This document shows positions 1 through 64,000 of a stretch of 64,000 nucleotides of DNA, piece after piece. Both the position numbers and the translations under genes were made by a program. The notes below the pieces were generated by a model. It had not been told where the DNA came from and did not search any database. It saw only the letters and a program-made list of their open reading frames with translations. Source of the stretch: Sphingobacterium alimentarium (GTDB lineage: Bacteria; Bacteroidota; Bacteroidia; Sphingobacteriales; Sphingobacteriaceae); NCBI RefSeq assembly GCF_004342685.1, contig NZ_SMBZ01000004.1, forward strand, positions 62,001-126,000, in the 5' to 3' direction. How positions within the stretch are numbered: the stretch's first letter is position 1; every line of letters begins with the position of its first letter.

Positions 1-6
1 AAAGAA

Positions 7-288
7 ATGAAACAGATTGGAAATTCAAACGAAGATATGCTTGCCTTGCTCGAAGCTGTGGTAGGCATCAAAAATGAACTGTTGTATATCAGAGAATATT
101 TCCACCCATTACTAAAAGGGGAAATCTATCTATCAGGCGAACAGGTTTGCGAAATGTTACACATAAGCAAACGGACATTGCAACAGTACAGGGATGACGG
201 ACTGATACCTTTTATCAAGCTCGAACGGAAAATCTTGTTTCGTGAAAGCGATATTGTAAAAGTATTGGAAGATAACTATCAGCGTTAG
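7..288 (+). CDS. Excisionase-like helix-turn-helix protein
   Basis: A 93-residue protein of the HTH_17/excisionase group. Residues 1-35 are probably helical. The core from about residue 40 (LSGEQVCEMLHISKRTLQQY) is the winged-HTH signature found in Xis-type and MerR-like DNA-binding proteins of Bacteroidota ICEs, followed by the usual wing ending in FRESDIVKVLE. It is convergent with the recombinase at 397-1647 and shares a terminator with it, so it may help control excision of that recombinase's element. It resembles the HTH proteins at 11157 and 11527. Family assignment is firm; the role in excision is inferred. Confidence 0.8.
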   Translation: MKQIGNSNEDMLALLEAVVGIKNELLYIREYFHPLLKGEIYLSGEQVCEMLHISKRTLQQYRDDGLIPFIKLERKILFRESDIVKVLEDNYQR

Positions 289-337
289 CCCATTAAATGA
301 ATGCTTTGAAACTGCAACCCGTATCGGTCAATTAAAG

Positions 338-377
338 AAACAGCCCACTGCTTAAAGCGGTGGGCTGTGTTGTTTTA
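338..377. terminator. Bidirectional rho-independent terminator
   Basis: The stem is ACAGCCCACYGCT paired with AGCGGTGGGCTGT across a short AA-containing loop. It is flanked by A-runs on the left and T-runs on the right. It lies between the convergent HTH gene (stop at 288) and recombinase gene (stop at 397), so it can serve both. Confidence 0.75.
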
Positions 378-396
378 AAAAATTGTGACATTAATG

Positions 397-1647
397 TTAT
401 AGGCTTGAAACAAAGGACTCCTCCATACCCTTAAATTTATGCGATACCTTTTGCATATCCTTACCAACTTTCTCGTTGAGTATCTTAGCATAAATCTGAG
501 TAGTGGCAATGTTTTTATGCCCTAACATCTTGCTCAAACTCTCCAACGGAACACCCTCGCTTAAAAATAGCGTAGCAAACGTATGACGTGCCAAATGAAA
601 GGTTACTTTCTTTTCTACAAGGCAGTCAATCAGTTGAGATATTCTCTTTAAGCTGTCATTACAAACCGTATTAGAAGGTACAGGAAATACCTTTCCATCC
701 TTTGATAGTCCTGCATATTTTTCAATAATCATTTTCGGAATATCCAAGAGCATCACGTTTGACGATGTAGCGGTTTTCTTTCTTCGTACAATAATCCACC
801 TGTTACCGTCAAAAAAATCTTGGATATTGCTGTTTTTAAGTCCTTTCATATCTGAATAAGAAAGCCCTGTAAAGCAACTGAAAACAAACAGGTCTTTTAC
901 CAATTCATCTTTCTTTTTCTCGCAGTTGAACGTTACGAGCTGTTCCAATTCATTACGCAATAGATAACCACGGTCTTTATCCTTTTTGGTATTCTTGTAT
1001 TCGCTGAACGGATTAAAAGCAAGATGCTTTCTGCTCATTGCCAATCGGCAAAGCGTAGTAAATCCAATCATATACAGCCAAATGGTGTTGTGTGTTAAAC
1101 TTTGGTCGTCACGCAGGTAGTAATCAAAGTCCTGCACAAAATCAGGTGTAAGGTCGTTAAAGGACACATCGGAATAGCTGTATTTTGTAAGTGCAAAATT
1201 TCGAAGATGTTTCAAAAGTATTTTATATTTACTGCGTGTGCCATTTACCCGAAGTCCACTATTAACCTTTTTCTCATAGTCGGATAGGAACTGTTCATAG
1301 AATTTGAAAAAGGTCAGTTCTCCGCTTTCCATCCCAAGAACGGCATTTTTAAGTTTAGCACTGTTTACAGCCCCCTCATTCTTCAGAATTTTGGAATAGC
1401 ATTCCTCAATACCCGAACGAATTTTGTCAAGTTTCCTGTTTGTGTCTTGTGCTTCTCGGCTTTTACCTAAAACCCTGCCGTACTTCAAATCCCAATTTGT
1501 TGCGGAAATATCCAGCTTTGTACTGAATGCAGACTGTTTGCCGTTTACGGTAATTCTGCACATAACCGTAACCTTTCCGTTCTTCTTCGGGGCATTCTTT
1601 TTAAGGTAGAAAAGAACCTTAAACGTTGATTTTTTTGTCGTTTCCAT
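397..1647 (-). CDS. Tyrosine recombinase (IntDOT-like integrase)
   Basis: A site-specific tyrosine recombinase of about 416 residues, full length for the Bacteroidota ICE integrase family. It has an N-terminal arm-binding domain (about residues 10-100), a SAM-like core-binding domain (about 105-215) and a C-terminal catalytic domain. Visible catalytic residues are the HLARH box (His and Arg near 353-356), LGH near 379 and the nucleophile Tyr near 388 (TTQIYAKI). At the usual first Arg position it has TGLSYSD; IntDOT-type enzymes also carry Ser there. ATG 1647 is chosen over an upstream GTG at 1653. An IntDOT-like core TTACTTTTGC lies upstream at 1778-1787, so the element end may be close. Which element it serves, one to the left or the 10-49 kb ICE, cannot be decided here. 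Confidence 0.88.
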   Translation of the reverse strand: METTKKSTFKVLFYLKKNAPKKNGKVTVMCRITVNGKQSAFSTKLDISATNWDLKYGRVLGKSREAQDTNRKLDKIRSGIEECYSKILKNEGAVNSAKLKNAVLGMESGELTFFKFYEQFLSDYEKKVNSGLRVNGTRSKYKILLKHLRNFALTKYSYSDVSFNDLTPDFVQDFDYYLRDDQSLTHNTIWLYMIGFTTLCRLAMSRKHLAFNPFSEYKNTKKDKDRGYLLRNELEQLVTFNCEKKKDELVKDLFVFSCFTGLSYSDMKGLKNSNIQDFFDGNRWIIVRRKKTATSSNVMLLDIPKMIIEKYAGLSKDGKVFPVPSNTVCNDSLKRISQLIDCLVEKKVTFHLARHTFATLFLSEGVPLESLSKMLGHKNIATTQIYAKILNEKVGKDMQKVSHKFKGMEESFVSSL

Positions 1648-1777
1648 ACTCACAATTCTTAATGATAAAATTAAACCTATGTGAGCTACGGAACAATATG
1701 AAAAACTATGCAGAAAGCTGAAATACAGTATTTTAAAACGATTGTTTCTAATATTTAAAAGTAACGTTTTAGTAACC

Positions 1778-1868
1778 TTACTTTTGCCAAACCTCGCTTT
1801 TTCCTGCTTTTTACCTCATTACCAAAAAATCACAAAACGGCTGTAAAGCCTTATTTACAACCGTTTTG
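1778..1868. other. Upstream of integrase: possible att-like core and hairpin
   Basis: This lies in the ~300-bp gene-free stretch 1648-1948. TTACTTTTGC at 1778-1787 fits the GTAnnTTTGC core of CTnDOT-type att sites in 9 of 10 positions, but it also fits a -7 promoter box. A weak run of YGC-type triplets at 10-bp spacing (1785, 1795, 1805) follows. A strong hairpin (CAAAACGGYTGTAAA arms) spans 1833-1868. No gene was found in this stretch. Confidence 0.35.
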
Positions 1869-1948
1869 CCTGTTATTAATCTTTAATGTATTTTTACTGA
1901 AACTTTATTTTAAATTTTCAGATTGCTGTTAACAGTATACTATTTTTG

Positions 1949-2146
1949 TTAACCCACCTCCTGTCTAAATAAGACCGCAATTCTTCTTGTTGCGAAATTC
2001 GAAATAGCTTGGTGAATTAATGTTTCATGGTTTTCCTGTGGTAAAAAAATCAATGTGATATTTTCATCCATTTTTTGATATCTTTTAATCAGACTTGGTA
2101 ATCCGTCTTCAATTTTATTGATTTTTTTGTCTTTTGGCTCCCATTT
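1949..2146 (-). pseudogene. Remnant of a second esterase (C-terminal fragment)
   Basis: Read on the minus strand, 1949-2146 encodes about 65 residues ending in a stop, with an in-frame stop just upstream (2147-2149) and no usable start. It contains LIFLPQENHETLIHQ, which parallels YLPLENHATIMHQ at the C terminus of the intact esterase at 2570-3412, including the presumed catalytic His. This looks like the tail of a decayed paralogue, left by duplication or recombination next to the living copy. The homology was read by eye. Confidence 0.6.
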
Positions 2147-2157
2147 TTAATCGATTA

Positions 2158-2433
2158 TCAAGGAATTGAAACTGCCACCCTTCTCATGTCAAATTTATTT
2201 ATAATCACTCCTGGGGCTGCCCAATCAATCGTAGGAGGCAAAACAGATTTAGCTTGATCCGCATTCTCAAATAGAATAAATCCAAAACCTTCGTCATTGA
2301 CCGGATCTACCCAATACCCCGCGATAAAACCCGGTGCACTTTTAACCTTGGGTAATATACTATTCGTGAAAGTGGTTGCTGCTTCTGAAGCAAATTGAGG
2401 GTTTATTGTTAATTGAATTAGAATTGCATACAT
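2158..2433 (-). CDS. ABM-like dimeric alpha/beta barrel protein
   Basis: A 91-residue protein with the alternating beta-alpha pattern of the antibiotic-biosynthesis-monooxygenase (ABM)/dimeric alpha-beta barrel fold. It has a starting strand (MYAILIQLTI), a helix with FTNSILPKVKSAPGFIAGYWV, a strand around GFGFILFENADQAKSVL, and a final strand. Members are small oxygenases or stress proteins of unclear substrate. No catalytic residue can be assigned. It stands alone, transcribed leftward, between an esterase remnant and an esterase gene. Confidence 0.6.
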   Translation of the reverse strand: MYAILIQLTINPQFASEAATTFTNSILPKVKSAPGFIAGYWVDPVNDEGFGFILFENADQAKSVLPPTIDWAAPGVIINKFDMRRVAVSIP

Positions 2434-2569
2434 TGATTTTAATTTAAGTTTTTTTATGTTATTATTCAGTAGGCTTATTTATAATCACTAACATTCCTTA
2501 GTTTCCGAATAAACATGTTGTTTAAGTAAAAAAAGGCTTCCATTTAGGTTTAATCCTATTTAGTTAAAA

Positions 2570-3412
2570 TCATGGGTAAAAAAGTCTAAATGAATTGAAA
2601 ACCGCCTGATGCATTATTGTTGCGTGGTTTTCCAGTGGCAAATAATCAAAGTAAACGTTCACGTTCCTGTTTTTCAGGTTTTTGATTTTATCAGCTAGAA
2701 CATTTGCATCTACTTCCATTACCCGGGGAATTTTAATGGGAGCCAAACCTTCTTTTCCAACTCCGATATAAATATCTTTGTGTTCAAAACGAGCAAGAGG
2801 TTGGTCTAATAACGACCCATTATCCCACCACAAACTGGGGCTGACGATGATATACTTGTTAAAAAGTTCCGGTTTTTTAAACAGGATTTCAGTTGCCAAA
2901 AGCCCGCCTAACGATTGCCCGATAATGGTTTTTGAAGAACTGGTCATATACTTTTCCTGTATATACGGTTGCAGCTCTTTTTCAATGAACGATATAAATC
3001 TGTTGGAATGCCCTGAGGTCGGATTTGCACTTTTATCTTCAGTTACATTTGTAGGGAATGTGAAATCCCTTCTCCTGTCCACCGTTGCGATACCAACTAC
3101 TATTGATTTTGGAGCTTGGTTAACCCATTCAAAACTATTGAACTGCACAAGCCCTACGATATGGATAAAATCCTCATCTGCTGAACCGTCAAGTAAATAA
3201 ATGACAGGGTAACGTATCGTGTCTTTCGGGTTGTAGCCTTCCGGCAGATAGATATTCAACACCCTTTTTTCATTCAGTTCGTTTGACTGTATTTCATCAA
3301 TCACACCGAGAATAAAGGGTTTGACAACACCTGTTTGTTCGGGTATTGGCTTTTGTCCAAAAGTTAATGATGCATAAAAGACTACAAATAAGAAGATTAG
3401 TGAAATTTTCAT
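2570..3412 (-). CDS. Secreted alpha/beta hydrolase (esterase D/IroE-like)
   Basis: The protein has about 280 residues when begun at ATG 3412, which opens with a signal peptide (KISLIFLFVVFYASLTFGQ). The upstream TTG at 3430 would overlap the neighbouring gene's stop. The GQSLGG box carries the nucleophile Ser, and ENHATIMHQ near the C terminus carries the catalytic His. The fold is the putative-esterase family (PF00756-like) that includes siderophore and S-formylglutathione hydrolases. The product is probably periplasmic or surface-exposed; the substrate is unknown. It follows the START-domain gene at 3423-3845 closely and is probably co-transcribed with it. Confidence 0.8.
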   Translation of the reverse strand: MKISLIFLFVVFYASLTFGQKPIPEQTGVVKPFILGVIDEIQSNELNEKRVLNIYLPEGYNPKDTIRYPVIYLLDGSADEDFIHIVGLVQFNSFEWVNQAPKSIVVGIATVDRRRDFTFPTNVTEDKSANPTSGHSNRFISFIEKELQPYIQEKYMTSSSKTIIGQSLGGLLATEILFKKPELFNKYIIVSPSLWWDNGSLLDQPLARFEHKDIYIGVGKEGLAPIKIPRVMEVDANVLADKIKNLKNRNVNVYFDYLPLENHATIMHQAVFNSFRLFYP

Positions 3413-3422
3413 CTGTAACTTT

Positions 3423-3845
3423 TTATTCAATAAGATTTTTTAATCCGTCTACGACTATCTTCCAATTTTCGGAAGAATATTTTGCTTTCTCCTCATCATA
3501 GTTTGATTGCGAAATGATTAGCTCAGTTCCGCTTTCAGTTGGAGTTACTTCATAAGAAACCAAAAGATAGTTTTCGGGCTTATCGTCCAATCCGCTCCAA
3601 CTGCTTAAATAACTATAAGAGAGTTTCTTGTTTGGTAAATATTCCAAGACCACGCCTTTGTCAACATAGGTTGTTCCGTCATATTCACCTGTCCACAAGA
3701 CTTTGCTACCAACATCCCAATCCGTTTCCTGGTTTGAACCGAAGAAATATTGCTTTACCATTTCGGGATTGGTTAATGCATTCCATACTTTATCAATTGG
3801 TGCTTTGATAATGGTTTGATACTTTGATTGATGGTTTGTTTGCAT
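3423..3845 (-). CDS. SRPBCC/AHSA1-domain protein
   Basis: A 140-residue START-like protein. IKAPIDKVWNALTNPEMVKQYFFG at the N terminus is the signature of the AHSA1/CalC hydrophobic-ligand fold, and LVSYEVTPTESGTELIISQSNYD is the typical closing strand and helix region. These are small cytoplasmic ligand-binding proteins often spread among soil and clinical Bacteroidota; no catalytic function can be stated. It lies directly upstream of the secreted esterase, with the stop 11 bases before that gene's ATG. Confidence 0.8.
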   Translation of the reverse strand: MQTNHQSKYQTIIKAPIDKVWNALTNPEMVKQYFFGSNQETDWDVGSKVLWTGEYDGTTYVDKGVVLEYLPNKKLSYSYLSSWSGLDDKPENYLLVSYEVTPTESGTELIISQSNYDEEKAKYSSENWKIVVDGLKNLIE

Positions 3846-3944
3846 ATCAATTTTATTTAGTTGTTATTTCTATCCTTTTTAAGTTTGTGAGTTACGATAA
3901 CCACTTAGCTGTTGTTAGTGGGTCGTTGTTCCTTCTTTTATTTT

Positions 3945-4508
3945 TTAAACATGAATGTTTGTTTTAATGTCGTCAGCCAATTCATATAGCCCATTCGCAA
4001 ATGCGTGGTCTGTTCCTTTCAAAACTCTTACGGTTGAATTAGGAAATGCTTTTTTATAGAAATTCAAATGGTTGAAAGGGACAATTGCATCTTCCTTACA
4101 TTGATAGAGAAATATCCTTTTTATTTGTTTGAGTTCCACTTCAAAGTTTTCCTTCAGTTCAAAGTCGTCCACTTCCCAGCCATTCTTTCCCCAAAGAGGT
4201 GTCGCAACTAAATGCAGTGATGAAATCAAGAGATTTGGTTTTTCTTCTGAAATAAATTTTAGTAACATTGAACCTCCTAATGAATGTCCAATTAGGACAG
4301 TTGGTTGGTCTGACTTCTTAAACTCTTTCGTGAAAAGGTTTTTCCACATTTGATAGGTTGGAGCTTCTGGGTCATCGATAATCGGGTAAAGAATTTCAAA
4401 TTCGTCTCCCAATTCATTCTTTAGGTACTCTACTAAGTCAAAACTACCTTGTCCTTTACTTCCCTGTCCACCACCGCTATGAGCGAATAATATTTTTATT
4501 GGTTCCAT
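3945..4508 (-). CDS. Cytoplasmic alpha/beta hydrolase (RBBP9/YdeN-like)
   Basis: A 187-residue compact hydrolase. It has IKILFAHSGGGQGSKGQG at the N terminus, a GHSLGGS nucleophile elbow (Ser near residue 96), an Asp in the CKEDAIVPF segment and a His in GTDHAFANG, giving a complete Ser-Asp-His triad in the usual order. There is no signal peptide, so it acts in the cytoplasm. Size and motifs fit serine hydrolases of the RBBP9/DUF1749-like group. The substrate is unknown. Confidence 0.78.
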   Translation of the reverse strand: MEPIKILFAHSGGGQGSKGQGSFDLVEYLKNELGDEFEILYPIIDDPEAPTYQMWKNLFTKEFKKSDQPTVLIGHSLGGSMLLKFISEEKPNLLISSLHLVATPLWGKNGWEVDDFELKENFEVELKQIKRIFLYQCKEDAIVPFNHLNFYKKAFPNSTVRVLKGTDHAFANGLYELADDIKTNIHV

Positions 4509-4515
4509 TTGGCTT

Positions 4516-4632
4516 TTATAGGTTTATAAAGTGTCTTGCTTTTTCAAATTCATTAGTTTTGATAACTGCGGTGATCATTCCGCATTTATACTCTTTATCT
4601 TCTCCAAAAGAAAATATTATCTCTATTAGTTT
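4516..4632 (-). pseudogene. Possible short gene remnant
   Basis: On the minus strand about 38 codons are open between stops. They read like protein (IIFSFGEDKEYKCGMITAVIKTNEFEKARHFINL) and end 8 bases before the ATG of the hydrolase gene at 4508. There is no start with a leader. It may be the 3' end of a gene lost upstream. The family is not recognised. Confidence 0.25.
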
Positions 4633-4689
4633 TCAATTTATTCATCCGTTCAAGTTTAATCGTATAAAATTATCACAACTTTATTTAGG

Positions 4690-5229
4690 TCAAGTTATCG
4701 TATGGTAAGAAATTCTTGCTTCATTATCTGGGAACAATTCTTCCTTTGAAGCTTTGTAGACACCTAGAATACTGTTCTCATGATTAATCGTTTTTTCAAA
4801 TTTCAAACCGAGTTTTTCAATCAGCTTTATCGAAGGGTTATTATACGGCAGGCTGATTGCCAGAATAATATCAAGCTCATTGCTACTTACCATAGCCAGC
4901 AAAACAGCTTTGGAGGCCTCAAACGCATAGCCCTTATGAAAGAACTGGGGTAAGAAGGCAAAACCTACATCTTTAGATGGTAAATAGTCTCGCTTGATGA
5001 TGGTCACCAGACCGATTGGCAATCCTTCTTTTTTTAACTTTACCGTCCAATAGGTGATATGCGGATTACTATTTACTTTTTGGATGTACTCCCTTGCATC
5101 TTTTTCTGAACGAATGTTACGATCACCAATATTCTTGACCCATCCTTCAGTATTTAAAAGCTCAAAAACAAAAGTTGTATCTTTTTCTGATAATGGCGAT
5201 AAGGTAAGTCTTTCTGTAGCTATTCGCAT
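4690..5229 (-). CDS. GNAT acetyltransferase (RimJ/RimL-like)
   Basis: A 179-residue N-acetyltransferase. It opens with RIATERLTLSPLSEKD, the usual start of the RimJ/RimL subgroup (PF13302). It continues through DVGFAFLPQFFHKGYAFEA, the acetyl-CoA-binding motif A region with its Q/R-x-x-G-x-A-like loop, to LPYNNPSIKLIEKLGLKFE, the conserved motif B. It is predicted to transfer acetyl groups to an amine on a small molecule or a protein N terminus; the substrate is unknown. It belongs to the leftward run of cargo genes and is followed by the hydrolase gene. Confidence 0.85.
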   Translation of the reverse strand: MRIATERLTLSPLSEKDTTFVFELLNTEGWVKNIGDRNIRSEKDAREYIQKVNSNPHITYWTVKLKKEGLPIGLVTIIKRDYLPSKDVGFAFLPQFFHKGYAFEASKAVLLAMVSSNELDIILAISLPYNNPSIKLIEKLGLKFEKTINHENSILGVYKASKEELFPDNEARISYHTIT

Positions 5230-5241
5230 TTCAATTATAGA

Positions 5242-6234
5242 TTATTCATTTGTATAATTTTCCCTATTGGAAAGCTTTTGGAAATCAATCCAAAAAATAT
5301 TTCCAAGCCCGTTTAAGGGTGAGTTTAACATATCGAGGTATACTTTTGTGGTCATTGGTTCTTTGCTATTATAAGGTTGACCATCCCTAAAAGAAGTAAA
5401 GAACAGGTATTTACCATCAGTTGAAACCATCGGACATTGATCCATATGCGGGGAATTGACCTGCTTTCCCATATTCCTTCCGTGTGTCCAAAGATCTTCT
5501 CTATTATAGCTTATATATAAGTCTCCGCTTCCATAACCATCTTTATATCCTATCCCCGTATAAATTATATATTTTTCATCAGGATGAACAAATGCATCAA
5601 ATTCAATATTCGTTGTATTAAGAGAGCCACTCAAACTTACACGAGGTAGATACTTACCGTTACTATATTTAGATAGCATTATATCATATCCGTTTTCGCC
5701 ATTTTCAGCGGAAAAAAATAAATTCCATTTTTTTGAGATAGCTGGATAAAGCTCGTCTTTTTCCGAATTGATTTCGTTACCCAAATGTTTTGGTTTGCTG
5801 AAATCTCCATTTGCATAATCTACGCACCAAATATCGAAATCCGATTTTGGTTGTCCTTGTAAAATCGGCCTGGTTGATATATAGTAGAGCTTTTCCCCAT
5901 CCGGAGCAAAAAAGGGATCGGCGTCACTAAATTGTCCCGAGAATGGGGCGATTTGAGGTTTTGTCCATTTGCCTTCTTCCTTTTTTGTAATGAAAATTGT
6001 GTAGAACCTGTTTGCGGTAGTGGTATTTGCAATGGTAAATAACACCACATTTCCGTCTGGTGAAAAAGTTATATTATATTCATTCAGATGGGTTGAAATA
6101 ATCCCGTCTGCAAATAATGTTGCTGAATCTTTTGATGCTTGTTGTGAATTGAAAGGGAGATTTGCACCATATTTTTGACCACATGATAAAAGCATGAATA
6201 ATAATAGTAAAACAGAAGTTCCGTAAAGTTTCAT
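5242..6234 (-). CDS. PD40 beta-propeller lipoprotein (TolB-like)
   Basis: A 330-residue lipoprotein. The signal peptide ends in a lipobox (MLLSC, Cys near residue 18). The mature part has repeated WD40-like/PD40 blades such as YNITFSPDGNVVLFT, ADPFFAPDGEKLYYIST and DQCPMVSTDGKYLFFTSF. It is probably anchored in the outer or inner membrane and binds a partner or ligand through the propeller. Its ATG overlaps the stop of the arginase-like gene (6231) by four bases, so the two are translationally coupled. Confidence 0.8.
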   Translation of the reverse strand: MKLYGTSVLLLLFMLLSCGQKYGANLPFNSQQASKDSATLFADGIISTHLNEYNITFSPDGNVVLFTIANTTTANRFYTIFITKKEEGKWTKPQIAPFSGQFSDADPFFAPDGEKLYYISTRPILQGQPKSDFDIWCVDYANGDFSKPKHLGNEINSEKDELYPAISKKWNLFFSAENGENGYDIMLSKYSNGKYLPRVSLSGSLNTTNIEFDAFVHPDEKYIIYTGIGYKDGYGSGDLYISYNREDLWTHGRNMGKQVNSPHMDQCPMVSTDGKYLFFTSFRDGQPYNSKEPMTTKVYLDMLNSPLNGLGNIFWIDFQKLSNRENYTNE

Positions 6235-7133
6235 TTAGTTTTAATTTTATTAATAATAGGTATCATGTTCATCATAAACGCATTAATATATTCTTTATCA
6301 GGATCTAAATCGGGGTCAAAAATTGTAATTTCCATTCCGGAAATCTTATCATGGTTGAATAAGAGGGTTAATATTTCCTTCAATTCGGGATAGGATAATC
6401 CGCCGCTCTGCCTACTATCTACGGCTGGCATTATTGTATCATCCAATACATCTACATCTAAATGGATGAAAAAACCATCAAGTTGGTTTTTAGATAATAT
6501 GTCAAAAAAGTGGTTTATTACATTTTGAATGCCGATTTTCCGTAATTCATTTAGAGGGAAATAATGAATTTCAGAACCTCTAATTGGTTTCTCATATTCT
6601 TCGTCATACTCCCTGTTTCCGACGCAAAAAACGTTTTGAGCTTCAAAATAAGGACTTAGATTATCTATATTTGTTAGATTGTCATGACCATATCCACAAA
6701 CAATAGCTAAGTCCATTCCGGCAGCACCATGTGTATGTGAGCACTCTGGAATCATGTAATCCGTATGGCCGTCAAGAAAAAATAAACCAAAACGCCCTTT
6801 CTTTTTAAATGCAATTGCACTCCCTATCAGTATGCTACAATCACCCCCTAACATCAACAGAAAAGTATCCTTGCTTATTTGTTTTCCAATTACATCTGCT
6901 TGAAGGAGTGAATAATTAATTATACTTCGGGCATTTCTGATATTTGTTATTGGATCAATTTCCATTGAGTGTTTGGGCGCTTTAATATGAATTGTCTTGG
7001 TAGAGCCTATAGCAGTATAAAATCCCAATTGATTAAGTAGGACAGGAAATTTTTTTACTCCAGGTTCTTTAGCATACGACATTCTTTTGAGACCTAAATT
7101 TGAAGGGCATTCAAAAACAACCAGGTTACGCAT
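6231..7133 (-). CDS. Arginase/agmatinase-family protein
   Basis: A 300-residue ureohydrolase-fold protein. The three metal-binding signatures are GGDCS (usual form GGDHS), FFLDGHTDY and HLDVDVLDDTIMPA, followed by the family's SGGLSYPEL segment and a late ligand region (MEITIFDPDLD). Family enzymes use two Mn2+ to hydrolyse guanidino compounds. The His-to-Cys change in the first signature may alter metal binding, so activity is uncertain. It is coupled to the beta-propeller lipoprotein gene downstream. Confidence 0.85.
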   Translation of the reverse strand: MRNLVVFECPSNLGLKRMSYAKEPGVKKFPVLLNQLGFYTAIGSTKTIHIKAPKHSMEIDPITNIRNARSIINYSLLQADVIGKQISKDTFLLMLGGDCSILIGSAIAFKKKGRFGLFFLDGHTDYMIPECSHTHGAAGMDLAIVCGYGHDNLTNIDNLSPYFEAQNVFCVGNREYDEEYEKPIRGSEIHYFPLNELRKIGIQNVINHFFDILSKNQLDGFFIHLDVDVLDDTIMPAVDSRQSGGLSYPELKEILTLLFNHDKISGMEITIFDPDLDPDKEYINAFMMNMIPIINKIKTK

Positions 7134-7193
7134 TTCTAAGTTTATATAATGTTATTCAAATATTATGACTGACCGTATGAGATGATTAAAATG

Positions 7194-7655
7194 TTATGTA
7201 CGGCTGGTTTGCCTAATCTTTCTAACTTTAATCACTTTTTCTATGGAACCTATTTCGTCACTGTCTTTATAAGAATTATACCAAGATTCACCTTCTGGGT
7301 CTATTGAAAGGTCACCTAAGAGAAACTTGATCAGCGTTCCGCTTTTCGTTCCCGTTAGATGAAATTCATACGTTACACTGTCCTTCGGAACCTTTTTGTC
7401 CCAACTGATATCGAGTAATGAAATAACCAGTTTTGTATTCGGAACAAATGTTATGACTTCACCTTCAAGGTAAACGATGTCATTATCATTGATCCAATAA
7501 ATTTTACTTCCTAATCCAATGGCTTTTTCATCTTTGGTTTTTGCAGGTACAAGCATCCAATCTTTAAAATATTTAGGAGTTGTGATTACTTCCCAAACTT
7601 CAGGTTGTGTTGCATCTATTATCTTTTCTTTGCTGACGATAAGGGGCTTATTCAT
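7194..7655 (-). CDS. SRPBCC/START-like protein
   Basis: A 153-residue AHSA1-type ligand-binding fold protein. KEKIIDATQPEVWEVITTPKYFKDWML is the typical first strand and helices, and SVTYEFHLTGTKSGTLIKFLLGDLS the later strands. Its ATG overlaps the stop of the DinB-like gene by four bases (7652-7655), so the two form a coupled pair. It is a second member of the same fold as the gene at 3423-3845 but not a close copy. Confidence 0.75.
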   Translation of the reverse strand: MNKPLIVSKEKIIDATQPEVWEVITTPKYFKDWMLVPAKTKDEKAIGLGSKIYWINDNDIVYLEGEVITFVPNTKLVISLLDISWDKKVPKDSVTYEFHLTGTKSGTLIKFLLGDLSIDPEGESWYNSYKDSDEIGSIEKVIKVRKIRQTSRT

Positions 7656-8164
7656 TTAAGGCTATTTAAAATGTTAAAAATTTTTGTCAATTGTTTAATA
7701 TGTCTTTGAGTATGCACAACATAAAAATGCAACCATTCAAACCGTGTCATATGTCCCAATGTTGGAAATTCAAAATCTAAGCATAGCACCCTGAGATCGT
7801 TTCGGCTGGAGAAGCTAATGATACGGTCACTTACAGTCTGTATATTCAAAACCAAGTTTTCCTTTTCAATATATCCCTCTGACGGATAGATAGCATCCGA
7901 ATGCTCTGCGATTAGTTTTATATTGAAATTCAAAAAAAGCTCACTTAGTAGTTTGCAGTTCTCGTCATACGGTCTATCGGCAAACCCCGTCCAGCCTTTG
8001 AAAATTTCCCATGAACCATACGATTTTAAAAGATGATCACCGACCTGACCTGCTGTCCAACTGTTTGGAAAAGGAATTTTATTTAGCTGTTCAGTACTAA
8101 AAGCTTCTAACATTTCCGTTAATTCCTTGATCGTTTGTTGGAACTTGGTGGTGGTTGCTTCCAT
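7652..8164 (-). CDS. DinB-like four-helix protein
   Basis: A 170-residue protein of the DinB/YfiT-like superfamily. FPNSWTAGQVGDHLLKSYG carries the first metal-ligand His (H-x-L), and EWLHFYVVHTQRHIKQLTKI the later His pair (His-x3-His), giving the three-His pattern of this four-helix metal-binding family. Members include thiol-dependent S-transferases and DNA-damage-induced proteins, but most are uncharacterised. It is the first gene of a coupled pair with the START-like protein downstream. Confidence 0.75.
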   Translation of the reverse strand: MEATTTKFQQTIKELTEMLEAFSTEQLNKIPFPNSWTAGQVGDHLLKSYGSWEIFKGWTGFADRPYDENCKLLSELFLNFNIKLIAEHSDAIYPSEGYIEKENLVLNIQTVSDRIISFSSRNDLRVLCLDFEFPTLGHMTRFEWLHFYVVHTQRHIKQLTKIFNILNSLK

Positions 8165-8307
8165 TTAATATTAATATTTGAAATGAAGTTTAAGTATCAG
8201 GTTTAAAAAGGTTTAGCAGTCTTACAATTCGTCAAGTCAATTTTGTAATACAGAATTAAACCTGACGAATACACTACTACAGTGAATATGACCTAATGGG
8301 ACAAATT

Positions 8308-8778
8308 TTACTTGACTGTAATGGATCCATTTGGATTTAATGATTTATCCTGTTTTTTTGAACCATTGGCTACGTTGAAAATAAAGTCCTTGGCGTCGTA
8401 CTTTCCAACAACCTTGCTAAGGTCTACGTTGATATCAAATTTTTTTTCTAAGCCACAGTCTTCTTGAGATTTGTTATTGAGCACAAGATTGATCTGCCCG
8501 GGGTTGGAAAACATTATAGATCCGTCCCACACGACATGGAAATCGTCTTGATTGCAACCACCTTTAACTTTAATGGTTAGCATGTTACCATTTCTCTTAA
8601 TGTCTTCAATATTGAAATCTCCATCATTTCTTTTCTCTACCAGTTCCGCATATTTTTCGGCACTCCTCAGCAGATTGTTTTCAAGAACTGTTTCCGGATT
8701 GTTGTCGGATTTTTCACATGAAGTAATAGCAAAGCAAAAAAGCAATGCGAAGGCTGCATAAATTAAATTTGTTTTCAT
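8308..8778 (-). CDS. Small lipoprotein of unknown function
   Basis: A 156-residue lipoprotein. The signal peptide MKTNLIYAAFALLFCFAITSC ends in a lipobox with the lipidated Cys at residue 21. The mature part is mostly beta-rich, with a GGCNQDDF/EDCGLEKK pair of cysteines that could form a disulphide. It is probably exported to the outer membrane. No family is recognised. It is monocistronic, with an upstream AT-rich region. Confidence 0.6.
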   Translation of the reverse strand: MKTNLIYAAFALLFCFAITSCEKSDNNPETVLENNLLRSAEKYAELVEKRNDGDFNIEDIKRNGNMLTIKVKGGCNQDDFHVVWDGSIMFSNPGQINLVLNNKSQEDCGLEKKFDINVDLSKVVGKYDAKDFIFNVANGSKKQDKSLNPNGSITVK

Positions 8779-9048
8779 TTTTTTTTAAGTTTTTAAGTGA
8801 TTAAAATTTTAGACTAATACGACCTCCACACTAATAACGCTACACCAATCTAAAAAACATTTACCAACTATTTTGATTTAGATGGTAAATTTACATATTT
8901 TTAAAATACGGACAACACTAACCGTAAAAATTTTATTCAGTCACCAGAATTTAGAAATGAATATATCTGCGCTAAAGCTTTTGATAGAGATACGGTCACA
9001 TTATTAAACATTTTAAGTTGTATCCTTAGGTTTAAGTAGTAAATAGCA

Positions 9049-9056
9049 TAACTTTG
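9049..9056 (+). promoter_or_regulatory. Candidate -7 box just before the CGNR gene
   Basis: TAACTTTG matches the Bacteroidota -7 consensus TAnnTTTG exactly. It ends four bases before the ATG at 9061, so the transcript may begin at or next to the start codon. No convincing TTTG -33 box sits at normal spacing. The rest of the gap 8779-9048 shows nothing else I can support. Confidence 0.45.
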
Positions 9057-9060
9057 TCTT

Positions 9061-9696
9061 ATGGGGAAATTTCGTAGTATTGAGACATTGAGTATCGACA
9101 GCACTGTATTGTGCTGTAATTTCGTCAATACTGTCAGTACCTGGAAAACCGCTAAAAACTATGACTATTTTGCTGTATATGATGATTTCATTGCATGGTG
9201 TTATAAATTGGAAATTTCTCCACGAGAACGTCTTGAAAGCTTAAAAGAATTAGCAAATGAACAGCCCGAGCAAGCTTTGATCGCTTTACATCGCATCAAA
9301 GAAATACGCAAAGTAATACAAGGGCTGATTTCTGCTGTAGCACAAGATGATAATGATAAAAAATCAGCCTATTTGCCTGCTGCCAATCTTTTGATTGTGG
9401 ATGCGATATCAAGACAGCGTTTACTTTATGTAGATGGCAAATTCACTATGAGTCAAATAGATTCCGCAAACGACTTACTGTCCCCTGTTTGGAAAGCGGT
9501 GCAATCGTTGTCGGAACTTTTAACCGACCATGAGACAAAACGAATCAAAGAGTGCCCTATGTGTGGCTGGGTTTTCTTGGACGAAACCAAAAACGCCAGT
9601 AGGAAATGGTGTAGTATCAAAGCATGCGGCACTACCGATAAAATGAACCGCTACAACCAGAAGAAAAGCCTGAAGTTAAAAAAAGACAAAGGGTAA
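9061..9696 (+). CDS. CGNR zinc-finger protein (ABATE domain)
   Basis: A 211-residue putative stress transcription regulator. The N terminus has the ABATE-domain pattern VLCCNFVNTVSTW. The C terminus has the CGNR zinc finger: CPMCGWVFLD (Cys near 165 and 168), then RKWCS and ACG about 20 residues later, ending in a basic tail. In this copy the finger's usual CGNR reads CGTTDKMNRY. Family members are presumed DNA-binding regulators; the target is unknown. The start at 9061 is needed to keep the conserved N terminus even though it leaves almost no leader. Confidence 0.85.
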   Translation: MGKFRSIETLSIDSTVLCCNFVNTVSTWKTAKNYDYFAVYDDFIAWCYKLEISPRERLESLKELANEQPEQALIALHRIKEIRKVIQGLISAVAQDDNDKKSAYLPAANLLIVDAISRQRLLYVDGKFTMSQIDSANDLLSPVWKAVQSLSELLTDHETKRIKECPMCGWVFLDETKNASRKWCSIKACGTTDKMNRYNQKKSLKLKKDKG

Positions 9697-10143
9697 TAGC
9701 ATTCTTTCTGAATTCCAAAACTGCTGAGTTTATATAGGCTTAGGCATTGATGCTGTTTATCAGCAAGCGCCCATGAAGGCATGTATATCATGAATTACTA
9801 ACGCCCATTCATGTGTATGGGGCAGACAACCCTCTGCAATCTCCGTCCTAATAAATTCTCAAATCAATATCTAGCACTAAATTATATACCATCTATTTTT
9901 GGTTAACTGGTAAAATTGTAATATTTTTGAAGGGTTTGACTTGTCATTTTATATTGCGAGTTCACTTAATCCATATTTTTTTAGATTGTTATGATAAGAA
10001 ATGTACTAAAGTTTATAAGACTAACATAATTGAGATTTTTCATAAAAAATCGCTTTTGCTCTTATTGTTTATTTGAATTGAAAAGAATAGTTGTTATGCA
10101 CTAAGTTTTATGTTTTGAGCTTTATATTGATGAAGCTTATGAA
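9697..10143. other. 447-bp gene-free stretch
   Basis: This is AT-rich DNA between the CGNR gene and rteC. A hairpin (GATTTTT-CATA-AAAAATC) lies at 10034-10051, and T-rich tracts resemble promoter DNA upstream of rteC. No open frame with protein-like composition was seen on either strand. It may contain the left boundary of the CTnDOT-like core, but I see no repeat that fixes it. Confidence 0.4.
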
Positions 10144-10893
10144 ATGACAGTATATCTTCAGGATCTTTTATTTTCGGTTAAAAAGTACATCATTGAAAAT
10201 GAATTTAAGAATGATGCCGAAGAGATCCATTTCTTCCGTACCATAAAACCTCAAATACTGGGTAAACTGATTTATTATAATAAAGTCTACCGTATAGAAA
10301 CTACTTGTCCCGTCAGTAATGGCAATATGCATTACAGTTATTTTTCCAACCATTTAGCTAATCTTAAAAAAGAATATACTGAACATATATGCAATTCTGA
10401 TTTTTATCGGTATTACCGTTCAGGCCGGACAGACCGTGACCACACCTACTTTAAAAGAGGGAATATTAATTATCACGATGGATTAAACAGCATTGTCTTT
10501 GAAATTGACCCTGCCTTCTCAACATTTTTTGATTACAAAGTTGCCCGGATAATTTCTAATGAATTATTGTACACCTACCTCTTGACAAAAATAAATCCAG
10601 ATGAAAATCCCGATACGGTTTTAAAAAACTCAGAAACCACAAAGGATGTGTTTTGGACTGATAGCAAAAATGCCCTTATAGAACTTATATATGCTCTTCA
10701 TGCTTCTGGAGTAATTTCGCATGGCAAAATAGGAATTAGAAAAATGGGGCTTATGTTTCAAATACTATTTCGTATTTCTTTAGGTGATTTGCACCATGCA
10801 TTTCATCGCATGAAAACACGAAGTGGTTCTCGAACCGCTTTTTTAGACCAGCTCAAAATTTCCCTCGAAGAATACATGGATAAAGATCTTTAG
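10144..10893 (+). CDS. rteC: RteC-family excision regulator
   Basis: A 249-residue RteC-domain protein. Recognisable parts are the N-terminal EEIHFFRTIKPQILGKLIYYNKVYRIE, the central RSGRTDRDHTYFKRG and the C-terminal DSKNALIELIYALHASGVISHG...GDLHHAFHRMKTR. In CTnDOT, RteC activates the xis2c-xis2d-orf3-exc excision operon. The same order occurs here: two HTH genes, a DUF3945 gene and topB follow directly. A terminator closes the gene at 10926-10955. A second RteC-domain protein is encoded at 27620-28438. Family assignment is firm; the regulatory role is carried over from CTnDOT. Confidence 0.88.
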   Translation: MTVYLQDLLFSVKKYIIENEFKNDAEEIHFFRTIKPQILGKLIYYNKVYRIETTCPVSNGNMHYSYFSNHLANLKKEYTEHICNSDFYRYYRSGRTDRDHTYFKRGNINYHDGLNSIVFEIDPAFSTFFDYKVARIISNELLYTYLLTKINPDENPDTVLKNSETTKDVFWTDSKNALIELIYALHASGVISHGKIGIRKMGLMFQILFRISLGDLHHAFHRMKTRSGSRTAFLDQLKISLEEYMDKDL

Positions 10894-10925
10894 CCATTTT
10901 ATACAGCTTACATTTCAAACAAATT

Positions 10926-10955
10926 AAAAGCAGTACCAAAAACGTACTGCTTTTT
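10926..10955 (+). terminator. Terminator after rteC
   Basis: A perfect 11-bp stem AAAAGCAGTAC / GTACTGCTTTT with a CAAAAAC loop and a T-run, starting 33 bases after the rteC stop. Confidence 0.8.
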
Positions 10956-10969
10956 CATTTACCCATATC

Positions 10970-11090
10970 TGCCAATTGGCAAATGTTAGCAAAACTCCTT
11001 TCTGAAACGCCTCTAATGCCTTGAAAGCACTTTAAAACAAGGACTTTTCCTAATTGTGAAAATTTTGAAAAAACAGCCAAACCAATTGGT
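10970..11090 (+). promoter_or_regulatory. Paired CCAATTGG palindromes upstream of the xis operon
   Basis: Two perfect palindromes share the core CCAATTGG: TGCCAATTGGCA at 10970-10981 and ACCAATTGGT at 11081-11090. The second lies about 35-45 bp upstream of a -7-like box (CAATTTTG, 11125-11132) and about 70 bp before the ATG at 11157. The half-site CCAATTGC recurs at 11859-11866 before the DUF3945 gene. They are candidate sites for the RteC encoded just upstream; this is inferred from CTnDOT, where RteC acts at inverted repeats upstream of xis2c. Confidence 0.45.
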
Positions 11091-11100
11091 AAGGCTTGGC

Positions 11101-11132
11101 AGACAAACCCTGCCACACTTCTCAATTTTGCA
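11101..11132 (+). promoter_or_regulatory. Short 10-bp-phased repeat and -7 box before xis2c-like gene
   Basis: Two decamers, AGACAAACCC and TGCCACACTT, are in phase with the 10-bp arrays at 11827 and 18145 and share the CCCTGCCACA-like junction. CAATTTTG at 11125-11132 is a near-consensus -7 box (TAnnTTTG). Confidence 0.4.
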
Positions 11133-11156
11133 TAAGTGACATTAAAGAGTTGTACA

Positions 11157-11510
11157 ATGAAAATTATAACAATTGAAGAAGAGGCATGGAAACAGTTGAA
11201 CAACCGTATCAATGCCATTGCCGATTACCTTAAAAGACAGGAGGAAAACAGCTACGACGACCTATGGTTGAATAACCATGAGGTATGCCAATATCTGCAT
11301 ATCAGCGAGAAAACCCTATGGCGAATGCGCACTAAGGGTGAGATAGCCTATTCAAAGTTTTATGGACAATATTTCTATACCATTGGGGCTATCAAGGATA
11401 TGCTAAATGCCAATGCTGTACAAACCAGTGACGAGTATGTAAAAGAGCTGATGGCAAGAGGCAAAAGCTATATCGAAAAAGGCAGAAAGTTGAATACTGG
11501 CAAGCAATAA
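11157..11510 (+). CDS. Xis2c-like helix-turn-helix protein
   Basis: The protein has 117 residues from ATG 11157; an upstream GTG at 11136 is less likely. The excisionase/HTH_17 core is LNNHEVCQYLHISEKTLWRMRTKGEIAYSKFYGQYFYTIGAIKDML. Its place after rteC and before a second HTH gene, a DUF3945 gene and topB matches xis2c of the CTnDOT excision operon. It is likely a DNA-bending recombination directionality or accessory factor. The gene at 11527 begins 16 bases downstream, so they form one operon. Confidence 0.82.
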   Translation: MKIITIEEEAWKQLNNRINAIADYLKRQEENSYDDLWLNNHEVCQYLHISEKTLWRMRTKGEIAYSKFYGQYFYTIGAIKDMLNANAVQTSDEYVKELMARGKSYIEKGRKLNTGKQ

Positions 11511-11526
11511 GACTATCATTAAACAT

Positions 11527-11826
11527 ATGAATATGAATATCGACAGAATTGAATTTATAGCGTGGATGGAGCGTATTTTAGAACGTCTTGATCTATTAAA
11601 AGAGCATATAGATGAAAGCAAGAGAAGCCTTAACAGTATAGACGGTGAAGAATTATTGGATAATCAGGATTTGCTACAGATGTTGAAAATAAGTAACCGC
11701 TCATTACAACGGTATCGCTCCATCGGTAAGCTACCTTACTATACAATTAGCGGCAAGCTCTATTACAAACTATCCGATGTACACCAGTTTATCAGAGAAA
11801 GTTTCAATCCTCCCTCAATTAAATAA
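11527..11826 (+). CDS. Xis2d-like helix-turn-helix protein
   Basis: A 99-residue small DNA-binding protein. After an N-terminal helix (residues 1-35) comes LLDNQDLLQMLKISNRSLQRYRSIGKLPYYTISGKLYYKLSDVHQFI, the HTH_17 excisionase-type fold. By position it corresponds to xis2d of CTnDOT, the factor needed with the integrase for excision. It is probably cotranscribed with the preceding HTH gene. A 10-bp-phased repeat array starts right at its stop codon, so a new promoter for the next operon begins there. Confidence 0.82.
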   Translation: MNMNIDRIEFIAWMERILERLDLLKEHIDESKRSLNSIDGEELLDNQDLLQMLKISNRSLQRYRSIGKLPYYTISGKLYYKLSDVHQFIRESFNPPSIK

Positions 11827-11891
11827 CGCCAAACAGTGACAAATGCTGCCTTTAACTGCCAATTGCCCTAAACCAATGAACGCTTCTTATA
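11827..11891 (+). promoter_or_regulatory. 10-bp-phased direct repeat array (copy 1)
   Basis: Four decamers of the form YGMC-N5-C begin at 11827, 11837, 11847 and 11857. A TTATA element begins at 11887, exactly 60 bp from the first repeat, and the DUF3945 ATG follows at 11924. The copy at 18145 has the same geometry. Helical phasing suggests a protein binding one face of the DNA cooperatively upstream of the promoter. Confidence 0.6.
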
Positions 11892-11923
11892 CATTCGGCA
11901 ATGAATAATAAATATTTGATAGT

Positions 11924-12835
11924 ATGAGTGAAGAAATAACAACACAAAGAATGCCCGAACAATTTTCAGACATACTGCTAGTATTGGATAAAGAGAAAAA
12001 GAAAATTCAGGCTGTAAAGAGTATTGATGATAACGGGAATATGGAAACCGTTGATCCTACGAAAAAAAATCAGAACCATTTTATGCGGGTGGACAAACAT
12101 GGAGACTTCTTTTCCAACTTCTTCTCCAATTTTTTTAGCCAGCTAAAGAACCCTAGCAATTTTTCATTCTTCAAGGTACCTGCACCTCTTGCGGTTGAGA
12201 AAGCACAGGAAATGCAGCTACAAATAAACAATCCAACTCCCGAGGGAGAAAAAGTGATGAAAGATCAAGAATTAAAACCAGAGTTAAGCCTCGATAAAAA
12301 ACAAGAAAATCAAGACAATATGGAAACAACACAGACAACACCAGAAACAAGCGAATACCGCTACAAACCGGAACAGATAGATTGGGAGACGATGAACAAT
12401 CTTGGGTTGAGTAAAGAAAAACTTGAAAAAATGAACCTTCTTGACCCGTTGCTAAAAGGCTACAAGACCAATGAACTGGTTCCTGTGAGCCTGAACCTCG
12501 GGACAGCCGTTACCCGTATGGATGCTCGTTTGTCGCTACAGCCGAATGATGACGGACAAATCGTGGTTGCCATTCACGGTATCCGTAAAGAGCCCAACCT
12601 CAACTTTGAATTTTTCGGACATAAATTCAATCAAGATGACAAGGATAACTTGCTAAATACCGGAAATATGGGGCGTGTAGTCAACCTGACCAATCCGAAA
12701 ACAGGAGAAACCATTCCATCAATCATTAGTGTGGACAGACTGACAAATGAATTGGTTGCTCTAAAAACCGATTTCATTAAGATACCTGACGAAATAAAAG
12801 GAGTAAACTTGATGAAACCCAAAAGCAAACTTTAA
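11924..12835 (+). CDS. DUF4099/DUF3945 ICE protein, 5' part (frameshifted)
   Basis: The N-terminal 303 residues of an ORF3-type ICE protein. It has an N-terminal DUF3945-like segment (ILLVLDKEKKKIQAVKSIDDNGNMETV), a low-complexity linker, then a DUF4099-like domain (YKPEQIDWETMNNLGLSKEKLEKM) and FGHKF...NLLNTGNMGRVVNL. The frame runs off homology after IPDEIKGVNL (about 12811). The -1 frame continues DETQKQTLMEGKPLQLEGM into the next reading frame. The two frames therefore look like one gene split by a one-base change. In CTnDOT the equivalent orf3 lies between xis2d and exc. The function is unknown. Confidence 0.75.
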   Translation: MSEEITTQRMPEQFSDILLVLDKEKKKIQAVKSIDDNGNMETVDPTKKNQNHFMRVDKHGDFFSNFFSNFFSQLKNPSNFSFFKVPAPLAVEKAQEMQLQINNPTPEGEKVMKDQELKPELSLDKKQENQDNMETTQTTPETSEYRYKPEQIDWETMNNLGLSKEKLEKMNLLDPLLKGYKTNELVPVSLNLGTAVTRMDARLSLQPNDDGQIVVAIHGIRKEPNLNFEFFGHKFNQDDKDNLLNTGNMGRVVNLTNPKTGETIPSIISVDRLTNELVALKTDFIKIPDEIKGVNLMKPKSKL

Positions 12836-13383
12836 TGGAGGGTAAACCACTTCAATTAGAGGGTATGATTTCTAAAAAAGGAACAGAATTTTCGGCAACA
12901 GTACAGTTCAATGCAGACAAACGTTATGTAGAGTTCTTGTTTGACAGAGCGGGCAACAATCAGCAGTCGCAAAATAACCAACAAAAAAGTCAACAAAATC
13001 AGTCGCAGGAAGCACCAAGGACTTTTAGAGGTAAAGAATTGGATGATGAACACTACAATAAGTTCAAAGCAGGTGAGACTGTTTATGTAGATGGGCTGAT
13101 AGATAAAAAAGGTCAGAAATATCAAGGGTATATCACACTGAACAAAGAAACTGGTAAAACTGGTTTTTCCTTCCAAAACCCTAATAAGCTCAAAGAACAG
13201 GCAAAACCTACGGAAGCCCACAAAACTCAAACCGCTGTCAATTCGGAGGGTAAAACCAATGAAGCGACCAAAAAGATTAAAGAACCTCTACAGAAAGGAC
13301 AGCAAGCTCCGAAAAATAAAAAGCAACAGGAGAAACAAGAGAAACCCGAAACACCTGCCAAATCAAAAGGCAGAAAAATGTAA
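12835..13383 (+). CDS. DUF3945 ICE protein, 3' part (frameshifted)
   Basis: The C-terminal 182 residues of the gene that starts at 11924. The ATG at 12835 overlaps the upstream stop (TAATG), but it looks like an internal Met of the original protein: the same frame reads DETQKQTL just upstream. Two repeats of the DUF3945 unit are visible (LQLEGMISKKGTEFSATVQ and VYVDGLIDKKGQKYQGYIT), separated by a Gln/Asn-rich linker, with a basic Lys-rich tail. It may still be translated as a separate product by stop-start coupling. topB begins six bases after its stop. Confidence 0.75.
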   Translation: MEGKPLQLEGMISKKGTEFSATVQFNADKRYVEFLFDRAGNNQQSQNNQQKSQQNQSQEAPRTFRGKELDDEHYNKFKAGETVYVDGLIDKKGQKYQGYITLNKETGKTGFSFQNPNKLKEQAKPTEAHKTQTAVNSEGKTNEATKKIKEPLQKGQQAPKNKKQQEKQEKPETPAKSKGRKM

Positions 13384-13389
13384 TAAAGT

Positions 13390-15474
13390 ATGAAGACAAT
13401 TATTGCAGAAAAACCAAGCGTAGCAAGGGAAATAGCCGGACTTGTAGGTGCATCCGATAAAAAGGATGGCTATCTCACAGGCAACGGCTATTTTGTTACG
13501 TGGGCATTCGGACATTTAGTAGGCTTGGCAATGCCGGAAGATTACGGCATTTCGGGATTTGATAAAGCGGTTTTACCTATACTGCCTAACCCTTTTTTAT
13601 TAACAGTTCGTAAAGTAAAAAAAGACAAAGCTTACACTACTGATGCCGGTGCATTAAAGCAACTGAAAGTAATCAAAGAACTATTCAATAAAAGCGATAG
13701 CATTATTGTAGCAACAGATGCAGGCCGTGAGGGCGAATTGATATTTCGCTATATATACGAATACCTCAAATGCAACAAGCCATTTGAACGTCTATGGATC
13801 AGCTCGCTTACCGAAAAAGCCATTAAGCAGGGTTTTGATAAATTAAAAGTTGGGTCAGAATTTGACGGACTGTATAAGGCAGCACAAGGAAGAAGTCGTG
13901 CCGATTGGCTCGTCGGTATTAATGCTACCCAGGCGTTAAGCACTGCCGCAGGAAATGGCATATATTCGCTTGGGAGAGTTCAAACACCTACGCTGGCTTT
14001 GATATGTAAGCGTTATCTCGAAAACAGGGATTTTAAAGTGAAGAAATATTGGCAAATACAATTGCAGCACAACAAAGAATTTATTGATTTCAATAGTCTT
14101 TCCAAAACCGAATGGGATGACCAAAAGTTGGCAGGAGATACGTTGAAATCTATTGAAAGAGTTAAGAGCGTTACCGTTACTTCTGTGGAGAGTAAAAGTA
14201 TTACAGAGCAACCTCCTTTATTGTTCGACCTTACGGGATTACAAAAGGAAGCCAATAAGAAACTCAATCTTTCTGCTGAAGAAACCCTCAATATTGCCCA
14301 AGGTTTGTACGAAAAGAAATTCATTACTTATCCACGTACCGGAAGTAAATACATTCCCGAAGATATGTGGGCAGAGATCCCCGGCCTTGTGAGAGCCTTG
14401 CAGGACAGGGAAAGCTGTAAACAAGCCACCTCAAAAATGAAATGGGGACGTTTCAATAAGCGTATTGTAAATGACCTTCGGGTTACCGACCACCATGGTT
14501 TATTGATTACTGAGAAAATCCCATCAGCTCTGAACGCAAAGGAAAATGCGATTTATGACATGATTGCTTTTCGATTGCTCGAAGCACTTTCAGGGGTCTG
14601 TATAAAAGAGATTACCGATATAGGTTTACAGGCATTGCATTATGATTTCACGGCGAAGGGCTGTAAGATAACTGAAGCAGGCTGGCGTTCTATTAAAGGT
14701 AGTTTTTTCGATGCCGATACCGAAACTGTACAGGATCTTCCTGAATTAAAAAAAGGCGATGAACTCAAAATAAAAAAAGCCTCCGTTCTCGAAAAGAAAA
14801 CTAAACCACCTGTACTTTATACCGAAGCTGGGCTTTTGTCGGCTATGGAAAGTGCCGGAAAGGAAATTGAAAATGAAGACGAACGCAAGGCTTTACAAAA
14901 TATTGGTATCGGTACACCTGCCACAAGAGCAGCGATTATTGAAACTTTATTTACCCGTAATTATATCCAACGGGAAAAGAAGTCTTTAATCCCTACTGAA
15001 AAAGGATTGCAGGTGTATGAACTGGTCAAAGACAACAAAATTGCAGACGTAGCCATGACTGCCGAATGGGAACTTGCCTTGCAGAAAATCGAAAATGATG
15101 AAGCCAATGCCGAAGAGTTTCAGAAGGAAATGGAAGCCTACGCTTCAACCATTACCAATGAATTATTGCAAACTACCATTGCCATAAAGAACCTGCCTAA
15201 TTTGATTTGCCCAAAATGTAGAAGCCAACATGTAATTATCCGTGATAAGATTGTCAAATGTCCAGATGAAGCTTGTACTTGGTTGCAGTTCCGTAATGTG
15301 TGTGGTGTGCAAATCAGTATTGCTGATGTTGAAAGCCTTGTAAGTAAAGGAAAAACTTCACTCCTCAAAGGAATGACTAGTAAAGCTGGAAAGAAGTTCG
15401 ATGCCTATATCGTATTGAATGAAAAAGCAGAAAGTTCATTCGAATTTGAGAAAAATAAAAGCTACAAAAAATAA
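13390..15474 (+). CDS. topB: DNA topoisomerase III (Exc-like)
   Basis: A 694-residue type IA topoisomerase. The N-terminal Toprim domain starts MKTIIAEKPSVAREIA, with DAGREGELIFRYIY as its acidic loop. The active-site Tyr is near residue 314 in FITYPRTGSKYIPEDM. A C-terminal Cys-rich segment (CPKCRSQ...KCPDEAC) could bind zinc and is followed by a DUF3945-like SKAGKKFDAYIVL motif shared with the preceding gene. In CTnDOT the homologue Exc is part of the excision operon. It relaxes or decatenates DNA during excision and transfer. It is coupled to the ORF6N gene (TAATG overlap). Confidence 0.93.
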   Translation: MKTIIAEKPSVAREIAGLVGASDKKDGYLTGNGYFVTWAFGHLVGLAMPEDYGISGFDKAVLPILPNPFLLTVRKVKKDKAYTTDAGALKQLKVIKELFNKSDSIIVATDAGREGELIFRYIYEYLKCNKPFERLWISSLTEKAIKQGFDKLKVGSEFDGLYKAAQGRSRADWLVGINATQALSTAAGNGIYSLGRVQTPTLALICKRYLENRDFKVKKYWQIQLQHNKEFIDFNSLSKTEWDDQKLAGDTLKSIERVKSVTVTSVESKSITEQPPLLFDLTGLQKEANKKLNLSAEETLNIAQGLYEKKFITYPRTGSKYIPEDMWAEIPGLVRALQDRESCKQATSKMKWGRFNKRIVNDLRVTDHHGLLITEKIPSALNAKENAIYDMIAFRLLEALSGVCIKEITDIGLQALHYDFTAKGCKITEAGWRSIKGSFFDADTETVQDLPELKKGDELKIKKASVLEKKTKPPVLYTEAGLLSAMESAGKEIENEDERKALQNIGIGTPATRAAIIETLFTRNYIQREKKSLIPTEKGLQVYELVKDNKIADVAMTAEWELALQKIENDEANAEEFQKEMEAYASTITNELLQTTIAIKNLPNLICPKCRSQHVIIRDKIVKCPDEACTWLQFRNVCGVQISIADVESLVSKGKTSLLKGMTSKAGKKFDAYIVLNEKAESSFEFEKNKSYKK

Positions 15475-16355
15475 TGGAAAATAAACCTGTCATTAGTCCA
15501 ATGGAAATCAAAAACCTGATTTATACTATACGTGGAAAACAAGTGATGCTGGATAGTGACCTTGCTTCCTTATATCAGGTGGAAACCAAGAACCTTAACA
15601 AAGCAGTAAAACGAAATATTGAAAGGTTTCCAGTTTCTTTCTGCTTTCAACTGACCGAAGAGGAAGTTCAAAACTTGAGGTTCCAATCTGGAACCTCAAG
15701 TGTAAGTTACGGTGGAAGACGTTATTTGTCCTATGTTTTTACAGAACAAGGGATTGCAATGGCTTCTGCAATACTTCGTTCAGATATTGCTGTTAAAGTC
15801 AGTGTTGAAATTATGGAAGCCTTTGTAGAGATGCGAAGAATACTTACCAGCAATGCCTCGCTATTTAACCGCCTGGACAAAATAGAGCTTAAACAACTGG
15901 AAGCCGACCAGAAATTTGAAGATATTTTTAGGGCACTGGATAGTGATAAACTCCATAGCGAAAAAGGTATTTTCTATAACGGGCAGATTTTTGATGCTTA
16001 TACCTTTATTTCTGATATTATCCGAAGTGCCAAAATTTCCATTATACTCATTGATAATTATGTTGACGATACAGTCCTCACATTGCTCGGAAAGCGTGAG
16101 CAGTCAGTAACTGCCAAGATTTACACCAAAAATATCAATAACCAATTACAGCTTGATTTGCAACGATACAACAGCCAATATCCAGCTATTGAAATTGAGC
16201 TTTTCTCTGATGCTCACGACCGTTTTCTGATTGTTGACAATACAGAACTCTACCATATCGGAGCATCGTTAAAAGACTTGGGCAAAAAATGGTTTGCCTT
16301 TTCACGAATGGATATTGAAGTCGGCAGGATGCTCCAAATCCTGAACAAGCCATAA
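15474..16355 (+). CDS. ORF6N-domain protein fused to a PLD-like domain
   Basis: A 293-residue protein. Residues about 8-115 are an ORF6N (phage antirepressor-type DNA-binding) domain: LIYTIRGKQVMLDSDLASLYQVETK, then FQLTEEEVQNLRFQ and YVFTEQGIAMASAIL. After a short coiled linker, the C-terminal half resembles a phospholipase-D-type fold. It has ISIILIDNYVDDTVLTLL and a single HxR-x4-D motif (His near 248, Asp near 255) followed by HIGAS. It overlaps the topB stop by one base and is probably coexpressed with it. The PLD assignment is by motif only; Arg replaces the usual Lys of HxK. Confidence 0.8.
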   Translation: MENKPVISPMEIKNLIYTIRGKQVMLDSDLASLYQVETKNLNKAVKRNIERFPVSFCFQLTEEEVQNLRFQSGTSSVSYGGRRYLSYVFTEQGIAMASAILRSDIAVKVSVEIMEAFVEMRRILTSNASLFNRLDKIELKQLEADQKFEDIFRALDSDKLHSEKGIFYNGQIFDAYTFISDIIRSAKISIILIDNYVDDTVLTLLGKREQSVTAKIYTKNINNQLQLDLQRYNSQYPAIEIELFSDAHDRFLIVDNTELYHIGASLKDLGKKWFAFSRMDIEVGRMLQILNKP

Positions 16356-16357
16356 AA

Positions 16358-16387
16358 AAGCACCTCGAATTATCGGAGGTACTTTGT
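16358..16387 (+). terminator. Terminator after ORF6N gene
   Basis: An imperfect hairpin AAAGCACCTC / GGAGGTACTTTG directly after the ORF6N stop, closing the DUF3945-topB-ORF6N operon. Confidence 0.6.
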
Positions 16388-16392
16388 TACTG

Positions 16393-16424
16393 ATTACGCC
16401 AAATCCCACCTTTTAAAACCAAAT
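16393..16424 (+). repeat. Partial copy of the phased array at the left edge of the resistance cassette
   Basis: ATTACGCCAAATCCCACC and the next ~12 bases closely match 18141-18172 (ATTACGCCAAATACCGCC onward) upstream of the DUF1896 gene. Copies therefore flank the MarR-Arr-reductase cassette. The repeats at 16397, 16407 and 16417 keep the 10-bp period before similarity is lost near 16424. This fits insertion or recombination at the promoter array, leaving a duplicated left part. Confidence 0.55.
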
Positions 16425-16447
16425 TGTTTTGCCGCTCGTTGTTTTTA

Positions 16448-16978
16448 TTATTTCCGTTTGTAATTTATTTGAATTAAGCCTGTTTCAAATGCCTTAGCTT
16501 TTACAAATTCAAGTACTTGTTCTGGTCTTCCGTCTTTAAAAAGCCTCGTTCCATTACCTAATAAAACTGGTACAACAGAAATTATAAACTCGTCTATTAA
16601 ATCGCGTTCCAATAATTCATTTATTATTTCTGCACCACCGTCACAATAAATATTTTTACCGTTTTCTGATTTCAGTTGCTGGACTAATTCGGTTAAGTTT
16701 CCTGTGTAAAATGTTATCCTGCCAAGATTTGGTCTTTCTGTTCTTGTGATAACATACACATTTCTTTCTCCATTATCGTAGTGAGAAGCACCAATTTCTT
16801 TAACAACATAATCGTAGGTTCTCCTGCCAATAATTAACGTATCAATGGTTTCGGTAAACTCTTTATAACCGTAATCTTCGCCCTTTTTTTCTACTAATTT
16901 CAGGAAACTAAGGTCGTCATTAGGTTTTGCAATGTAGCCGTCTAAACTTGTTGCAATGAATAGTGATAATTTTCGCAT
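16448..16978 (-). CDS. Dihydrofolate-reductase-like (RibD C-terminal) protein
   Basis: A 176-residue protein with the DHFR-like fold of the RibD_C family. MRKLSLFIATSLDGYIAKPNDDLSFL is the usual N-terminal signature, TLIIGRRTYDYV the nucleotide-binding region, and CDGGAEIINELLERDLIDEFIISVVPVLLGNGTRLF the conserved C-terminal half. Members reduce pterin- or flavin-type substrates with NADPH. Trimethoprim resistance should not be assumed. It is the third gene of a MarR-Arr-reductase operon transcribed leftward, against the surrounding ICE genes. Confidence 0.85.
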   Translation of the reverse strand: MRKLSLFIATSLDGYIAKPNDDLSFLKLVEKKGEDYGYKEFTETIDTLIIGRRTYDYVVKEIGASHYDNGERNVYVITRTERPNLGRITFYTGNLTELVQQLKSENGKNIYCDGGAEIINELLERDLIDEFIISVVPVLLGNGTRLFKDGRPEQVLEFVKAKAFETGLIQINYKRK

Positions 16979-17002
16979 TTGTTCTATGTTGGTCTGTATT
17001 AT

Positions 17003-17449
17003 TTAATCTAAAATAATATTCTTCCCTTCCTCTCTAAGTTTTTCTAAATTCTCCTTCATTTTTTTTATTTGTTCGGCAGAGTTTCCGTGCCAAACGGCTA
17101 CTTCCCCTACTATTTTAAACGGATGTTTTGAACAGTAGGACTTTGTCGGATTGCCTGGGAATTTTTTGTCTGTAACGTTCGGGTCATCCTCAATCTCGTC
17201 GGTTGCTTCTACCAGATAAATCCGTTCACGTCCTGTGCCTGACGCAAGTTCTGCACCTAATATTGCTGTATTCAGTGTTGCCGAAACATAAATGTGTTTT
17301 AATACTCTGTTTTCTTCATAATTGGTATTAAACCCCACCTGAATGTAATCGCCAATTTTCAGGTCGGCTTTTGTTCCGTGAAAATAGGTTTGGGCAAAAA
17401 GTGTGGGAGTATGATGTGTTTTTGGGGTTGTTGTTTTGTCTGTGTCCAT
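17003..17449 (-). CDS. arr: Rifampin ADP-ribosyltransferase Arr
   Basis: A 148-residue Arr-family enzyme, near the usual 140-150 residues. Diagnostic blocks are TYFHGTKADLKIGDYIQVGF (catalytic-region His), ENRVLKHIYVSATLNTAILGAELA, RIYLVEATDEIEDDPNVTDKKFPGNPTKSY (the conserved Asp region) and KIVGEVAVWHG. The family transfers ADP-ribose from NAD+ to a rifamycin hydroxyl in the cytoplasm, inactivating the drug. It sits between a MarR regulator and a reductase in a small cassette bounded by repeated array DNA. This is a recognised family; activity and level of resistance are inferred. Confidence 0.92.
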   Translation of the reverse strand: MDTDKTTTPKTHHTPTLFAQTYFHGTKADLKIGDYIQVGFNTNYEENRVLKHIYVSATLNTAILGAELASGTGRERIYLVEATDEIEDDPNVTDKKFPGNPTKSYCSKHPFKIVGEVAVWHGNSAEQIKKMKENLEKLREEGKNIILD

Positions 17450-17461
17450 TGTATTTCTTTA

Positions 17462-17920
17462 TTATTTTTCTTCCACTTTTTTAATTTCTGCATTCATTAG
17501 CTCCAATGCCTTTTGAAAATATCTTTCCAAGATGATTAATTCATTGGTGGTAAATGATGAAAACAGGTCATCGGTTTTATCCTGATATTCTTTATAAAAT
17601 GGTGTAATCAGGTCTGTTATTCTCTTGATGTTTGGTACTATAATTATTTTCCGCCTATCGGTTTTGTCTGGCTGTCTTTTTACCAGTTTTTTGCTTTCAA
17701 ACCTGTCTATTAACCCAGTTACCGAACCTGTTGTTAAACCAGTAAGTACGGCAAGTTCCCCTGCTGTCATTTGTCCTTTTTGAATTATGAAACCCAAATA
17801 TTTATGGTCGGTTCCGTTCAGCCCAATTTTCCTGCCGATGCTTTCGTGCATTTGAATAGACGTATAGACATACCGTTGGCTTAATTTTCTTAATTGGGTT
17901 GCTTCCTCTTTGTTAGACAT
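17462..17920 (-). CDS. MarR-family transcriptional regulator
   Basis: A 152-residue winged-HTH regulator. MTAGELAVLTGLTTGSVTGLIDRFESKKLVKRQPDKTDRRKIII is the MarR recognition helix and wing with its conserved DxRxx block, flanked by dimerisation helices. It is the first gene of the cassette, 12 bases from arr, and so probably controls its own operon. A palindrome in the promoter spacer (17960-17976) is the likely operator. The effector is unknown. Confidence 0.9.
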   Translation of the reverse strand: MSNKEEATQLRKLSQRYVYTSIQMHESIGRKIGLNGTDHKYLGFIIQKGQMTAGELAVLTGLTTGSVTGLIDRFESKKLVKRQPDKTDRRKIIIVPNIKRITDLITPFYKEYQDKTDDLFSSFTTNELIILERYFQKALELMNAEIKKVEEK

Positions 17921-17951
17921 AATATCTCGTTTAAAAAGTATCTTGTTTGCA

Positions 17952-17984
17952 AAGGTAAATATTTTTTAAATATTGCCCCAAATA
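17952..17984 (-). promoter_or_regulatory. MarR-arr promoter with palindromic operator
   Basis: On the minus strand there is a -33-like TTTG (17981-17984) and a perfect -7 box TACCTTTG (17952-17959), with a spacer of about 21 bases. The spacer contains the perfect palindrome AATATTT-TTT-AAATATT (17960-17976), well placed for MarR autorepression. The stretch 17985-18140 shows nothing else. Confidence 0.6.
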
Positions 17985-18144
17985 TTATAGTCAAATTAAA
18001 AGCCGGATGGTTTTTCATGTGTCTGACAGGGAAATGGGGTTGAAATGCAATTACAGCTTGGTCTTTACATACCTGCCACCACTTTTAAGCAAAGAAGTTT
18101 TTTGAAATAATCAATTTTAGTCCTTGGCTATTAAAATGCTATTA

Positions 18145-18209
18145 CGCCAAATACCGCCTTTCAACGCCAAACCCTGCAACATTCCCAGAGACATTTGCTT
18201 CCTCTTATA
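18145..18209 (+). promoter_or_regulatory. 10-bp-phased direct repeat array (copy 2)
   Basis: Decamers beginning CGCC at 18145, 18155 and 18165 and TGCA at 18175 keep exact 10-bp phasing. TTATA begins at 18205, again exactly 60 bp from the first repeat. The DUF1896 start codon is at 18248. The match in form and distance to 11827-11891 points to a common activator. Confidence 0.6.
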
Positions 18210-18247
18210 ATTTTAGGATTTAAGTGAAATTCTAAACAAGATATAGT

Positions 18248-18685
18248 ATGGACGTACAGCAAAAAGACCTATCGTATTTCAGATTACGACTGCAAGAATT
18301 ACTGAACAGCAGCTTCCCTGAAAAGGCGCACGACCAAAAATTTATAGACCAACGGTCTTCGTGGGCTGCCAATGCTTATGAGGGTGCTTTCCGTTCGGGA
18401 AACGCAATTGAGCAATGCAACGAAATAGCCAACTACATACTGTTTGAGGGCTTACATTTCTCCAAATTTGACACAGTATTCAAAGTGGTATGCAATGAGT
18501 TTGATACCATAATGGCAGATGAGGAACTGCGCCCGTTCGCCCTGAAAATGCTTCCTGTTTGCGAACCTGTATTTGCAGAATATGAATTAACCGATGATTT
18601 CGCCTATGGGTATGAGTTCGATTTACTCTATACCGAATTGACCGGAACCATCGCAATATGGATTGAGGAAAATGGGCTTCAGTAA
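18248..18685 (+). CDS. DUF1896 protein
   Basis: A 145-residue DUF1896-family protein, a conserved small acidic protein always found next to the large methylase/helicase in Bacteroidota ICEs. Family features are [44 protein letters not shown] and [24 protein letters not shown]. The function is unknown; it may be a partner of the helicase. Its stop lies inside the next gene, so translation is coupled. It is the first gene after the phased repeat array at 18145. Confidence 0.85.
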
Positions 18686-21600
18686 GCGTTTCCACCTCCA
18701 ACAGAATATTGATGCCCTGCGAATTGCTTTTAAACTGGAAAAGGAGAAACGGCAAGCCACCGTAGGCGAAAGACTGCTAATGATGCAATACAGCGGATTT
18801 GGCGGTCTAAAATTCGTATTGAACCCCATCGAAAGCGATATAGATATCAATAATTGGAGAAAAACGGAACATGACCTTTTCCCGATTACGCAGGAACTTC
18901 ACCAGCTACTCAAAGAAAATTCCGAAGACGAAAAGCAATACCGAAAATATGTAGATAGTATGAAAAGTTCTGTATTGACGGCTTTTTATACACCGCCACA
19001 GGTCATTGATGCTATTTCATTTGTTTTGTTTGAAAGTGGTTTGAACATTGATAAATTCCTTGAACCATCCGCAGGTATCGGTTCATTCATACAATCCTTT
19101 TCGGAAAATCAATTGGCAAAAGTTACCGCTTATGAAAAGGATTTGCTCACAGGCATGATTTTAAAACAACTCTATCCCCAAAGCAATGTCCGTATAAGCG
19201 GTTTTGAGGAAATTTCCGAAAAGGAACATAAAAGCTACGATGTAGTCGCCAGTAACATACCGTTTGGTGATACATCCGTATTTGACCTTTCTTATTCCCG
19301 AAGTAAAGACACAGCCAAAGTACAGGCTGCCCGAAGCATACATAATTACTTCTTCCTGAAAGGTACTGATATGCTCCGTGAGGGCGGCTTACTGGCTTAC
19401 ATCACTTCACAGGGCATCCTTAACAGCCCGAAAAACGGGCCGATACGCAGGGCGTTGATGCAGGATAACAATTTGGTTTCAGTTGTTCGCTTGCCTAACA
19501 ACCTCTTTACGGAATATGCAGGCACAGAGGTTGGCAGCGACCTGATTATCCTGCAAAAGAATACGGCAAAACAAGGTTTGACCGAAGGTGAAGAACTTTT
19601 TTGCCAAAGCAGGCAAACGGAATACAATACTCCAGGCAATGCACTTTTTCAGGATAGCACAAGGATTGTGCATACCGACCGTAAATTAGATACCGATCCT
19701 TATGGGCAGCCTGCCCTGATCTACACGCATAAAGATGGAGTTGCCGGAATAGCAAAAGACCTGCAACGTATGCTTTCAGAAGATTTTGGAAAGCATTTGG
19801 ATTTCAATTTATATAAAGGAGAGCGGAACGATGAACCTGTTATACAGATTCCCGTAACACCACAACTGCCGGTTATAGAACCTGTAGTCATCAGTCAGGA
19901 ACGACAGTCATTAGCTACACCAGCAGTTATTCAGGAAAATCAACAGGAATTAAAGCAATTAAGCATTTTCGATCTGTTTGAAAATATAGATGAACCGGTA
20001 GCGGTTCTTGATCCACCCAAAAGAACGACGCAAGCCAAAAGGCAAAGCACCAACAAAAGAAGAGGTGCAATAGGTCGCCCACCTGACCTCTTTAGCAATG
20101 CGATGCAACAACAACTTTATACGCCCCCTGTTACCAATAGAGCTACCAATGGAAATACTTCTACTAATGGCAAAAAACAGGAAGCTATCGACGACCTATT
20201 TTCACAAATAAATGGGAATGGCCATGCTGATAAGCCAGCCGTTCCTAACATCATTTCCGAACCTGGTCCTTATAGTGGCGAACTGAAATCTTACCACCGT
20301 AACGATTGCCTTGTATTGGATAAGGGTTGGGTTGGTCATCTGCAAGATGTAGATACATCAAATGGTACGGCTGTATTCCACCCATTGCAATTACCATCCT
20401 TACAAAAAGCAAGAGCCGAAGCCTACATTGCTGTACGTGATGTTTACCAAGATCTTTACAATAAGGAGGCGAAGCTTCAGACCGAATATAAAGAAGAAAG
20501 AGAAAGTCTTAATCAATTATACGATGCCTTTGTCAAAAGGCACGGAAACCTCAACAGTGCCGATAATATCAAGCTCATCAAAACGGATAGTTCCGGAAAG
20601 GAAATACCTTATCTGGAATGTGTGGTTGGTGGCGTGGTACACAAGGCCGATATATTCAGTCGCCCTGTAAGTTTTTCTACCTTAACCATAACAACGGACA
20701 ATCCCGAAGAAGCATTAGCGGCCTCGCTCAATAAGTACGGAAACGTGGATATGGACTATATGTCCGAAATCAGCGGTATGACTGATGACGCTTTGAAAGA
20801 AGCCTTACACGGTCGCATTTATTACAATCCTCTACAAAACGAATACGAGATATCCGAACGCTGGATTGCAGGTAACGTTGTGGAAAAAGCTCAGGAAGTC
20901 AAAGCATATCTCGAAAGTAATCCAGATGATGCACAGGCTAAAGCAAGCCTTACCGTTTTGGAAGAAGCCCGACCAAGACGAATTGAGTTTGAAGAATTGG
21001 ATTTTAACCTCGGCGAGCGTTGGATACCCACTGGTATTTATGGCCGGTTTGCTTCACATCTTTTTGATACGGACGTGAACATTCATTACTCGGAGAGTTC
21101 TGATGATTTTTCTGTAAGCTGTAAACAAAAGAATGTTCATATATGGGATAAATACGCCGTAAAAGCTGAAAGCCGGACTTTTGACGGGATTGCTCTGCTC
21201 AAACACGCCCTTGTCAATACTACGCCTGATATTACCAAAAAAGTGATGGTTGGCGATCAAGAGGTCAAGGTACGGGATATGGAAGCCATACAAATGGCGA
21301 ATACCAAGATTGATGAAATCCGTACCGCTTTTACAGACTGGCTTCATGCCCAAAATGATGAATTTAAGACAAGACTTACCGACAAATACAACGACACGTT
21401 TAACTGCTTTGTCCGTCCGAATTACGACGGAACTCACCAGAACTTTCCCGGTTTAGACCGCAAAGCACTCGGAATTGAAGATTTGTATTCCAGCCAAAAG
21501 GACACAGTTTGGATGATAAAACTGAACAATGGTGCTATCTGCGACCACGAAGTAGGTGCAGGAAAAACATTGGTAATGTGTACGGCAGCACAGGAAATGA

Positions 21601-23900
21601 AGCGTTTAGGCTTGGCTCATAAGCCTATGATTATCGGGCTAAAAAGCAATGTTCACGAAATTGCCGAAGCTTACCGTACCGCTTATCCACACGCAAAAAT
21701 ATTGTTTCCAGGCAAAGAAGATTTTACACCCCAAAAACGCCAACGTATTTTTGGCGACATTAAAAACAACGATTGGGATTGTGTTATTCTCACACATGAT
21801 CAATTTGGAATGATACCGCAATCGCCCGAAATTCAGAAGGAAATCTTAGAAATTGAGTTGGACAGCGTGGAACGTAACCTCGATGCCCTGCAATCGCAAG
21901 GCAAGGAAGTGACCAGAGGAATGCTTGCCGGGGTAATCAAGCGAAAAGAAAACCTCGAAGTCAAACTCAAAACCTTACAACACGATATTGAAAATCGTAA
22001 AGATGATGTGGTAGATTTTAAGATGATGGGTATAGACCATCTGTTTGTGGATGAAAGCCATCAATTCAAAAACCTGATGTTCAATACAAGGCATTCAAGG
22101 GTTGCAGGATTGGGCAATGTTGACGGCAGTCAAAAAGCAATCAACCTGCTATTTGCCATTCGTACCATTCAGGAACGCACCAATGCAGATATGGGGGCAA
22201 CTTTTCTTTCGGGAACTACCATCAGTAATTCTTTGACGGAACTGTACTTACTATTCAAATACCTCAGACCAAGAGCAATGGAAAAACAGGGCATTCATTC
22301 CTTTGATGCCTGGGCTGCTATTTACGCAAGAAAAACGACTGATTATGAATTTTCGGTTGCCAATAATATTGTTGCAAAAGAACGTTTCCGCTATTTTATC
22401 AAAGTGCCGGAACTAGCACAGTTCTATTCCGAAATCACGGATTATCGTACTGCAAAGGATATTGGTATCGACCGACCTAATAAGAACGAAGTATTGTATA
22501 ATATACCGCCTACACCCGATCAAGAAGTGTTTATTCAAAAATTGATGGAATTTGCCAAATCGGGAAATGCTACGTTATTGGGAAGAGCACCATTATCTCC
22601 ATCTGAAGAAAAAGCAAAGATGCTTATTGCTACGGACTACGCCCGTAAGATGTCGCTCGATATGCGTATGGTAAGCGGTGCGTATGATGACCACCCCGAT
22701 AATAAGGCTTCGCATTGTGCGGCAAACATTGCCAAATATTACAACCAATACAACGCACAGAAAGGAACACAGTTCGTTTTCTCCGATTTGGGAACCTACA
22801 AGTCGGGCGAATGGAATGTGTACTCCGAAATCAAACGCAAGCTCGTGGAAGACCACGGCATCCCTGCACACGAAGTACGGTTTATACAGGAGGCTAAAAA
22901 TGATAAGCAACGCAAGGAACTTATCAAAGGAATGAACGAGGGCAAAATCCGTGTGCTGTTCGGTTCTACAAGTATGTTGGGTACAGGTGTCAATGCACAG
23001 AAAAGAGCTGTTGCGGTTCATCACCTGGACACACCGTGGCGACCAAGTGACCTTGCTCAAAGGGATGGCAGAGCTGTTCGTAAAGGCAATGAAATTGCCA
23101 AGTTCTTTGCAGAGAACAAAGTAGATGTGATTATCTATGCCGTAGAAAAATCATTAGATAGCTACAAGTTCAACCTGTTGTACAACAAACAACTTTTTAT
23201 AGACCAATTGAAAAACAATAACCTCGGCAAACGTACCATTGACGAGGGCAGTATGGACGAAAAATCGGGAATGAACTTTTCGGAATATGTGGCTATCCTT
23301 TCGGGAAATACTGACCTTTTGGATAAAGCCAAATTAGAAAAACAGATTGCCGGATTGGAAAGTGAAAAACAGGCGTTCAACCGTTCTAAATTCAGTGCCA
23401 AATATAAGCTGGAAGATTTTACGGAATTGCTGGATAGTACGCAATCACGCTTGAACCGAATGAGCCTTGACTGGGAAAACTTACAGCAACGCATACAAAA
23501 ACATTCGGATGGCACAATCGCAAATCCTGTACGGTTGGACGGGTTACCGCCCAATGTGGATATAAAACTAATCGGTGCAAAGCTCAACCACCTTTCGGAC
23601 AAAGCCCGTACAGGCGGAGATTATGAAGAAATAGGAAGCCTTTACGGGTTTCAGCTCTTGGTAAAAACCGAAATGTCCGAAAAAGAGGGCGTGGATATAC
23701 GGGTTAACCGTTTTTTGGTGCAGGGCGAGGGCAATATCAAATACACCTATAACAACGGTATCATCGCCAAAGATGAAAAGCTGGCTGCTACGAACTTCCT
23801 TAATGCACTGGAGAAATTGCCCGGCTATATCGAACAGGAAAAAAAGAAAATAGCGGAAATACAAAAAGATTTACCTGTTCTTCAGGAAGTGGAAATGTAA
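18672..23900 (+). CDS. Giant N6-methylase/SNF2-like helicase, C terminus cut off by RIT insertion
   Basis: About 1742 residues from ATG 18672 (preceded by GAGGAA; a TTG at 18663 is possible). The N-terminal methyltransferase region has SAM motif [10 protein letters not shown] near residue 130 and ASNIPFG near 195, a variant of NPPF/Y. The middle part is Gln/Pro-rich. The helicase has Walker [11 protein letters not shown] near 960, DESH near 1125, [14 protein letters not shown], and motif VI in [14 protein letters not shown], then a coiled-coil tail. The family is a hallmark of CTnDOT-like ICEs, possibly for transfer-DNA processing or protection. The frame ends LPVLQEVEM inside the RIT repeat. 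The lost end resumes at 27407 with VNGSWSKENRLSELK. Confidence 0.85.
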
Positions 23901-23920
23901 ACTAAATGATAATGTAAAGC
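23890..23920 (+). repeat. RIT left terminal inverted repeat
   Basis: A 31-bp sequence, an exact reverse complement of 27348-27378. It supplies the premature TAA (23898-23900) that ends the methylase/helicase frame. Confidence 0.9.
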
Positions 23921-23994
23921 AGAAAAAGTTATTTACGCTTAATATTCCTATTTGGAGCTTTTCTTGTTCAATCCGCTTTACATTATATTTGCCT

Positions 23995-25017
23995 TTATCT
24001 AAAGGCTTTCAGCCACTGCAAAAGATCATGATTTTCAACCCACTCAGGTATTTCTTTTGTAATCACATCTACATACGCTTTTTCTATAGCCTCTCTTTTT
24101 TGCTGTGAATCTGCACGGGCATATATTTCCGTAGTTTGGACTGACTCATGTCCCAGGAAGTCCCTTATATAAACAAGGTGTACACCAGCCTGTAAAAGAT
24201 GCATAGCCTTAGAGTGTCCTAATGAATGGCAACTTATCTTTTCTGGTATAAGTCCCGGATTCTTGTTTCTAGCCATACAGGCATATTTTTTCAATATACT
24301 GTTGACTCCCGCTCTTGTTAATTTTTCTCCGCGGCTATTAAAGAATAAAGGTGATGTGCGCAGATGTGGTGCCAGTAAGTTATTTTCGTCCATATATTTT
24401 CTTATGTGAACAATTGCCTCATCCATCAAAGGAACTATCCTGGCTTTGCTTCCCTTGCCAATAATCTTCATTGTATATGGCTTATCTAAGCGAATAAAGG
24501 ATGGCTCCGCATCAATTATCTCCTGTACCCGGGCAGCGCAATCATACATTAAGGCCAACATAGAAAGATCTCGTCTTCCTTTATGGCTAAAGATGTCAGG
24601 CTGTTCTAAGAGTAGTTTAAGACCATCTATAGAAAGATAACTAACAGCATTTTTTGCTGTTTTCTTAACTTTTATGGCCAGGATACGTTGCCATTCTTCC
24701 ATTTGATCTGGTTGCTTGTATTGCATAAAACTGAAGAAGGAATGTAATGCGGCCAGCCGTACATTTCGCGTAGCAGAAGACGACCTTCTTTCTGACTGCA
24801 GCCAGTCAAGGAATTCTACAACTATTTCCTTTGTAATATCCCTTAAAACTAGCTTGGAAACTCCTATTTTCTTCACCTGCTCTATAAAAGAGATGAAAAG
24901 AATAAAGGTAAACCTGTAGGATGATATTGTATGCTGGCTCATTCCACGCTCTCCCGGAAGGTAGCGTGAAAGAAAGTTTGTTAGGTGTATAGAAAAGTCA
25001 GTCGGCTTCATTGTCAT
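23995..25017 (-). CDS. RIT tyrosine recombinase, third gene (catalytic Arg changed)
   Basis: A 340-residue tyrosine recombinase of the XerC/Tn554-like kind. It has an N-terminal SAM-like domain, a first catalytic Arg in CAARVQEI, a LGH motif (RDFLGHES) and the nucleophile Tyr in TTEIYARAD. The box normally reading H-x-L-R-H-S-K-A is here HSLGHSKA: codon 24217-24219 is GGA, one transition from AGA, so the second catalytic Arg is Gly. This copy may be inactive. It overlaps the preceding recombinase gene by 20 bases, as is usual in RIT operons. Confidence 0.9.
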   Translation of the reverse strand: MTMKPTDFSIHLTNFLSRYLPGERGMSQHTISSYRFTFILFISFIEQVKKIGVSKLVLRDITKEIVVEFLDWLQSERRSSSATRNVRLAALHSFFSFMQYKQPDQMEEWQRILAIKVKKTAKNAVSYLSIDGLKLLLEQPDIFSHKGRRDLSMLALMYDCAARVQEIIDAEPSFIRLDKPYTMKIIGKGSKARIVPLMDEAIVHIRKYMDENNLLAPHLRTSPLFFNSRGEKLTRAGVNSILKKYACMARNKNPGLIPEKISCHSLGHSKAMHLLQAGVHLVYIRDFLGHESVQTTEIYARADSQQKREAIEKAYVDVITKEIPEWVENHDLLQWLKAFR

Positions 25018-25990
25018 CTTTGTTTAGGTAAAGCATAGGGAAAACACTGGCGAATAAGTCACTGGATTTTTTGATGAGGTCTGGGTAGATTTCAGCAGTT
25101 AAACGTACATAATCATCTGTCGCTTCAAGAGACTGGTGTCCAAGATAGGTCGATAGTAGAGGCATGGAATGATACAGATCAAGACCATCTTTGGCCATTG
25201 TTGCTAAGGAGTGAACGCTGAAAGTATGACGCAGATCATGAAGCCTCGGTCCTTTTCCTCTTCCTCCGTGAGATATTCCTGCCCACCAGATAATCTTTCT
25301 GAACCACTTATATGAAGTATATATACTCAAAGAGGAACCATCAGGTAGCATGAATATTCTTTCCGTTTTATTAGCTCCTGGAAACAGGGCGCGGTAGGTT
25401 AGGTAGTTTTTGCAGACTTCATATAGTGAGTCTGAAATTGGTACAATTCTATCTTTTCCATTTTTGGTTTTTCTTAGTACTAGGTATTTCTCTGTATGAT
25501 TTACATCATTGCACGACAAGTAAAGAGCCTCGCTGATTCTTATTCCTGTACCATAAAGTAGTCTTATCAAAAAAGGGATCTGGAATACTCCTGAATTACG
25601 GTTACGACATGATGGTGAAAGCCCGTCACAAACAGCAAAGATACGTCGAATTTCATTCTGTGAAAAGATATAAGGGATGAAAGTACGGCTTAGTTTGGGA
25701 AGCTTGGGTATATAAGACCTCAATCCTAGATCACATAAGAATTGAGCAAACTGCCCTAATATTTGTATTCTGTTATACCGTGTTTTTTCTGATTCGTTAG
25801 GCCTTTTTTCAGCATATTTATCCGCAAGATCTTTTGTGATTGGAACTTCAGCGATATTCTCTTTCAATGCCAAACCATCCAGCAGCATCAATGCATTTCC
25901 TGCGTCATTATATTTGTAGCCTAGGCTATTTTTTAAGGCAATAAATTTCACAATGTAAGGCCCGTAATGGCTATAATAGATTCTGTTCAT
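24998..25990 (-). CDS. RIT tyrosine recombinase, second gene
   Basis: A 330-residue tyrosine recombinase. Catalytic motifs are GTGIRISEALYL (first Arg), RLHDLRHTFSVH (His-x-x-Arg), LGHQSLEAT (His) and the Tyr in DDYVRLT. It is complete and appears intact. It starts three bases after the first recombinase's stop and overlaps the third, so the three are one translationally coupled operon. In RIT elements the three enzymes are thought to act together on the terminal repeats. Confidence 0.9.
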   Translation of the reverse strand: MNRIYYSHYGPYIVKFIALKNSLGYKYNDAGNALMLLDGLALKENIAEVPITKDLADKYAEKRPNESEKTRYNRIQILGQFAQFLCDLGLRSYIPKLPKLSRTFIPYIFSQNEIRRIFAVCDGLSPSCRNRNSGVFQIPFLIRLLYGTGIRISEALYLSCNDVNHTEKYLVLRKTKNGKDRIVPISDSLYEVCKNYLTYRALFPGANKTERIFMLPDGSSLSIYTSYKWFRKIIWWAGISHGGRGKGPRLHDLRHTFSVHSLATMAKDGLDLYHSMPLLSTYLGHQSLEATDDYVRLTAEIYPDLIKKSSDLFASVFPMLYLNKDDNEAD

Positions 25991-25993
25991 ATC

Positions 25994-27241
25994 TCAACTG
26001 ATTTTTTGTTCATAAAAGGAAGCTTTAAGCGCAGGAACTTCAAGTGCACATTTTTTTAATGAGTCTTTGTCGATTCGCAAATACAACATAGTGGAATCCA
26101 TCGAACTATGACCTAGTGCTTCTGATATGACAGGCAACGGCACTTTGTCTCTCAAAAGGGCGCTAGCGAAGCTATGGCGTAGTGAATGAGGGCCGTGTTT
26201 CCGGTTGGAATAGTTTATTTTGGAAAGGGTCATGTACTTTCGTACCATATTGCCCATATCTGAAGAATGGATTCTTTCATAAGGAGCCAGGGCGTGAATA
26301 AAAAAGTGATTGTCATCTGTAACCGGTCTCCCGTACTTGAGATAAGCTATCATGGCGTTGCCTACCTCTGGCAATAGCGGGAGCTCTATTGCTTTCCCCG
26401 TTTTGAATTGAACAAGTTGGATAATGTTACGTTCCCAAATGACATTATCAAAGGTAAGTTCACATATGTCAGATGCTCTAAGGCCTAATCTGATTGCCAG
26501 CAATAACATGGCATAATCCCTTTTTCCCTTTGGATTACCACGGTCTACCGATTTTAAGAGCTGTGTGATTTCCACATCTGTAAATGTTGATGGCAACTTT
26601 GGTTGATTCTTATAATTGTCTTTGGGAATGATCCGGGAATAATCTGTTGATAACGTTTTGTTTTCGTAGAGATATTTAAAATAGTTACGTAGAATCTTGA
26701 GTGAAACGTGTCGGTTTGCGGGCTTGTCAGGATTCATATCCTCTACATAAAGCAACACCTCTGACGCTTTTATCGCTTCAAGATTGATGTTGTATTTATG
26801 TATATAGCAGCAGAATGAATACAGATGAAAAACGTAGGATTTAATTGTGTTGTCTGACAAATTCAACACACCTTGCCTATATTCAATAAAGCTTTTGATG
26901 CTTGCTGCAGCTGATCCACAAAATTCTTTAGGGCGCTGCTTCCTTGGCCCCATAAATAGACGGCCTGTTTTCTGGAATTCTCCAAGAGCTTCCGTTATGT
27001 TTACCAAGTCTCTTTTTTGCCTATCAAGCTGATAATAGTGGTAATCGCCGAGTTCGTGTTTTAAGTATGCCTGCTGGACTGATTCACTGTAATATTTTAG
27101 TTTTTGGGCTGACATGAAATTTTTTATTCTCTGCCATTTACGCTTGTAACGCTTTAAGCTTCCTTCTGTACGATGAATGCTCCTCATGTGATCGAAGAAG
27201 TCGCTCATCAAGTCATCGATTGTTTGTTTGTTTTGACTCAT
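25994..27241 (-). CDS. RIT tyrosine recombinase, first gene
   Basis: About 415 residues from ATG 27241 (MSQNKQTIDDLMSD); a TTG at 27262 is a less likely start. It has a long N-terminal DNA-binding region (to about residue 230), then the catalytic domain with RLGLRASDICELTF (Arg), HGPHSLRHSFASAL (His-x-x-Arg), ALGHSSMDST (His) and the Tyr in MLYLRID. All catalytic residues are present. It is the first gene of the RIT operon, with its promoter presumably between 27242 and the right inverted repeat. Confidence 0.9.
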   Translation of the reverse strand: MSQNKQTIDDLMSDFFDHMRSIHRTEGSLKRYKRKWQRIKNFMSAQKLKYYSESVQQAYLKHELGDYHYYQLDRQKRDLVNITEALGEFQKTGRLFMGPRKQRPKEFCGSAAASIKSFIEYRQGVLNLSDNTIKSYVFHLYSFCCYIHKYNINLEAIKASEVLLYVEDMNPDKPANRHVSLKILRNYFKYLYENKTLSTDYSRIIPKDNYKNQPKLPSTFTDVEITQLLKSVDRGNPKGKRDYAMLLLAIRLGLRASDICELTFDNVIWERNIIQLVQFKTGKAIELPLLPEVGNAMIAYLKYGRPVTDDNHFFIHALAPYERIHSSDMGNMVRKYMTLSKINYSNRKHGPHSLRHSFASALLRDKVPLPVISEALGHSSMDSTMLYLRIDKDSLKKCALEVPALKASFYEQKIS

Positions 27242-27347
27242 GATATTATTGTTTACAATCAATAACGTCCTGTTGTCAAAAATGTAATGTAAAATAAACT
27301 TTGTGAAATCTGTGCCTTTATATACAAAAACAGTATTTATGAACGTC

Positions 27348-27378
27348 GCTTTACATTATCATTTAGTTTACATTTCCA
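27348..27378 (-). repeat. RIT right terminal inverted repeat
   Basis: An exact reverse complement of 23890-23920. It is followed by 28 bases of non-host sequence before the helicase frame resumes near 27406. Confidence 0.9.
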
Positions 27379-27406
27379 GAATAATGTAAAAGTTTGCATT
27401 ACTGCG

Positions 27407-27610
27407 GTAAACGGTTCGTGGTCTAAAGAAAACCGATTGAGTGAACTCAAAACGGAACTGGCTGCCGTTGAACGGAAGATACAGTTGTCTATTACTCCGG
27501 AAACGAAAGAAGAACCAGCGGAGCAGGTCGAGAAACAAAAGCAAACGGCAAACAATTCGGAGAATATTGTACGGACAAAAGGTATTCATTTGCCTCGTGG
27601 GGTCTTATAA
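27407..27610 (+). pseudogene. Displaced C-terminal fragment of the methylase/helicase
   Basis: Read in frame from 27407: VNGSWSKENRLSELKTELAAVERKIQLSI, then a Glu/Lys-rich linker and IHLPRGVL-stop at 27608-27610, about 67 codons. This continues LPVLQEV at 23875-23891 directly, so removing the RIT element restores a gene ending LPVLQEVVNGSWSKE. There is no start of its own. It was separated from its gene by the RIT insertion and is convergent with the RteC-like gene at 27620. Confidence 0.85.
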
Positions 27611-27619
27611 GAATGCTTA

Positions 27620-28438
27620 TTACATTTCGTCCTCTTCGTCCATTTTTTTAAGCAGGCTTTCTTTTAGGCTGTCAAGAAATTTGGTACGGTTTATTTTTCT
27701 TGCTTTAAGTTCCATAAATGTATGATAGAAATCGCCTAAATTAATATTAAATGTACTTTCAAATGTTTTAGTGATGGATATTATATCTGTGTTGCCAAAT
27801 GCGCCCTGCGAATGGAGTGCATAAATCAATTCGGTTAACGCTGTTTTGCTTGCTGTCCAGCTCAAAAGAGATTTATTATTTACTTTTTTATATTGTTTAT
27901 TATTTAGCTGGTCTTCGAGATAGACTTGAATTAAATCGTTCGCCAGTATCTTAGCTACTTTGTAATCGGCAATGGTAGAAAAGGAATGGTCCGTTTCAAA
28001 ATAAATGGTATCTAAATTTAGCTTAATGTCATACTTTCCCCGCACAAATAGTTGGTCATCAATAAAGGTATTGTTGGTGCGGTAATATTTATAAAATTCA
28101 AGATTATTGTCAAAAAATCTTTTGAGTTTCTTCAATTCGGTATTGAAGTATTTTCTTGCAGACTTTTTTTCATTTGGCTTTTTGCTTTCTATATTATAAA
28201 TAGCATTGTAATAAATTAGTTTTGAAACAATGGCAGGCTTCTGATGTTTGAAAAATTGGATTTCTTCTTCTGTGTTTTTAAAGCCTCGTTTCAGAACGTA
28301 CCTTTTTAATTCTGATAAGTATTCAACAATTATATGTATAACGGTTTCTATCCTTTGGATTGGGCAATCAGCTTCAATTTCTAATTCGTCGATTTCTGTT
28401 TCCAGCTTATAAAGTGTTTCTGTATAAAATTTGTTCAT
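27620..28438 (-). CDS. Second RteC-domain protein
   Basis: A 272-residue RteC-family protein, clearly related to the one at 10144: EEEIQFFKHQKPAIVSKLIYYNAIYNIE, FVRGKYDIKLNLDTIYFE, and the C-terminal SKTALTELIYALHSQGAF...LGDFYHTFMELKARK. It has about 25 extra residues at the N terminus. It is convergent with the methylase/helicase fragment and sits at the border of the copper island. Its target is unknown; having two RteC proteins raises the possibility of separate promoters. Confidence 0.85.
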   Translation of the reverse strand: MNKFYTETLYKLETEIDELEIEADCPIQRIETVIHIIVEYLSELKRYVLKRGFKNTEEEIQFFKHQKPAIVSKLIYYNAIYNIESKKPNEKKSARKYFNTELKKLKRFFDNNLEFYKYYRTNNTFIDDQLFVRGKYDIKLNLDTIYFETDHSFSTIADYKVAKILANDLIQVYLEDQLNNKQYKKVNNKSLLSWTASKTALTELIYALHSQGAFGNTDIISITKTFESTFNINLGDFYHTFMELKARKINRTKFLDSLKESLLKKMDEEDEM

Positions 28439-28470
28439 TTTGAAGTCTTAAAATTTGGTTTACTAATAGA

Positions 28471-28499
28471 GATGCCTAAATCTGTCAGATTTAGGCATC
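28471..28499 (-). terminator. Strong hairpin after the copper oxidase gene
   Basis: A perfect 14-bp stem GATGCCTAAATCTG / CAGATTTAGGCATC with one T in the loop. It lies between the multicopper oxidase stop (28516) and the RteC-like start (28438), so it closes the leftward copper operon. Confidence 0.65.
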
Positions 28500-28515
28500 A
28501 TCCAGCTAATACCCT

Positions 28516-30786
28516 TTAATATGTCAACGCAAGCCCGGCTCCAAAACCCATATCGCTATCATAATGGGTACGGAGATTTATATTTTTATTGATAATATAC
28601 CTAAGCTCTCCCATAAATTCCTTATCGGTGTTGACCATAAAACCACCTCTTAATCTTTTTGAGATAGGAATATCCTCACGCATCAACGACAATCGTACAA
28701 TTCCATCGTGATATACTTCTGCCTGAAAATTAACCAGCATTGGCAAAGTGTACATAAAACCTAAACTTAAAGCTCTACGTGTATCTTTTTCATTCTTTTG
28801 CCCGAACAGGTTCTTCTCTTGTTCGTCTATTCCCATTCTTCGGTAGCGCCAGTCAAAGCCTATAAACGGCATAAACCATTGCATTTTACCGATATATCTT
28901 CCCAAATGCGTTTCCACTTCGTAACCGTGCATATCATTGTAGCCTAAACGCCATTCTGTACCTAAACTCCATCTTGCATTTTGAAACATTGCTTCGCCAT
29001 CGTTTCCATTGGTTGCAAAATCATTCTGTGCCATAAAGTGCGGCATATTGCTTTCTCTCTGCAATTTATTGTAGGCTTGTTTTTTGTTGGGCAAATATGG
29101 ATTTTGATAATCGTCAACAGCAAATACCCTATTCATCCCCGACATCATATGATAAAGGATGTGGCAGTGGAAAAACCAATCTCCTTCTTCATTAGCTAAA
29201 AACTCAATAGTATCTGTTTCCATCGGCATAATATCCAAAACATTTTTGAGTGGTGATTTTTCGCCTTTACCGTTGATTACCCTGAAATCGAAACCGTGCA
29301 GGTGCATCGGGTGGCGCATCATTGAGTTGTTATATATGGTAATTCGTAAAATTTCTCCTTTTTTTACGGGTATTTTATCGGTTTCAGAAAGTATTTTATT
29401 ATCCATACTCCATACATATCGGTTCATATTTCCCGTAAGGGTAAACTTCAATTCTTTGACCGGAGCATCTTTAGGAAGTTCTGTATTGTAAGGAGATTGT
29501 AACATTGCATAATTCAGTGTTTTTATTTCTCCCAAAGCATTTGCATTGTAACGGTTGGGGTCATTATCCATATTCATATTGTGCCCGCTATGGTCTTCTT
29601 TAGGTTTAGCCTCTCCAGTAATTTCGGGATACATTACCACATTCATATCCATTTGGTTCAGGCTCATTTTCATACCCATATCATCCAAATCGCCGTTCAT
29701 CTTCATCATATCGTTCATCATCTTCATCCCCTCAAAATATTTCAATCTTGGGAGCGGCGATATTAACTGTTTGACGCCATTGCCTACAAAATAGCTTGCC
29801 GATTGTGTTCGGTCTTCGGTTGTGGCTAAAAACTCGTAGGCAACTCCATCGTCAGGAATTGTTACCACTATATCATAAGTTTCGGAAACCGCAATGATTA
29901 ATCTATCTACTTCTACTGGCTCTACATCATTCCCATCATTGGCTACTACTGTAATTTTACCGCCTGCATATCGTAACCAAAAATAGGATGATGCTCCGCC
30001 GTTTGACACTCTTAATCTTACTTTATCTCCCGCTTTTAGTGTTTTGCCATCAACTGTTTTTAAATCGGTAGTATGATTTCCGTTGATTAATATTTTGTCA
30101 TAATACACATCGCTTACGTCCATTGCCAACATCCGTTTCCATTCGTTGGTCAATTTGGTTTTGAAATGCCCCTCCCTGATTGCTTCCGCGTAGGACTGTG
30201 TAGCGTTCTTTTTTATCGCAGCCCAATCATTGGCATTATGCAACATGCGGTTAATGTTATCGGGATTTAGGTTTGTCCATTCGCTTAAAATGATGGGTAC
30301 GGTCGGCAAATCATCAATTCCTTTTCTAAAGGTTTTATCGTCATTACGTTTTTTCATTACAAAACTGCCATACATTCCAATTTGCTCCTGCAAACCTGAA
30401 TGGGAATGATACCAATGCGTTCCGTGTTGGATAATCGGAAAACGATAGGTATAAGTTGTACCTGCCTTAATAGGTTTTTGTGTCAGCCACGGCACACCAT
30501 CTTCTTTATTAGGTAGGAACACACCGTGCCAATGGAGCGAGGTACTTTCTTTTAATTGGTTATGGACTACTATTTCGGCTGTATCGCCTTCTGTGAAAGT
30601 AAGTGTAGGCATTGGTATTTGTCCATTTACGGCAATAGCTCTTTTTTCTTTGCCTGCATAGTTTACAAGCGTATCTTTTACATACAGCTCATATCTCACT
30701 ACTTTTTGTGCAAAAACGGATTGCGAACACAGCAGTATAAATACCGCTTGCAACAATCTCCTTTTACTATTTATGGGTATATTCAT
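28516..30786 (-). CDS. Multicopper oxidase with C-terminal CopB-like barrel domain
   Basis: A 756-residue exported oxidase. After a signal peptide (residues 1-27) come cupredoxin domains with copper-binding motifs HWHG (85-88), HWYHSH (124-129), HPMHLHG and HCHILYH with a Met for the type 1 site (near 500-560). A Met/His-rich segment (MKMMNDMMKMNGDLDDMGM) resembles those of CopA/PcoA. Residues about 600-756 (ARWSLGTEWRLGYNDMHGYEVE to GFGAGLALTY) look like a CopB-type outer-membrane barrel. It probably oxidises Cu(I) in the periplasm. It is the last gene of the copper operon. Confidence 0.88.
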   Translation of the reverse strand: MNIPINSKRRLLQAVFILLCSQSVFAQKVVRYELYVKDTLVNYAGKEKRAIAVNGQIPMPTLTFTEGDTAEIVVHNQLKESTSLHWHGVFLPNKEDGVPWLTQKPIKAGTTYTYRFPIIQHGTHWYHSHSGLQEQIGMYGSFVMKKRNDDKTFRKGIDDLPTVPIILSEWTNLNPDNINRMLHNANDWAAIKKNATQSYAEAIREGHFKTKLTNEWKRMLAMDVSDVYYDKILINGNHTTDLKTVDGKTLKAGDKVRLRVSNGGASSYFWLRYAGGKITVVANDGNDVEPVEVDRLIIAVSETYDIVVTIPDDGVAYEFLATTEDRTQSASYFVGNGVKQLISPLPRLKYFEGMKMMNDMMKMNGDLDDMGMKMSLNQMDMNVVMYPEITGEAKPKEDHSGHNMNMDNDPNRYNANALGEIKTLNYAMLQSPYNTELPKDAPVKELKFTLTGNMNRYVWSMDNKILSETDKIPVKKGEILRITIYNNSMMRHPMHLHGFDFRVINGKGEKSPLKNVLDIMPMETDTIEFLANEEGDWFFHCHILYHMMSGMNRVFAVDDYQNPYLPNKKQAYNKLQRESNMPHFMAQNDFATNGNDGEAMFQNARWSLGTEWRLGYNDMHGYEVETHLGRYIGKMQWFMPFIGFDWRYRRMGIDEQEKNLFGQKNEKDTRRALSLGFMYTLPMLVNFQAEVYHDGIVRLSLMREDIPISKRLRGGFMVNTDKEFMGELRYIINKNINLRTHYDSDMGFGAGLALTY

Positions 30787-30808
30787 TTTGATATTTTATT
30801 AATGAAAC

Positions 30809-31258
30809 TTATTCCTGTTCTTTTAGCCAGTCGGTTAATGTTTTGATTTGCTCGTCATTCAGTTTTGCATCTTTGTGCATCAGTGTATATGAGGACAGGG
30901 GCATTTGCTTCGTTTCTATTTGTTCTTTGATTGAGTTTAATAATCTTTCTTGTTTCCTATTTGAGTATTTACCCCATTCATTGAAATTCAAATCTTCTTT
31001 TGCGTTTTTGATATGGCTCTCTACCAATGCTCTTGCGGGCTGTATGTAATCGTACCAAACATAGTTGGTATTGTTGCTATGGCAATCGTAGCAAGAGGTT
31101 TGAAACATCGCTTTTACTTGAACAGGCATTTTATAGAATTGGGTAAAATCTGTTGTGTAAACCTGCCCTTTATCTACATTAAGGGCAGGCTGATAAAATT
31201 GAAATGCAATAAAAATAAACAGCACTATTGCTAATATTATCTTTAATACTCTGTTCAT
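30809..31258 (-). CDS. Haem-binding-domain protein (cytochrome-like)
   Basis: A 149-residue protein with an N-terminal membrane anchor or signal (ILAIVLFIFIAFQFYQPAL) and a single CYDCH haem-attachment motif near residue 57, followed by the conserved NYVWYDYIQPARALVESHI typical of the haem_bd family. It is periplasmic and membrane-tethered. In this operon it may pass electrons to or from the multicopper oxidase; that role is inferred. The next gene, the oxidase, starts 22 bases downstream of its stop. Confidence 0.8.
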   Translation of the reverse strand: MNRVLKIILAIVLFIFIAFQFYQPALNVDKGQVYTTDFTQFYKMPVQVKAMFQTSCYDCHSNNTNYVWYDYIQPARALVESHIKNAKEDLNFNEWGKYSNRKQERLLNSIKEQIETKQMPLSSYTLMHKDAKLNDEQIKTLTDWLKEQE

Positions 31259-31259
31259 T

Positions 31260-31922
31260 TTAAAATTCTTTTTTTACAGAACCGCAGGTAAGCATCTGAC
31301 TACCGTAATACGGATTTTTTATTGCTTTAGCTTCGCTAATCCAAACTGCACCTTTGCCATCATTGTACATTGGGCAATAGTCCTGATATAATTTTTGAGT
31401 TGTTCCAAACAATGCGATAAGGTCGGAAACGTCTTTACTTAACGATGCTAAATGCTCTCTCTGGTGGTCTATTTTACCAGCATTGTCGCCAATGTGTTCT
31501 GCATTTTCCTTAGCATTTTCGAAAACATCCATAAACTCCTTATGCTTGCTGGCAGGTATGGTTTTCATATCCACCTTCTTTAAAGTAGCAAAAAGTTGTT
31601 TTCCAGCATTTGCAGCTGCTTTATCATTATCAGCAACGAGTGCATTTTTCAAAGCCAAATAATCCTTAATTATCGGTGTGATTGTAAAGTTTTGTGCTTG
31701 TTCCTTTACAGTGGACTTTTCCTCTTTCTGAGAAGACATATCTGTTGAAGTAACAGTAGCTACAGTATCATTTTGTACCGCTGATGATAAATCCTTAGTT
31801 TCTGATACTCCGGTGCTATCATTAGCCTGTTGGGTGCTATTTTTATTGGAAGACTGATTGCACGAAACTGTTATTGTTGCAACCGTTGCCAATGCGATGA
31901 TGGAGAAAAATATATTTTTCAT
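31260..31922 (-). CDS. DUF3347 lipoprotein
   Basis: A 220-residue lipoprotein with lipobox near VSCNQ (Cys about residue 21), a Ser/Thr-rich linker, and a DUF3347 domain. The domain holds DYLALKNALVADNDKAAANAGKQL, then the diagnostic CPMYNDGKGAVWISEAKAIKNPYYGSQMLTCGSV with two conserved Cys. The domain is common near copper and CusB-type genes and is thought to bind metal. It shares its C-terminal domain with the HMA-DUF3347 protein at 32503. Confidence 0.85.
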   Translation of the reverse strand: MKNIFFSIIALATVATITVSCNQSSNKNSTQQANDSTGVSETKDLSSAVQNDTVATVTSTDMSSQKEEKSTVKEQAQNFTITPIIKDYLALKNALVADNDKAAANAGKQLFATLKKVDMKTIPASKHKEFMDVFENAKENAEHIGDNAGKIDHQREHLASLSKDVSDLIALFGTTQKLYQDYCPMYNDGKGAVWISEAKAIKNPYYGSQMLTCGSVKKEF

Positions 31923-31961
31923 TTTAATGCTATTTAATGTTATTAAAGAAATTTTTGTTGT

Positions 31962-32483
31962 TTACTTGTTTTCAAATTCTTTCAGCTTTCGCTTCATAAA
32001 TTCGATTTCCTTTGCTTGTGTTTCGAGTATGTTTTTTTGTAGCTCAATTAATTCGGGATCGGTAAGCTTAGCTTTTTCGGACATTAATACCGCTGCTGCG
32101 TGATGCGGTATCATCCCTTTTACAAATTGCTTATCGCCCACATTTATTTGCTCCCTAATGCCAAACCACGAGAAGATACCAATCGCAAGAGAAACTGTAA
32201 TTACAGCCCAATTGATTTTTTTGTTTTGATACATTCCTTTCATTATCAATAATTCAATAATCAACATTGCTGAAACCATTAGCAGCGTCATATATAAATT
32301 GTTGATGTTTGGGATAAGATTATTCAATCCGTCAATCATAGCATACATAATAAAATACATAGCTACAAACATTGCAACAGCCATTACAGCAAAGCGTTTG
32401 TACATTGCCAAAGAATGATTGGAATTATTTTCTTCACTCTTGTGGGTATGTTGCATTCCGTGTTGGTTTTTCATACTTTCCAT
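31962..32483 (-). CDS. DUF305-family membrane protein
   Basis: A 173-residue protein: a His-rich N terminus (MQHTHKSEENNSNHSL), three hydrophobic segments (about residues 30-50, 60-80 and 85-105), and a C-terminal DUF305-type helix pair with the signature KGMIPHHAAAVLMSEKAKL and a Glu/Lys-rich amphipathic end. The HH pair and N-terminal His suggest metal binding. It is cytoplasmic-membrane located and part of the copper operon between two DUF3347 genes. Confidence 0.78.
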   Translation of the reverse strand: MESMKNQHGMQHTHKSEENNSNHSLAMYKRFAVMAVAMFVAMYFIMYAMIDGLNNLIPNINNLYMTLLMVSAMLIIELLIMKGMYQNKKINWAVITVSLAIGIFSWFGIREQINVGDKQFVKGMIPHHAAAVLMSEKAKLTDPELIELQKNILETQAKEIEFMKRKLKEFENK

Positions 32484-32502
32484 AACAATTGCTTTTTATT
32501 TG

Positions 32503-33381
32503 TTATTTAATAGTTTCTTGTACACTGCCACAAGTAAGCATTTGAGAACCGTAATATGGATTTTTAACTGCTTCTTCTTTGCTTAACCAATTTGCACCTT
32601 TACCATTGTTATACATTGGGCAATGCTGATAGTAAACAGGTGTTTCTTGTTTTGATGCCTTAGCTAATTCGTACATATTCTTGGAAAGCAAAGCGAATGT
32701 TTCTCTTTGTTTTGCAACATCTTTAGAAGTGGAAATTTTTTCGGCATTTACTGTCAAGTCTTTCATTACTTTCATCCAAGTTGTATGTTCGTCAGTAGAA
32801 AGTTTTGCCATTTCTACCGCTTTGATAGCTTTTGCCAATTCGGCAGCTTTTGCCGATGAAGTACCTGCATCAGTTTTTACCAAAGCATCTTTCACTGAAA
32901 AATAATTGTCGAAAACGGCTTTAAGTTGTGTTGCATTTTGCGTTTCAGCGGTATTTTTTTTTGCCATATCGCTTTGGTTATGCTTGGCGTGTTCATTTTT
33001 CATATGCATACCCGCATCATTAGATTTTGCGACTGGCTTTAATTCTCTGCTGTACTGGCAACATCCAGGAAGTTTAGCATAAACATCATCAGGTGCTAAA
33101 AATTTTTCGCTATCGTAACCAGCCAAAGCAATTCGTTTCAATATTTCATCCTGATTTGTTTTTTTATCATCATAGTTGAGCGTAGCCATTTTGGTATCTT
33201 TATTCCATTCTACACTGGCTACCTTATTCACGTTTCCTGCTTTTTCGATAGTGGCTTTACACATACCGCAATTGCCGTAAATTTTTACGGTTTCTGTTTT
33301 CGCATTCTTGATTTGTGCGAAACTGTTTACTGATGATAGTAATACGCCAATTACCATCACTATTTTTGATAATGATTTCAT
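32503..33381 (-). CDS. Exported HMA plus DUF3347 protein
   Basis: About 292 residues from ATG 33381, which begins a clear signal peptide (KSLSKIVMVIGVLLSSVNSFAQ); the upstream in-frame Met is not needed. Next comes an HMA domain with YGNCGMCKATIEKAG (metal-binding CxxC), then a His/Lys linker, then a DUF3347 domain ending CPMYNNGKGANWLSKEEAVKNPYYGSQMLTCGSV. It is a periplasmic copper-binding protein, probably handing metal to the oxidase or an efflux system. It is upstream of DUF305 in the same run. Confidence 0.85.
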   Translation of the reverse strand: MKSLSKIVMVIGVLLSSVNSFAQIKNAKTETVKIYGNCGMCKATIEKAGNVNKVASVEWNKDTKMATLNYDDKKTNQDEILKRIALAGYDSEKFLAPDDVYAKLPGCCQYSRELKPVAKSNDAGMHMKNEHAKHNQSDMAKKNTAETQNATQLKAVFDNYFSVKDALVKTDAGTSSAKAAELAKAIKAVEMAKLSTDEHTTWMKVMKDLTVNAEKISTSKDVAKQRETFALLSKNMYELAKASKQETPVYYQHCPMYNNGKGANWLSKEEAVKNPYYGSQMLTCGSVQETIK

Positions 33382-33474
33382 TTTGAAAATTTTTAATTTA
33401 GTAAGATAAACAAAGATTGTGCGAAAACTAAATAGCTTTCGACAAGACATACCTGTGGCTAACAAGCCACCGTT

Positions 33475-33867
33475 TTAGCTTATTTTAGGCGGTTGCCAAA
33501 TGGAAGAGTAGCCCGAAGAATAGTTGGCTTGTTTAAACCCGAATTTTTGCTTTTTAGTTTCGGCAAAAGGGGTTGTTATTTTTAAATCTATTGGTATTTG
33601 TAAACTAACAGAAGATGAAGAAGTACTACATCCACAAGAGCCGTGTTTACAATTGCCGTCGCAGTCGTGACCATCCTTACATTTTTTACAGGACTTGTCC
33701 TTGCAACTGTCTTTATGTTGAGATTTTTCAGATTTTTCTTTTGAGCAACTTTTTTGTTCTGTCTTAGCTGTTTTTTTTGCACAAGCATAGCTTATGCTTG
33801 GCATTAGGAAAAAGCCCAAACACAATAAGATGACAAAGCTGATATGTTTACTCAAATTTTTCAACAC
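33475..33867 (-). CDS. Cys/Lys-rich exported protein of the copper cluster
   Basis: A 130-residue protein with a signal peptide (residues 1-28) and a middle region very rich in Cys, Lys and Asp (KSCKKCKDGHDCDGNCKHGSCGC), which reads as a metal-binding tether. The C terminus ends SSIWQPPKIS, a tail also seen in modified form (WHPPQLV) in the gene at 41837. A -7-like box TAATTTTG (33870-33877 on the minus strand) lies directly before the ATG. The family is not named with certainty. Confidence 0.65.
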   Translation of the reverse strand: MLKNLSKHISFVILLCLGFFLMPSISYACAKKTAKTEQKSCSKEKSEKSQHKDSCKDKSCKKCKDGHDCDGNCKHGSCGCSTSSSSVSLQIPIDLKITTPFAETKKQKFGFKQANYSSGYSSIWQPPKIS

Positions 33868-34054
33868 TACAAAATTATGAAATTATTTCTTTTAACTGCT
33901 ATATTTTGCACTTTCTTAAATCTTCAACCTAAATTATATACTGCACTCTATAAGTTTTTTAGCGATTTCCGTTCCCTTGAAAGGGATACCTATTTAATTA
34001 CTACCTTCAAATATTTCAAATGAAAATAATTAGATAGGCATCCCAAATAGAAAG

Positions 34055-34279
34055 TTATTTTATAGTCAGAGGCTCTATTTTAAAACCTGCTTTTTGTATC
34101 GTTTCGATAACTTGTTCCTCTGTAATTCCCGTCGATTTTACGGTCAATACCTTGTCTTTATTAGTTGTGTCCACTTCCCAATGGCAAATGCCATCAGCAT
34201 TGTCTAAATGCGGTTTTACAGATGCTACACATCCGCCACAATTAATATTTGTTTTGAATTGAAGATTTTTATTTTCCAT
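34055..34279 (-). CDS. CopZ-like copper chaperone
   Basis: A 74-residue single HMA domain. The metal-binding loop is NINCGGCVASVKPHL (CxxC), followed by the beta-alpha-beta pattern to KAGFKIEPL. The usual M-x-C-x-x-C Met is replaced by Ile-Asn. It is predicted to carry Cu(I) to the ATPase encoded just upstream in transcription order (34381-36798). Its promoter region shares a ~70-bp block with that of the ATPase. Confidence 0.85.
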   Translation of the reverse strand: MENKNLQFKTNINCGGCVASVKPHLDNADGICHWEVDTTNKDKVLTVKSTGITEEQVIETIQKAGFKIEPLTIK

Positions 34280-34308
34280 TTTTTTACTTTTTTAGAATGT
34301 TATTTATT

Positions 34309-34378
34309 GATACAAATTTCGGTACGATACCATTCTGTATTATTGCGGAATTTCTTATTTGATTTGTGAGATTTACTG
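34309..34378 (-). promoter_or_regulatory. Copper promoter block, copy A (before chaperone)
   Basis: On the minus strand this region reads AGTAAATCTCACAAATC, then an A/T spacer, AATTCCGCAATAAT, and ends GAAATTTGTATC. It aligns base for base over much of its length with 36820-36888 before the Cu-ATPase gene. It is a candidate shared operator for the AraC-type regulator encoded nearby. Confidence 0.55.
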
Positions 34379-34380
34379 TT

Positions 34381-36798
34381 TTACTTTTTCCATTTCAACC
34401 GCAGGCTGTTAGTTACTACGCTCACGCTACTCAATGCCATTGCTGCACCTGCAATCATCGGGTTTAATAGGAAACCGTTTATCGGATAGAGAATACCTGC
34501 CGCAATGGGAATACCTATTAAATTATAAATAAATGCCCAAAACAGATTTTGCTTAATGGTGGCTACGGTTTGTTTTGACAATTTTATTGCCTGCGGTATT
34601 TTAGTCAGGTCTGATGAAATGATGGTCATTTTGGCGACGTCCATTGCAATGTCCGAACCTTTGCCCATTGCTATACTCACATCGGCTGTTGCCAAAGCGG
34701 TACTGTCATTGATACCGTCCCCAACCATTGCCACTACTTTACCTTTACTTTGTAACTCTTTTACAAAATCGGCTTTGTGCTGTGGCAATACTTCTGCTTT
34801 GTAATGCTTAATGCCTGTTTGCTCTGCAATGGCTTTGGCAGTAGCTTCATTATCTCCGGTTAGCATATACAGGTCGATGCCCATATCCTGCATTTCTTTG
34901 ATAGCCTGTACAGATGTTTCTTTAATCTTGTCTGATATGGCTAATACGGAAAGTGCCTGTTTGCTGTCGGCAAACCAAATAACAGTTTTCGATTGTTTGC
35001 CCCATTCATCGGCTTGATTTTGTAATTGTTCCGCAATACTGATATTGTTTTCTGCCAATAGTTTTTTATTGCCTACAAAATAGGTTTCGTTATTATGATT
35101 GGCTTTTGCTCCTTTACCTGTGATACTGTCAAATTGTGTTAAAGTTGTGGTTGTTGCTCCATCTAAGTGTTTTACCACCGCTTCTGCCAATGGGTGTTCC
35201 GATTGTTTTTCGATGCTTAATAAAATGTCTTTGGTCGCATCATCATTATTCAGCCATTGAACGCCTGTTACCTCTGGTCTTCCCTCTGTAATTGTTCCTG
35301 TTTTATCTAAAATAATGGCATCAACTTTTTTCGCTAATTCCAAACTTTCGGCATCTTTTATCAAAATACCTTTTTCAGCACCTTTGCCAACGCCAACCAT
35401 TATAGCCGTAGGTGTAGCCAATCCCAAAGCACAAGGACAGGCAATAACCAATACCGTAACGGCTGCCAATAGCCCCTGAACAATTCCGTTATCGCCTCCT
35501 AAAACAAACCATAGGATAAATGTGAGAATGGCAATCCCTATCACAACCGGAACAAAGATACCAGCAATCTTATCTACCAATTTCTGTACAGGTGCTTTGC
35601 TTCCTTGTGCGTCCTGCACCATTTTGATGATATGGGCAAGCATTGTTTCTTTTCCTACTTTAACCGCTTTAAACTGGAAACTTCCTTTTTGGTTAATAGT
35701 TCCTGCAAATACTTTTTCGTTTTCGTTTTTCAATACAGGTACAGGTTCTCCGCTCAACATACTTTCATCAACGTAGGAACTACCCGAAGTTACCATACCG
35801 TCCACCGCAATTTTTTCGCCCGGCTTTACAAGAATAACATCGTCTGCATTTACTTCTTCAATAGCGGTCTGTTTTTCTGTTCCATCCGCTTGTATCACGA
35901 TGACAGTTTTCGGCTGCAACCCCATTAACTTTTTAATAGCTGAAGAGGTATTGCCTTTGGCTTTTTCTTCCAACAGTTTCCCTAACAGGATGAATGCAAT
36001 AATAACCGCCGCTGCTTCAAAATATACGTGGGCGTGTAATCCTCTTTGATGCCAAAAGTCGGCAAACAACATATTGAATACACTGAACAGATAGGCGATA
36101 CCTGTACTCAATGCTACCAATGTATCCATATTGGCTGAACGGTGTTTTGTCTGCTTCCATGCATTGATAAAAAAATCCCTGCCCAACCACAATACAACAG
36201 GTGTAGAAAATGACCACATAATTTCGTTGGCATAAGGCATATCCATAAAAAACATACCTATCACTACTACCGGAAGAGAAAGTATAACCGCCCAAATGGT
36301 TTTAGTTTTTAGTTTTTGAAATTTTTGAGTGTGGATGGCTTCTAATGTTTCCTGCTGATTGGTTTCATCTTCAATCAACAAATCGTAACCGATGGACTGA
36401 ACTGCTTTTTTCAGTTTGGCAGCATCGGTCATATTGGGAAGATACTCAACGGTAAGATTTCCCGTGGCAAAGTTTACAGAAGCGTTTACTACACCTGGTT
36501 CGTATTTAACGATGCTTTCAGCACTGCCCGCACAAGAAGCACAGGTCATACCCAAAACAGGAAAGGTGTTTTTTACAGTAGAAACGCCATAACCCAAATC
36601 TTTAATTACTTTTACCGCTTCGCCTACAACTTCTGTATTATTTACTGTAATGGCTGCCCTGCGGTTATTCAGTTCTACTTTGTGGGTTTCTATGCCTTTT
36701 ACCTGTGCCAATCCTTTTTCAACGATTAATGCACAATGCTCGCTTTCTACATCTTCCAACGGAAGATAGATGATTTCTTTATTTTTATTTGTTGCCAT
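34381..36798 (-). CDS. copA: Cu(I)-exporting P1B-type ATPase CopA
   Basis: An 805-residue heavy-metal P-type ATPase. The first N-terminal HMA domain is degenerate (SEHCALIVEKGL) and the second intact (GMTCASCAGSAE). The transmembrane metal site is CPCALGLATPTA, the phosphorylation motif DKTGTITEG, the actuator SGEPVPV, and the hinge MVGDGINDSTALATAD. CPC plus two HMA domains is typical of Cu+ export (P1B-1). It sits in the cytoplasmic membrane and pumps copper to the periplasm, where the oxidase and DUF3347 proteins act. The regulator gene lies just upstream. Confidence 0.95.
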   Translation of the reverse strand: MATNKNKEIIYLPLEDVESEHCALIVEKGLAQVKGIETHKVELNNRRAAITVNNTEVVGEAVKVIKDLGYGVSTVKNTFPVLGMTCASCAGSAESIVKYEPGVVNASVNFATGNLTVEYLPNMTDAAKLKKAVQSIGYDLLIEDETNQQETLEAIHTQKFQKLKTKTIWAVILSLPVVVIGMFFMDMPYANEIMWSFSTPVVLWLGRDFFINAWKQTKHRSANMDTLVALSTGIAYLFSVFNMLFADFWHQRGLHAHVYFEAAAVIIAFILLGKLLEEKAKGNTSSAIKKLMGLQPKTVIVIQADGTEKQTAIEEVNADDVILVKPGEKIAVDGMVTSGSSYVDESMLSGEPVPVLKNENEKVFAGTINQKGSFQFKAVKVGKETMLAHIIKMVQDAQGSKAPVQKLVDKIAGIFVPVVIGIAILTFILWFVLGGDNGIVQGLLAAVTVLVIACPCALGLATPTAIMVGVGKGAEKGILIKDAESLELAKKVDAIILDKTGTITEGRPEVTGVQWLNNDDATKDILLSIEKQSEHPLAEAVVKHLDGATTTTLTQFDSITGKGAKANHNNETYFVGNKKLLAENNISIAEQLQNQADEWGKQSKTVIWFADSKQALSVLAISDKIKETSVQAIKEMQDMGIDLYMLTGDNEATAKAIAEQTGIKHYKAEVLPQHKADFVKELQSKGKVVAMVGDGINDSTALATADVSIAMGKGSDIAMDVAKMTIISSDLTKIPQAIKLSKQTVATIKQNLFWAFIYNLIGIPIAAGILYPINGFLLNPMIAGAAMALSSVSVVTNSLRLKWKK

Positions 36799-36819
36799 TT
36801 TCGCTTGCTTTAATTAACA

Positions 36820-36888
36820 ATACAAAATTTGCGATAATATGGATGGGAATTATTGTGGAATTATGGAATGGATTTGTAAGATTTACTT
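36820..36888 (-). promoter_or_regulatory. Copper promoter block, copy B (before copA)
   Basis: On the minus strand this region reads AGTAAATCTTACAAATCC, then AATTCCACAATAAT, and ends GCAAATTTTGTAT. It parallels copy A at 34309-34378. ATTCC recurs three times at roughly 8-10-bp spacing. It overlaps the 3' end of the AraC-type gene by two bases. Confidence 0.55.
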
Positions 36889-37450
36889 AGACCTTATCCA
36901 AAGGTTTTCTTTTATCATCCCGTATTTGCTTGAAATAGCTCGGTGTCAGTCCTGTTACTTTTTTGAATTGGTTGCTTAAATAAGCTACACTCGAATAGTT
37001 CAGACGAAAAGCAATTTCACTCAAAGACAGTTCATCATATACCAATAGCTCTTTTACCTTTTCTATTTTTTGGGCTATAAAGTATTTTTCAATGGTAGTA
37101 CCCTCTATCTCCGAAAACAGGTTGGATAAATAATTATAATCGTGGTGTAATTGACTGCTTAACACATCTGAAAGATTGGTTTTGGCATCGTTGTTTTGAT
37201 GATGAACCAACTCAATAATTATATTCTTTATTTTTTCGATAATTCTACTTTTCTTATCATCAATGAGTTCAAACCCTAATAAAACTAAGGCTTTATCCAA
37301 TTTATTTTTTTCTTCGGCTGTAGGTTCTTTGCTAAGTACTACTTCTCCAAGTTTTATGTTCTTTACGTTTAAACCCAACTTGTCCAATTCATTTTGTACC
37401 ACCATAATACAGCGGTTGCAAACCATATTTTTTATAAAGAGTATATTCAT
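36887..37450 (-). CDS. AraC-type regulator with N-terminal HMA-like Cys motif
   Basis: A 187-residue protein in two parts. Residues 1-60 form an HMA-like beta-alpha-beta module with a metal-binding-type loop NMVCNRCIMVV (Cys 11 and 14). Residues about 85-180 are an AraC DNA-binding domain (LSLSEIAFRLNYSSVAYLSNQFKKVTGLTPSYFKQIR). The fusion suggests a cytoplasmic metal sensor that controls the adjacent copper or zinc ATPase genes. It lies between the Zn/Cd-type ATPase and copA, transcribed in the same direction. Confidence 0.85.
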   Translation of the reverse strand: MNILFIKNMVCNRCIMVVQNELDKLGLNVKNIKLGEVVLSKEPTAEEKNKLDKALVLLGFELIDDKKSRIIEKIKNIIIELVHHQNNDAKTNLSDVLSSQLHHDYNYLSNLFSEIEGTTIEKYFIAQKIEKVKELLVYDELSLSEIAFRLNYSSVAYLSNQFKKVTGLTPSYFKQIRDDKRKPLDKV

Positions 37451-37520
37451 TCCTTACTCACATTTATATTCATATCAAACTAATGCACAAATTTACGATT
37501 TAAGTTGAACTGAACGTTGT

Positions 37521-39551
37521 TTAAAACTTCATTCGTTGTATTCTTACTGCATTCAATATAGCCAATAATGCCACACCTACATCAGCAAATACGGCTTCCC
37601 ACATTGTGGCTAATCCACCTGCACCAAGTATCAATACAATGGCTTTCACTCCAAATGCTAAAGCGATATTTTGCCAAACTATTTTCTTTGTCTGTTTACC
37701 GATATTGATTGCCATTGGTATTTTACTCGGCTTATCGTCTTGTATTACTACATCGGCGGTTTCAATAGTAGCATCGCTTCCCAAACCACCCATTGCAATA
37801 CCCACATCACTTAATGCTACAACAGGTGCATCATTCACACCGTCCCCGACAAAGGCAACGCTTTCATTTTTGGCTTTTATCTCTTTGACTTTGTTTACTT
37901 TGTCTTCGGGTAATAAATCGCCAAACGCATTATTGATACCCAATTTTTCTGCAACAAATTTTACTACCGTAGCTTTATCGCCACTCAACATTGTAGTTTT
38001 TACATTGAGTGATTTTAGTTTTTCAATCGTAATTTGGGCATCTTCTTTTATGGTGTCTGCAATAGTGATATAGCCTACAAATTTTTTATCATAAGCCACT
38101 GCAATTACGGTGTAAACAATACTATTCGGGTCAATGCCGTAAGCGATAGAAAATTTATTCATCAGCTTAAAATTTCCTACCAAGAGTTCTTTTCCGTTTA
38201 CACTGGCTTTTAATCCGTGTCCTGCTATTTCTTCTACATTTTGCAATGGGATATTATGGTTTACAGCACCAACATATTCTTGAATGGCAGTTGCTACGGG
38301 GTGCGTGCTGTGGCTTTCCAAAGCGTTGACCATTTGCAGAGTTTCAGCCTGATTAAATGCTGCATCAAAAACAACTTCTTGCACTTTAAAAACACCCTCT
38401 GTCATTGTACCTGTCTTGTCCATTACCACGTTTTGGATATTGGCAAGTGCATCTAAAAAATTGCCTCCTTTAAACAGTATTCCGTTTTTGCTCGCTGCAC
38501 CAATTCCACCAAAATAGCCTAACGGAATACTTATCACTAATGCACAAGGACACGATATAACCAAAAATACCAATGCCCTGTACAACCAATCCGAAAACTG
38601 ATAATCGGCAACGAAAAAGTAAGGCAGTACACAAATGGCAACGGCTAACAGCACTACGATAGGTGTATAAATTTTTGCAAACTTCCTGATGAATAACTCT
38701 GTGGGTGCTTTTTGAGAAGTGGCATTTTGTACCAATTCTAAAATCTTGCTCAACTTACTATCTGTATATGCTGTGGTCACTCTTACCTGTGAAACGGTGT
38801 TCAGGTTTATCATTCCTGCTAATACGGTTTCTCCTTTTGATTTAGTATCTGGTTTGCTCTCTCCTGTGAGTGCAGATGTGTTGAAAGATGCTTTTTCGGA
38901 TAATAATTCTCCGTCCAATCCTAATTTTTCGCCCGACTTTAATTGTATAATCTCGCCAATAGCAACCGTTTCCGCTTTTACAACTTTTGGCTGATTATCT
39001 TGTAAAATTGTAACTTCATCAGGTCGTTGGTCAAGCAAAGATTTGATGTTTGTTTTAGCTCTCTTTACTGCCAATGTTTGAAAGACTTCGCCAACGGTAT
39101 AAAACAGCATTACCGCAACACCCTCTGGATATTCGCCAATGGTAAAAGCCCCGATTGTAGCAATACTCATCAATAAAAATTCTGAAAATATCTCTCCTTT
39201 ACCGATGCTTTCAAACGCTTCTTTTATTACAGGTAAACCAACAGGCATATAGGCTACGGCATACCAAACAATCCTTATCCAACCTGTAAACCATTCGGGT
39301 TTCAGGACATTATCAAAGTAAATGGCTATGAGTAACAGCATTAATGAAATAATGCTTGGCAAAAACATTTTAATAGTGCTGTTTTTACTAATTTCCCTGC
39401 TGTGTTTGATGGTGTTATCCTTTTTTTCAACTGAACAACAGGTATCATCTATCATCTCTTTTGCACCTGCATTGGTGTATATTTTTTCTTCTTGTGTACA
39501 ACAAAGCTGTTTACCGTCTTTGTCGTATATATGTTTATGTTCCATTGTCAA
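37521..39551 (-). CDS. Zn/Cd/Pb-type P1B ATPase (ZntA/CadA-like)
   Basis: A 676-residue heavy-metal P-type ATPase without an HMA domain. It has a short N-terminal tail with His and paired Cys (MEHKHIYDKDGKQLCC, DDTCCSVEKK). The membrane metal site is CPCALVISIPLGYFGG, the phosphorylation site DKTGTMTEG, the actuator TGESKPD, and the hinge GDGVNDAPVVALSDVGIAMGGLGSDATIETADV. These sequence features fit P1B-2 divalent-metal exporters rather than Cu pumps. It follows the TonB receptor gene and precedes the AraC regulator. Confidence 0.92.
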   Translation of the reverse strand: MTMEHKHIYDKDGKQLCCTQEEKIYTNAGAKEMIDDTCCSVEKKDNTIKHSREISKNSTIKMFLPSIISLMLLLIAIYFDNVLKPEWFTGWIRIVWYAVAYMPVGLPVIKEAFESIGKGEIFSEFLLMSIATIGAFTIGEYPEGVAVMLFYTVGEVFQTLAVKRAKTNIKSLLDQRPDEVTILQDNQPKVVKAETVAIGEIIQLKSGEKLGLDGELLSEKASFNTSALTGESKPDTKSKGETVLAGMINLNTVSQVRVTTAYTDSKLSKILELVQNATSQKAPTELFIRKFAKIYTPIVVLLAVAICVLPYFFVADYQFSDWLYRALVFLVISCPCALVISIPLGYFGGIGAASKNGILFKGGNFLDALANIQNVVMDKTGTMTEGVFKVQEVVFDAAFNQAETLQMVNALESHSTHPVATAIQEYVGAVNHNIPLQNVEEIAGHGLKASVNGKELLVGNFKLMNKFSIAYGIDPNSIVYTVIAVAYDKKFVGYITIADTIKEDAQITIEKLKSLNVKTTMLSGDKATVVKFVAEKLGINNAFGDLLPEDKVNKVKEIKAKNESVAFVGDGVNDAPVVALSDVGIAMGGLGSDATIETADVVIQDDKPSKIPMAINIGKQTKKIVWQNIALAFGVKAIVLILGAGGLATMWEAVFADVGVALLAILNAVRIQRMKF

Positions 39552-39579
39552 GTTTATTTAATGATTATTTTCACTTGTT

Positions 39580-41751
39580 TTATAGTCTAAATTTTATTCC
39601 TCCGTTAATTACAAATCCGTCTAATGGTGCATAGATGTCTTTAAAAACAGGATTGGTTATCGTTCCTGTATAAATGTTGTCAAAACGTGTCTGTCTTGTA
39701 TCAAAGAAATTTTCAAAGTTGATATACAAAGAAAACCTTTCCCAAATCTTTTCAGCCATAAAGCCACACATCCAATACTCTTTTCCTATTGTTCCGTCAT
39801 TCAGCTTTTGCGGACTGAAATAATAGGCTTCCAAGCCAATCTTCCATTTATCTTCTATTTCATACATCAATACAGAATTAACACGGTGTTTTGGGGTTAA
39901 TGGATTTTCGGTGTTTGTTCCATTTTCAATCAATCGGGTATCGGTAAAGGTATAGCCCAAAAACAGTTTCAAATCGTCATAGCCGATTTTGATATTGGTT
40001 TCCGTTCCTTTGGTATGAATGTAGCCCGATGAGTTGATGAACTGATAAACGTTTGCAGATGTATTTTGAAGCAACAAAGGATTATCCAAATAGGTGTAAA
40101 AGAATAAATGGTTTATGCTAAAAGTCCAATCATCGCCCATATTAATGCGGTAGTTGATGTCTGCATTTGCTCCGTAGCTTCTTTCTAATTTATTGGTGTT
40201 ATCATCAATAGGCATTACGTTTTGGTACTGTATGCGTTCGCTTTCTTCGGTAAAAATGGTTGGTGTTTTGTAGCCAAACCCACCCCCGACACGTGAAGTC
40301 AATCCGTTTGCAATCTGAAATAATGCCGATACTCTTGGCAAAAAAACAGCTCCGTAATCTATCACGTAATCCGTTCTTAAACCTGTTTCTAATTGTAGCC
40401 AATCCGTAGCCCTAAAAGAGTTTTGAACGAAAGCCCCGAATGTGGTTTGGTTGTAATCCCTCAACGGAAATACGGTAATCTGTTTTTCTATAAAATTGTC
40501 CGTCCAAATATTAACGCCTGTTACCCATTCTGATTTTTCTTTGATGTGGGTATAGCTTGCTTCCGTAAAAGTGGCTGTTTGCATTCCCTCAAACTCGTAA
40601 TCGGGAATAGCTGTATTGCGGTTAAAATAACTTACGCTGTTTTTGATTTGTACAAAACTGTTTTCGTTTACCGTATGGTCAAAAACAAATTGGGTGGAAT
40701 AACGCTGTGTTTTGTTTTCTTCAAAATATTGATGGGTGTTATCCCCTTTGCCTTTGATGTAGAGCATATCGCCACCCAAACGGTTTTCAATGGTGGTATT
40801 GATACCAAAGTTCATTTTTGTTTTATCATTGAAGTAAACAAATAATTTAGGGTTAAGTACATACCTTTCAAATTGGGGAATGGCAGAAAGCCCGATTTGT
40901 GCAGGGTCGTAAGCTCCGTTGCGATTGTGCGAAGCAAATATTGTCGTTCCGATTTTCTTAAACTTCTGTCCGTAAAAGCCGCTGATGTCTAAACCTCTGC
41001 CCGATGTTCCGTTTAAGTGAAAGCGTAAATCCCTTTCTTCCGTTGGTGTTTTGGAAATCAGATTGACCAGACCTGCTATTGCTCCACCACCATACAGCGT
41101 GGAAGTTGAACCTTTGATAACTTCCACCTGCTTTAAGTCAAGGGGTGGGATTTGCAACAAACCTAACCCACTTGAAGCACCCGAATAAATCGGGAAACCG
41201 TCTTTTAAGATTTGCGTATATCGTCCGTCAAGCCCCTGAATACGAATACTTGCATTGGCACTTGTGGGCGATGTGGTTTGTACGTGGATGCCTGTGCTTT
41301 CTGCCAAAAGCATACGAATATCCCCTGCTTTCATATTGCCTTTTTCGTCTAACTCCTCACTTCCTATAAACTCAATGCGTGTAGGGATATTTTGGATAGT
41401 TCTTGTACTTCTTGTTGATGAAATAACGATTTCTTCCAAATCTTCCGATTGTTCAGAAAGTAGGATTTCAATCGGAGCTGTATCTTCTAACGGAAAATTA
41501 AAGCTGTCGGTACGTTGGGCAAAACCAATATAACTAAATTGAATTTCCTGCAAACCATTTGGAATACCTGTTAATATGATTTGTCCGTTTTCGTCTGAAG
41601 TTGTTGCGATTGTAGTTCCTGTAACCTGTGCGGTTACGCCCATTAAAAGCTCTTTTTTTTCACTGTCTTTTATTACAGCTTTGAACGTATTTTGTGCATA
41701 TACACAAAGGTTGAATGTCATAAATAATGACACAATGAATATTTTTTTCAT
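39580..41751 (-). CDS. TonB-dependent receptor of the metal island
   Basis: About 723 residues from ATG 41751 (KKIFIVSLFMTFNLCVYAQ signal peptide); the upstream in-frame Met at 41802 gives an unnatural extension. It has a carboxypeptidase-regulatory-like domain (FKAVIKDSEKKELLMGVTAQV to TDSFNF), a plug (IVISSTRSTRTIQNIPTRIEFIG to GGGAIAGLVNLISKTP) and a 22-strand type barrel ending FKDIYAPLDGFVINGGIKFRL. It is an outer-membrane receptor. In such islands it may take up or expel metal complexes, but the substrate is unknown. The Zn-type ATPase gene follows 28 bases downstream. Confidence 0.9.
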   Translation of the reverse strand: MKKIFIVSLFMTFNLCVYAQNTFKAVIKDSEKKELLMGVTAQVTGTTIATTSDENGQIILTGIPNGLQEIQFSYIGFAQRTDSFNFPLEDTAPIEILLSEQSEDLEEIVISSTRSTRTIQNIPTRIEFIGSEELDEKGNMKAGDIRMLLAESTGIHVQTTSPTSANASIRIQGLDGRYTQILKDGFPIYSGASSGLGLLQIPPLDLKQVEVIKGSTSTLYGGGAIAGLVNLISKTPTEERDLRFHLNGTSGRGLDISGFYGQKFKKIGTTIFASHNRNGAYDPAQIGLSAIPQFERYVLNPKLFVYFNDKTKMNFGINTTIENRLGGDMLYIKGKGDNTHQYFEENKTQRYSTQFVFDHTVNENSFVQIKNSVSYFNRNTAIPDYEFEGMQTATFTEASYTHIKEKSEWVTGVNIWTDNFIEKQITVFPLRDYNQTTFGAFVQNSFRATDWLQLETGLRTDYVIDYGAVFLPRVSALFQIANGLTSRVGGGFGYKTPTIFTEESERIQYQNVMPIDDNTNKLERSYGANADINYRINMGDDWTFSINHLFFYTYLDNPLLLQNTSANVYQFINSSGYIHTKGTETNIKIGYDDLKLFLGYTFTDTRLIENGTNTENPLTPKHRVNSVLMYEIEDKWKIGLEAYYFSPQKLNDGTIGKEYWMCGFMAEKIWERFSLYINFENFFDTRQTRFDNIYTGTITNPVFKDIYAPLDGFVINGGIKFRL

Positions 41752-41788
41752 TGAAAAAATAATGCTTAATATGAATAAATGAATGATA

Positions 41789-41832
41789 GCGGTGCTATGC
41801 ACCGCAGGTAATAAACTGTGCTGAAAGCACTA
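41789..41832 (-). terminator. Two hairpins between the DUF6660-like gene and the receptor
   Basis: GCGGTGC-TAT-GCACCGC (41789-41805) and GTGCT-GAA-AGCAC (41820-41832) are perfect small stems just after the stop at 41837. They may end or attenuate transcription before the receptor gene. Confidence 0.4.
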
Positions 41833-41836
41833 CATA

Positions 41837-42148
41837 TTAAACAAGCTGTGGGGGATGCCAAACGGAAAAGGGAAAATCAGAAACAGGCGGTGTTGGCATT
41901 GTCCCTAATTTTCTTTGCGGTTCTTTTACTGAATGTGTAGCCGAAAAATGAAAAGTAGTTAAAACAAATCCTGTACAGGTGTTACAGCTAAAAAATGGCG
42001 AACAACAAACTTTATTGCAATCTTGGTCTTCCTGTCCGTTTTGTCTTTGCTCGGTTGTCTGCTCCTGCATACATTTATCTTCAATAAAAGTCGGTACTGC
42101 TGATAACAGCATTACATAGACGGCTAATATTAAAGATATAAATTTCAT
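41837..42148 (-). CDS. Small Cys-rich exported protein (DUF6660-like)
   Basis: A 103-residue protein. MKFISLILAVYVMLLSAVPTF is a signal peptide or anchor, followed by a Gln/Glu linker, DCNKVCCSPFFSCNTCTGF (five Cys in about 15 residues) and a tail ending PFSVWHPPQLV. Similar small proteins accompany TonB-receptor metal clusters in Bacteroidota; I believe this matches DUF6660 but cannot check. It probably binds metal outside the cytoplasm. The ars operon ends upstream at 42213. Confidence 0.6.
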   Translation of the reverse strand: MKFISLILAVYVMLLSAVPTFIEDKCMQEQTTEQRQNGQEDQDCNKVCCSPFFSCNTCTGFVLTTFHFSATHSVKEPQRKLGTMPTPPVSDFPFSVWHPPQLV

Positions 42149-42212
42149 TTTGCTAAGATATTAAAAATTAGTTTTCAAATATCTATTCGTGATTTATGCC
42201 TTATAAGTATTT

Positions 42213-43244
42213 TTATTTATAATATTTCTTCTTCAACCACAAGCTTGCCCTGACCAATAATATGAGTACCGGAACTTCCACCAGTGGGCCGATAACTCCC
42301 ACAAATGCCTGTGGCGAATGAATACCGAAAACCGCTATTGCTACTGCTATTGCCAATTCAAAATTGTTTCCTGTGGCTGTAAATGCGATTGATGCGTTTT
42401 TGTCGTAAGGAACTTTAAGGGATTTATTGATAAAGAAGCTCACAAAAAACATCAGTATAAAATAGATGATTAAGGGTATAGCCACTTTTACTACATCCAT
42501 TGGCAACTCCAATATTTTATCTCCTTTCAGACTGAACATTAATACTATCGTAAACAGTAAAGCATATAATGTAATGGGCGATATTCGGGGTACAAATTTC
42601 CGGTTATACCATTCTATACCTTTTGATTTTACAAGGAAGTAACGGCTTAAAAAACCTGCCAAGAATGGAATACCTAAATATATCAATACGCTTTCGGTAA
42701 CATCTTTCATTGATACGCTTACATTGAAATTGGCTAACCCTAATTTTGCGGGTAATACATTGATGAATAACCAAACTAAAAAGCTATAAGTAAATATCTG
42801 GAAGATGCTGTTTAATGCAACTAACATAGCGGTATATTCTCTGTTTGCTTTTGCTAAGTCACTCCAAACGATTACCATTGCAATACATCTTGCTAAACCA
42901 ATAAGAATTAAGCCTGTCATATAATCGGGTTCGTTCCGTAAAAACAAAACGGCTAATCCGAACATCAGCACTGTACCGACACCCCAATTCAGCAATAAGG
43001 ATATACCGATTACTTTTTTATCCTTAAATGCCATAGGTAATAATGAATAATCAACCTTTGCCAATGGCGGGTACATCATCAATATTAAACCTATTGCCAA
43101 CGGAATATTTGTAGTGCCTACGGATAGGGTATTTGTAATTTTTGATATTCCCGGAAAAATATATCCCAACCCTATACCCATTGCCATTGCAAGGAATATC
43201 CATAAGGTTAGGTAACGGTCAAGAAATTTTAGTTTTGGTTGCAT
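42213..43244 (-). CDS. acr3: Arsenite efflux transporter ACR3
   Basis: A 343-residue ACR3-family carrier with about ten membrane segments. [25 protein letters not shown] is the usual N terminus. The conserved Cys lies in [18 protein letters not shown] (helix 4), and [14 protein letters not shown] is the family's later signature. It exports As(III) across the cytoplasmic membrane using the proton gradient. It follows arsC by three bases in a coupled ars operon. Confidence 0.93.
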
Positions 43245-43247
43245 CGG

Positions 43248-43862
43248 CTAATTTTTTATCATTGAAAAAACATAGAACATTTCCGTTGCTATCTGCAAAC
43301 TTCTTTCTGCATATACCTCCGATTGCTCCGAAGTATTGTCCGAAATTTTAGGGTCTTCAAATGTGATAGGTATTCTTTTTTCAGCACCTGCAATAAAAGG
43401 GCATCCGCCATCTGCCTGTGAACAGGTCATAATAGCTGCAAATGCTGATACAGGATTGAACGGGCTATCGTACTTTTTTGAAAAACCGATTACAGGTAAA
43501 GCATTATCACTGTACTTTATAGCATAAACAGGGTTGTCTGTTTCCGCAATTTTGAAGATGTTAAAACCCTGATTGGTCAATGTTTCCGCAACTTTTGGAA
43601 ATAGTGCGGTTTCTTCTGTACCGCCTGAATAGCAATATACATTCGGGATATTGAAGTATGCACTTGCTACCTGTGCCCAAACCTGCGATAAATGGCTTCT
43701 TCGGGAATTGTGGGTACAAATAAAATTGATATTTATTTCCTGTCTATTGATTACTTTGTGCTGTACAAAATCTATCAGTGGTTGTAATGTGCTTTTACGT
43801 TCCTCAGTGATATTTTGAAAAGTAGTAACATTGTTTATTGTTTCAACTAAATTCTTATACAT
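43248..43862 (-). CDS. arsC: Arsenate reductase, low-molecular-weight phosphatase type
   Basis: About 204 residues from ATG 43862 (MYKNLVETINNVTTFQN); the longer reading to 43913 would overlap the DUF6428 gene. Active-site loop FICTHNSRRSHLSQVWA has the C-x5-R(R)S P-loop of the LMW-PTP/ArsC fold. It reduces As(V) to As(III) for export by ACR3. A second Cys pair later (MTCSQADGGCPF) could act in the thiol relay, as in thioredoxin-coupled ArsC. It lies between DUF6428 and acr3. Confidence 0.9.
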   Translation of the reverse strand: MYKNLVETINNVTTFQNITEERKSTLQPLIDFVQHKVINRQEININFICTHNSRRSHLSQVWAQVASAYFNIPNVYCYSGGTEETALFPKVAETLTNQGFNIFKIAETDNPVYAIKYSDNALPVIGFSKKYDSPFNPVSAFAAIMTCSQADGGCPFIAGAEKRIPITFEDPKISDNTSEQSEVYAERSLQIATEMFYVFSMIKN

Positions 43863-43881
43863 TTTGATTGATTTATAGGGT

Positions 43882-44343
43882 TTAACAACATCCTGAATTA
43901 GGTGTACACGCATTATTCAACGCCGATAATTTTATTTTTTGTTTTTCAGCAGGAATGCCACAGGCATCATTTGCCAAGCAAGCCGTTGTTTTACTTTTTA
44001 GTACGAATGTTTTTCCGTTGAAATCCAAATCATATTTTCCGATAGTATCACTTTGGTATTCTACTTCGATTTCAGCATCTTCAATACCTAATTTTTCTTC
44101 GGATAATTTGATGATATTTAATAGTTTGGTTGGCTTTAGTCTGTGTTCAAAATCGTTAGCATTCCATAATTGGAAATTGACAACTTTTTCATTTCTGATG
44201 GTTCCGCCACAATCAATAAAATTTTTATTGATTTGTCCCACTTCGGTAACGTGGAAATGTTCCGGTACAAATGTTCCGTTCTCTAATTGAAATTCAACAT
44301 TCTCTAATATTGGTAGGATTTCTTTAATTTCTGATAGTTTCAT
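43882..44343 (-). CDS. DUF6428-like protein of the ars operon
   Basis: About 153 residues from ATG 44343 (MKLSEIKEILPIL). No membrane segment. The fold is mixed alpha/beta, with FHVTEVGQINKNFIDCGGTIRNE in the middle, and the C-terminal end carries Cys motifs (ACLANDACGIP and a CTPNSGCC tail). Such proteins recur in Bacteroidota ars operons and could bind As(III) through the Cys, but no function is established. It is between the membrane protein and arsC. Confidence 0.75.
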   Translation of the reverse strand: MKLSEIKEILPILENVEFQLENGTFVPEHFHVTEVGQINKNFIDCGGTIRNEKVVNFQLWNANDFEHRLKPTKLLNIIKLSEEKLGIEDAEIEVEYQSDTIGKYDLDFNGKTFVLKSKTTACLANDACGIPAEKQKIKLSALNNACTPNSGCC

Positions 44344-44395
44344 TGTTTTTGTATTATTGTTATATAGTAATATTGCGATTATTATAAGCAAATTT

Positions 44396-44962
44396 TTAGC
44401 AACATTTAAAGTTCAACTTATTAAAATAGAAATTGAATTTTGGGAAATAAACCAAAATATGTAACAGGCTTATAAGCACTGCTCCGGGTAAAAGGTTTAT
44501 AGCTATAGTTCTAAATGTATGAAAGCTCTCTATCTGCTGAAAATTATTAGCTAATGTAATTCCGTTGCTGTCAAGGTTTATTTTAATGACTAAGAATACC
44601 GCTATACTTGCGAAATGAAAACCGTTTACCAACAGGTGTAAAATGTATTCCCAACGTGGCAAACCTCCCATAAATTTACGGCTGTCTTTTTCTAAATAAG
44701 CATCAACAATCAATGTGATAATATCAGCTACTACCAACGCTGCACCAAATAAAAATAAGCTATTATTTTCTATGTTGGTGAATAATGAAACGAGAATACC
44801 TGTAAACAGAATTGCTCTTACGGTATGCGTAAGATGTTCAAATTTACTTTCCTTATGTTCGTACAAACGGTATTTGTACAGATGCAGAAATACACCGTCA
44901 AACAATGCAAGAAAAGAATAAGCTATGAGCAATACTATTGAAATGATAAATGCGATTTCCAT
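44396..44962 (-). CDS. Five-helix membrane protein of the ars operon
   Basis: A 188-residue integral membrane protein with about five hydrophobic segments (residues 3-25, 50-68, 70-88, 108-128 and 150-172). It has conserved-looking polar spots HLTHTVRAILFTGI and DGVFLHLYKYRLYEH, and a C-terminal FKCC Cys pair. The family is not recognised. It lies directly after arsR (stop to start 4 bases), so it is expected to respond to arsenite. It could be a transporter accessory. Confidence 0.65.
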   Translation of the reverse strand: MEIAFIISIVLLIAYSFLALFDGVFLHLYKYRLYEHKESKFEHLTHTVRAILFTGILVSLFTNIENNSLFLFGAALVVADIITLIVDAYLEKDSRKFMGGLPRWEYILHLLVNGFHFASIAVFLVIKINLDSNGITLANNFQQIESFHTFRTIAINLLPGAVLISLLHILVYFPKFNFYFNKLNFKCC

Positions 44963-44966
44963 ACGA

Positions 44967-45293
44967 TTAGCAACATTTTTGATTGGTTACGGTAAAGATG
45001 ATTTTTGAAAAATATTCTTTCAGTAAATCAAAGGTTTTTTCATTGATGCAGTAGCAAATAGAATTACCTTCAATATTTCCCTTTATCAATCCTGCGTTTT
45101 TTAATTCTTTCAAATGCTGCGAAACGGTAGGCTGTGCCAAGGGAAGTTCATCAACTATATCGCTGCATATACAGGCATTCACTTTTAGGAGATACTCTAT
45201 AATGGCTATTCTTGCCGGATGCCCCAACGCTTTTGCGATAATCGCAATTTGGTTTTGCTGATCTGTAAAATGGTCTGTTTTGCTTGCTCCCAT
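44967..45293 (-). CDS. arsR: ArsR-family arsenic-responsive repressor
   Basis: A 108-residue winged-HTH repressor. KVNACICSDIVDELPLAQPTVSQHLKELKNAGLIKG includes a CxC metal site (Cys in ACIC) ahead of the recognition helix. The C terminus ends with a further Cys pair (NQKCC). It is the first gene of arsR - membrane protein - DUF6428 - arsC - acr3. The palindrome ATATCG-N8-CGATAT at 45309-45328 upstream is its likely operator. Confidence 0.93.
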   Translation of the reverse strand: MGASKTDHFTDQQNQIAIIAKALGHPARIAIIEYLLKVNACICSDIVDELPLAQPTVSQHLKELKNAGLIKGNIEGNSICYCINEKTFDLLKEYFSKIIFTVTNQKCC

Positions 45294-45308
45294 TGTTTCG
45301 ATATTTTA

Positions 45309-45328
45309 ATATCGCAATATTACGATAT
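45309..45328 (-). promoter_or_regulatory. ars operator palindrome
   Basis: ATATCG-N8-CGATAT inverted repeat beginning 16 bases upstream of the arsR ATG (45293), with another ATATCG half-site adjoining on the gene side. It is well placed for ArsR repression. Confidence 0.65.
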
Positions 45329-45374
45329 TATTTCTAAATACACAAGCAATTTGAGAAAATTATCCCTCTTGCAC

Positions 45375-47360
45375 TTAATGCTGCAAGTTCGGGTCGTTCT
45401 TGATCCGTTCTATTTCGCTTTCCACAATATGCAGGATGTCTGATTTTATCTGACGGTAATTGCTTTCAATTTCCTGTTTCATTTTATCTTCTCCCTGTTC
45501 ATTAACAAAGGATAGGATTTCCGGTATCTTCTGATATACTTTAGTTTCTGCGGCAACTTTTTCATTGTCCACTACAATTTCAGCGTGAAAGATTTTTTGC
45601 TCAATACGTTCATCAAAATTATCTGATACCGAACCGACAAACATACCTTGTGTAAGTGTTGAGATTTTAGAAGCCGGAATAAGGCTGTCTAACTGTGTGG
45701 AGATAGAGGTAGATTTATCATTCCTGTTAATCGTCATACTTTGGCGTTTCTGCAATACTTTTCCGAAACGTTCCGAAAGGCTCTTTGCCGTTTCGCCAAC
45801 TACCTGCCCGGAGAAAATATTACCAACGGTATTTTGAATTACCTTACTTTCCTTGTCGCCATAATCCCTTGTTAATTGCGAAAAATCCTGAAAGCCCAAA
45901 CATACAGCCACCTTATTACTTCTCGCTGTTGCGATAAGATTATCCAGTCCCCTAAAATAAATTGTGGGCAGCTCATCTATGATTACTGAACTCTTTAATT
46001 GCCCTTTTTTGTTGATGAGCTTAACAATACGGGAATTGTACAAACCCAATGCTGCGGAGTAGATATTTTGGCGGTCGGGATTATTACCCACGCACAAAAT
46101 TTTAGGCTCTTTTGGGTTATTGATGTCGAGCGTAAAGTCATCGCCAGTCATAACCCAATACAACTGTGGGCTAATCATTCTTGACAAAGGGATTTTTGCC
46201 GATGCAATCTGTCCCTGCAATTGGTCTTGTGCGCCACCTTGCCAGGCATCCATAAACGGAGAAAGATAGTTTTCCAAATCGGAATATGAGGTCAGAATGG
46301 TAAATACGTCCGAATACTTTTTATTCAGCAATTCAATGGCGTGCGGGAATGTACAATACTTACCATCCTCATAGATTTTCAGATACCAAATAATGGCAGC
46401 CAATAGGATAATTGGGCTTTCCACGAAAAAATCCCCTTGCTTCTGTATCCAGCTACGGTTGAGGTTCAGCATTATGGTGTAAGCCGCTTCGTAAGCGTCG
46501 GAAATGTCTGTCATAAAATCGGGATTGAGTGGATTGCACCTATGGCTCTTGCGTGGGTCATCGAAATTTATCACATGGAATTTTGGTTGAACTTTGTACT
46601 TATCCCGATGCTTCAATAAATGATTGTAGGCAATGGTGGAAAGGTCGTCAAATTTAAAATCATATATATACATACTAAAGCCTTTCTCAATCTGCTGCTT
46701 GATGTAGTTGTTTACGATGGCATAAGATTTACCGGAACCCGGAGTACCCAACACGATTGATGCCCTGAAAGGATTTACAATGTTTATCCAACCGTTGTTC
46801 CATTTGCCTTTGTAGTAAAATTTGGTGGGCAGGTTAACGGAATATTCATTTTCCATCAGCTTTGTTTCCTGTTGAAAGCTCTCGTTCTCGTTGTTGAAAA
46901 CATCGTCCATTAAGTTGGTACGAAGCAAGCGGCTCATCCATACGCCCACCATCAGCAAAGCAATATAACCTAACGAGATAGTAAGGATATACAGAAATGT
47001 GCCTATTACCGGAGATAGCTTTAACAACGGCGTGTTCAGAAAGAACAGCACAAAACCAACGCCCAAAGCCACGTAGATTTTAGCCCAGGTTATCTTCTCA
47101 TTCTTTACGCCTTTCGTTCCCAAACAACTCAAAGCAAGCAAAACCAAAGCGAACGCCTTGGTATAAAGGGTATGTGAAAACAAGCCCGCCGTCCGGTCGA
47201 AATTGCCTAACATCTTGTTGATTATTTCCAACGTCCAACCACGTTCTAAAAAGAACCCGTAGCAGAACCAATAAAGGTGCATCAGCACCAAAAGAATACT
47301 GACTGCCCGCATAAAAGCCATTATTTTGGCTAAACCTCTTAAATCGTCTTCTCCCTGCAT
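45375..47360 (-). CDS. TraG/MobC-like type IV coupling protein
   Basis: A 661-residue coupling ATPase of the CTnDOT MobC/TraG kind. Four N-terminal membrane segments (about residues 12-35, 65-82, 93-112 and 118-145) precede the ATPase with Walker A GTPGSGKS (205-212), a Walker B region SSVIIDELPTIYFRGLDNL and FQDFSQLTRDYGDKE. It links the relaxase-DNA complex to the conjugation pore at the inner membrane. Its promoter region has a phased repeat array (47413-47457). The neighbouring relaxase is now a fragment, so transfer by its own relaxase is unlikely. Confidence 0.9.
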   Translation of the reverse strand: MQGEDDLRGLAKIMAFMRAVSILLVLMHLYWFCYGFFLERGWTLEIINKMLGNFDRTAGLFSHTLYTKAFALVLLALSCLGTKGVKNEKITWAKIYVALGVGFVLFFLNTPLLKLSPVIGTFLYILTISLGYIALLMVGVWMSRLLRTNLMDDVFNNENESFQQETKLMENEYSVNLPTKFYYKGKWNNGWINIVNPFRASIVLGTPGSGKSYAIVNNYIKQQIEKGFSMYIYDFKFDDLSTIAYNHLLKHRDKYKVQPKFHVINFDDPRKSHRCNPLNPDFMTDISDAYEAAYTIMLNLNRSWIQKQGDFFVESPIILLAAIIWYLKIYEDGKYCTFPHAIELLNKKYSDVFTILTSYSDLENYLSPFMDAWQGGAQDQLQGQIASAKIPLSRMISPQLYWVMTGDDFTLDINNPKEPKILCVGNNPDRQNIYSAALGLYNSRIVKLINKKGQLKSSVIIDELPTIYFRGLDNLIATARSNKVAVCLGFQDFSQLTRDYGDKESKVIQNTVGNIFSGQVVGETAKSLSERFGKVLQKRQSMTINRNDKSTSISTQLDSLIPASKISTLTQGMFVGSVSDNFDERIEQKIFHAEIVVDNEKVAAETKVYQKIPEILSFVNEQGEDKMKQEIESNYRQIKSDILHIVESEIERIKNDPNLQH

Positions 47361-47412
47361 TCTTTTTTAGTTTTAATGTTCGGGCGTGAATTTAAAGGCT
47401 CTACACAGCGGC

Positions 47413-47457
47413 TATAAGAATGTGGCAGTCAATGGCGGTGCGTGGCAGTGTTTGGCG
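47413..47457 (-). promoter_or_regulatory. 10-bp-phased direct repeat array (copy 3)
   Basis: On the minus strand CGCC, TGCC, CGCC and TGCC begin every 10 bases (47457, 47447, 47437, 47427), each followed by N5-C, and TTATA begins at 47417, 40 bases after the first. The coupling-protein ATG is at 47360. It is the same design as at 11827 and 18145. Confidence 0.6.
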
Positions 47458-47557
47458 AAGTGATAAGAGTTGTAGCTTCTATGATCCTTTTGTATCGTAA
47501 CATTTATGAAGCATCCAAATAAAAAATACTTTTAGTTGCTCTTCTGTTTTCTGTCCG

Positions 47558-47764
47558 TCAGCAACATTTTTTGTCCTGCTGAATTGGTGGACAAGGAACA
47601 CTTCCGTAACTACAATAAACACAACAGTCTCCTTGTTTTGGTTTAAGAACTTGTTTGCATTTTTCACATTCGTAGAAATATTGGCAAGCGTCTGTCGGCA
47701 TTGTTTCTTCTTTCTTGTGTCCGCAGTTGGGGCAAGTAATTGTTGATTGCAATATGATTTCCAT
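47558..47764 (-). CDS. GDCCVxC-domain protein
   Basis: A 68-residue Cys-rich protein: TCPNCGHKKEETMP, CEKCKQVL and the name-giving GDCCVYCSYGSVPCPP, ending KKCC. The pattern suggests two zinc or mercury-binding knuckles. In Bacteroidota it accompanies merTP-like genes. It is the last gene of a small mer module; its role, perhaps Hg(II) or Zn binding, is unproven. Seven bases separate it from the MerTP gene. Confidence 0.85.
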   Translation of the reverse strand: MEIILQSTITCPNCGHKKEETMPTDACQYFYECEKCKQVLKPKQGDCCVYCSYGSVPCPPIQQDKKCC

Positions 47765-47770
47765 TTGGTT

Positions 47771-48364
47771 TTATTTTTTGTCGGTTACAGAATATCCTGT
47801 TGAGTTAATTGCTTTTTCGACCTCAGAAATATTCGTTTTTGAGTTGTCAAATTCCACGATTGCGTTTCCTTTTTCGTATGAGGCGTTTGAACTTATTATT
47901 CCTGTCAATTTATTTACTTCGTGATTTACGTGTTCGCCACAACTTGCACAAGTCATTCCGCTAATCGTAAATTCTACTTTTTGAATATTGGATTTGTCCA
48001 CCGCTATAATTTGCTTTTCTGTCTTTGGGTAGAAAATGCTTGAGTAGTATGGAAAGGCAAGCATTACGATTGCAAATGCTGTTACAATTCCTAAAAACAT
48101 TTTTGACTGAATGAATTTTGGTTTTTCTTCTGTCTCACAATTGCAATCTATCTGCTTTTTGGGTTTCAACTTTTGATACCAAGCAAAACCAAGAACCAAA
48201 ATTGTCAACCCGATAAAATAGGGTCGAAAAGGTTCAAGCCAAGAAAAAGTGGAAGCAAGACCGCTTGTTCCTGCAATAAGAGCCAATACTGGTGTGATGC
48301 AACAAAGAGAAGCTGCAATTGTAGTCAAAAGTCCTGCACCAATTAATTTTTTGTCAGTTTTCAT
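47771..48364 (-). CDS. merTP: MerTP fusion mercuric transport protein
   Basis: A 197-residue inner-membrane mercuric ion transporter. The MerT part has three membrane segments, the first with the CC pair (SLCCITPVLALIAGTSGLAS), plus a cytoplasmic CNCE. The C-terminal part is a MerP-like HMA domain with GMTCASCGEHV. Members bring Hg(II) inward, normally for MerA reduction, but no merA is present here. It overlaps the regulator stop by four bases. Confidence 0.88.
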   Translation of the reverse strand: MKTDKKLIGAGLLTTIAASLCCITPVLALIAGTSGLASTFSWLEPFRPYFIGLTILVLGFAWYQKLKPKKQIDCNCETEEKPKFIQSKMFLGIVTAFAIVMLAFPYYSSIFYPKTEKQIIAVDKSNIQKVEFTISGMTCASCGEHVNHEVNKLTGIISSNASYEKGNAIVEFDNSKTNISEVEKAINSTGYSVTDKK

Positions 48365-48735
48365 ATTGTTTCTAATATTTTGTTTTCGTCAAGTATTTTG
48401 AAAAATGGTTTCAGCATTTTTTCATACTCTTTAGTCAGTGAGTGAAAAATAGTTTGAGCTTCTCGTTCGGTTTCAATAAGTTTTCTGTCTTTGAGTTTCC
48501 GCAAGTGTTGTGAAACCGCTGAAATTGTCATACCAAGAATATCACTTATATCACAAACACAAAGTCGTTTTTCTTCATAAAGTAGAAAGAGTATTTTCAG
48601 TCTTACATTGTTTCCCGCTAATTCAAGTCCGTTCGATAAATAGTCAAAAGAACCGTTGAGTTCTGAAACTCGGTCTTTACAGCGGTTTATTTGTTTAATG
48701 TCTGCTTGTTGTCGTATGCAAGAATTATTGTCCAT
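48361..48735 (-). CDS. ArsR-type regulator of the mer module
   Basis: About 124 residues from ATG 48735 (MDNNSCIRQQADIK); the longer frame to 48819 runs through the promoter. The winged HTH has RLCVCDISDILGMTISAVSQHLRKLKDRKLIETEREAQTIFHSL, with CVC before the recognition helix as the candidate metal site and a further N-terminal CIRQQ. It probably represses merTP-GDCCVxC until metal binds. The palindrome at 48760-48779 is the candidate operator. Confidence 0.85.
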   Translation of the reverse strand: MDNNSCIRQQADIKQINRCKDRVSELNGSFDYLSNGLELAGNNVRLKILFLLYEEKRLCVCDISDILGMTISAVSQHLRKLKDRKLIETEREAQTIFHSLTKEYEKMLKPFFKILDENKILETI

Positions 48736-48759
48736 AGCACAAAGATAGTCACTTTGTTT

Positions 48760-48779
48760 ATTTAAGCAATTACTTAAAT
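48760..48779 (-). promoter_or_regulatory. mer-module operator palindrome
   Basis: ATTTAAG-N6-CTTAAAT, a perfect 7+7 inverted repeat 25 bases upstream of the regulator ATG (48735). The adjacent CACAAAGATAGTCACTTTG may be a second repeat. Confidence 0.5.
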
Positions 48780-48863
48780 ACAACTCAAATTCTTTCAGAA
48801 TTATAAAGTGACAGCTCAATAAATCTTTTTAAAAACAGATTTTTAATTCCAAAATCTGACCTC

Positions 48864-49481
48864 TTACAGTCTTCTTTTTTTTTTCTTCTTCATTTTGTTA
48901 GCAAAATCCTGTTCCTCGTAATCATCGCCCTGTGCTTCGGGTAACAAACCGCCAAATGTCTCAATCAAACCGTCTTCGTGTTTTTCAGTAGTATTCAGGA
49001 AGTCGAACAAATGATGAGGTTCTTCCGCAGGAAGATCTGCATCATTTGATGTGGATGTTTTTGGAAGTTGTACGACAGGTTCTTTAATCTCCGGTTTGAT
49101 ATTATTGTTCCAATAATCATTAAAGGTATTGGCAGAAAGTTCCTTTGCTAAGCGTGAACCGTTCCAAACCGCCTTTGAATTGTGGTCTATGAAAGTGATA
49201 CCATAAATACGACCTGTATCGTTCCGGCGGACCACTACATTAATGCCCTGTTCACTCAACTGCTTTTTAAAAGCCTGCTCATCATTTGTGGATTTCAGAG
49301 CAATAGAAATTGCAGCTTTTAGGGTCTGCTTACTTGGGTGGTCTTTTAAATCCTCTTTGCATTTTGCAAAATGCAGTTCCAAAGCCGGAAGCCCTGCATT
49401 TTTACCAAACAACGAAGCCTTGAACGGATGCCCGGCTGATATTCTTTGGGGTTTCTTGATATAATATAAAACAAAAAACCC
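48864..49481 (-). pseudogene. Relaxase (MobB-type) fragment, N terminus missing
   Basis: About 205 codons are open from 49481 (stop TGA at 49482-49484) to the stop at 48864. It reads KKPQRISAGHPFKASLFGKNAGLPAL and then INVVVRRNDTGRIYGITFIDHNSKAVWNGSRLAKELSAN, the C-terminal region of CTnDOT-like MobB relaxases, ending in a Lys/Arg-rich tail. The catalytic N-terminal domain is absent; the frame runs into a terminator hairpin. The element was truncated here by later rearrangement. It is the only remaining relaxase sequence of the ICE. Confidence 0.7.
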
Positions 49482-49508
49482 TCAAATTCATAGAATTTGA
49501 GGGTTTTT
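49471..49508. terminator. Perfect hairpin at the element junction
   Basis: AAAAACCCTCAAATTC / GAATTTGAGGGTTTTT, a near-perfect long stem with T-runs both ways. On the minus strand it follows the tRNA-Pro-like 3' end at 49529-49544, the arrangement expected for a tRNA terminator. Confidence 0.75.
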
Positions 49509-49528
49509 GACCTTACTTAGTGTAAGTG

Positions 49529-49544
49529 TGGTCGGGGTGGCAGG
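49529..49544 (-). other. tRNA-Pro 3'-end-like sequence (candidate att site)
   Basis: On the minus strand CCTGCCACCCCGACCA fits the T-stem 3' half, acceptor stem 3' strand (CACCCCG), discriminator A and CCA of a proline tRNA starting CGGGGTG. The T-loop just upstream is wrong (GGAATCTT in place of the TTCGAAT pattern), and no rest of a tRNA is present. It is the kind of 3' fragment left when an integrative element enters a tRNA gene. The rest of 49545-49790 has no supported gene. Confidence 0.4.
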
Positions 49545-49790
49545 AAGATTCCACACCTCCGCAAATATCTATCAATCAATTGGTTGAAAATACTTTTGAA
49601 GAACCGCTCACCTTTTTGCTCACATATAGTTTGCTCGGTTATTGGTATAAAGATAGGGATTTAAACCAACAAAAGGAAGCAATCGGCTACAAATTATACA
49701 TCAGCCATTCACCGTAAACAGCCAAAGCGAGAACAGCGCAAGACAAAGAGCGGTGGGGTTTCGCAAGCCACTAATGAGCGAGGGGATATA

Positions 49791-50810
49791 TTATTTTGTT
49801 GTTTGTAATTGTTTCCCAGCATACGTACCATACGCTTTTCCTGATACTTCTCCCAACTTATAATAGTCTGCTAATACTTTAAGAGTTAGGGTAATATCAT
49901 TTTCGTCTTCAATAAACAACTTTCTATCTTTTAACTTTAGTGTTTCTCCATACTTCTTACATATTCGTTGCATTTTTCGGATAGTTTTCGCATCAAGGCC
50001 TTGATAGTTGCCAATTTTTGTTAATCGAACAAGTTTTTTATGGATAGATGGGTTTCCTTCAATTTGTTTGGCGATGATTTCAAGCCCTTCAATCATATTT
50101 GTTGAAGCTAATGCTGTTACTACTTCTTTTGCCTGATTTTTATATTCTTCCTCTAAGCCAATAATTTGCTCGAATTGAGTCTTCTTTGCTATGTAAAAAG
50201 TGTCTTCGTAATATATACAGTCAATTTGTTTGTCTAAGTTTACTGTCTCTCCCTCAATCAATTCAAGCTTTTGGCTTTTAGAATTGAAAATTGTCCTTAT
50301 AGTCTTTTGGAGTTTACTTTTTTTATTACTATCATTCTCATCTATAGCCACCTTAGCAGCGAGTATCTTTCTGAAAGTGTAAACCCACTCGTTTTCATCA
50401 TTGTAGAAACCGACACAATAAGCCCACAATTCTTCATTCACAATAATTTCTTCTAAACTCTTTATTTTAGGCGGATTTGAACTTAATTGATTATTGACAA
50501 CATCGTAAAAAGACATTGCTTTATTAGTCATTTGATATGTGAATAATTGGGCTGTATCATCTGTAATTACATCGTATTCGTGCAATTCAGTTTTTCGTTT
50601 TACAAGACCATTTAATTGCTCTTGTGTTAGCGTGTACAGATGTTCCCTGATTTCATCGTTGACATCAATTTGGTAAACTTTGAACAAATATTTATCCATT
50701 ATTTTACTTGATGCTTTTACTTCAGGCTTTAGCACCCTTGTGATAAAGTAGAGGATTACATTATCCTCACTTATATTTTCTATTTTTTGTAAAAGTTCCT
50801 CGATAATCAT
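49791..50810 (-). CDS. kwaB: Kiwa defence protein KwaB (DUF4868)
   Basis: A 339-residue protein of the DUF4868 family. Family-type blocks are ELHEYDVITDDTAQLFTYQM near residue 80, YYEDTFYIAKKTQFEQIIGLEEEYKNQAKEVV near 205-240, and the C-terminal KLKDRKLFIEDENDITLTLKVLADYYK. In Kiwa, KwaB works with the membrane protein KwaA to stop phage. It overlaps the kwaA stop by four bases and is the last gene of the defence operon. The family call is confident; that this copy works is inferred. Confidence 0.8.
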   Translation of the reverse strand: MIIEELLQKIENISEDNVILYFITRVLKPEVKASSKIMDKYLFKVYQIDVNDEIREHLYTLTQEQLNGLVKRKTELHEYDVITDDTAQLFTYQMTNKAMSFYDVVNNQLSSNPPKIKSLEEIIVNEELWAYCVGFYNDENEWVYTFRKILAAKVAIDENDSNKKSKLQKTIRTIFNSKSQKLELIEGETVNLDKQIDCIYYEDTFYIAKKTQFEQIIGLEEEYKNQAKEVVTALASTNMIEGLEIIAKQIEGNPSIHKKLVRLTKIGNYQGLDAKTIRKMQRICKKYGETLKLKDRKLFIEDENDITLTLKVLADYYKLGEVSGKAYGTYAGKQLQTTK

Positions 50811-51439
50811 TTATTTGAGTTATTACTGGTTGCGAAATATAGTTTATGCCCGATTTCATAAAGTTTTACTTTACAATCATCTTGCAAAAATTTGTCTCGT
50901 GAAATAATCAATCCATTTCTATTTTTACCATTTTGAGCGATGTATTCAATTTCATATATACCGAATCTAAAACTCAAAAGCGGATTGATTAAAAGTAAAG
51001 ACGAATTAATGTAAATACGATAAATTATCAAAAGTAGAAAAATGACAGAAGCACATTCGTACCAACCATCAAAACTTTGAAATAAAAACGGGATTATGTA
51101 CGTAGCGATATATCCAATTGATTCACTGTTTTTATTCTTAACATCAGTAATAATTACTGGGTTTCCATTTTTTGCAACTTCTTCAATATTTGCTAATGTT
51201 TTCCAATAACCAAATGCCCCAATGACCGAGAAAGTGATAAGAAATGCTGATAAACCAAATTTTACCCCGAACATTTTCACGGATTCCCAAGAAACCCCTG
51301 CCCAGTTTAGATATTCACTATTCACAGATACCTGCCTTACTATCAGTAGCAAAAACAAAGGCAAATAGGATGACACGAAAAGCGAAAATTGAGCTATTCC
51401 GTGCAAATTATTAATTCCTTTGTTCTGTCGTTTAGTCAT
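50807..51439 (-). CDS. kwaA: Kiwa defence protein KwaA
   Basis: A 210-residue membrane protein with four hydrophobic segments (about residues 16-35, 52-75, 108-128 and 128-150) and the family block IYRIYINSSLLLINPLLSFRFGIYEIEYI. The C terminus is cytoplasmic-like and beta-rich. In Kiwa, KwaA is the membrane component partnered with KwaB. Its ATG overlaps the stop of the PD-(D/E)XK-like gene by one base, so it is translationally tied to the restriction-type genes. Confidence 0.78.
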   Translation of the reverse strand: MTKRQNKGINNLHGIAQFSLFVSSYLPLFLLLIVRQVSVNSEYLNWAGVSWESVKMFGVKFGLSAFLITFSVIGAFGYWKTLANIEEVAKNGNPVIITDVKNKNSESIGYIATYIIPFLFQSFDGWYECASVIFLLLIIYRIYINSSLLLINPLLSFRFGIYEIEYIAQNGKNRNGLIISRDKFLQDDCKVKLYEIGHKLYFATSNNSNK

Positions 51440-52017
51440 TACATTCTCAATATTTCTGCTAATTCTTCGAAAGAAGAAATCCCGTTGATGTCTGCTGTAT
51501 CAATCCAGTCAATCCCTCCTGCTGGCAAATAGTTTATAATCCCCGTTTTGAAATTGTATTGTTCATTAATTTTTTTCATATCAATAAACCAATCCATAGG
51601 AAGCTTTTTCAATCGAACAATTTCTTGAAAGTCATTTGATAGTTTATTAGACGACATTCCCTTTTGAATAAGAAGTAACAAACCTAAATCAATGGTTTTT
51701 GCAACCTGTAAATAGCCCACCAACTGCGAATAATCTTTCAAACTCAACTGGTTTAAATACTTTGCTTCAATCAATATCAATCGTACTTTTTTATCAGGAT
51801 TGATTATGGCAAATACAATATCTACTTTCAGTTTAGGAATGTAAATTCCTTCTTCTTTTATGGTAATCCCCGATTGTTTCTCTAAATCATAAATAATAAA
51901 ATCTAACGTTTTATTACAGGAATAAAAAACGCTATAGTTATCTCCAAGATATGTATTTAGATATTGGCTGAATTTCTTTGAAAATTCTTCATAATAACTT
52001 ATTTCATTCTGTATCAC
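51439..52017 (-). CDS. PD-(D/E)XK-like nuclease-fold protein
   Basis: A 192-residue protein of no named family that I recognise. Residues about 64-90 (KLKVDIVFAIINPDKKVRLILIEAKYLNQ) give D66-x17-E84-A-K86, the acidic/ExK core of PD-(D/E)XK nucleases, followed by a helix and QLVGYLQVAK. This looks like the cleavage subunit of a restriction-type system. It overlaps the LAGLIDADG-like gene by one base and kwaA by one base. Fold assignment is by motif only. Confidence 0.6.
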   Translation of the reverse strand: MIQNEISYYEEFSKKFSQYLNTYLGDNYSVFYSCNKTLDFIIYDLEKQSGITIKEEGIYIPKLKVDIVFAIINPDKKVRLILIEAKYLNQLSLKDYSQLVGYLQVAKTIDLGLLLLIQKGMSSNKLSNDFQEIVRLKKLPMDWFIDMKKINEQYNFKTGIINYLPAGGIDWIDTADINGISSFEELAEILRM

Positions 52018-53339
52018 TATTTCAAATTTACGGTTAGGTTATCTACTTTAATTTTTGTTTTTATGAGTTGTTGATTCAAGCTGTTGCTTACAGATGAACA
52101 AATAAAAGCTCTGTCATTCACTGGGTTAATGACTAATAATGGACTATCAAATGTGTTTCCAATGGTTTTCAATGTTAATATTGCAGTTGTATGCGTATTG
52201 ATAATACCGTCCATTGAACCAATATGTCTTTTCCCGTTTAAAGTTTCTGCAAATAGATAGGCAATGCCTTGGTCAATACCCGTGAAACTTTTAAAATCTT
52301 CGTGTTCTATAAGTCTTGAAACTTTGGCTTTATGCGTTGAAATTTCCAATTCGGGAAAATATTCGGCTTTAATTTCTTCCAACTTTTTCAAAAGTTCTTT
52401 TTTCGTTCCCTTTGATAATCTTGGGAAAAAGTTGATATATCTATTTTTGTTTTTTACTAATTTTTCAATTTCCTCAACAGGTGCGTGACGACAACCCAAA
52501 ACCGCACAAAAATGATGATAGTGAAAGAACAGTTTGTTTCTTACTTCAATTGGTAGCTCATCAGAATTTTGGTCTGTATGAACGGAAACAGGACTTGGCG
52601 TCCTTAGTTTTCTTAAAATACAAGGGATTTGCTCTTCTTTCTTTTGATGCTTCTCTATTTTGGTTACGTCAATTGATTTGGCTTGTAACGCAAAAGAATA
52701 TTGGGTAAGAAAGGAACGAACCAAAAAACGAATTTTAAATCCTTTTTTCCAACCTTTATAATCAGGGTCTGAAGCTGAATGTTGGTTTGGGTGATTGTAC
52801 AAAATTTGATCAGTTGTCGAACCTAAATCTGTAAGCCAAGCACAAAGCTGAACAACAAAATTAAAATTCCGAGTGCTTCCCGGAATCTCAACAGAAACTA
52901 CTGGCGCATCATCTGTAAATCTTCTGTGTGATAATGTCAAACTTGCTCTTGTATCAAAAATTCCAGATAAAAAACTTGCAGTATTTATGCCTGTCAATTT
53001 TAATTTAGCGGTTGTCAAATCAGCAGAAGACAGCAGAAATCCTCCAATCGGCAACCCCAAATATTGTAAGTCATTTTTCAGACTTGAAATATCGGAATTA
53101 TCCAATGGCATAATCAACCATTTACCGTTCCCAATTTCGTAAGTTACATTAAAACTATATGAGGTGTTAAAATATTGACATATCTTCGTAAGAATATCAG
53201 TTGCGATAATATTCATCCGTTTCGGCTCCATTCCCCATTTTTTGAAGGGAAGGTCAATTACAAATGTGTTTTCATCTATTTTCCCACTCCCAACTAATAA
53301 CCCAAGTATATATGCTTTAATATGATTAATATTTTCCAT
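52017..53339 (-). CDS. LAGLIDADG-like protein with degenerate catalytic positions
   Basis: A 440-residue protein. Two segments resemble LAGLIDADG helices about 110 residues apart: AYILGLLVGSGKID (residues 9-22) and SFLSGIFDTRASLTLS (122-137). At the place of the catalytic acid the first has Ser and the second Arg. The N-terminal ~240 residues fit a single-chain LAGLIDADG fold. The rest includes HHFCAVLGCRHAP (possible metal knuckle) and an unknown C-terminal domain. It follows the C5 methyltransferase (14-base overlap) and precedes the nuclease-like gene, so it may be a sequence-recognition subunit. Confidence 0.5.
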   Translation of the reverse strand: MENINHIKAYILGLLVGSGKIDENTFVIDLPFKKWGMEPKRMNIIATDILTKICQYFNTSYSFNVTYEIGNGKWLIMPLDNSDISSLKNDLQYLGLPIGGFLLSSADLTTAKLKLTGINTASFLSGIFDTRASLTLSHRRFTDDAPVVSVEIPGSTRNFNFVVQLCAWLTDLGSTTDQILYNHPNQHSASDPDYKGWKKGFKIRFLVRSFLTQYSFALQAKSIDVTKIEKHQKKEEQIPCILRKLRTPSPVSVHTDQNSDELPIEVRNKLFFHYHHFCAVLGCRHAPVEEIEKLVKNKNRYINFFPRLSKGTKKELLKKLEEIKAEYFPELEISTHKAKVSRLIEHEDFKSFTGIDQGIAYLFAETLNGKRHIGSMDGIINTHTTAILTLKTIGNTFDSPLLVINPVNDRAFICSSVSNSLNQQLIKTKIKVDNLTVNLK

Positions 53340-54624
53340 TCTCTAAATGCTTTTCCAATGCCTTGGCAATAACCCAAGCAAAAACTGGCGGAACTGCATT
53401 ACCAATTACTTTGTAAGCATTCGCAATGGTCTTGTAAGGGAATTTAAAATTATCAGGAAATGATTGAATCCTTGCAATCTCTCTAATAGTAAACCTCCTG
53501 TTTTCAAAGGGATGCGTAATACCACAATTTTCAGGTTGAGCCGATGCTGTGATAGTACCATTAATTTCACCCAATGCAAATCTACGATAGAAATTAGGTG
53601 CATGATATTTTTTAGGGTTATCCCAAATTCTTCTAAAACGTTCCGACATGTCTTCGGGATTCATACTTTTCCAAGATTTACCTTGTGAAATCGTTTTACT
53701 AATTTGATTCAAGGGTGTTCTTTTTTTGAATTTGGTTAATGCCTCTTTCCCATCTTCACATGGTCCTATTTTATCAACCATATATTGCCCCCCAGGGGAA
53801 TATTTCCAGTAATCATTAGCTTGTGGTGCACTTTTAGGTATATCACATAAAGCAGAGCCAAGATATAAATCATAAGGATTATATACTTCGTTCGGTAGAT
53901 TATATTCCATAACGATTTGCTCCAGCAAGTTAAAATCAAAATGACCTAAATCTAAATCTTTCCGTAACCCAATAATGATTAAGCGTTGTCGATTGGAAGG
54001 AACCCCATAGTTGCTTGTTTTTAATAGTTTATAGCAGGTTTTAAAACCTAATTTTTCCGTTCTTTTTACAATTTCGTCAGGTATGCTTGTCCCGTCTGCC
54101 ATTTTTGAGGATAAAATACCTTTAACATTTTCAAAAACAAAGCCTATGGGTTTGTTTTCCCTTTGTAACCCTACTTTTAGTAGTCGTTCACATTCCTCAA
54201 AGAGATTTCCTCTTTCGTCATTAATACCTTTTCTCAATCCAGCATTTGAAAATGGTTGACAAGGAAATCCTGCGAGTAAAAAATCAAAATCAGGAATATC
54301 TTCAAAGTTAACATCTTTTATATCTTCACGATGCAACTTGTGGTCATTGAAAAAAGAAGTATTCGCATTATAAACATATTCTGCAGCAGGGTCGATATCA
54401 TTAGAATATTCAATTCTGAATTTGGTTTTATCGAAATGTCTGTCTCGAAAATCAAAGTTTCCCGAAAAGCCTAAATCTAATCCGCCACAACCACTAAAAA
54501 GAGATACAATTTTTAAAGCTTCCTTTCGATTTACGGAAGTTTTACGTTTATAGGTGTTAAAGTCAATAAACATTTGTGGTTCTTCGACAATTGAAATTGT
54601 TTCTAATTCATTTTGAGTGTACAT
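53326..54624 (-). CDS. DNA cytosine-5 methyltransferase
   Basis: A 432-residue C5 methyltransferase. Motif I is LKIVSLFSGCGGLDLGFSG, motif IV LAGFPCQPFSNAG (catalytic Cys near 122), motif VI FVFENVKGI, motif VIII VPSNRQRLIIIG, and motifs IX-X end with IARIQSFPDNF and KVIGNAVPPVFAWVIA. It is full length, with a moderate target-recognition region between VIII and IX. It likely protects host DNA from the restriction part encoded next. The recognition sequence cannot be read from the gene. It starts six bases after the XRE regulator stop. Confidence 0.93.
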   Translation of the reverse strand: MYTQNELETISIVEEPQMFIDFNTYKRKTSVNRKEALKIVSLFSGCGGLDLGFSGNFDFRDRHFDKTKFRIEYSNDIDPAAEYVYNANTSFFNDHKLHREDIKDVNFEDIPDFDFLLAGFPCQPFSNAGLRKGINDERGNLFEECERLLKVGLQRENKPIGFVFENVKGILSSKMADGTSIPDEIVKRTEKLGFKTCYKLLKTSNYGVPSNRQRLIIIGLRKDLDLGHFDFNLLEQIVMEYNLPNEVYNPYDLYLGSALCDIPKSAPQANDYWKYSPGGQYMVDKIGPCEDGKEALTKFKKRTPLNQISKTISQGKSWKSMNPEDMSERFRRIWDNPKKYHAPNFYRRFALGEINGTITASAQPENCGITHPFENRRFTIREIARIQSFPDNFKFPYKTIANAYKVIGNAVPPVFAWVIAKALEKHLENGKY

Positions 54625-54629
54625 AATGT

Positions 54630-54956
54630 TTAAAGCTTTAAAGTTATTTGTTTTGTGTTTTTCTGCCTGATGTATTTTACTTTTTCTTCTGCAAGGGTTA
54701 GTACATTGTCATTACATCTGGATTGATAAATTGTATTTGCAATTTTCTCACTTATCAATTCAGACTTTAACATTTCTAAATCAAGATTAAATGCTTCTGC
54801 AAGATTTGGCAAAAAGACTTCATCCAATTCCTTCTTTCCTGTCTCGATTTTGCTCAAAGCACCAGAATCAATACCAAGTTTTGCGCCTAATTGGGTAAGC
54901 GTCCATCCATTTTGAGTTCTTAGTTTTCTGATATACTCTCCGAAATTTGCTTCCAT
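54630..54956 (-). CDS. XRE-family regulator (controller protein-like)
   Basis: A 108-residue HTH_3 protein: IRKLRTQNGWTLTQLGAKLGIDSGALSKIETGKKELDEVFLPNLAEAFNLDLEML is a canonical XRE domain, followed by a short helical C terminus. As the first gene of a methyltransferase/restriction-like/Kiwa operon it resembles C-proteins that time restriction expression. It likely binds its own promoter in 54957-55029; no clear palindrome was picked out there. Confidence 0.85.
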   Translation of the reverse strand: MEANFGEYIRKLRTQNGWTLTQLGAKLGIDSGALSKIETGKKELDEVFLPNLAEAFNLDLEMLKSELISEKIANTIYQSRCNDNVLTLAEEKVKYIRQKNTKQITLKL

Positions 54957-55029
54957 TGTCTTGAAATTTTCATCTTGACGATTTCAACAAAAATATAGAT
55001 TAGGTTGATGATACCCAAATAATTTAGCA

Positions 55030-55668
55030 TTATTTTTTATCTCCTGTTCTTTTCAGCCGATTCACTTCTTCTTTTGCCCGTTCTGCCTGTTCCGTGGACT
55101 GCCTTGCACTTTCTTCGGCTTTTCTAATGGCAATCAACCGTTCTTCCTCCTGCTTCACCCAAATTCTAAGTTGTTTGGGATTGTTGTAGTAGATGGAATC
55201 TATATCCAAAGAAACTTGCGGATAAAGTAATCTAACCATGCGAATTTTGATGTCACTGTCGCACAGAGCGGAGTTTGACCGCCAAAGCTGAATGCTGGCG
55301 AAAAGAGAAAGTACCGATACAAGCACAAGGACTGCTCCCGTAATGACATACGGTCGTTGTCGCCCTGTTAGGCGATGCTCCACATTGACCTTTATTCGCT
55401 GTGGCATTTCGCTTATCGCTTTCTTCTGTTGCTCCAAAGCGGTGACAAGGCTATCGGTTGCCTTAGCGTGCTTTAGGATGGACGCTTTCAGTCCGACAAG
55501 CGTTTCGTCCTGTATATTGCTCTCCAACTTCTTGACTATATCTGCCAATTCTGCTGAATAGTCTTTGGTTTCGGATTGCTGTTTTTCGAGTTGTTGCACA
55601 CGTTTATCCATTAGTACCACTATCTCCTGTTGGTCTTTAACAGCGGTCTGTAATTCCTGTTCGTTCAT
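55030..55668 (-). CDS. Coiled-coil membrane protein of the mobilization region
   Basis: A 212-residue protein with an N-terminal coiled coil (residues 1-90), a single membrane helix (ITGAVLVLVSVLSLFASIQLW, about 109-129), then IYYNNPKQLRIWVKQEEERL and a charged C-terminal helix. It lies just after the relaxase gene and is transcribed with it. Small membrane coiled-coil proteins follow relaxases in many Bacteroidota mobilizable elements; the role is unknown. Confidence 0.7.
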   Translation of the reverse strand: MNEQELQTAVKDQQEIVVLMDKRVQQLEKQQSETKDYSAELADIVKKLESNIQDETLVGLKASILKHAKATDSLVTALEQQKKAISEMPQRIKVNVEHRLTGRQRPYVITGAVLVLVSVLSLFASIQLWRSNSALCDSDIKIRMVRLLYPQVSLDIDSIYYNNPKQLRIWVKQEEERLIAIRKAEESARQSTEQAERAKEEVNRLKRTGDKK

Positions 55669-55680
55669 TTTTTTAGTGTT

Positions 55681-56628
55681 TTATCTGCTGATTCCTCTTG
55701 ATTTTTCTTCCTCCGGTTTCTTTTTCTTCCTGCGCCACGTTGGGTCGGGTTCGGGTTCTATCGAAGCGGGCATATCCAGTAGGTCACCGAGCAAACCCAA
55801 TCCCGTTTCGTATTCCTCTGACCGATGTTCCTGTTGTCCGAGTACCTCCCTTATCTGGTCGGCAAGTGTAGTGGACTGTGATATTTCCGTTCCCCGATTG
55901 TGGCTTAACTGTTTCTTCATACTGGCGAAACTAAATTTGCGGTCGATAGCCGAACCTTTGAACTTTACACCATCCTTTTCAAATGAAATGCCCTGCACTT
56001 CATTTGTTCCGCTACGGTACTTATAATGGATGCCGATGTCCTGCCTTGCAAGCATCGTTTCCACCTGTTTCCATGTGGTGGCTTTCGCCATGATGGATTT
56101 AAGGGCATCGTGTATCGCATAGCGCAACCTGTCATTTCCCCGAAGTGCCTGCCTATTCACCTTTGCCTTACCCTTGCCGAGATGGTAGCCGTAACGCTCG
56201 GTCGTCTCCCTGCATACCTTTCGGCTTTTGTGCCAATGGTTGAAATTGCCTATCGTCTTTCCATCGTTGTCCACTCGGTTATATACAATATGTACGTGTG
56301 GGTGTTTCTTATCGGTATGCAGTACGGTAAGGTACTGGGTATTCTTGATGCCCATCTTTTCCATGTATTCCCTTGCATGCTCCACCATCTTCTCTATGCT
56401 AAGTTTATCCCTGTCCTCGTTGCTCCAACTTAGCACGGTATGCCCTACGGCATTGCCAAGCTGTGGGCGCATCTTGCGCTGTGCGTTGAGGTCGGCAATA
56501 ATCGCCTTGATGTCATAATCCCTAACGCCTGCCGAGTCCAAAACAAAGGACTTTTCACGTTCCAACAGGTAACGGACGCAACCGCCGAAACTTTTGCCCG
56601 TAATAACCTTAGCTATCATCCTTACCAA
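55681..56628 (-). CDS. MOBP-type relaxase/mobilization nuclease
   Basis: A 315-residue relaxase. MIAKVITGKSFGGCVRYLLE at the start (an ATG three codons in is also possible), VGHTVLSWSNEDRD, then the metal-binding three-His motif in KKHPHVHIVYNRVDNDGK (His near 109, 111 and 113), fit the VirD2-like relaxase fold. It nicks at oriT and carries the strand during transfer. Its start overlaps the mobC end by 20 bases. A candidate oriT lies upstream of mobC at 57041-57128. Confidence 0.9.
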   Translation of the reverse strand: MVRMIAKVITGKSFGGCVRYLLEREKSFVLDSAGVRDYDIKAIIADLNAQRKMRPQLGNAVGHTVLSWSNEDRDKLSIEKMVEHAREYMEKMGIKNTQYLTVLHTDKKHPHVHIVYNRVDNDGKTIGNFNHWHKSRKVCRETTERYGYHLGKGKAKVNRQALRGNDRLRYAIHDALKSIMAKATTWKQVETMLARQDIGIHYKYRSGTNEVQGISFEKDGVKFKGSAIDRKFSFASMKKQLSHNRGTEISQSTTLADQIREVLGQQEHRSEEYETGLGLLGDLLDMPASIEPEPDPTWRRKKKKPEEEKSRGISR

Positions 56629-56989
56629 TCCTTTCCATTAACTGCTCCACTTCGTTCAGTAAACTGCGCAGATTCGCCATGATTGACACAAGCCCTCCCT
56701 TGTGTGCAAGCTTGGTCAACTGGTTGAGATTGTTTGCCATGCCGGACAATGTGCGCAGGTAGCCCGTTTCCTCTTTTGAAAGTCTTGGTCTTATTTCGGC
56801 AGTCTTTGCGGACTGCCGAAACCAATCGCTTATCCGCATGCCCGCATTTCTCGCTTTCCCTGCAATCGCCAAACGTTCGGTAGGGGTTATCCGTACCACG
56901 AGCGAAACGCTCCGTGTGATGGCTTTTTTCGGACGGCCACGCTTGCGTGTTATTCCGTCCGTCTCCTTTTCTTTCGCCAATTTTTTCAT
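56609..56989 (-). CDS. mobC: MobC-type relaxosome protein
   Basis: A 126-residue accessory protein. A basic N terminus (KRGRPKKAITRSVSLVVRITPTERLAIAGKARNAGM) resembles a ribbon-helix-helix DNA-binding start, and the C-terminal MANNLNQLTKLAHKGG is the usual bacterial MobC signature. It helps the relaxase open oriT DNA. Its stop lies inside the relaxase gene. Base composition here is noticeably richer in G+C than the defence operon. Confidence 0.88.
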   Translation of the reverse strand: MKKLAKEKETDGITRKRGRPKKAITRSVSLVVRITPTERLAIAGKARNAGMRISDWFRQSAKTAEIRPRLSKEETGYLRTLSGMANNLNQLTKLAHKGGLVSIMANLRSLLNEVEQLMERIGKDDS

Positions 56990-57040
56990 TGGCGAACCTC
57001 CCCAAGTTTACGGACTGCGACCATCGGGAGCATCCGCCGT

Positions 57041-57128
57041 TCCCCACACTGCGGAGCGTGGGGGAAAGGTTTTTTGCATTGCAAAAAAATAAACTTGCTC
57101 CCTACAGGGCGACAAAGGTTTACCTTTG
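57041..57128. other. Candidate oriT region (hairpin cluster)
   Basis: Three inverted repeats are packed upstream of mobC: TCCCCACAC/GCGTGGGGGA (57041-57064), TTTTTTGCA-T-TGCAAAAAA (57070-57088) and CAAAGGT-TT-ACCTTTG (57113-57128). The position between mobC and the HTH gene is usual for oriT in small mobilizable elements. No nick site can be named. Confidence 0.45.
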
Positions 57129-57196
57129 GAGTACTGACTGCGGGTAGCGTGTCTTTCCGGTAGTCTTTCCGAAAATCTTTCCGCTCTTTACAGGTG

Positions 57197-57475
57197 CTAT
57201 TCCCCATCTTCACCTCCCTCCATCAGCTTTTGGATGTCCTCATATTTATAGTACATCAGTCCACCGATTTTCTTGAACGGCAATGTGCCGTTCACACGTA
57301 GGTTCTGCAATGTGCCTGCCGATATGCCGAGCAACTTGCGCACCTCGTAGCTTTTGAACCATGCCCTCTGTTCCTGTCCGTGTTTTCTTGGGTGGGGGCT
57401 GTGCTTTCTGATTTCCTCGAACAGTTCCTTTTTGAATTTTTCGAGGTCATCCCTCGTGATGAGCTCTACGTTCAT
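57197..57475 (-). CDS. Excisionase-like helix-turn-helix protein (second element)
   Basis: A 92-residue protein: RAWFKSYEVRKLLGISAGTLQNLRVNGTLPFKKIGGLMYYKYEDIQKLM is an HTH_17-type core, with an N-terminal helical, basic part. It is probably a regulator or excision factor of the mobilizable element with the relaxase and the integrase at 62965. It has the same fold as those at 11157 and 11527 but different sequence. Confidence 0.8.
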   Translation of the reverse strand: MNVELITRDDLEKFKKELFEEIRKHSPHPRKHGQEQRAWFKSYEVRKLLGISAGTLQNLRVNGTLPFKKIGGLMYYKYEDIQKLMEGGEDGE

Positions 57476-57514
57476 CTTTCCTCCTTTGTGTTATCGTTAA
57501 AAAATCTGTTACCA

Positions 57515-57606
57515 TACGGATGGAAACAAACGGTATGTTTCCGACCGCTTTTGGTACAAAGGAATGGAACAGGGCAATACGGTCATGACCGTTACTTTAC
57601 GGATGG
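57515..57606 (-). promoter_or_regulatory. Repeats upstream of the HTH gene
   Basis: Inverted repeat GGAAACA-N7-TGTTTCC (57522-57542), a 14-bp palindrome ACGGTCATGACCGT (57579-57592) and a direct repeat TACGGATGG (57515-57523 and 57598-57606) occupy the gap before the HTH gene. They are likely regulator or replication-type binding sites; which one is not clear. Confidence 0.4.
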
Positions 57607-57686
57607 TCATTTTTGATACGCTTCCGTATTGGTTTACAGAAAGTTAAGAAATTAGTTAGGTTTGGCTTGATTTGAAATGTATATTG

Positions 57687-58460
57687 TTATAAACGTCTTT
57701 TTTTGGCAGGAACAATGTCGAAAAGCCTATTTTTTGACGGTACTTCGGCATATTTTTTCTTTAAATCTCTGAGGTCTGCCGGAAAATACCGTTGTATGGT
57801 ATCTGTACTGATAGGTTGCTTGTTTTCTCGGAAATATCGGCATATCATCTTTATCCATACCGTAGCAAATTGGGAGAAAACCAACTCACGCCCGTCCTTT
57901 AAATCCTGCTTCCTTAGCTTTACAAAAAGGTCAACTACCGTTAAAACGTAGCCCTCGGGGATGTCGATATAACCCTCCGTCTCGAGTTTTTGGGCTTCTT
58001 TAAGTTCTTTGGTAAGTTGCACCACGATTTCCTTTAACTCCTTAATTTCGCTTTCCTTTTCTGCTATAATTTCGTCTTTTGTCCTGCTAACGTTCCATTG
58101 GTCTATCGAAACGAGATGGTCAAGGAATGCCCTTAGCTTTTTTTTCTGCTGTACGATGCTTTTGTGCTTTGATTTGGATTCCCGTTTATCGTCCGCTATG
58201 AGCTTGTTAAGTTCATCGCTCACAATGTCGTTCACGTGTCTGAAAAATTCGCTTTCGGACGCTTCTTTGTTCTCCTGCAAAAAGAATTGCAGATGGTGGT
58301 CATAGTATGCCCCAAATTCATCCTGTGTGCGTTCGTAAAGCCTTTTTAGGAAATGTAGGTCATAATGTCCTTTCCACCAAAAGAAAGGCATACCAATATC
58401 AAACGGATGCTGTGCTTTTCCAAAGCGGGGGCGTGTCTTAAAATATATTCTCTCTTTCAT
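57687..58460 (-). CDS. Coiled-coil protein of the mobilizable element
   Basis: A 257-residue soluble protein. The N terminus has FDIGMPFFWWKGHYDLHFLKRLYERTQDEFG. The middle (about residues 125-165) is a predicted coiled coil rich in Glu/Lys, followed by YVLTVVDLFVKLRKQDLKDGRELVFSQFATVWIKMICRYF. No family is recognised, but it belongs to the set near the HTH gene and could have a replication or maintenance role. A positively charged tail (PAKKRRL) ends it. Confidence 0.6.
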   Translation of the reverse strand: MKERIYFKTRPRFGKAQHPFDIGMPFFWWKGHYDLHFLKRLYERTQDEFGAYYDHHLQFFLQENKEASESEFFRHVNDIVSDELNKLIADDKRESKSKHKSIVQQKKKLRAFLDHLVSIDQWNVSRTKDEIIAEKESEIKELKEIVVQLTKELKEAQKLETEGYIDIPEGYVLTVVDLFVKLRKQDLKDGRELVFSQFATVWIKMICRYFRENKQPISTDTIQRYFPADLRDLKKKYAEVPSKNRLFDIVPAKKRRL

Positions 58461-58515
58461 AGACCTATCTGTTTTACCGTGACTAACATTCCTACCTTTT
58501 TGGCATCAATGGAAA

Positions 58516-58539
58516 GAGACAGTCCCTTGTGACTGTCTC
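58516..58539 (-). terminator. Terminator after the TonB-receptor-like gene
   Basis: A perfect 9-bp stem GAGACAGTC / GACTGTCTC around CCTTGT, 66 bases downstream of the receptor stop (58605). Confidence 0.6.
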
Positions 58540-58604
58540 AAACAAATATACTGAATTTGAGTTTTTCTTACTTCACGACTGGTATGTCAGCGCATCATTT
58601 CAAA

Positions 58605-61058
58605 TTATAGTTTAACACGGCTTCTTTCCTCATCGGCACTATTGGTTTGGTTACCCGGTTTAGAAACACCTGAATTCCCAAACCTAAAGCTAAAGGTCAA
58701 CTGAAACCGTCTTGTATCTCCGACATTCCGATAATTTGCCTTTGCATCGTGTAAGTCATTTATAATACCGCGATTAATGTTTGTATAGAAAATATCCGAA
58801 GCGCTGAATCTAATGGAAGTTCGATCCGATATTTTTTTTGATACGCCTGTATTCACCCCCCATTTACTGCCATAAACAAATTGTGCCTGTGTGATATCTG
58901 TTTGATAATGTCCATCGACCTGAACCCTCCATCCTTTGCCCAGTCCAAAGCCCATCATCCCTTGTATATAACCATTATAGCCGATATTGTCCAAATATCC
59001 CATATAAAAATCACCCCTAGCATGCAATCTGGCCATTTCAGCTCGAAATTGTAAATCCCACCACCGAATTGGACTAAGTGCTACATCAACAGATGCGTTC
59101 CATACCGTAGTTCTCCCGATATTGTTCGGTCTACTATAATATGTACCATCCATGATCTCAATGGTTTCCGAAACCAGATTCCGTGCATCACTATACCCGA
59201 TACTTGTAGTGACCATATTTTTAAATATATGGCTTAGCTCAATCTTGTTGGAGAATGAAGGTTCAAGATATGGATTGCCAACATTGTATGTGTAGTGGTC
59301 AACGGGATTTAGAAATGGATTAAGATCTTGGTAATACGGACGTTCTAACCGTCTTCCATAACTAAATCGAAGTTGATTGTGAGATAAGCTATCTAATTTG
59401 TAAAGCATAAATAAAGTTGGAAATAAGCCAGTGTAATTGCGGTTAAATGATGAATCTGGGCGCATCACATTACCTAGTTGATGCCCTGACCCTATGGTAT
59501 TCTCAATTCTTAGTCCCAACTGGATACTTAAACGCTGGTAATCGGCATAGAAATTGACATAAGCAGCGTTAATGTTTTCCCTGTACCTAAAATTGTTAGT
59601 CTTGTCATAATCTGGTATGTACTCATCATTCTTTACAAAGAAATAATCGGCCGTGTTCCCTGTCTTTGTAAAGTTGGTTTTTACCCCCGTAGAAATCAGA
59701 ATGTCCTCCGTTAACGGATACCTATAGTCGGCATTTATTGAATAGATATTGATGTCAGATTCCAATTTGCCACTAAGCTGTTCAAAAAATGTTAACAGAC
59801 CATCGTTTTGGATCCCACTATTATTGAATCTCTGATCCCTGTCTATTTGGAAATTAAGATAGTCCGCATTGATAATGAAGTCATGGTTCTCTTTGTCAAA
59901 TTTTCGCCGATAGTTAAGATTAAAGCTGATATTTCCTATACGTCCTTTTTCCAGATTATCAGACAATAACGTTGAATCCAGCATACCACCGCTGTCATAA
60001 ATACTATTTCGGTTTGGTGTTTTCCTATTCGGTCTTGCAAAAGTTCCATTCAGAACAATGCCCATTGTGGATTTTTCAGTTAAGTTGTAATCAACGTTAA
60101 TCATAGAAAGCATCCCTTGACCTTGCCTCCTTATTTTTGACAATTGGTCAAAAGTAGATGTGATTTTACCGGTTGCGTCAAAAAACTGTCTGGAAATACT
60201 TACATCTGCAAATCCATTTTGTACCACATACCCCAGATTTCCATTCATCCGCAACTTATTTCCGGAATAACCAAAATTCATGCTGTTATTTGACGCAGTA
60301 TACCTGTGCTGTATCAATCCTAAATCCAATCCGGCAGTAAATCCCGTTCCAGGCGCTTTCTTTGTAAGAATATTGAGGATTCCAGCATCACCTGCCGCAT
60401 CATATTGGGCTGGTGGATTCTGCATCACTTCTATCTTTTGTAAAGACGATGCGGGCATTGACCTCAGATAATTGGCAAGTTCCTCGCCAGACATATAGGT
60501 AGGACGATTATCAATATACACCACCACACCAGCCTTTCCCGCAAGATTAATCATTCCGTTAGGATCGACACGCACACCTGGTGTTTTTTCCAACACATCC
60601 AATGCGTTTGTGCCCGCGTTACTGATAAGTGCGTCCACATTGACCACCGTCCTATCTATTTTTTGGGTAATATATGGCTCTTTCCTTACAACAATGACCT
60701 CTTTCAAAATTGTTGTGGACTCCCCAATCTCAATGTCGGTCATAAGCATAGTAGCACCTGCTTCAATCCGTAAGAGTTCAGAAATATAACGCTCATTACC
60801 CAAGTGATTTACAATAAGTTGGTAATCTCCTGCCTCTATGTTAGCATGTCGATATTTACCATACTCGTCTGTTGCCACCGAACTAATTGTAAAGGTATCT
60901 ACCTCTCTCACCAATGACGTAGTTGCTCCAACCAGGGGTGTGCCATCAATATCTAGAACACGTCCATGTATGATGCCTCCTGATTCCTGTGCATTCAGGG
61001 CAAAAGTGTTCCATATAAGCCCTACAACGGTAATGGCTCTGATTAAAATGTTGTACAT
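58605..61058 (-). CDS. TonB-receptor-like outer-membrane barrel protein
   Basis: An 817-residue outer-membrane protein. A signal peptide (residues 1-24), a carboxypeptidase-regulatory domain (IIHGRVLDIDGTPLVGATTSLV to LLRIEAG), a plug (IVVRKEPYITQKIDRTVVNVDALISNAGTNALDVLEKTPGVRVD) and a long barrel ending RFQLTFSFRFG. It fits the outer-membrane beta-barrel family (OMP_b-brl_3-like). It is downstream of a BlaI/BlaR1-like pair and may be the regulated product. The substrate is unknown. Confidence 0.85.
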   Translation of the reverse strand: MYNILIRAITVVGLIWNTFALNAQESGGIIHGRVLDIDGTPLVGATTSLVREVDTFTISSVATDEYGKYRHANIEAGDYQLIVNHLGNERYISELLRIEAGATMLMTDIEIGESTTILKEVIVVRKEPYITQKIDRTVVNVDALISNAGTNALDVLEKTPGVRVDPNGMINLAGKAGVVVYIDNRPTYMSGEELANYLRSMPASSLQKIEVMQNPPAQYDAAGDAGILNILTKKAPGTGFTAGLDLGLIQHRYTASNNSMNFGYSGNKLRMNGNLGYVVQNGFADVSISRQFFDATGKITSTFDQLSKIRRQGQGMLSMINVDYNLTEKSTMGIVLNGTFARPNRKTPNRNSIYDSGGMLDSTLLSDNLEKGRIGNISFNLNYRRKFDKENHDFIINADYLNFQIDRDQRFNNSGIQNDGLLTFFEQLSGKLESDINIYSINADYRYPLTEDILISTGVKTNFTKTGNTADYFFVKNDEYIPDYDKTNNFRYRENINAAYVNFYADYQRLSIQLGLRIENTIGSGHQLGNVMRPDSSFNRNYTGLFPTLFMLYKLDSLSHNQLRFSYGRRLERPYYQDLNPFLNPVDHYTYNVGNPYLEPSFSNKIELSHIFKNMVTTSIGYSDARNLVSETIEIMDGTYYSRPNNIGRTTVWNASVDVALSPIRWWDLQFRAEMARLHARGDFYMGYLDNIGYNGYIQGMMGFGLGKGWRVQVDGHYQTDITQAQFVYGSKWGVNTGVSKKISDRTSIRFSASDIFYTNINRGIINDLHDAKANYRNVGDTRRFQLTFSFRFGNSGVSKPGNQTNSADEERSRVKL

Positions 61059-61138
61059 AAGTTTAATTTTCTATAGCCAATAGTATCCTACCCCATGAGT
61101 GAACACAGGTTATTAACGGGATAATATCCGGCAAATGA

Positions 61139-62446
61139 TTAGTCTGTTTTTACTGTTTGTGTGAAGTCAAGTCGATGATCAGGGTTTTTCACGTATCGTT
61201 GCATGATATGACGGTGGATTTTTTCCGGCTGTCGCTTCCCATTAATATAAAGAGCCTCATTAGTGATACGGAGTCGGAAATTTTTTCTGTCATGAATCAA
61301 TTCCATTTTTATGAGTTCTTCTACGATTTTTTCACCCTGCACACGAGGTTCATCCTGTGTCCATTCAATATCCTGATATTTGGATTTAGCATAGGTGCTT
61401 ATGGGATTGACGGCTATAGCAATTCCCACAACCATCGTGCAGCTCAAACAGATTGCTAAAATCAATCGCTCAACTAAGTTTAATGTGGGTCTTTCTTTTT
61501 TTAACAACCTTTTAACCCTATTGATCAAAGTTCCTCTATCTCCTTTTAGACCAACAGCTAAATGAGGAGTGGACATGCTATATTCCTCACATTGTACAAG
61601 TGCGTTTACGTACAATGATTTGCTTCCGGTATACGCAACAGCAATATCATCACAACAATTCTCACGCTCGGCTCTGATAAGTGACGATAGCCAAAGTACG
61701 GCCGGATTGAAAAAGAATAAGATCTCAATCGCATTTTGCACTAAATTTACGATAAAATCATTTCTCCGCACATGAGCCAATTCGTGCGCGAGAACCGCTT
61801 CCACTTGCTCCACGCTTAATGAAGTAACAAGACCTATTGGAAATAGAACCAACGGCTTAAAATGTCCGATAATGAGCGGAGTCTTGGCCAATATAGATTC
61901 ATGGAATGCTACCCTCTGTGTTACGCCTATTCCTTTACAAATGTGATCTACAAGACGTTGCCATCGCATATCGGTAGCAATAAGGCCTGTGTTCTTCAGA
62001 CGGAAAACACCATAAAGATTCACACACATTCTGACACTCTTGATACACACAACCATAAACCATAGCAATACGATAAAACTGTAATAATCACGAAATGAGC
62101 CAAATAGATAGGACAACTGTTCATAAACGTCATCTAATGTCAACCCGTTTTTCGTGTGGGTGAGAACTTCTTCTGGTGAACGGACCGTTGTCTCCATGGA
62201 CGTAAAATCGGTCCTTTGAAGGAGTATTGTGCCTGCAAAGGTTGCGATAATTGACAGGAGAAAAGCTGAAAGAATCCCCACCAATAGCATGTATCTCAAC
62301 GCAGAGCTCAGGTGCTTTCCCAAAACGACGACAAGACCACCCAATACCGCCAAAATTACTCCCTGCCATAAGGAATGTAATATGGTGTTCCCCAATGCAC
62401 TTATAAGTGCATCTGTAAAATCGTAATTATTCAACAAATTGTTCAT
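61139..62446 (-). CDS. M56/BlaR1-like membrane metallopeptidase
   Basis: A 435-residue protein with four membrane segments (about residues 17-45, 52-76, 122-145 and 236-260). The zinc site is HELAH (221-225) with AERENCCDD supplying the Glu near 260. It belongs to family M56, like BlaR1/MecR1, which sense outside signals and release BlaI-type repressors by cleavage. It lacks a recognisable penicillin-binding sensor domain at the C terminus, so the signal is unknown. It starts 13 bases downstream of the BlaI-like gene's stop. Confidence 0.88.
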   Translation of the reverse strand: MNNLLNNYDFTDALISALGNTILHSLWQGVILAVLGGLVVVLGKHLSSALRYMLLVGILSAFLLSIIATFAGTILLQRTDFTSMETTVRSPEEVLTHTKNGLTLDDVYEQLSYLFGSFRDYYSFIVLLWFMVVCIKSVRMCVNLYGVFRLKNTGLIATDMRWQRLVDHICKGIGVTQRVAFHESILAKTPLIIGHFKPLVLFPIGLVTSLSVEQVEAVLAHELAHVRRNDFIVNLVQNAIEILFFFNPAVLWLSSLIRAERENCCDDIAVAYTGSKSLYVNALVQCEEYSMSTPHLAVGLKGDRGTLINRVKRLLKKERPTLNLVERLILAICLSCTMVVGIAIAVNPISTYAKSKYQDIEWTQDEPRVQGEKIVEELIKMELIHDRKNFRLRITNEALYINGKRQPEKIHRHIMQRYVKNPDHRLDFTQTVKTD

Positions 62447-62458
62447 GACTAAAAAATA

Positions 62459-62830
62459 TTATTTACCATCGAGTTTCCTAAGCATTTCCCTAATGGCATC
62501 CAAATCCTCTTTTGAGTTTTTCTTACCACCCATTAATTGCATTACCAGTTTGCTTGGAGACCCATCATAAACGGTGTTCACGAAATTTTTGAGAAGATTT
62601 CCTTTGATTTTGTCCTCTGCCTCTGCTGGCGAGTAGACGTGTTTCATCTGGCTGGTATCTCGTTTCAGAATACCTTTTTCATGCATGATCTGCATCAATT
62701 TCAAGGTGGATGTATAGTTTACCTCCCGCTCGTTGTTGATTTCGTCATTGACTTGCCTAACTGTAGATGCTCCCAGTTTCCATAACGTCCGAAGAATTTC
62801 CAATTCGGCTTTTGTAAGTTCATTTTTCAT
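62459..62830 (-). CDS. BlaI/MecI/CopY-family repressor
   Basis: A 123-residue winged-HTH repressor. ELTKAELEILRTLWKLGASTVRQVNDEINNEREVNYTSTLKLMQIMHEKGILKRDTSQMKHVYSP is the DNA-binding half, and the C-terminal half (LLKNFVNTVYDGSPSKLVMQLM) is the dimerisation and cleavage region. It is the partner of the M56 peptidase. The promoter contains a perfect palindrome (62873-62888). Confidence 0.93.
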   Translation of the reverse strand: MKNELTKAELEILRTLWKLGASTVRQVNDEINNEREVNYTSTLKLMQIMHEKGILKRDTSQMKHVYSPAEAEDKIKGNLLKNFVNTVYDGSPSKLVMQLMGGKKNSKEDLDAIREMLRKLDGK

Positions 62831-62859
62831 ATCACTCTCTATTATTACTATTACAAAAT

Positions 62860-62888
62860 CAAAGGTAGGAAATTTTTCGTACGAAAAA
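62860..62888 (-). promoter_or_regulatory. BlaI-like promoter with operator
   Basis: On the minus strand a perfect -7 box TACCTTTG (62860-62867) sits five bases downstream of the 16-bp palindrome TTTTTCGTACGAAAAA (62873-62888), which fills the -33/-7 spacer. A bound repressor would block RNA polymerase. Confidence 0.65.
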
Positions 62889-62964
62889 ATATTTATGTGT
62901 ATTTTTTTTAGAATGATTACATTCTTACCCTGTCAACTTATCAATTATGCAACAGCTTTGATTT

Positions 62965-64000
62965 TTATTTGGCCATGCGATCGCGCAGATTCTGCATGTC
63001 CTCGCTCAACTTGTGTTCCACCACTTTGGCATAAATCTGTGTGGTTCGGATGCTCGTGTGTCCGAGCATCTTGCTCACCGATTCTATGGGTACGCCATTG
63101 CTCAATGTCACCGTAGTGGCAAACGTGTGCCGTGCGATATGGAATGTAAGCGTTTTATTGATTCCGCAGATGTCCGCTATTTCCTTTAGGTAGCTGTTCA
63201 TACGCTGGTTGGAGATAACAGGGAACAGTGTGTCGCTGTTGGATGCTTTCGGATGGTCGTGGTATTTCTTTATCAGTACGGATGCCTGTGGCAATAGCGG
63301 TACTTTGACCACCGTTTCCGTTTTCTTCCTGTTGGTGACCAACCAATCCCCACCGTCTATACCTTTCACGATGTTGCCCCTTGTGAGGTTCGCCATATCT
63401 ATATAGGCAAGTCCTGTAAAGCAACTGAAAAGGAACATATCAAGCACCGATTGCAGGCGTTCGATAGAAAAGGACTTATACGTAAGCACATTAAGTTCCT
63501 CCTTTGTGAGATACCCTCTTTCGGTCTTGTCAAAGTGGAGTTTGTATTTGGCAAATGGGTCTTTGTCGAGCCAGTCCATTGTGACCGCCATGTTTACCAT
63601 CTTACGCAAACGCTCCATGTGCTTCATCACCCCGTTGTTGCCCAATGGCTTGTGGTGGTCTTTGGGCTGGTACTTTTGCAGATAGCTCTCAAAGTCCATG
63701 ATAAACCTGTAATTGATCACCGATAATGCAATATCGTTCCTCCTGTATTTCTCCTTTAGGAATTTCTCGATGTACCGTTGCGTGGTATAGTAGTTTTTCA
63801 ATGTACCATGTGCAAGTTTGTGTGCCGTTTCCCTGTTGTGGTACTCTACAAGTTTACGCAGGGTCATGGTGTCCGCTGCCGTTCCGAGAAAAAGAGATTT
63901 GACCGCATCCACGCTGACGGTCTTGCGCTGTTGTACCAATTCATGGTAGCCATCCGCAATGAGTGTCCGCACCCTTTCGATGTGGCTGTTCAGCTTTTGG
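62965..64000 (-). CDS. Tyrosine recombinase (partial, runs off the right edge)
   Basis: At least 335 residues of an ICE-type tyrosine recombinase, open to the window edge (QKLNSHIERVRTL precedes the first GTG), so the N terminus is outside. It has a SAM-like domain, SCFTGLAYIDM at the first-Arg position (Ala here, as in IntDOT-like enzymes that lack the Arg), HIARHTFATT (His-x-x-Arg), LGHTSIRT (His) and the Tyr in TQIYAKV. It probably mobilises the element with the relaxase at 55681. Confidence 0.9.
   Translation of the reverse strand, partial: QKLNSHIERVRTLIADGYHELVQQRKTVSVDAVKSLFLGTAADTMTLRKLVEYHNRETAHKLAHGTLKNYYTTQRYIEKFLKEKYRRNDIALSVINYRFIMDFESYLQKYQPKDHHKPLGNNGVMKHMERLRKMVNMAVTMDWLDKDPFAKYKLHFDKTERGYLTKEELNVLTYKSFSIERLQSVLDMFLFSCFTGLAYIDMANLTRGNIVKGIDGGDWLVTNRKKTETVVKVPLLPQASVLIKKYHDHPKASNSDTLFPVISNQRMNSYLKEIADICGINKTLTFHIARHTFATTVTLSNGVPIESVSKMLGHTSIRTTQIYAKVVEHKLSEDMQNLRDRMAK

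Follow-up and report, generated by a model that had tools for sequence, protein, structure and literature searches.

A recurrent six-gene cassette joining restriction-modification-type genes to the Kiwa pair in Sphingobacterium alimentarium

Introduction

Kiwa, a membrane-based anti-phage system, has been characterised as a pair of components, KwaA and KwaB. The mode of action considered here, comprising infection sensing at the inner membrane and DNA binding, is drawn from the available portion of PMC12904381, where KwaB binds DNA and blocks replication and late transcription without cutting. The available portion of PMC11514479, which cites a 2023 preprint, has Kiwa acting through a RecBCD-dependent pathway.

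Defence systems embedded in restriction-modification (RM) operons have been published, with DarTG2 in a type I RM operon of EPEC and TgvAB in the type I RM operon of VPI-2, and the accessible excerpts speak of 'guilt by embedding'. Kiwa is not mentioned in the text of PMC12255303, which deals with such embedding, and no report of Kiwa in an RM operon was found in the literature searched, a scope that ended short of the main Kiwa papers.

Here we describe a cassette in Sphingobacterium alimentarium that carries the Kiwa pair at the end of a run of RM-type genes, and compare its gene neighbours with those of other Kiwa loci. The window is the whole stretch of 64,000 nucleotides that was analysed, and all positions refer to it.

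Gene content and junctions

An open reading frame check finds all six genes on the minus strand between 54956 and 49791, where the original prediction had placed them, in the order XRE regulator, C5 methyltransferase, G3, G4, KwaA and KwaB.

54957..54995, minus strand: conserved leader preceding the XRE gene, the 5' edge of the cassette
54630..54956, minus strand: XRE (HTH_3) regulator, 108 aa, first gene (PF01381, E 2.4e-11)
53326..54624, minus strand: C5 cytosine DNA methyltransferase, 432 aa (PF00145, E 1e-67)
52017..53339, minus strand: G3, 440 aa, without known family, probably with a LAGLIDADG fold in duplicate in its N-terminal half
51439..52017, minus strand: G4, 192 aa, GTG start, PD-(D/E)XK-like nuclease candidate (D66, E84-x-K86)
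50807..51439, minus strand: KwaA, 210 aa, membrane protein of Kiwa (PADLOC KwaA, E 1.2e-72)
49791..50810, minus strand: KwaB (DUF4868), 339 aa (PADLOC KwaB, E 2.1e-120)

The XRE gene ends at 54630 and the methyltransferase gene starts at 54624, leaving a 5-base gap, and the methyltransferase and G3 genes share 14 bases. Overlaps of one to four bases, originally described for the run, are found at the three remaining junctions, with 1 base at G3/G4, 1 base at G4/KwaA (TAATG) and 4 bases at KwaA/KwaB (ATGA). The genes do form a single tightly overlapped run with a modification system, as had been proposed; the word 'fused' was too strong, since the genes overlap but the proteins are separate.

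The XRE protein has HTH_VI as its best PADLOC match (E 2.8e-12), also matches the PADLOC Control_protein profile (E 0.0034), and is encoded at a position that fits an RM controller (C) protein. It is a possible operon controller, although a first-place XRE gene need not control the whole run. The methyltransferase scores above the cut-off of TIGR00675, its best match among PDB sequences is M.HaeIII (E 4.1e-37), and no relatives were found in viral contigs.

The identities first given to the Kiwa proteins hold, as both match their PADLOC families and KwaB also matches PF16162 (61.9 bits, cut-off 26.3). KwaA has three hydrophobic segments and is encoded directly upstream of KwaB. Both proteins fall below the NCBIfam equivalog cut-offs (KwaA 90 bits against 100 for NF041622; KwaB 33.8 bits against 200 for NF041623) and therefore represent a diverged Kiwa branch. 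Relatives of KwaB were confirmed neither in viral contigs (query A1) nor in phages (query, the KwaB of locus L034).

A second copy and the borders of the cassette

The same six genes occur in the same order in Chryseobacterium sp. R2A-55, in a different host and context, with 84.4% DNA identity over 5205 bp, and the tight overlaps are kept in both complete copies. Chance adjacency in one strain, which would have told against the original prediction, is ruled out by this second copy; because the same junctions recur in a different setting, the linkage goes beyond chance.

The homology begins 39 bp upstream of the XRE start codon, at 54995, and ends at the KwaB stop codon, at 49791, which is the 3' edge. 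It starts at the same base in a further locus (L011), and the XRE protein is 84% identical to its counterparts in both. The leader between 54957 and 54995 contains TCAAGA repeats and a TTTTTG stretch, the latter forming the end of an element like TAnnTTTG, the Bacteroidota -7 consensus. Since homology stops at the XRE leader and the KwaB stop codon, the six genes move as one cassette, and in the window mobilisation genes surround it. Values of dN/dS between 0.014 and 0.074 across all six genes show purifying selection, and therefore both the RM-type half and the Kiwa half are maintained.

The G3 and G4 proteins

The term 'restriction-type genes' in the original prediction fits the methyltransferase well, and G3 and G4 less well. 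G4 matches PDDEXK_3 (E 0.0042) and GxxExxY (E 0.015), both under the cut-off, and its D66, E84 and K86 are kept in the Chryseobacterium copy; relatives were found neither in plasmids nor in viral contigs.

G3 was rejected as a member of a known restriction endonuclease family, having no match above the curated cut-offs in Pfam, PADLOC, NCBIfam or PHROGs (best Pfam match RICH, E 0.014) and nothing relevant among PDB sequences. Among 400 genomes from the order, two have relatives, namely G349 and the genome that the window comes from, and among 395 from the phylum one does, again the window's own, with none in plasmids at E 1e-3 and none confirmed in viral contigs.

Several results point to a LAGLIDADG fold, while others are weak or speak against it. 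G3 contains two helices resembling LAGLIDADG motifs, separated by 113 residues, and it ranks first of 149 proteins in a paired-motif test, a result matched by 0 of 2000 shuffles. A low-confidence model of residues 1-215 (pLDDT 49) shows the order helix-strand-strand-helix-strand-strand twice. With Foldseek against the PDB, matches 1-44 are all LAGLIDADG proteins, at E values no better than 6.8e-3, and the VIA Z scores against LAGLIDADG (4.1-4.5) are tied with or below those of unrelated entries (up to 5.6). Against the viral library, LAGLIDADG matches are mixed with unrelated ones and none is under E 0.001. An hhalign comparison of G3 with a LAGLIDADG profile gives rank 3 of 157 (E 0.058, not significant), hhalign reports no internal repeat when G3 is aligned with itself, and the full-length model (pLDDT 34.6, useless) has no LAGLIDADG protein among its best 50 matches.

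At the sites of the LAGLIDADG catalytic acids, G3 has S18 and R131, invariant in three of three sequences, an assignment that hinges on the motif alignment. If this alignment is right, G3 lacks the acids by which a LAGLIDADG nuclease would be recognised. It may be a duplicated LAGLIDADG fold without catalytic acids, and perhaps a specificity subunit for the nuclease candidate G4.

Kiwa and restriction-modification genes at other loci

The neighbourhood survey suggested with the original prediction places Kiwa beside RM genes more often than the control system Hachiman. Modification-type RM genes adjoin 8/14 other Bacteroidota Kiwa loci (counting L066, where an RM operon includes a KwaB-like protein but KwaA finds no match) and 1/17 Hachiman loci (Fisher p 0.0026), with neighbour annotation being deeper for Kiwa and distance limits set after the loci were inspected. 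Same-strand runs with RM genes are found at 6/14 and 1/17 of these Bacteroidota loci, respectively (p 0.021). The Hachiman control weakens a plain defence-island effect as the source of the linkage.

The RM-side partners of Kiwa vary by locus and span types I, II and III and BREX. They are BsuBI/PstI type II (L003), N4/N6 type II (L004), type III (L005), type I or type I-like (L026, L030, L035, L036 and L063), Eco57I-like (L027 and L034) and C5 with Vsr (L028). The KwaB score at L036 is weak (E 3.1e-4), and its partner matches a KwaA profile built from 14 other loci (84 bits). In E. coli, the arrangement dcm-REase-KwaA-KwaB occurs in 13 genomes and hsdR-KwaA-KwaB in 20. Presence of Kiwa beside several different RM systems suggests that the two defence layers often travel as a unit and are perhaps also activated jointly.

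Explanations for the linkage

The cassette is probably a mobile, co-regulated and co-transferred two-layer defence, pairing an unusual type II RM system with Kiwa. The analysis shows which genes are present, how they overlap, where the cassette ends, that it recurs, that it is under purifying selection and that Kiwa is repeatedly linked to RM genes. Restriction activity and its specificity, what G3 and G4 do, co-expression and layering are proposed. A single promoter and a single XRE regulator probably drive the whole six-gene run, with the overlapping stop and start codons carrying expression on to the Kiwa pair. The C5 methyltransferase, G3 and G4 would together form the RM system, in which the methyltransferase would mark self while G3, as a probably catalytically dead LAGLIDADG-fold DNA-recognition subunit, and G4, as a PD-(D/E)XK-like nuclease subunit, would cut unmarked DNA in the cytoplasm. 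KwaA would sense infection at the inner membrane, and KwaB would bind incoming DNA and block its replication, covering phages that escape cutting. Both layers would be expressed and inherited together.

Kiwa may back up restriction, as originally suggested, or its co-location with RM genes may come from common regulation and joint transfer alone. In the latter case RM operons would, as other defence loci do, serve as landing sites at which Kiwa gains read-through expression and co-transfer without functional interplay. We consider the case for this evenly balanced; it is partly compatible with the two-layer reading, and the likelihoods of the two are not exclusive. It is consistent with the varying RM partner of Kiwa, with Hachiman likewise lying inside a type I RM operon (L075), and with the type I operons in which DarTG2 and TgvAB are reported, as far as the available excerpts go. 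The higher frequency of Kiwa than of Hachiman beside RM genes in the same phylum argues against it, as does the dcm-REase neighbour kept in 13/14 E. coli genomes with O55:H7-type kwaAB, which are related strains.

A more far-reaching proposal, which we regard as tentative and rather doubtful, is that Kiwa is by origin an RM accessory that persists largely beside modification-dependent DNA cutters and shows true synergy with such cutters, for instance by overcoming the inhibitors with which phages block fragment degradation. Its partner here would be a restriction enzyme of a new kind, with site recognition by a catalytically dead LAGLIDADG protein and cleavage by a separate PD-(D/E)XK subunit.

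Synergy through DNA ends seems unlikely. Restriction fragments would feed a RecBCD/AddAB-type nuclease, phages would inhibit that nuclease, and Kiwa would counter the inhibition and so secure restriction. Linkage to cutters of various types is in keeping with a partner that relies on breaks and not on one enzyme, and the RecBCD-dependent pathway given in the available portion of PMC11514479 agrees, but replication and transcription are blocked without cutting in that of PMC12904381. Kiwa is also found without RM genes, at 6/14 Bacteroidota loci (two of these contig-limited), in 10/14 annotated plasmid records including small plasmids, and in one E. coli lambdoid prophage.

Addiction, with Kiwa stabilised as cargo because the RM half would kill any cell from which the cassette is lost, is improbable. 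The cassette sits among mobilisation genes, and the available portion of PMC11324026 describes post-segregational killing by type II RM systems on plasmids. Such killing is to be expected less from RM systems of types I and III, which carry Kiwa as well. It is very unlikely that the methyltransferase, G3 and G4 are no restriction system and serve Kiwa directly, with two DNA-binding helpers forming, for example, a DNA-recognition arm at the membrane: neither G3 nor G4 has a restriction-enzyme family above cut-off and G3, if LAGLIDADG, lacks the catalytic acids, but G4 retains its D..ExK residues, and Kiwa is elsewhere linked to recognised RM enzymes, so that no special recognition arm is needed.

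If RM systems are frequent partners of Kiwa, including at E. coli O55:H7-type loci, experiments on the isolated pair may overlook some of the setting in which it naturally occurs, and synergy between RM and Kiwa can be put directly to the test. That Kiwa recurs with RM types I, II and III speaks for a general benefit of combining cutting with DNA binding at the membrane.

Comparison with known systems

The pair resembles described Kiwa systems in its protein families (a membrane protein and a DUF4868 protein) and in gene order and overlap, and differs in being the tail of a six-gene run. As in type II RM systems with a C5 methyltransferase, the methyltransferase gene has a PD-(D/E)XK-like neighbour and an XRE gene occupies the controller position; the cassette differs in having no recognised restriction endonuclease family, a further protein of 440 aa (probably a LAGLIDADG fold that is catalytically dead) and Kiwa attached.

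G3 resembles the LAGLIDADG homing endonucleases (I-DmoI and relatives) in its paired motif helices, the repeated topology of the low-confidence model and its top Foldseek PDB matches, whereas it carries S18 and R131 and its gene belongs to an RM-like operon instead of an intron or intein. LAGLIDADG is not listed among the catalytic groups of type II enzymes in the available part of a major review (PMC4081073), and a LAGLIDADG-fold specificity subunit would, if true, add a fold to restriction systems beyond the groups given there. Finally, the cassette resembles the DarTG2 and TgvAB cases, as described in the available excerpts, in that an RM operon houses another pair of defence genes, within it or at its end. 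It differs from them in the type II character of its RM genes and in the 3' position of the guest pair.

Gene content and inheritance of the cassette

The cassette consists of six consecutive ORFs on the - strand of the window (54956 to 49791), in the order:

XRE regulator, 108 aa (HTH_3, E 2.4e-11)
M, C5 methyltransferase, 432 aa (PF00145, E 1e-67)
G3, 440 aa, no family above cut-off (best Pfam E 0.014)
G4, 192 aa, nuclease candidate (PDDEXK_3, E 0.0042, under the curated cut-off)
KwaA (PADLOC KwaA, E 1.2e-72)
KwaB (PADLOC KwaB, E 2.1e-120; PF16162 over its cut-off)

The original prediction had KwaA and KwaB overlapping the restriction-type genes by one to four bases, a range that holds for G3/G4 and G4/KwaA (1 base each) and KwaA/KwaB (4 bases), but XRE and M are separated by a 5-base gap and M overlaps G3 by 14 bases. 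Both KwaA and KwaB score under the NCBIfam equivalog cut-offs, which makes the pair a diverged branch of Kiwa.

A protein-level search of genome contigs with KwaB yielded 7 loci, and the six-gene order, which had been proposed as something to look for in other KwaB neighbourhoods, recurs in Chryseobacterium sp. R2A-55 (L002) with protein identities of 84-94%. The DNA homology to L002 is unbroken from 54995 to 49791 (84.4% over 5205 bp), opening 39 bases 5' of the XRE start codon and closing at the final base of the KwaB stop codon, with no other DNA match at E 1e-5 between window 47001-57500 and L002. A third copy (L011, genome G349) has the same first base, 54995, and is cut within G4 by the contig end. 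The dN/dS values against L002 are 0.074 (XRE), 0.023 (M), 0.042 (G3), 0.035 (G4), 0.072 (KwaA) and 0.014 (KwaB), with dS >1 in three genes and close to saturation in two of these. Together with the shared borders, these ratios indicate that purifying selection acts on both halves, restriction and Kiwa, and that the two are inherited together as one cassette. G3 is rare: relatives were found in 2/400 genomes of the order, counting the window's own, and among 395 genomes of the phylum in the window's own genome and no other. In L002, one transposase-like protein stretch, which by eye we take to be of IS91 type, lies on both flanks of the whole cassette (150-530 and 9378-9875).

Surroundings of the cassette

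Mobilisation genes surround the cassette in the window:

45375-47360, MobC coupling protein
55681-56628, relaxase-like gene
56609-56989, MbpA-like gene

Two pieces matching Bacteroid_MobB enclose the cassette: 48864-49412 matches the C-terminal part only (positions 246-419), and 55681-56628 the N-terminal part only (1-167), TraI/MobP relaxase being the better match there. Recombination may have brought the cassette into a mobilisation region at this place. The cassette is adjoined by a small metal-resistance set (47558-48819: MerTP fusion, ArsR-type regulator and GDCCVxC protein), and a BlaR1-like sensor gene lies near the mobilisation genes (61139-62446; NF000326, E 1e-23, under cut-off).

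Kiwa and RM genes in Bacteroidota

PADLOC KwaB was found in 13/395 genomes of the phylum and PF16162 in 6/197 genomes of one class, the latter adding 2 new loci; the resulting 15 loci minus the window gave 14, all of which were fetched. Modification-type RM genes adjoin Kiwa in 8/14, and in 6/14 the Kiwa and RM genes share a strand and form a run in which no gap exceeds 250 bases.

Bacteroidota loci with RM genes adjoining Kiwa
L026, run: N6 methyltransferase and S-like gene, overlap with KwaA
L027, run: Eco57I-type methyltransferase, its stop overlapped by a possible KwaA start codon
L034, run: Eco57I-type
L035, run: hsdM - Kiwa - hsdR
L036, run: hsdS overlapped by KwaA; hsdR further down, with other genes between
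L066, run: KwaB-like protein (4557-5438) 16 bases before an hsdS-like gene, N6 methyltransferase upstream; no KwaA match
L028, close, outside such a run: Vsr and C5 methyltransferase, 589 bases upstream
L030, close, outside such a run: divergent hsdM-S-R, 239 bases

Modification-type RM genes were not seen beside Kiwa in L029, L031, L032 and L033; L025 and L065, both limited by their contigs, likewise showed none. In L031, a 763-aa Piwi-domain protein (9285-11576) follows the Kiwa pair.

As a control, HamA of Hachiman, likewise a two-gene system, was found in 17/390 genomes of the same phylum, at 19 places, of which 17 were fetched and two weak ones under cut-off left out. Hachiman lies within RM in 1/17 (L075, a type I operon at 1811-11240 with Hachiman between hsdS and hsdR), and two further loci are near type IV genes (L079, McrBC; L083, Mrr-like). 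The comparison of 8/14 with 1/17 gives p 0.0026 (Fisher, one-sided, as throughout), and that of same-strand runs (6/14 with 1/17) p 0.021, or p 0.050 if L027 is not counted as a run (5/14); these values come from small numbers, uncorrected for the tree, with distance limits chosen after the loci were seen. Without L025, L065 and L066 the figures are 7/11 and 1/17 (p 0.0019; runs 5/11, p 0.022), with type IV counted for Hachiman 7/11 and 3/17 (p 0.019), and with L036 also dropped 6/10 (p 0.004; runs 4/10, p 0.047). The 197-genome Kiwa sample has no Hachiman counterpart, and family look-ups were more numerous for Kiwa neighbours than for Hachiman neighbours (20 proteins), one phmmer screen being common to both.

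Kiwa and RM genes in E. coli, further loci and plasmids

A distant search with Salmonella Kiwa as query placed Kiwa in 38/5426 E. coli genomes, and five loci were examined. Three have hsdM-hsdS-hsdR-KwaA-KwaB on a single strand, with 51-52 bases between hsdR and KwaA; one (O55:H7) has vsr-dcm, an opposite-strand type II REase (PADLOC E 4.7e-115) and KwaA-KwaB; and one (L122) has Kiwa in a lambdoid prophage and lacks RM. In this prophage Kiwa (6001-7584) lies between nin-type and replication genes, with a Gam-family host-nuclease inhibitor gene further on (12617-12913).

Of 15 matched genomes, 13 carry the dcm-REase-KwaA-KwaB arrangement with 80% or more of the query covered (one copy contains an IS1), the remaining two having the Kiwa part alone and the RM part alone, respectively. 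Among the best 60 of 318 genomes matched by hsdR-KwaA-KwaB, 20 have the arrangement and 40 have hsdR without the whole kwaAB. Of the best 20 of the 38 Kiwa genomes, 17 belong to the RM-linked genomes, which are related strains and not independent events. On these linked-search counts, RM commonly stands without Kiwa, but these E. coli Kiwa types mostly adjoin RM.

RM was also seen in 3/6 other loci of the KwaB protein search:

L003: Eco57I-type methyltransferase plus BsuBI/PstI endonuclease, followed after 190 bases by KwaA-KwaB on the same strand
L004: KwaB, 24 bases, then a PADLOC type II REase converging with an N4/N6 methyltransferase; Mutator transposase and contig end on the upstream side
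L005: type III-like Mod and Res, ~220 bases downstream

None was seen in L006 (where the contig begins at Kiwa), L007 or L008. On plasmids, RM or BREX adjoins Kiwa in 4/14 annotated records, a count that leaves out the unannotated L086 and hits H5-H7, H17, H19-H31 and H35-H41:

L063: Kiwa at the end of a type I operon
L064 (haloarchaeon): Kiwa pair (9246-10825) nested in a BREX-5 cluster, opposite strand
L084: convergent C5 methyltransferase and DUF4928
L092: type I system separated from Kiwa by a single gene

Plasmid Hachiman had RM in 0/6 records examined, out of 9 hits. In the E. coli Nissle plasmid pMUT2 (L121, 1777-3569), kwaA and the gene for replication initiation overlap, so that here too Kiwa is tightly coupled to a gene foreign to it.

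Possible functions of G3 and G4

With a LAGLIDADG motif profile built from 20 Bacteroidota LAGLIDADG_3 stretches, the top two matches in G3 fall at residues 10 and 123; the pair ranks 1/149 proteins, its score being reached by 0/2000 shuffles, and by single best motif G3 ranks 2. Residues 1-225, modelled from two sequences (pLDDT 49, pTM 0.48), show helix-strand-strand-helix-strand-strand twice, and each of the best 44 Foldseek rows against the PDB is a LAGLIDADG homing endonuclease, mostly I-DmoI (best E 6.8e-3). Against this fold, hhalign ranks G3 just 3/157, the rows from the viral structure library are mixed, the VIA-align superposition of I-DmoI (83 residues, 3.5 A, Z 4.4) is equalled by unrelated rows, and structure search of the full-length model (pLDDT 34.6) has no LAGLIDADG row among its best 50. 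On balance, G3 probably has the LAGLIDADG fold. The catalytic-acid positions hold S18 and R131, invariant in 3 sequences, so G3, if LAGLIDADG, should be non-cutting. G4 keeps D66 and E84-x-K86, and we infer a two-subunit enzyme in which G3 would read and G4 would cut. In a review of type II enzymes, the groups of catalytic sites are PD-(D/E)XK, HNH, GIY-YIG, PLD and half-pipe, and its text does not mention LAGLIDADG (PMC4081073). No paper title among the literature matches listed has a LAGLIDADG restriction enzyme as its subject.

Proposed working of the cassette

KwaA is described as a tetramer of the inner membrane and KwaB as a dimer that binds injected DNA and, without cutting it, halts replication and late transcription (PMC12904381); another paper calls the Kiwa pathway RecBCD-dependent (PMC11514479). 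This published behaviour suggests a two-layer reading, in which unmethylated DNA would be cut by the first layer and DNA would be held at its entry site by the second, both being switched on together. That the RM partners vary speaks for a general benefit rather than a dedicated protein contact. The benefit could lie in shared regulation, in joint transfer or in synergy by way of cut ends.

Relation to known systems

Kiwa in RM operons was not found among the literature matches listed, a scope outside which the 2025 Cell paper and 2023 preprint on Kiwa fall, and we do not claim a first report. In S. thermophilus, Kiwa and R/M systems share one CRISPR-linked defence island according to a figure legend (PMC11514479); this is co-location and not an operon. 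A defence system within an RM operon is itself a known type of arrangement, since DarTG2 and TgvAB are described as embedded in type I RM operons (PMC12255303, PMC11411939).

Follow-up and report, generated by a model that had tools for sequence, protein, structure and literature searches.

A LAGLIDADG-type protein without catalytic acids in a putative two-subunit restriction-modification module

Why would a protein that resembles a LAGLIDADG homing endonuclease, without the catalytic acids of one, be encoded between a DNA methyltransferase and a small nuclease? The question arose in a 64,000-nucleotide stretch of Sphingobacterium alimentarium DNA (hereafter the window), in which five closely packed genes run on the minus strand from 54956 to 50807, and a sixth, KwaB, reaches 49791. 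On that strand the gene order is XRE-type HTH, C5 methyltransferase, P440, P192, KwaA and KwaB. The XRE/HTH protein (54630-54956, PF01381 with E=2e-11) is the probable control protein of the module, and its position recurs in relatives. The C5-cytosine DNA methyltransferase (53326-54624) matches PF00145 with E=1e-67 as well as TIGR00675, and its FSGCGG, PCQ, ENV and GNAVPP motifs are intact. P440 (440 aa, 52017-53339) is the proposed DNA-recognition subunit, and P192 (192 aa, 51439-52017) the proposed catalytic subunit. A preliminary description, made from the DNA letters alone, had the P440 gene overlapping both the C5 methyltransferase gene and a PD-(D/E)XK-like gene, and we can confirm both overlaps, which are 14 nt and 1 nt; the P192 and KwaA genes also overlap by 1 nt.

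Our answer is that 51439-54956 is probably a Type II-like restriction-modification system in which the restriction endonuclease is split over two proteins, a LAGLIDADG reader (P440) and a PD-(D/E)XK cutter (P192). Host sites would be modified by the C5 methyltransferase, and expression of the module is probably timed by the XRE protein. P440, as a pseudo-dimeric, non-cutting LAGLIDADG fold, would read the DNA sequence, and P192 would cut once P440 had delivered it to an unmethylated site, unless the methyltransferase had marked that site. The fold, the loss of the acids, an intact nuclease signature, the gene neighbourhood, the exchange of methyltransferases and purifying selection are what we observe. 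DNA binding, a complex of the two proteins, site-specific cleavage and protection by the methyltransferase are inferred from these, with neither biochemistry nor a model of the complex behind them.

The fold of P440 and its catalytic positions

According to structure models and profile comparison, residues 1 to ~240 of P440 (52620-53339, bounded by the secondary structure of the AlphaFold2 model) are a two-repeat LAGLIDADG fold. The model was built from a 17-row alignment and has a mean pLDDT of 80. The LAGLIDADG repeat is seen twice in it, within residues 6-235, each time as helix-strand-strand-helix-strand-strand-helix with the motif helix first. When the model was compared with the PDB using Foldseek, all 50 of the 50 matches listed were LAGLIDADG proteins, among them PI-SceI (E 3.8e-7, the best), I-Tsp061I (E 4.3e-7, TM 0.63 by target length) and I-DmoI. 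A 290-aa relative from a viral contig (L018), which is only ~21% identical to P440, was modelled separately and has the same order of helices and strands; it again returned LAGLIDADG proteins, including I-Tsp061I (E 1.1e-7, TM 0.69 by target length), and WhiA (3hyi) was among the matches listed. A search of a viral structure library also returned LAGLIDADG. The alignments given to AlphaFold2 were shallow (12-17 rows), two rows from annotated phage records were left out of the first of them, and the whole-chain TM-scores are moderate, the two values above being the target-normalised maxima for P440 and the phage form.

Profile comparison supports the same fold. Against 20 ordinary LAGLIDADGs, most of them from inteins and all from other genomes in this phylum, the P440-family profile scored 61.7 in hhalign (E 3.6e-8) with both repeats in register, while the score did not exceed 21.2 in 30 column shuffles and was 16.9 for the reversed alignment, so the resemblance is beyond chance. 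Ordinary searches did not find it. Models from Pfam, NCBIfam, PADLOC and PHROGs gave P440 no significant match, PDB sequences gave it none, and no known stand-alone restriction-enzyme family turned up in these searches; homologues in such a family were an outcome that, according to the preliminary description, would refute it. Searches of PDB sequences with proteins and profiles gave nothing useful, and a loose Pfam threshold gave only chance matches (RICH, E 0.014). No LAGLIDADG Pfam model matched P440, and at the curated threshold LAGLIDADG_3 (PF14528) had no match in its own genome. The fold of the C-terminal domain (residues ~255-440, 52020-52577) is unassigned, with no significant Pfam or PDB match found; its pLDDT is ~90 from residue 290 on. 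In the alignment, the C-terminal ~155 residues of P440 are missing from the phage and plasmid forms.

The two motif helices of P440 are YILGLLVGSGKI (residues 10-21) and FLSGIFDTRASL (residues 123-134), of which YILGLLVGSGK (residues 10-20, 53280-53312) and FLSGIFDTRAS (residues 123-133, 52941-52973) align with intein LAGLIDADG motifs. The corresponding motifs in an ordinary intein LAGLIDADG (L030) are YLLGLLVGDGTL and FLRGLFDADGSV. Both helices are collinear with the two intein motifs in the profile alignment, and therefore Ser18 and Arg131 occupy the catalytic-acid columns. Residue 18 varies among S, G, A and N and residue 131 between R and T, so that none of the 14 aligned relatives has an acid at either, while the ordinary LAGLIDADGs of the comparison set retain theirs. 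As far as aligned sequences can tell, the catalytic acids are lost across the whole P440 family. Where dN/dS could be computed it was 0.03-0.08 for both P440 and P192, which indicates that P440 is a maintained protein in which the loss of the acids is established, and not a decaying gene. The preliminary description had suggested two LAGLIDADG-like helices with Ser and Arg in place of the acids, and would have been refuted by an unrelated predicted fold; the models, the Foldseek matches, the profile comparison and the alignment bear it out on each of these points.

P440 shares the two-repeat fold and the motif helices with single-chain LAGLIDADG homing endonucleases such as I-Tsp061I, I-DmoI and PI-SceI, but it differs from them in having lost the acids, in lying outside any intron or intein and in being part of a restriction-modification operon. 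An active homing endonuclease would have an acid ending each motif helix, and P440 does not; nor is its gene found in an intron, in an intein or as a free-standing homing gene, as it sits in a methyltransferase operon at all loci.

P192 and the conserved neighbourhood

The PDDEXK_3 match of P192 is weak (E 0.004, below the gathering score). Its active-site core, D66...E84-A-K86 (51760-51822), is invariant in 11 of 11 aligned sequences, and an N-terminal acid (E), D66, E84-A-K86 and Q98xxxY102 are kept in P192 relatives without exception, down to ~25% identity. By these residues, and without a structure model, P192 has the full PD-(D/E)XK active-site signature, and no other gene of the module encodes a recognisable nuclease signature. 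We also weighed the possibility that P192 is a Vsr-type repair enzyme and rejected it, as the Vsr models gave no match.

We found 13 bacterial relatives of P440, 59-96% identical to it, mostly in Bacteroidota and otherwise in metagenome bins labelled Desulfobulbaceae, Treponema and Ignavibacteriaceae. A C5 methyltransferase lies directly upstream of P440 in all of them (13/13; in L009 it is cut by the contig end), and P192 lies directly downstream wherever the contig and the P440 gene extend far enough, in shortened form in L010. Most bacterial loci with sufficient upstream sequence have an XRE protein at the equivalent position, and the flanks of the module differ from one bacterial locus to another. 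No additional copy emerged when 395 genomes from the phylum were searched twice, and the system is therefore rare.

Two of these copies are unusual. In Sphingobacterium sp. T2 (L006:6001-7321), a frameshift near residue 349 breaks the P440 gene while the methyltransferase gene is open, so either restriction has been lost or this is a sequencing error. A copy 93% identical to that of the window is on a 4.4-kb contig (L003) from a metagenome bin labelled Treponema, and reflects either wrong binning or recent transfer.

Scanning viral sequences with the alignment of the Bacteroidota proteins gave no match at first. The second branch of the family was reached through a weak phage tblastn match (E 3e-3), the neighbourhood of which proved to be a module of methyltransferase and pair. 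In this branch, P440-like proteins of 290-299 aa without the C-terminal domain are each followed by a PD-(D/E)XK protein of 158-174 aa, and the methyltransferases differ. In L015, L027, L028 and L029, the pair is preceded by a fusion of EcoRI-type m6A and C5 methyltransferases in one protein of ~700 aa (L015:622-2748, L027:609-2717, L028:2214-4316); the carriers are phages PV036447 and PV036410 and L. plantarum plasmids p9 and pCYLB101-2. The EcoRI-type m6A and C5 enzymes are separate genes before the pair in L018 and L022, and in viral contigs L016 and L017 the pair follows two amino-methyltransferases, one Eco57I-type and one N6_N4. The pair in L016 and L017 is closest to that in L022, yet their methyltransferases are of different kinds, and we therefore consider the pair to be constant and the methyltransferase exchangeable. 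The two members of the pair diverge in step (r=0.98 for R1 against R2 identity), the correlation with the methyltransferase being slightly lower (0.96). In total, the search for conserved neighbours that the preliminary description called for found the module of methyltransferase, LAGLIDADG-like protein and PD-(D/E)XK protein at 14 bacterial loci. It is also carried by two plasmids, by five phage or viral contigs and by another phage record.

Public records of plasmids and phages label the relatives 'hypothetical protein'. This is the case for the 292-aa and 168-aa proteins that accompany the fused methyltransferase on the two small L. plantarum plasmids (L028:1-6495 and L029), which would be the clearest experimental system. 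Besides replication genes and a YafQ-type TA toxin, plasmid p9 (6.5 kb, Lactiplantibacillus; its proteins include WP_220639322 and WP_253735072) carries only the fused methyltransferase and the pair, and so consists almost entirely of this system. We also noted that in L022 a protein with a NOV_C-type (NO VEIN) C-terminal domain is encoded between the methyltransferases and the pair (L022:2023-3099), and that a 149-aa protein whose N-terminal start resembles it by eye follows the pair in two viral contigs (L016:6371-6820, L017:5199-5648). These proteins are possibly an accessory part.

A probable split endonuclease and other explanations

Two features expected of a Type II system, a methyltransferase adjacent to the pair of restriction genes and the absence of any helicase or ATP-dependent translocase/ATPase gene from the conserved module, are present, the former at all loci examined. 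A pair that stays constant while the methyltransferase changes, that is always beside a methyltransferase, and that joins a non-catalytic fold for DNA reading to a nuclease with no evident reader, is what would be expected if the pair is a two-subunit restriction endonuclease. Asymmetric sites like those of Type IIS/IIT systems, in which each strand requires a methyltransferase to itself, are suggested by the phage and plasmid versions with two methyltransferases, and such sites fit a pseudo-symmetric LAGLIDADG monomer as the reader. The sites may be of another kind for the Bacteroidota form, which has one C5 methyltransferase and the extra C-terminal domain of P440.

Among known systems, the heterodimeric Type IIS/IIT enzymes (BtsI, BsrDI, BspD6I/BstNBI, BbvCI and Bpu10I) are likewise encoded by two genes beside at least one methyltransferase, and in BtsI the recognition domain is in the larger subunit and part of the catalytic domain in the smaller (PMC2909958, PMC4081073). 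However, both subunits are catalytic in these heterodimers, whereas here only the small protein has a recognisable active site. Type IIT enzymes have two catalytic sites, one per subunit, and P440 has neither the acids nor another nuclease pattern, so the module does not qualify. The large subunit is also of LAGLIDADG type here, unlike in those heterodimers, and has no PDB sequence match. Type I systems and Type IIB systems such as BsaXI and BcgI also place recognition on a polypeptide of its own, the S subunit, which reads DNA through TRDs and is used for methylation as well as for cleavage (PMC11997821, PMC4027205). In contrast, the methyltransferases here are of stand-alone kinds and the recognition fold is different. 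Homing endonucleases of the I-SspI type, as far as a reference listed in PMC3943268 indicates, are PD-(D/E)XK enzymes, that is, a restriction fold used for homing; they would be the mirror image of the homing fold used for restriction here.

The main rival explanation, which we consider unlikely without dismissing it, is that P192 is a complete restriction enzyme that reads its own site, while P440 binds DNA in an accessory role, such as that of a WhiA-like operon regulator. Some restriction enzymes have only 160-190 aa, PvuII is of similar size, and P192 or P165 would be big enough to act alone, which speaks against a split enzyme. The sites of LAGLIDADG enzymes are usually long (PMC9957025) and would be too rare for defence; the specificity of P440 would need shortening, and this also counts against its role as a reader. 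There is precedent for the accessory role in WhiA, a LAGLIDADG protein with a role in transcription that has lost catalysis and kept DNA binding (PMC4255298). WhiA (DUF199) shares with P440 a LAGLIDADG fold without catalytic residues, and its structure 3hyi is the Foldseek match to the phage form noted above. However, WhiA is a regulator of transcription encoded on the chromosome, has a sigma-like domain and is unlinked to any nuclease or methyltransferase; that second domain is not seen in P440, and no WhiA Pfam model was among the P440 matches. The module already has an XRE regulator, and the two proteins stay together across ~20-25% identity and three kinds of methyltransferase while diverging in step with each other (0.98 against 0.96).

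More doubtful is the idea that the module is a methylation-linked defence or addiction system with another outcome, such as modification-dependent cutting or a nuclease freed on loss of the methyltransferase. Carriage on small plasmids and phages suits addiction, and PD-(D/E)XK proteins serve in other systems too, but a methyltransferase is beside the nuclease at every locus examined, the dual asymmetric-style methyltransferases best fit protection of host sites, and we found no known modification-reader domain. That P440 itself cuts through relocated catalytic residues, with P192 as a second nuclease or repair partner, draws some support from the invariance of Asp129 (the first-D position of motif 2) and from the two active sites that double-strand cutting usually takes, but is the least credible of the three, given that the catalytic columns are S/G/A/N and R/T throughout, Asp129 corresponds to the D that is not catalytic in ordinary LAGLIDADGs, motif 1 has no substitute conserved acid, and the C-terminal domain lacks a D/ExK or HNH pattern.

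Returning to the split endonuclease, we found no description of a restriction system made of a LAGLIDADG reader and a separate cutter in the open-licence full-text literature; REBASE was outside the scope of this search. We incline to the view that this is an undescribed restriction-modification architecture, in which a dead LAGLIDADG protein reads and a separate PD-(D/E)XK protein cuts, and which is low in frequency but widespread in Bacteroidota, Bacillota, phages and plasmids with unrelated methyltransferases. The recognition fold would be new, within a known kind of system (Type II-like restriction-modification). LAGLIDADG proteins are major long-site DNA readers in genome engineering. If our reading is correct, one more fold serves recognition in restriction enzymes, engineered meganuclease-nuclease fusions have a natural counterpart split over two proteins, and how a long-site reader shrinks to a short restriction-modification site becomes a testable question. 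Exchange of the reader or of the nuclease in such a two-protein layout could yield new cutters.

Kiwa genes and the surrounding mobile element

In the window, the restriction-modification genes are followed by KwaA and KwaB of the Kiwa defence system (49791-51439), with overlaps of 1 nt and 4 nt, and the two sets of genes look like one transcription unit. This joint layout is found only in the window and in a Chryseobacterium locus (L001), the other loci being without it, and we therefore rejected Kiwa as a part of the restriction-modification system and regard it as separate cargo.

The cassette is located in a mobile element (45375-58460). On one side there are a relaxase and a MobC/NikA-like protein (55681-56989), and on the other a TraG-like coupling protein (45375-47360); a MerT-like protein is encoded nearby (47771-48364). 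No Pfam match was found for the ORF at 48864-49412, which we take to resemble a Bacteroidota relaxase at its C-terminal end, with the N-terminal part missing, and which is possibly a remnant.
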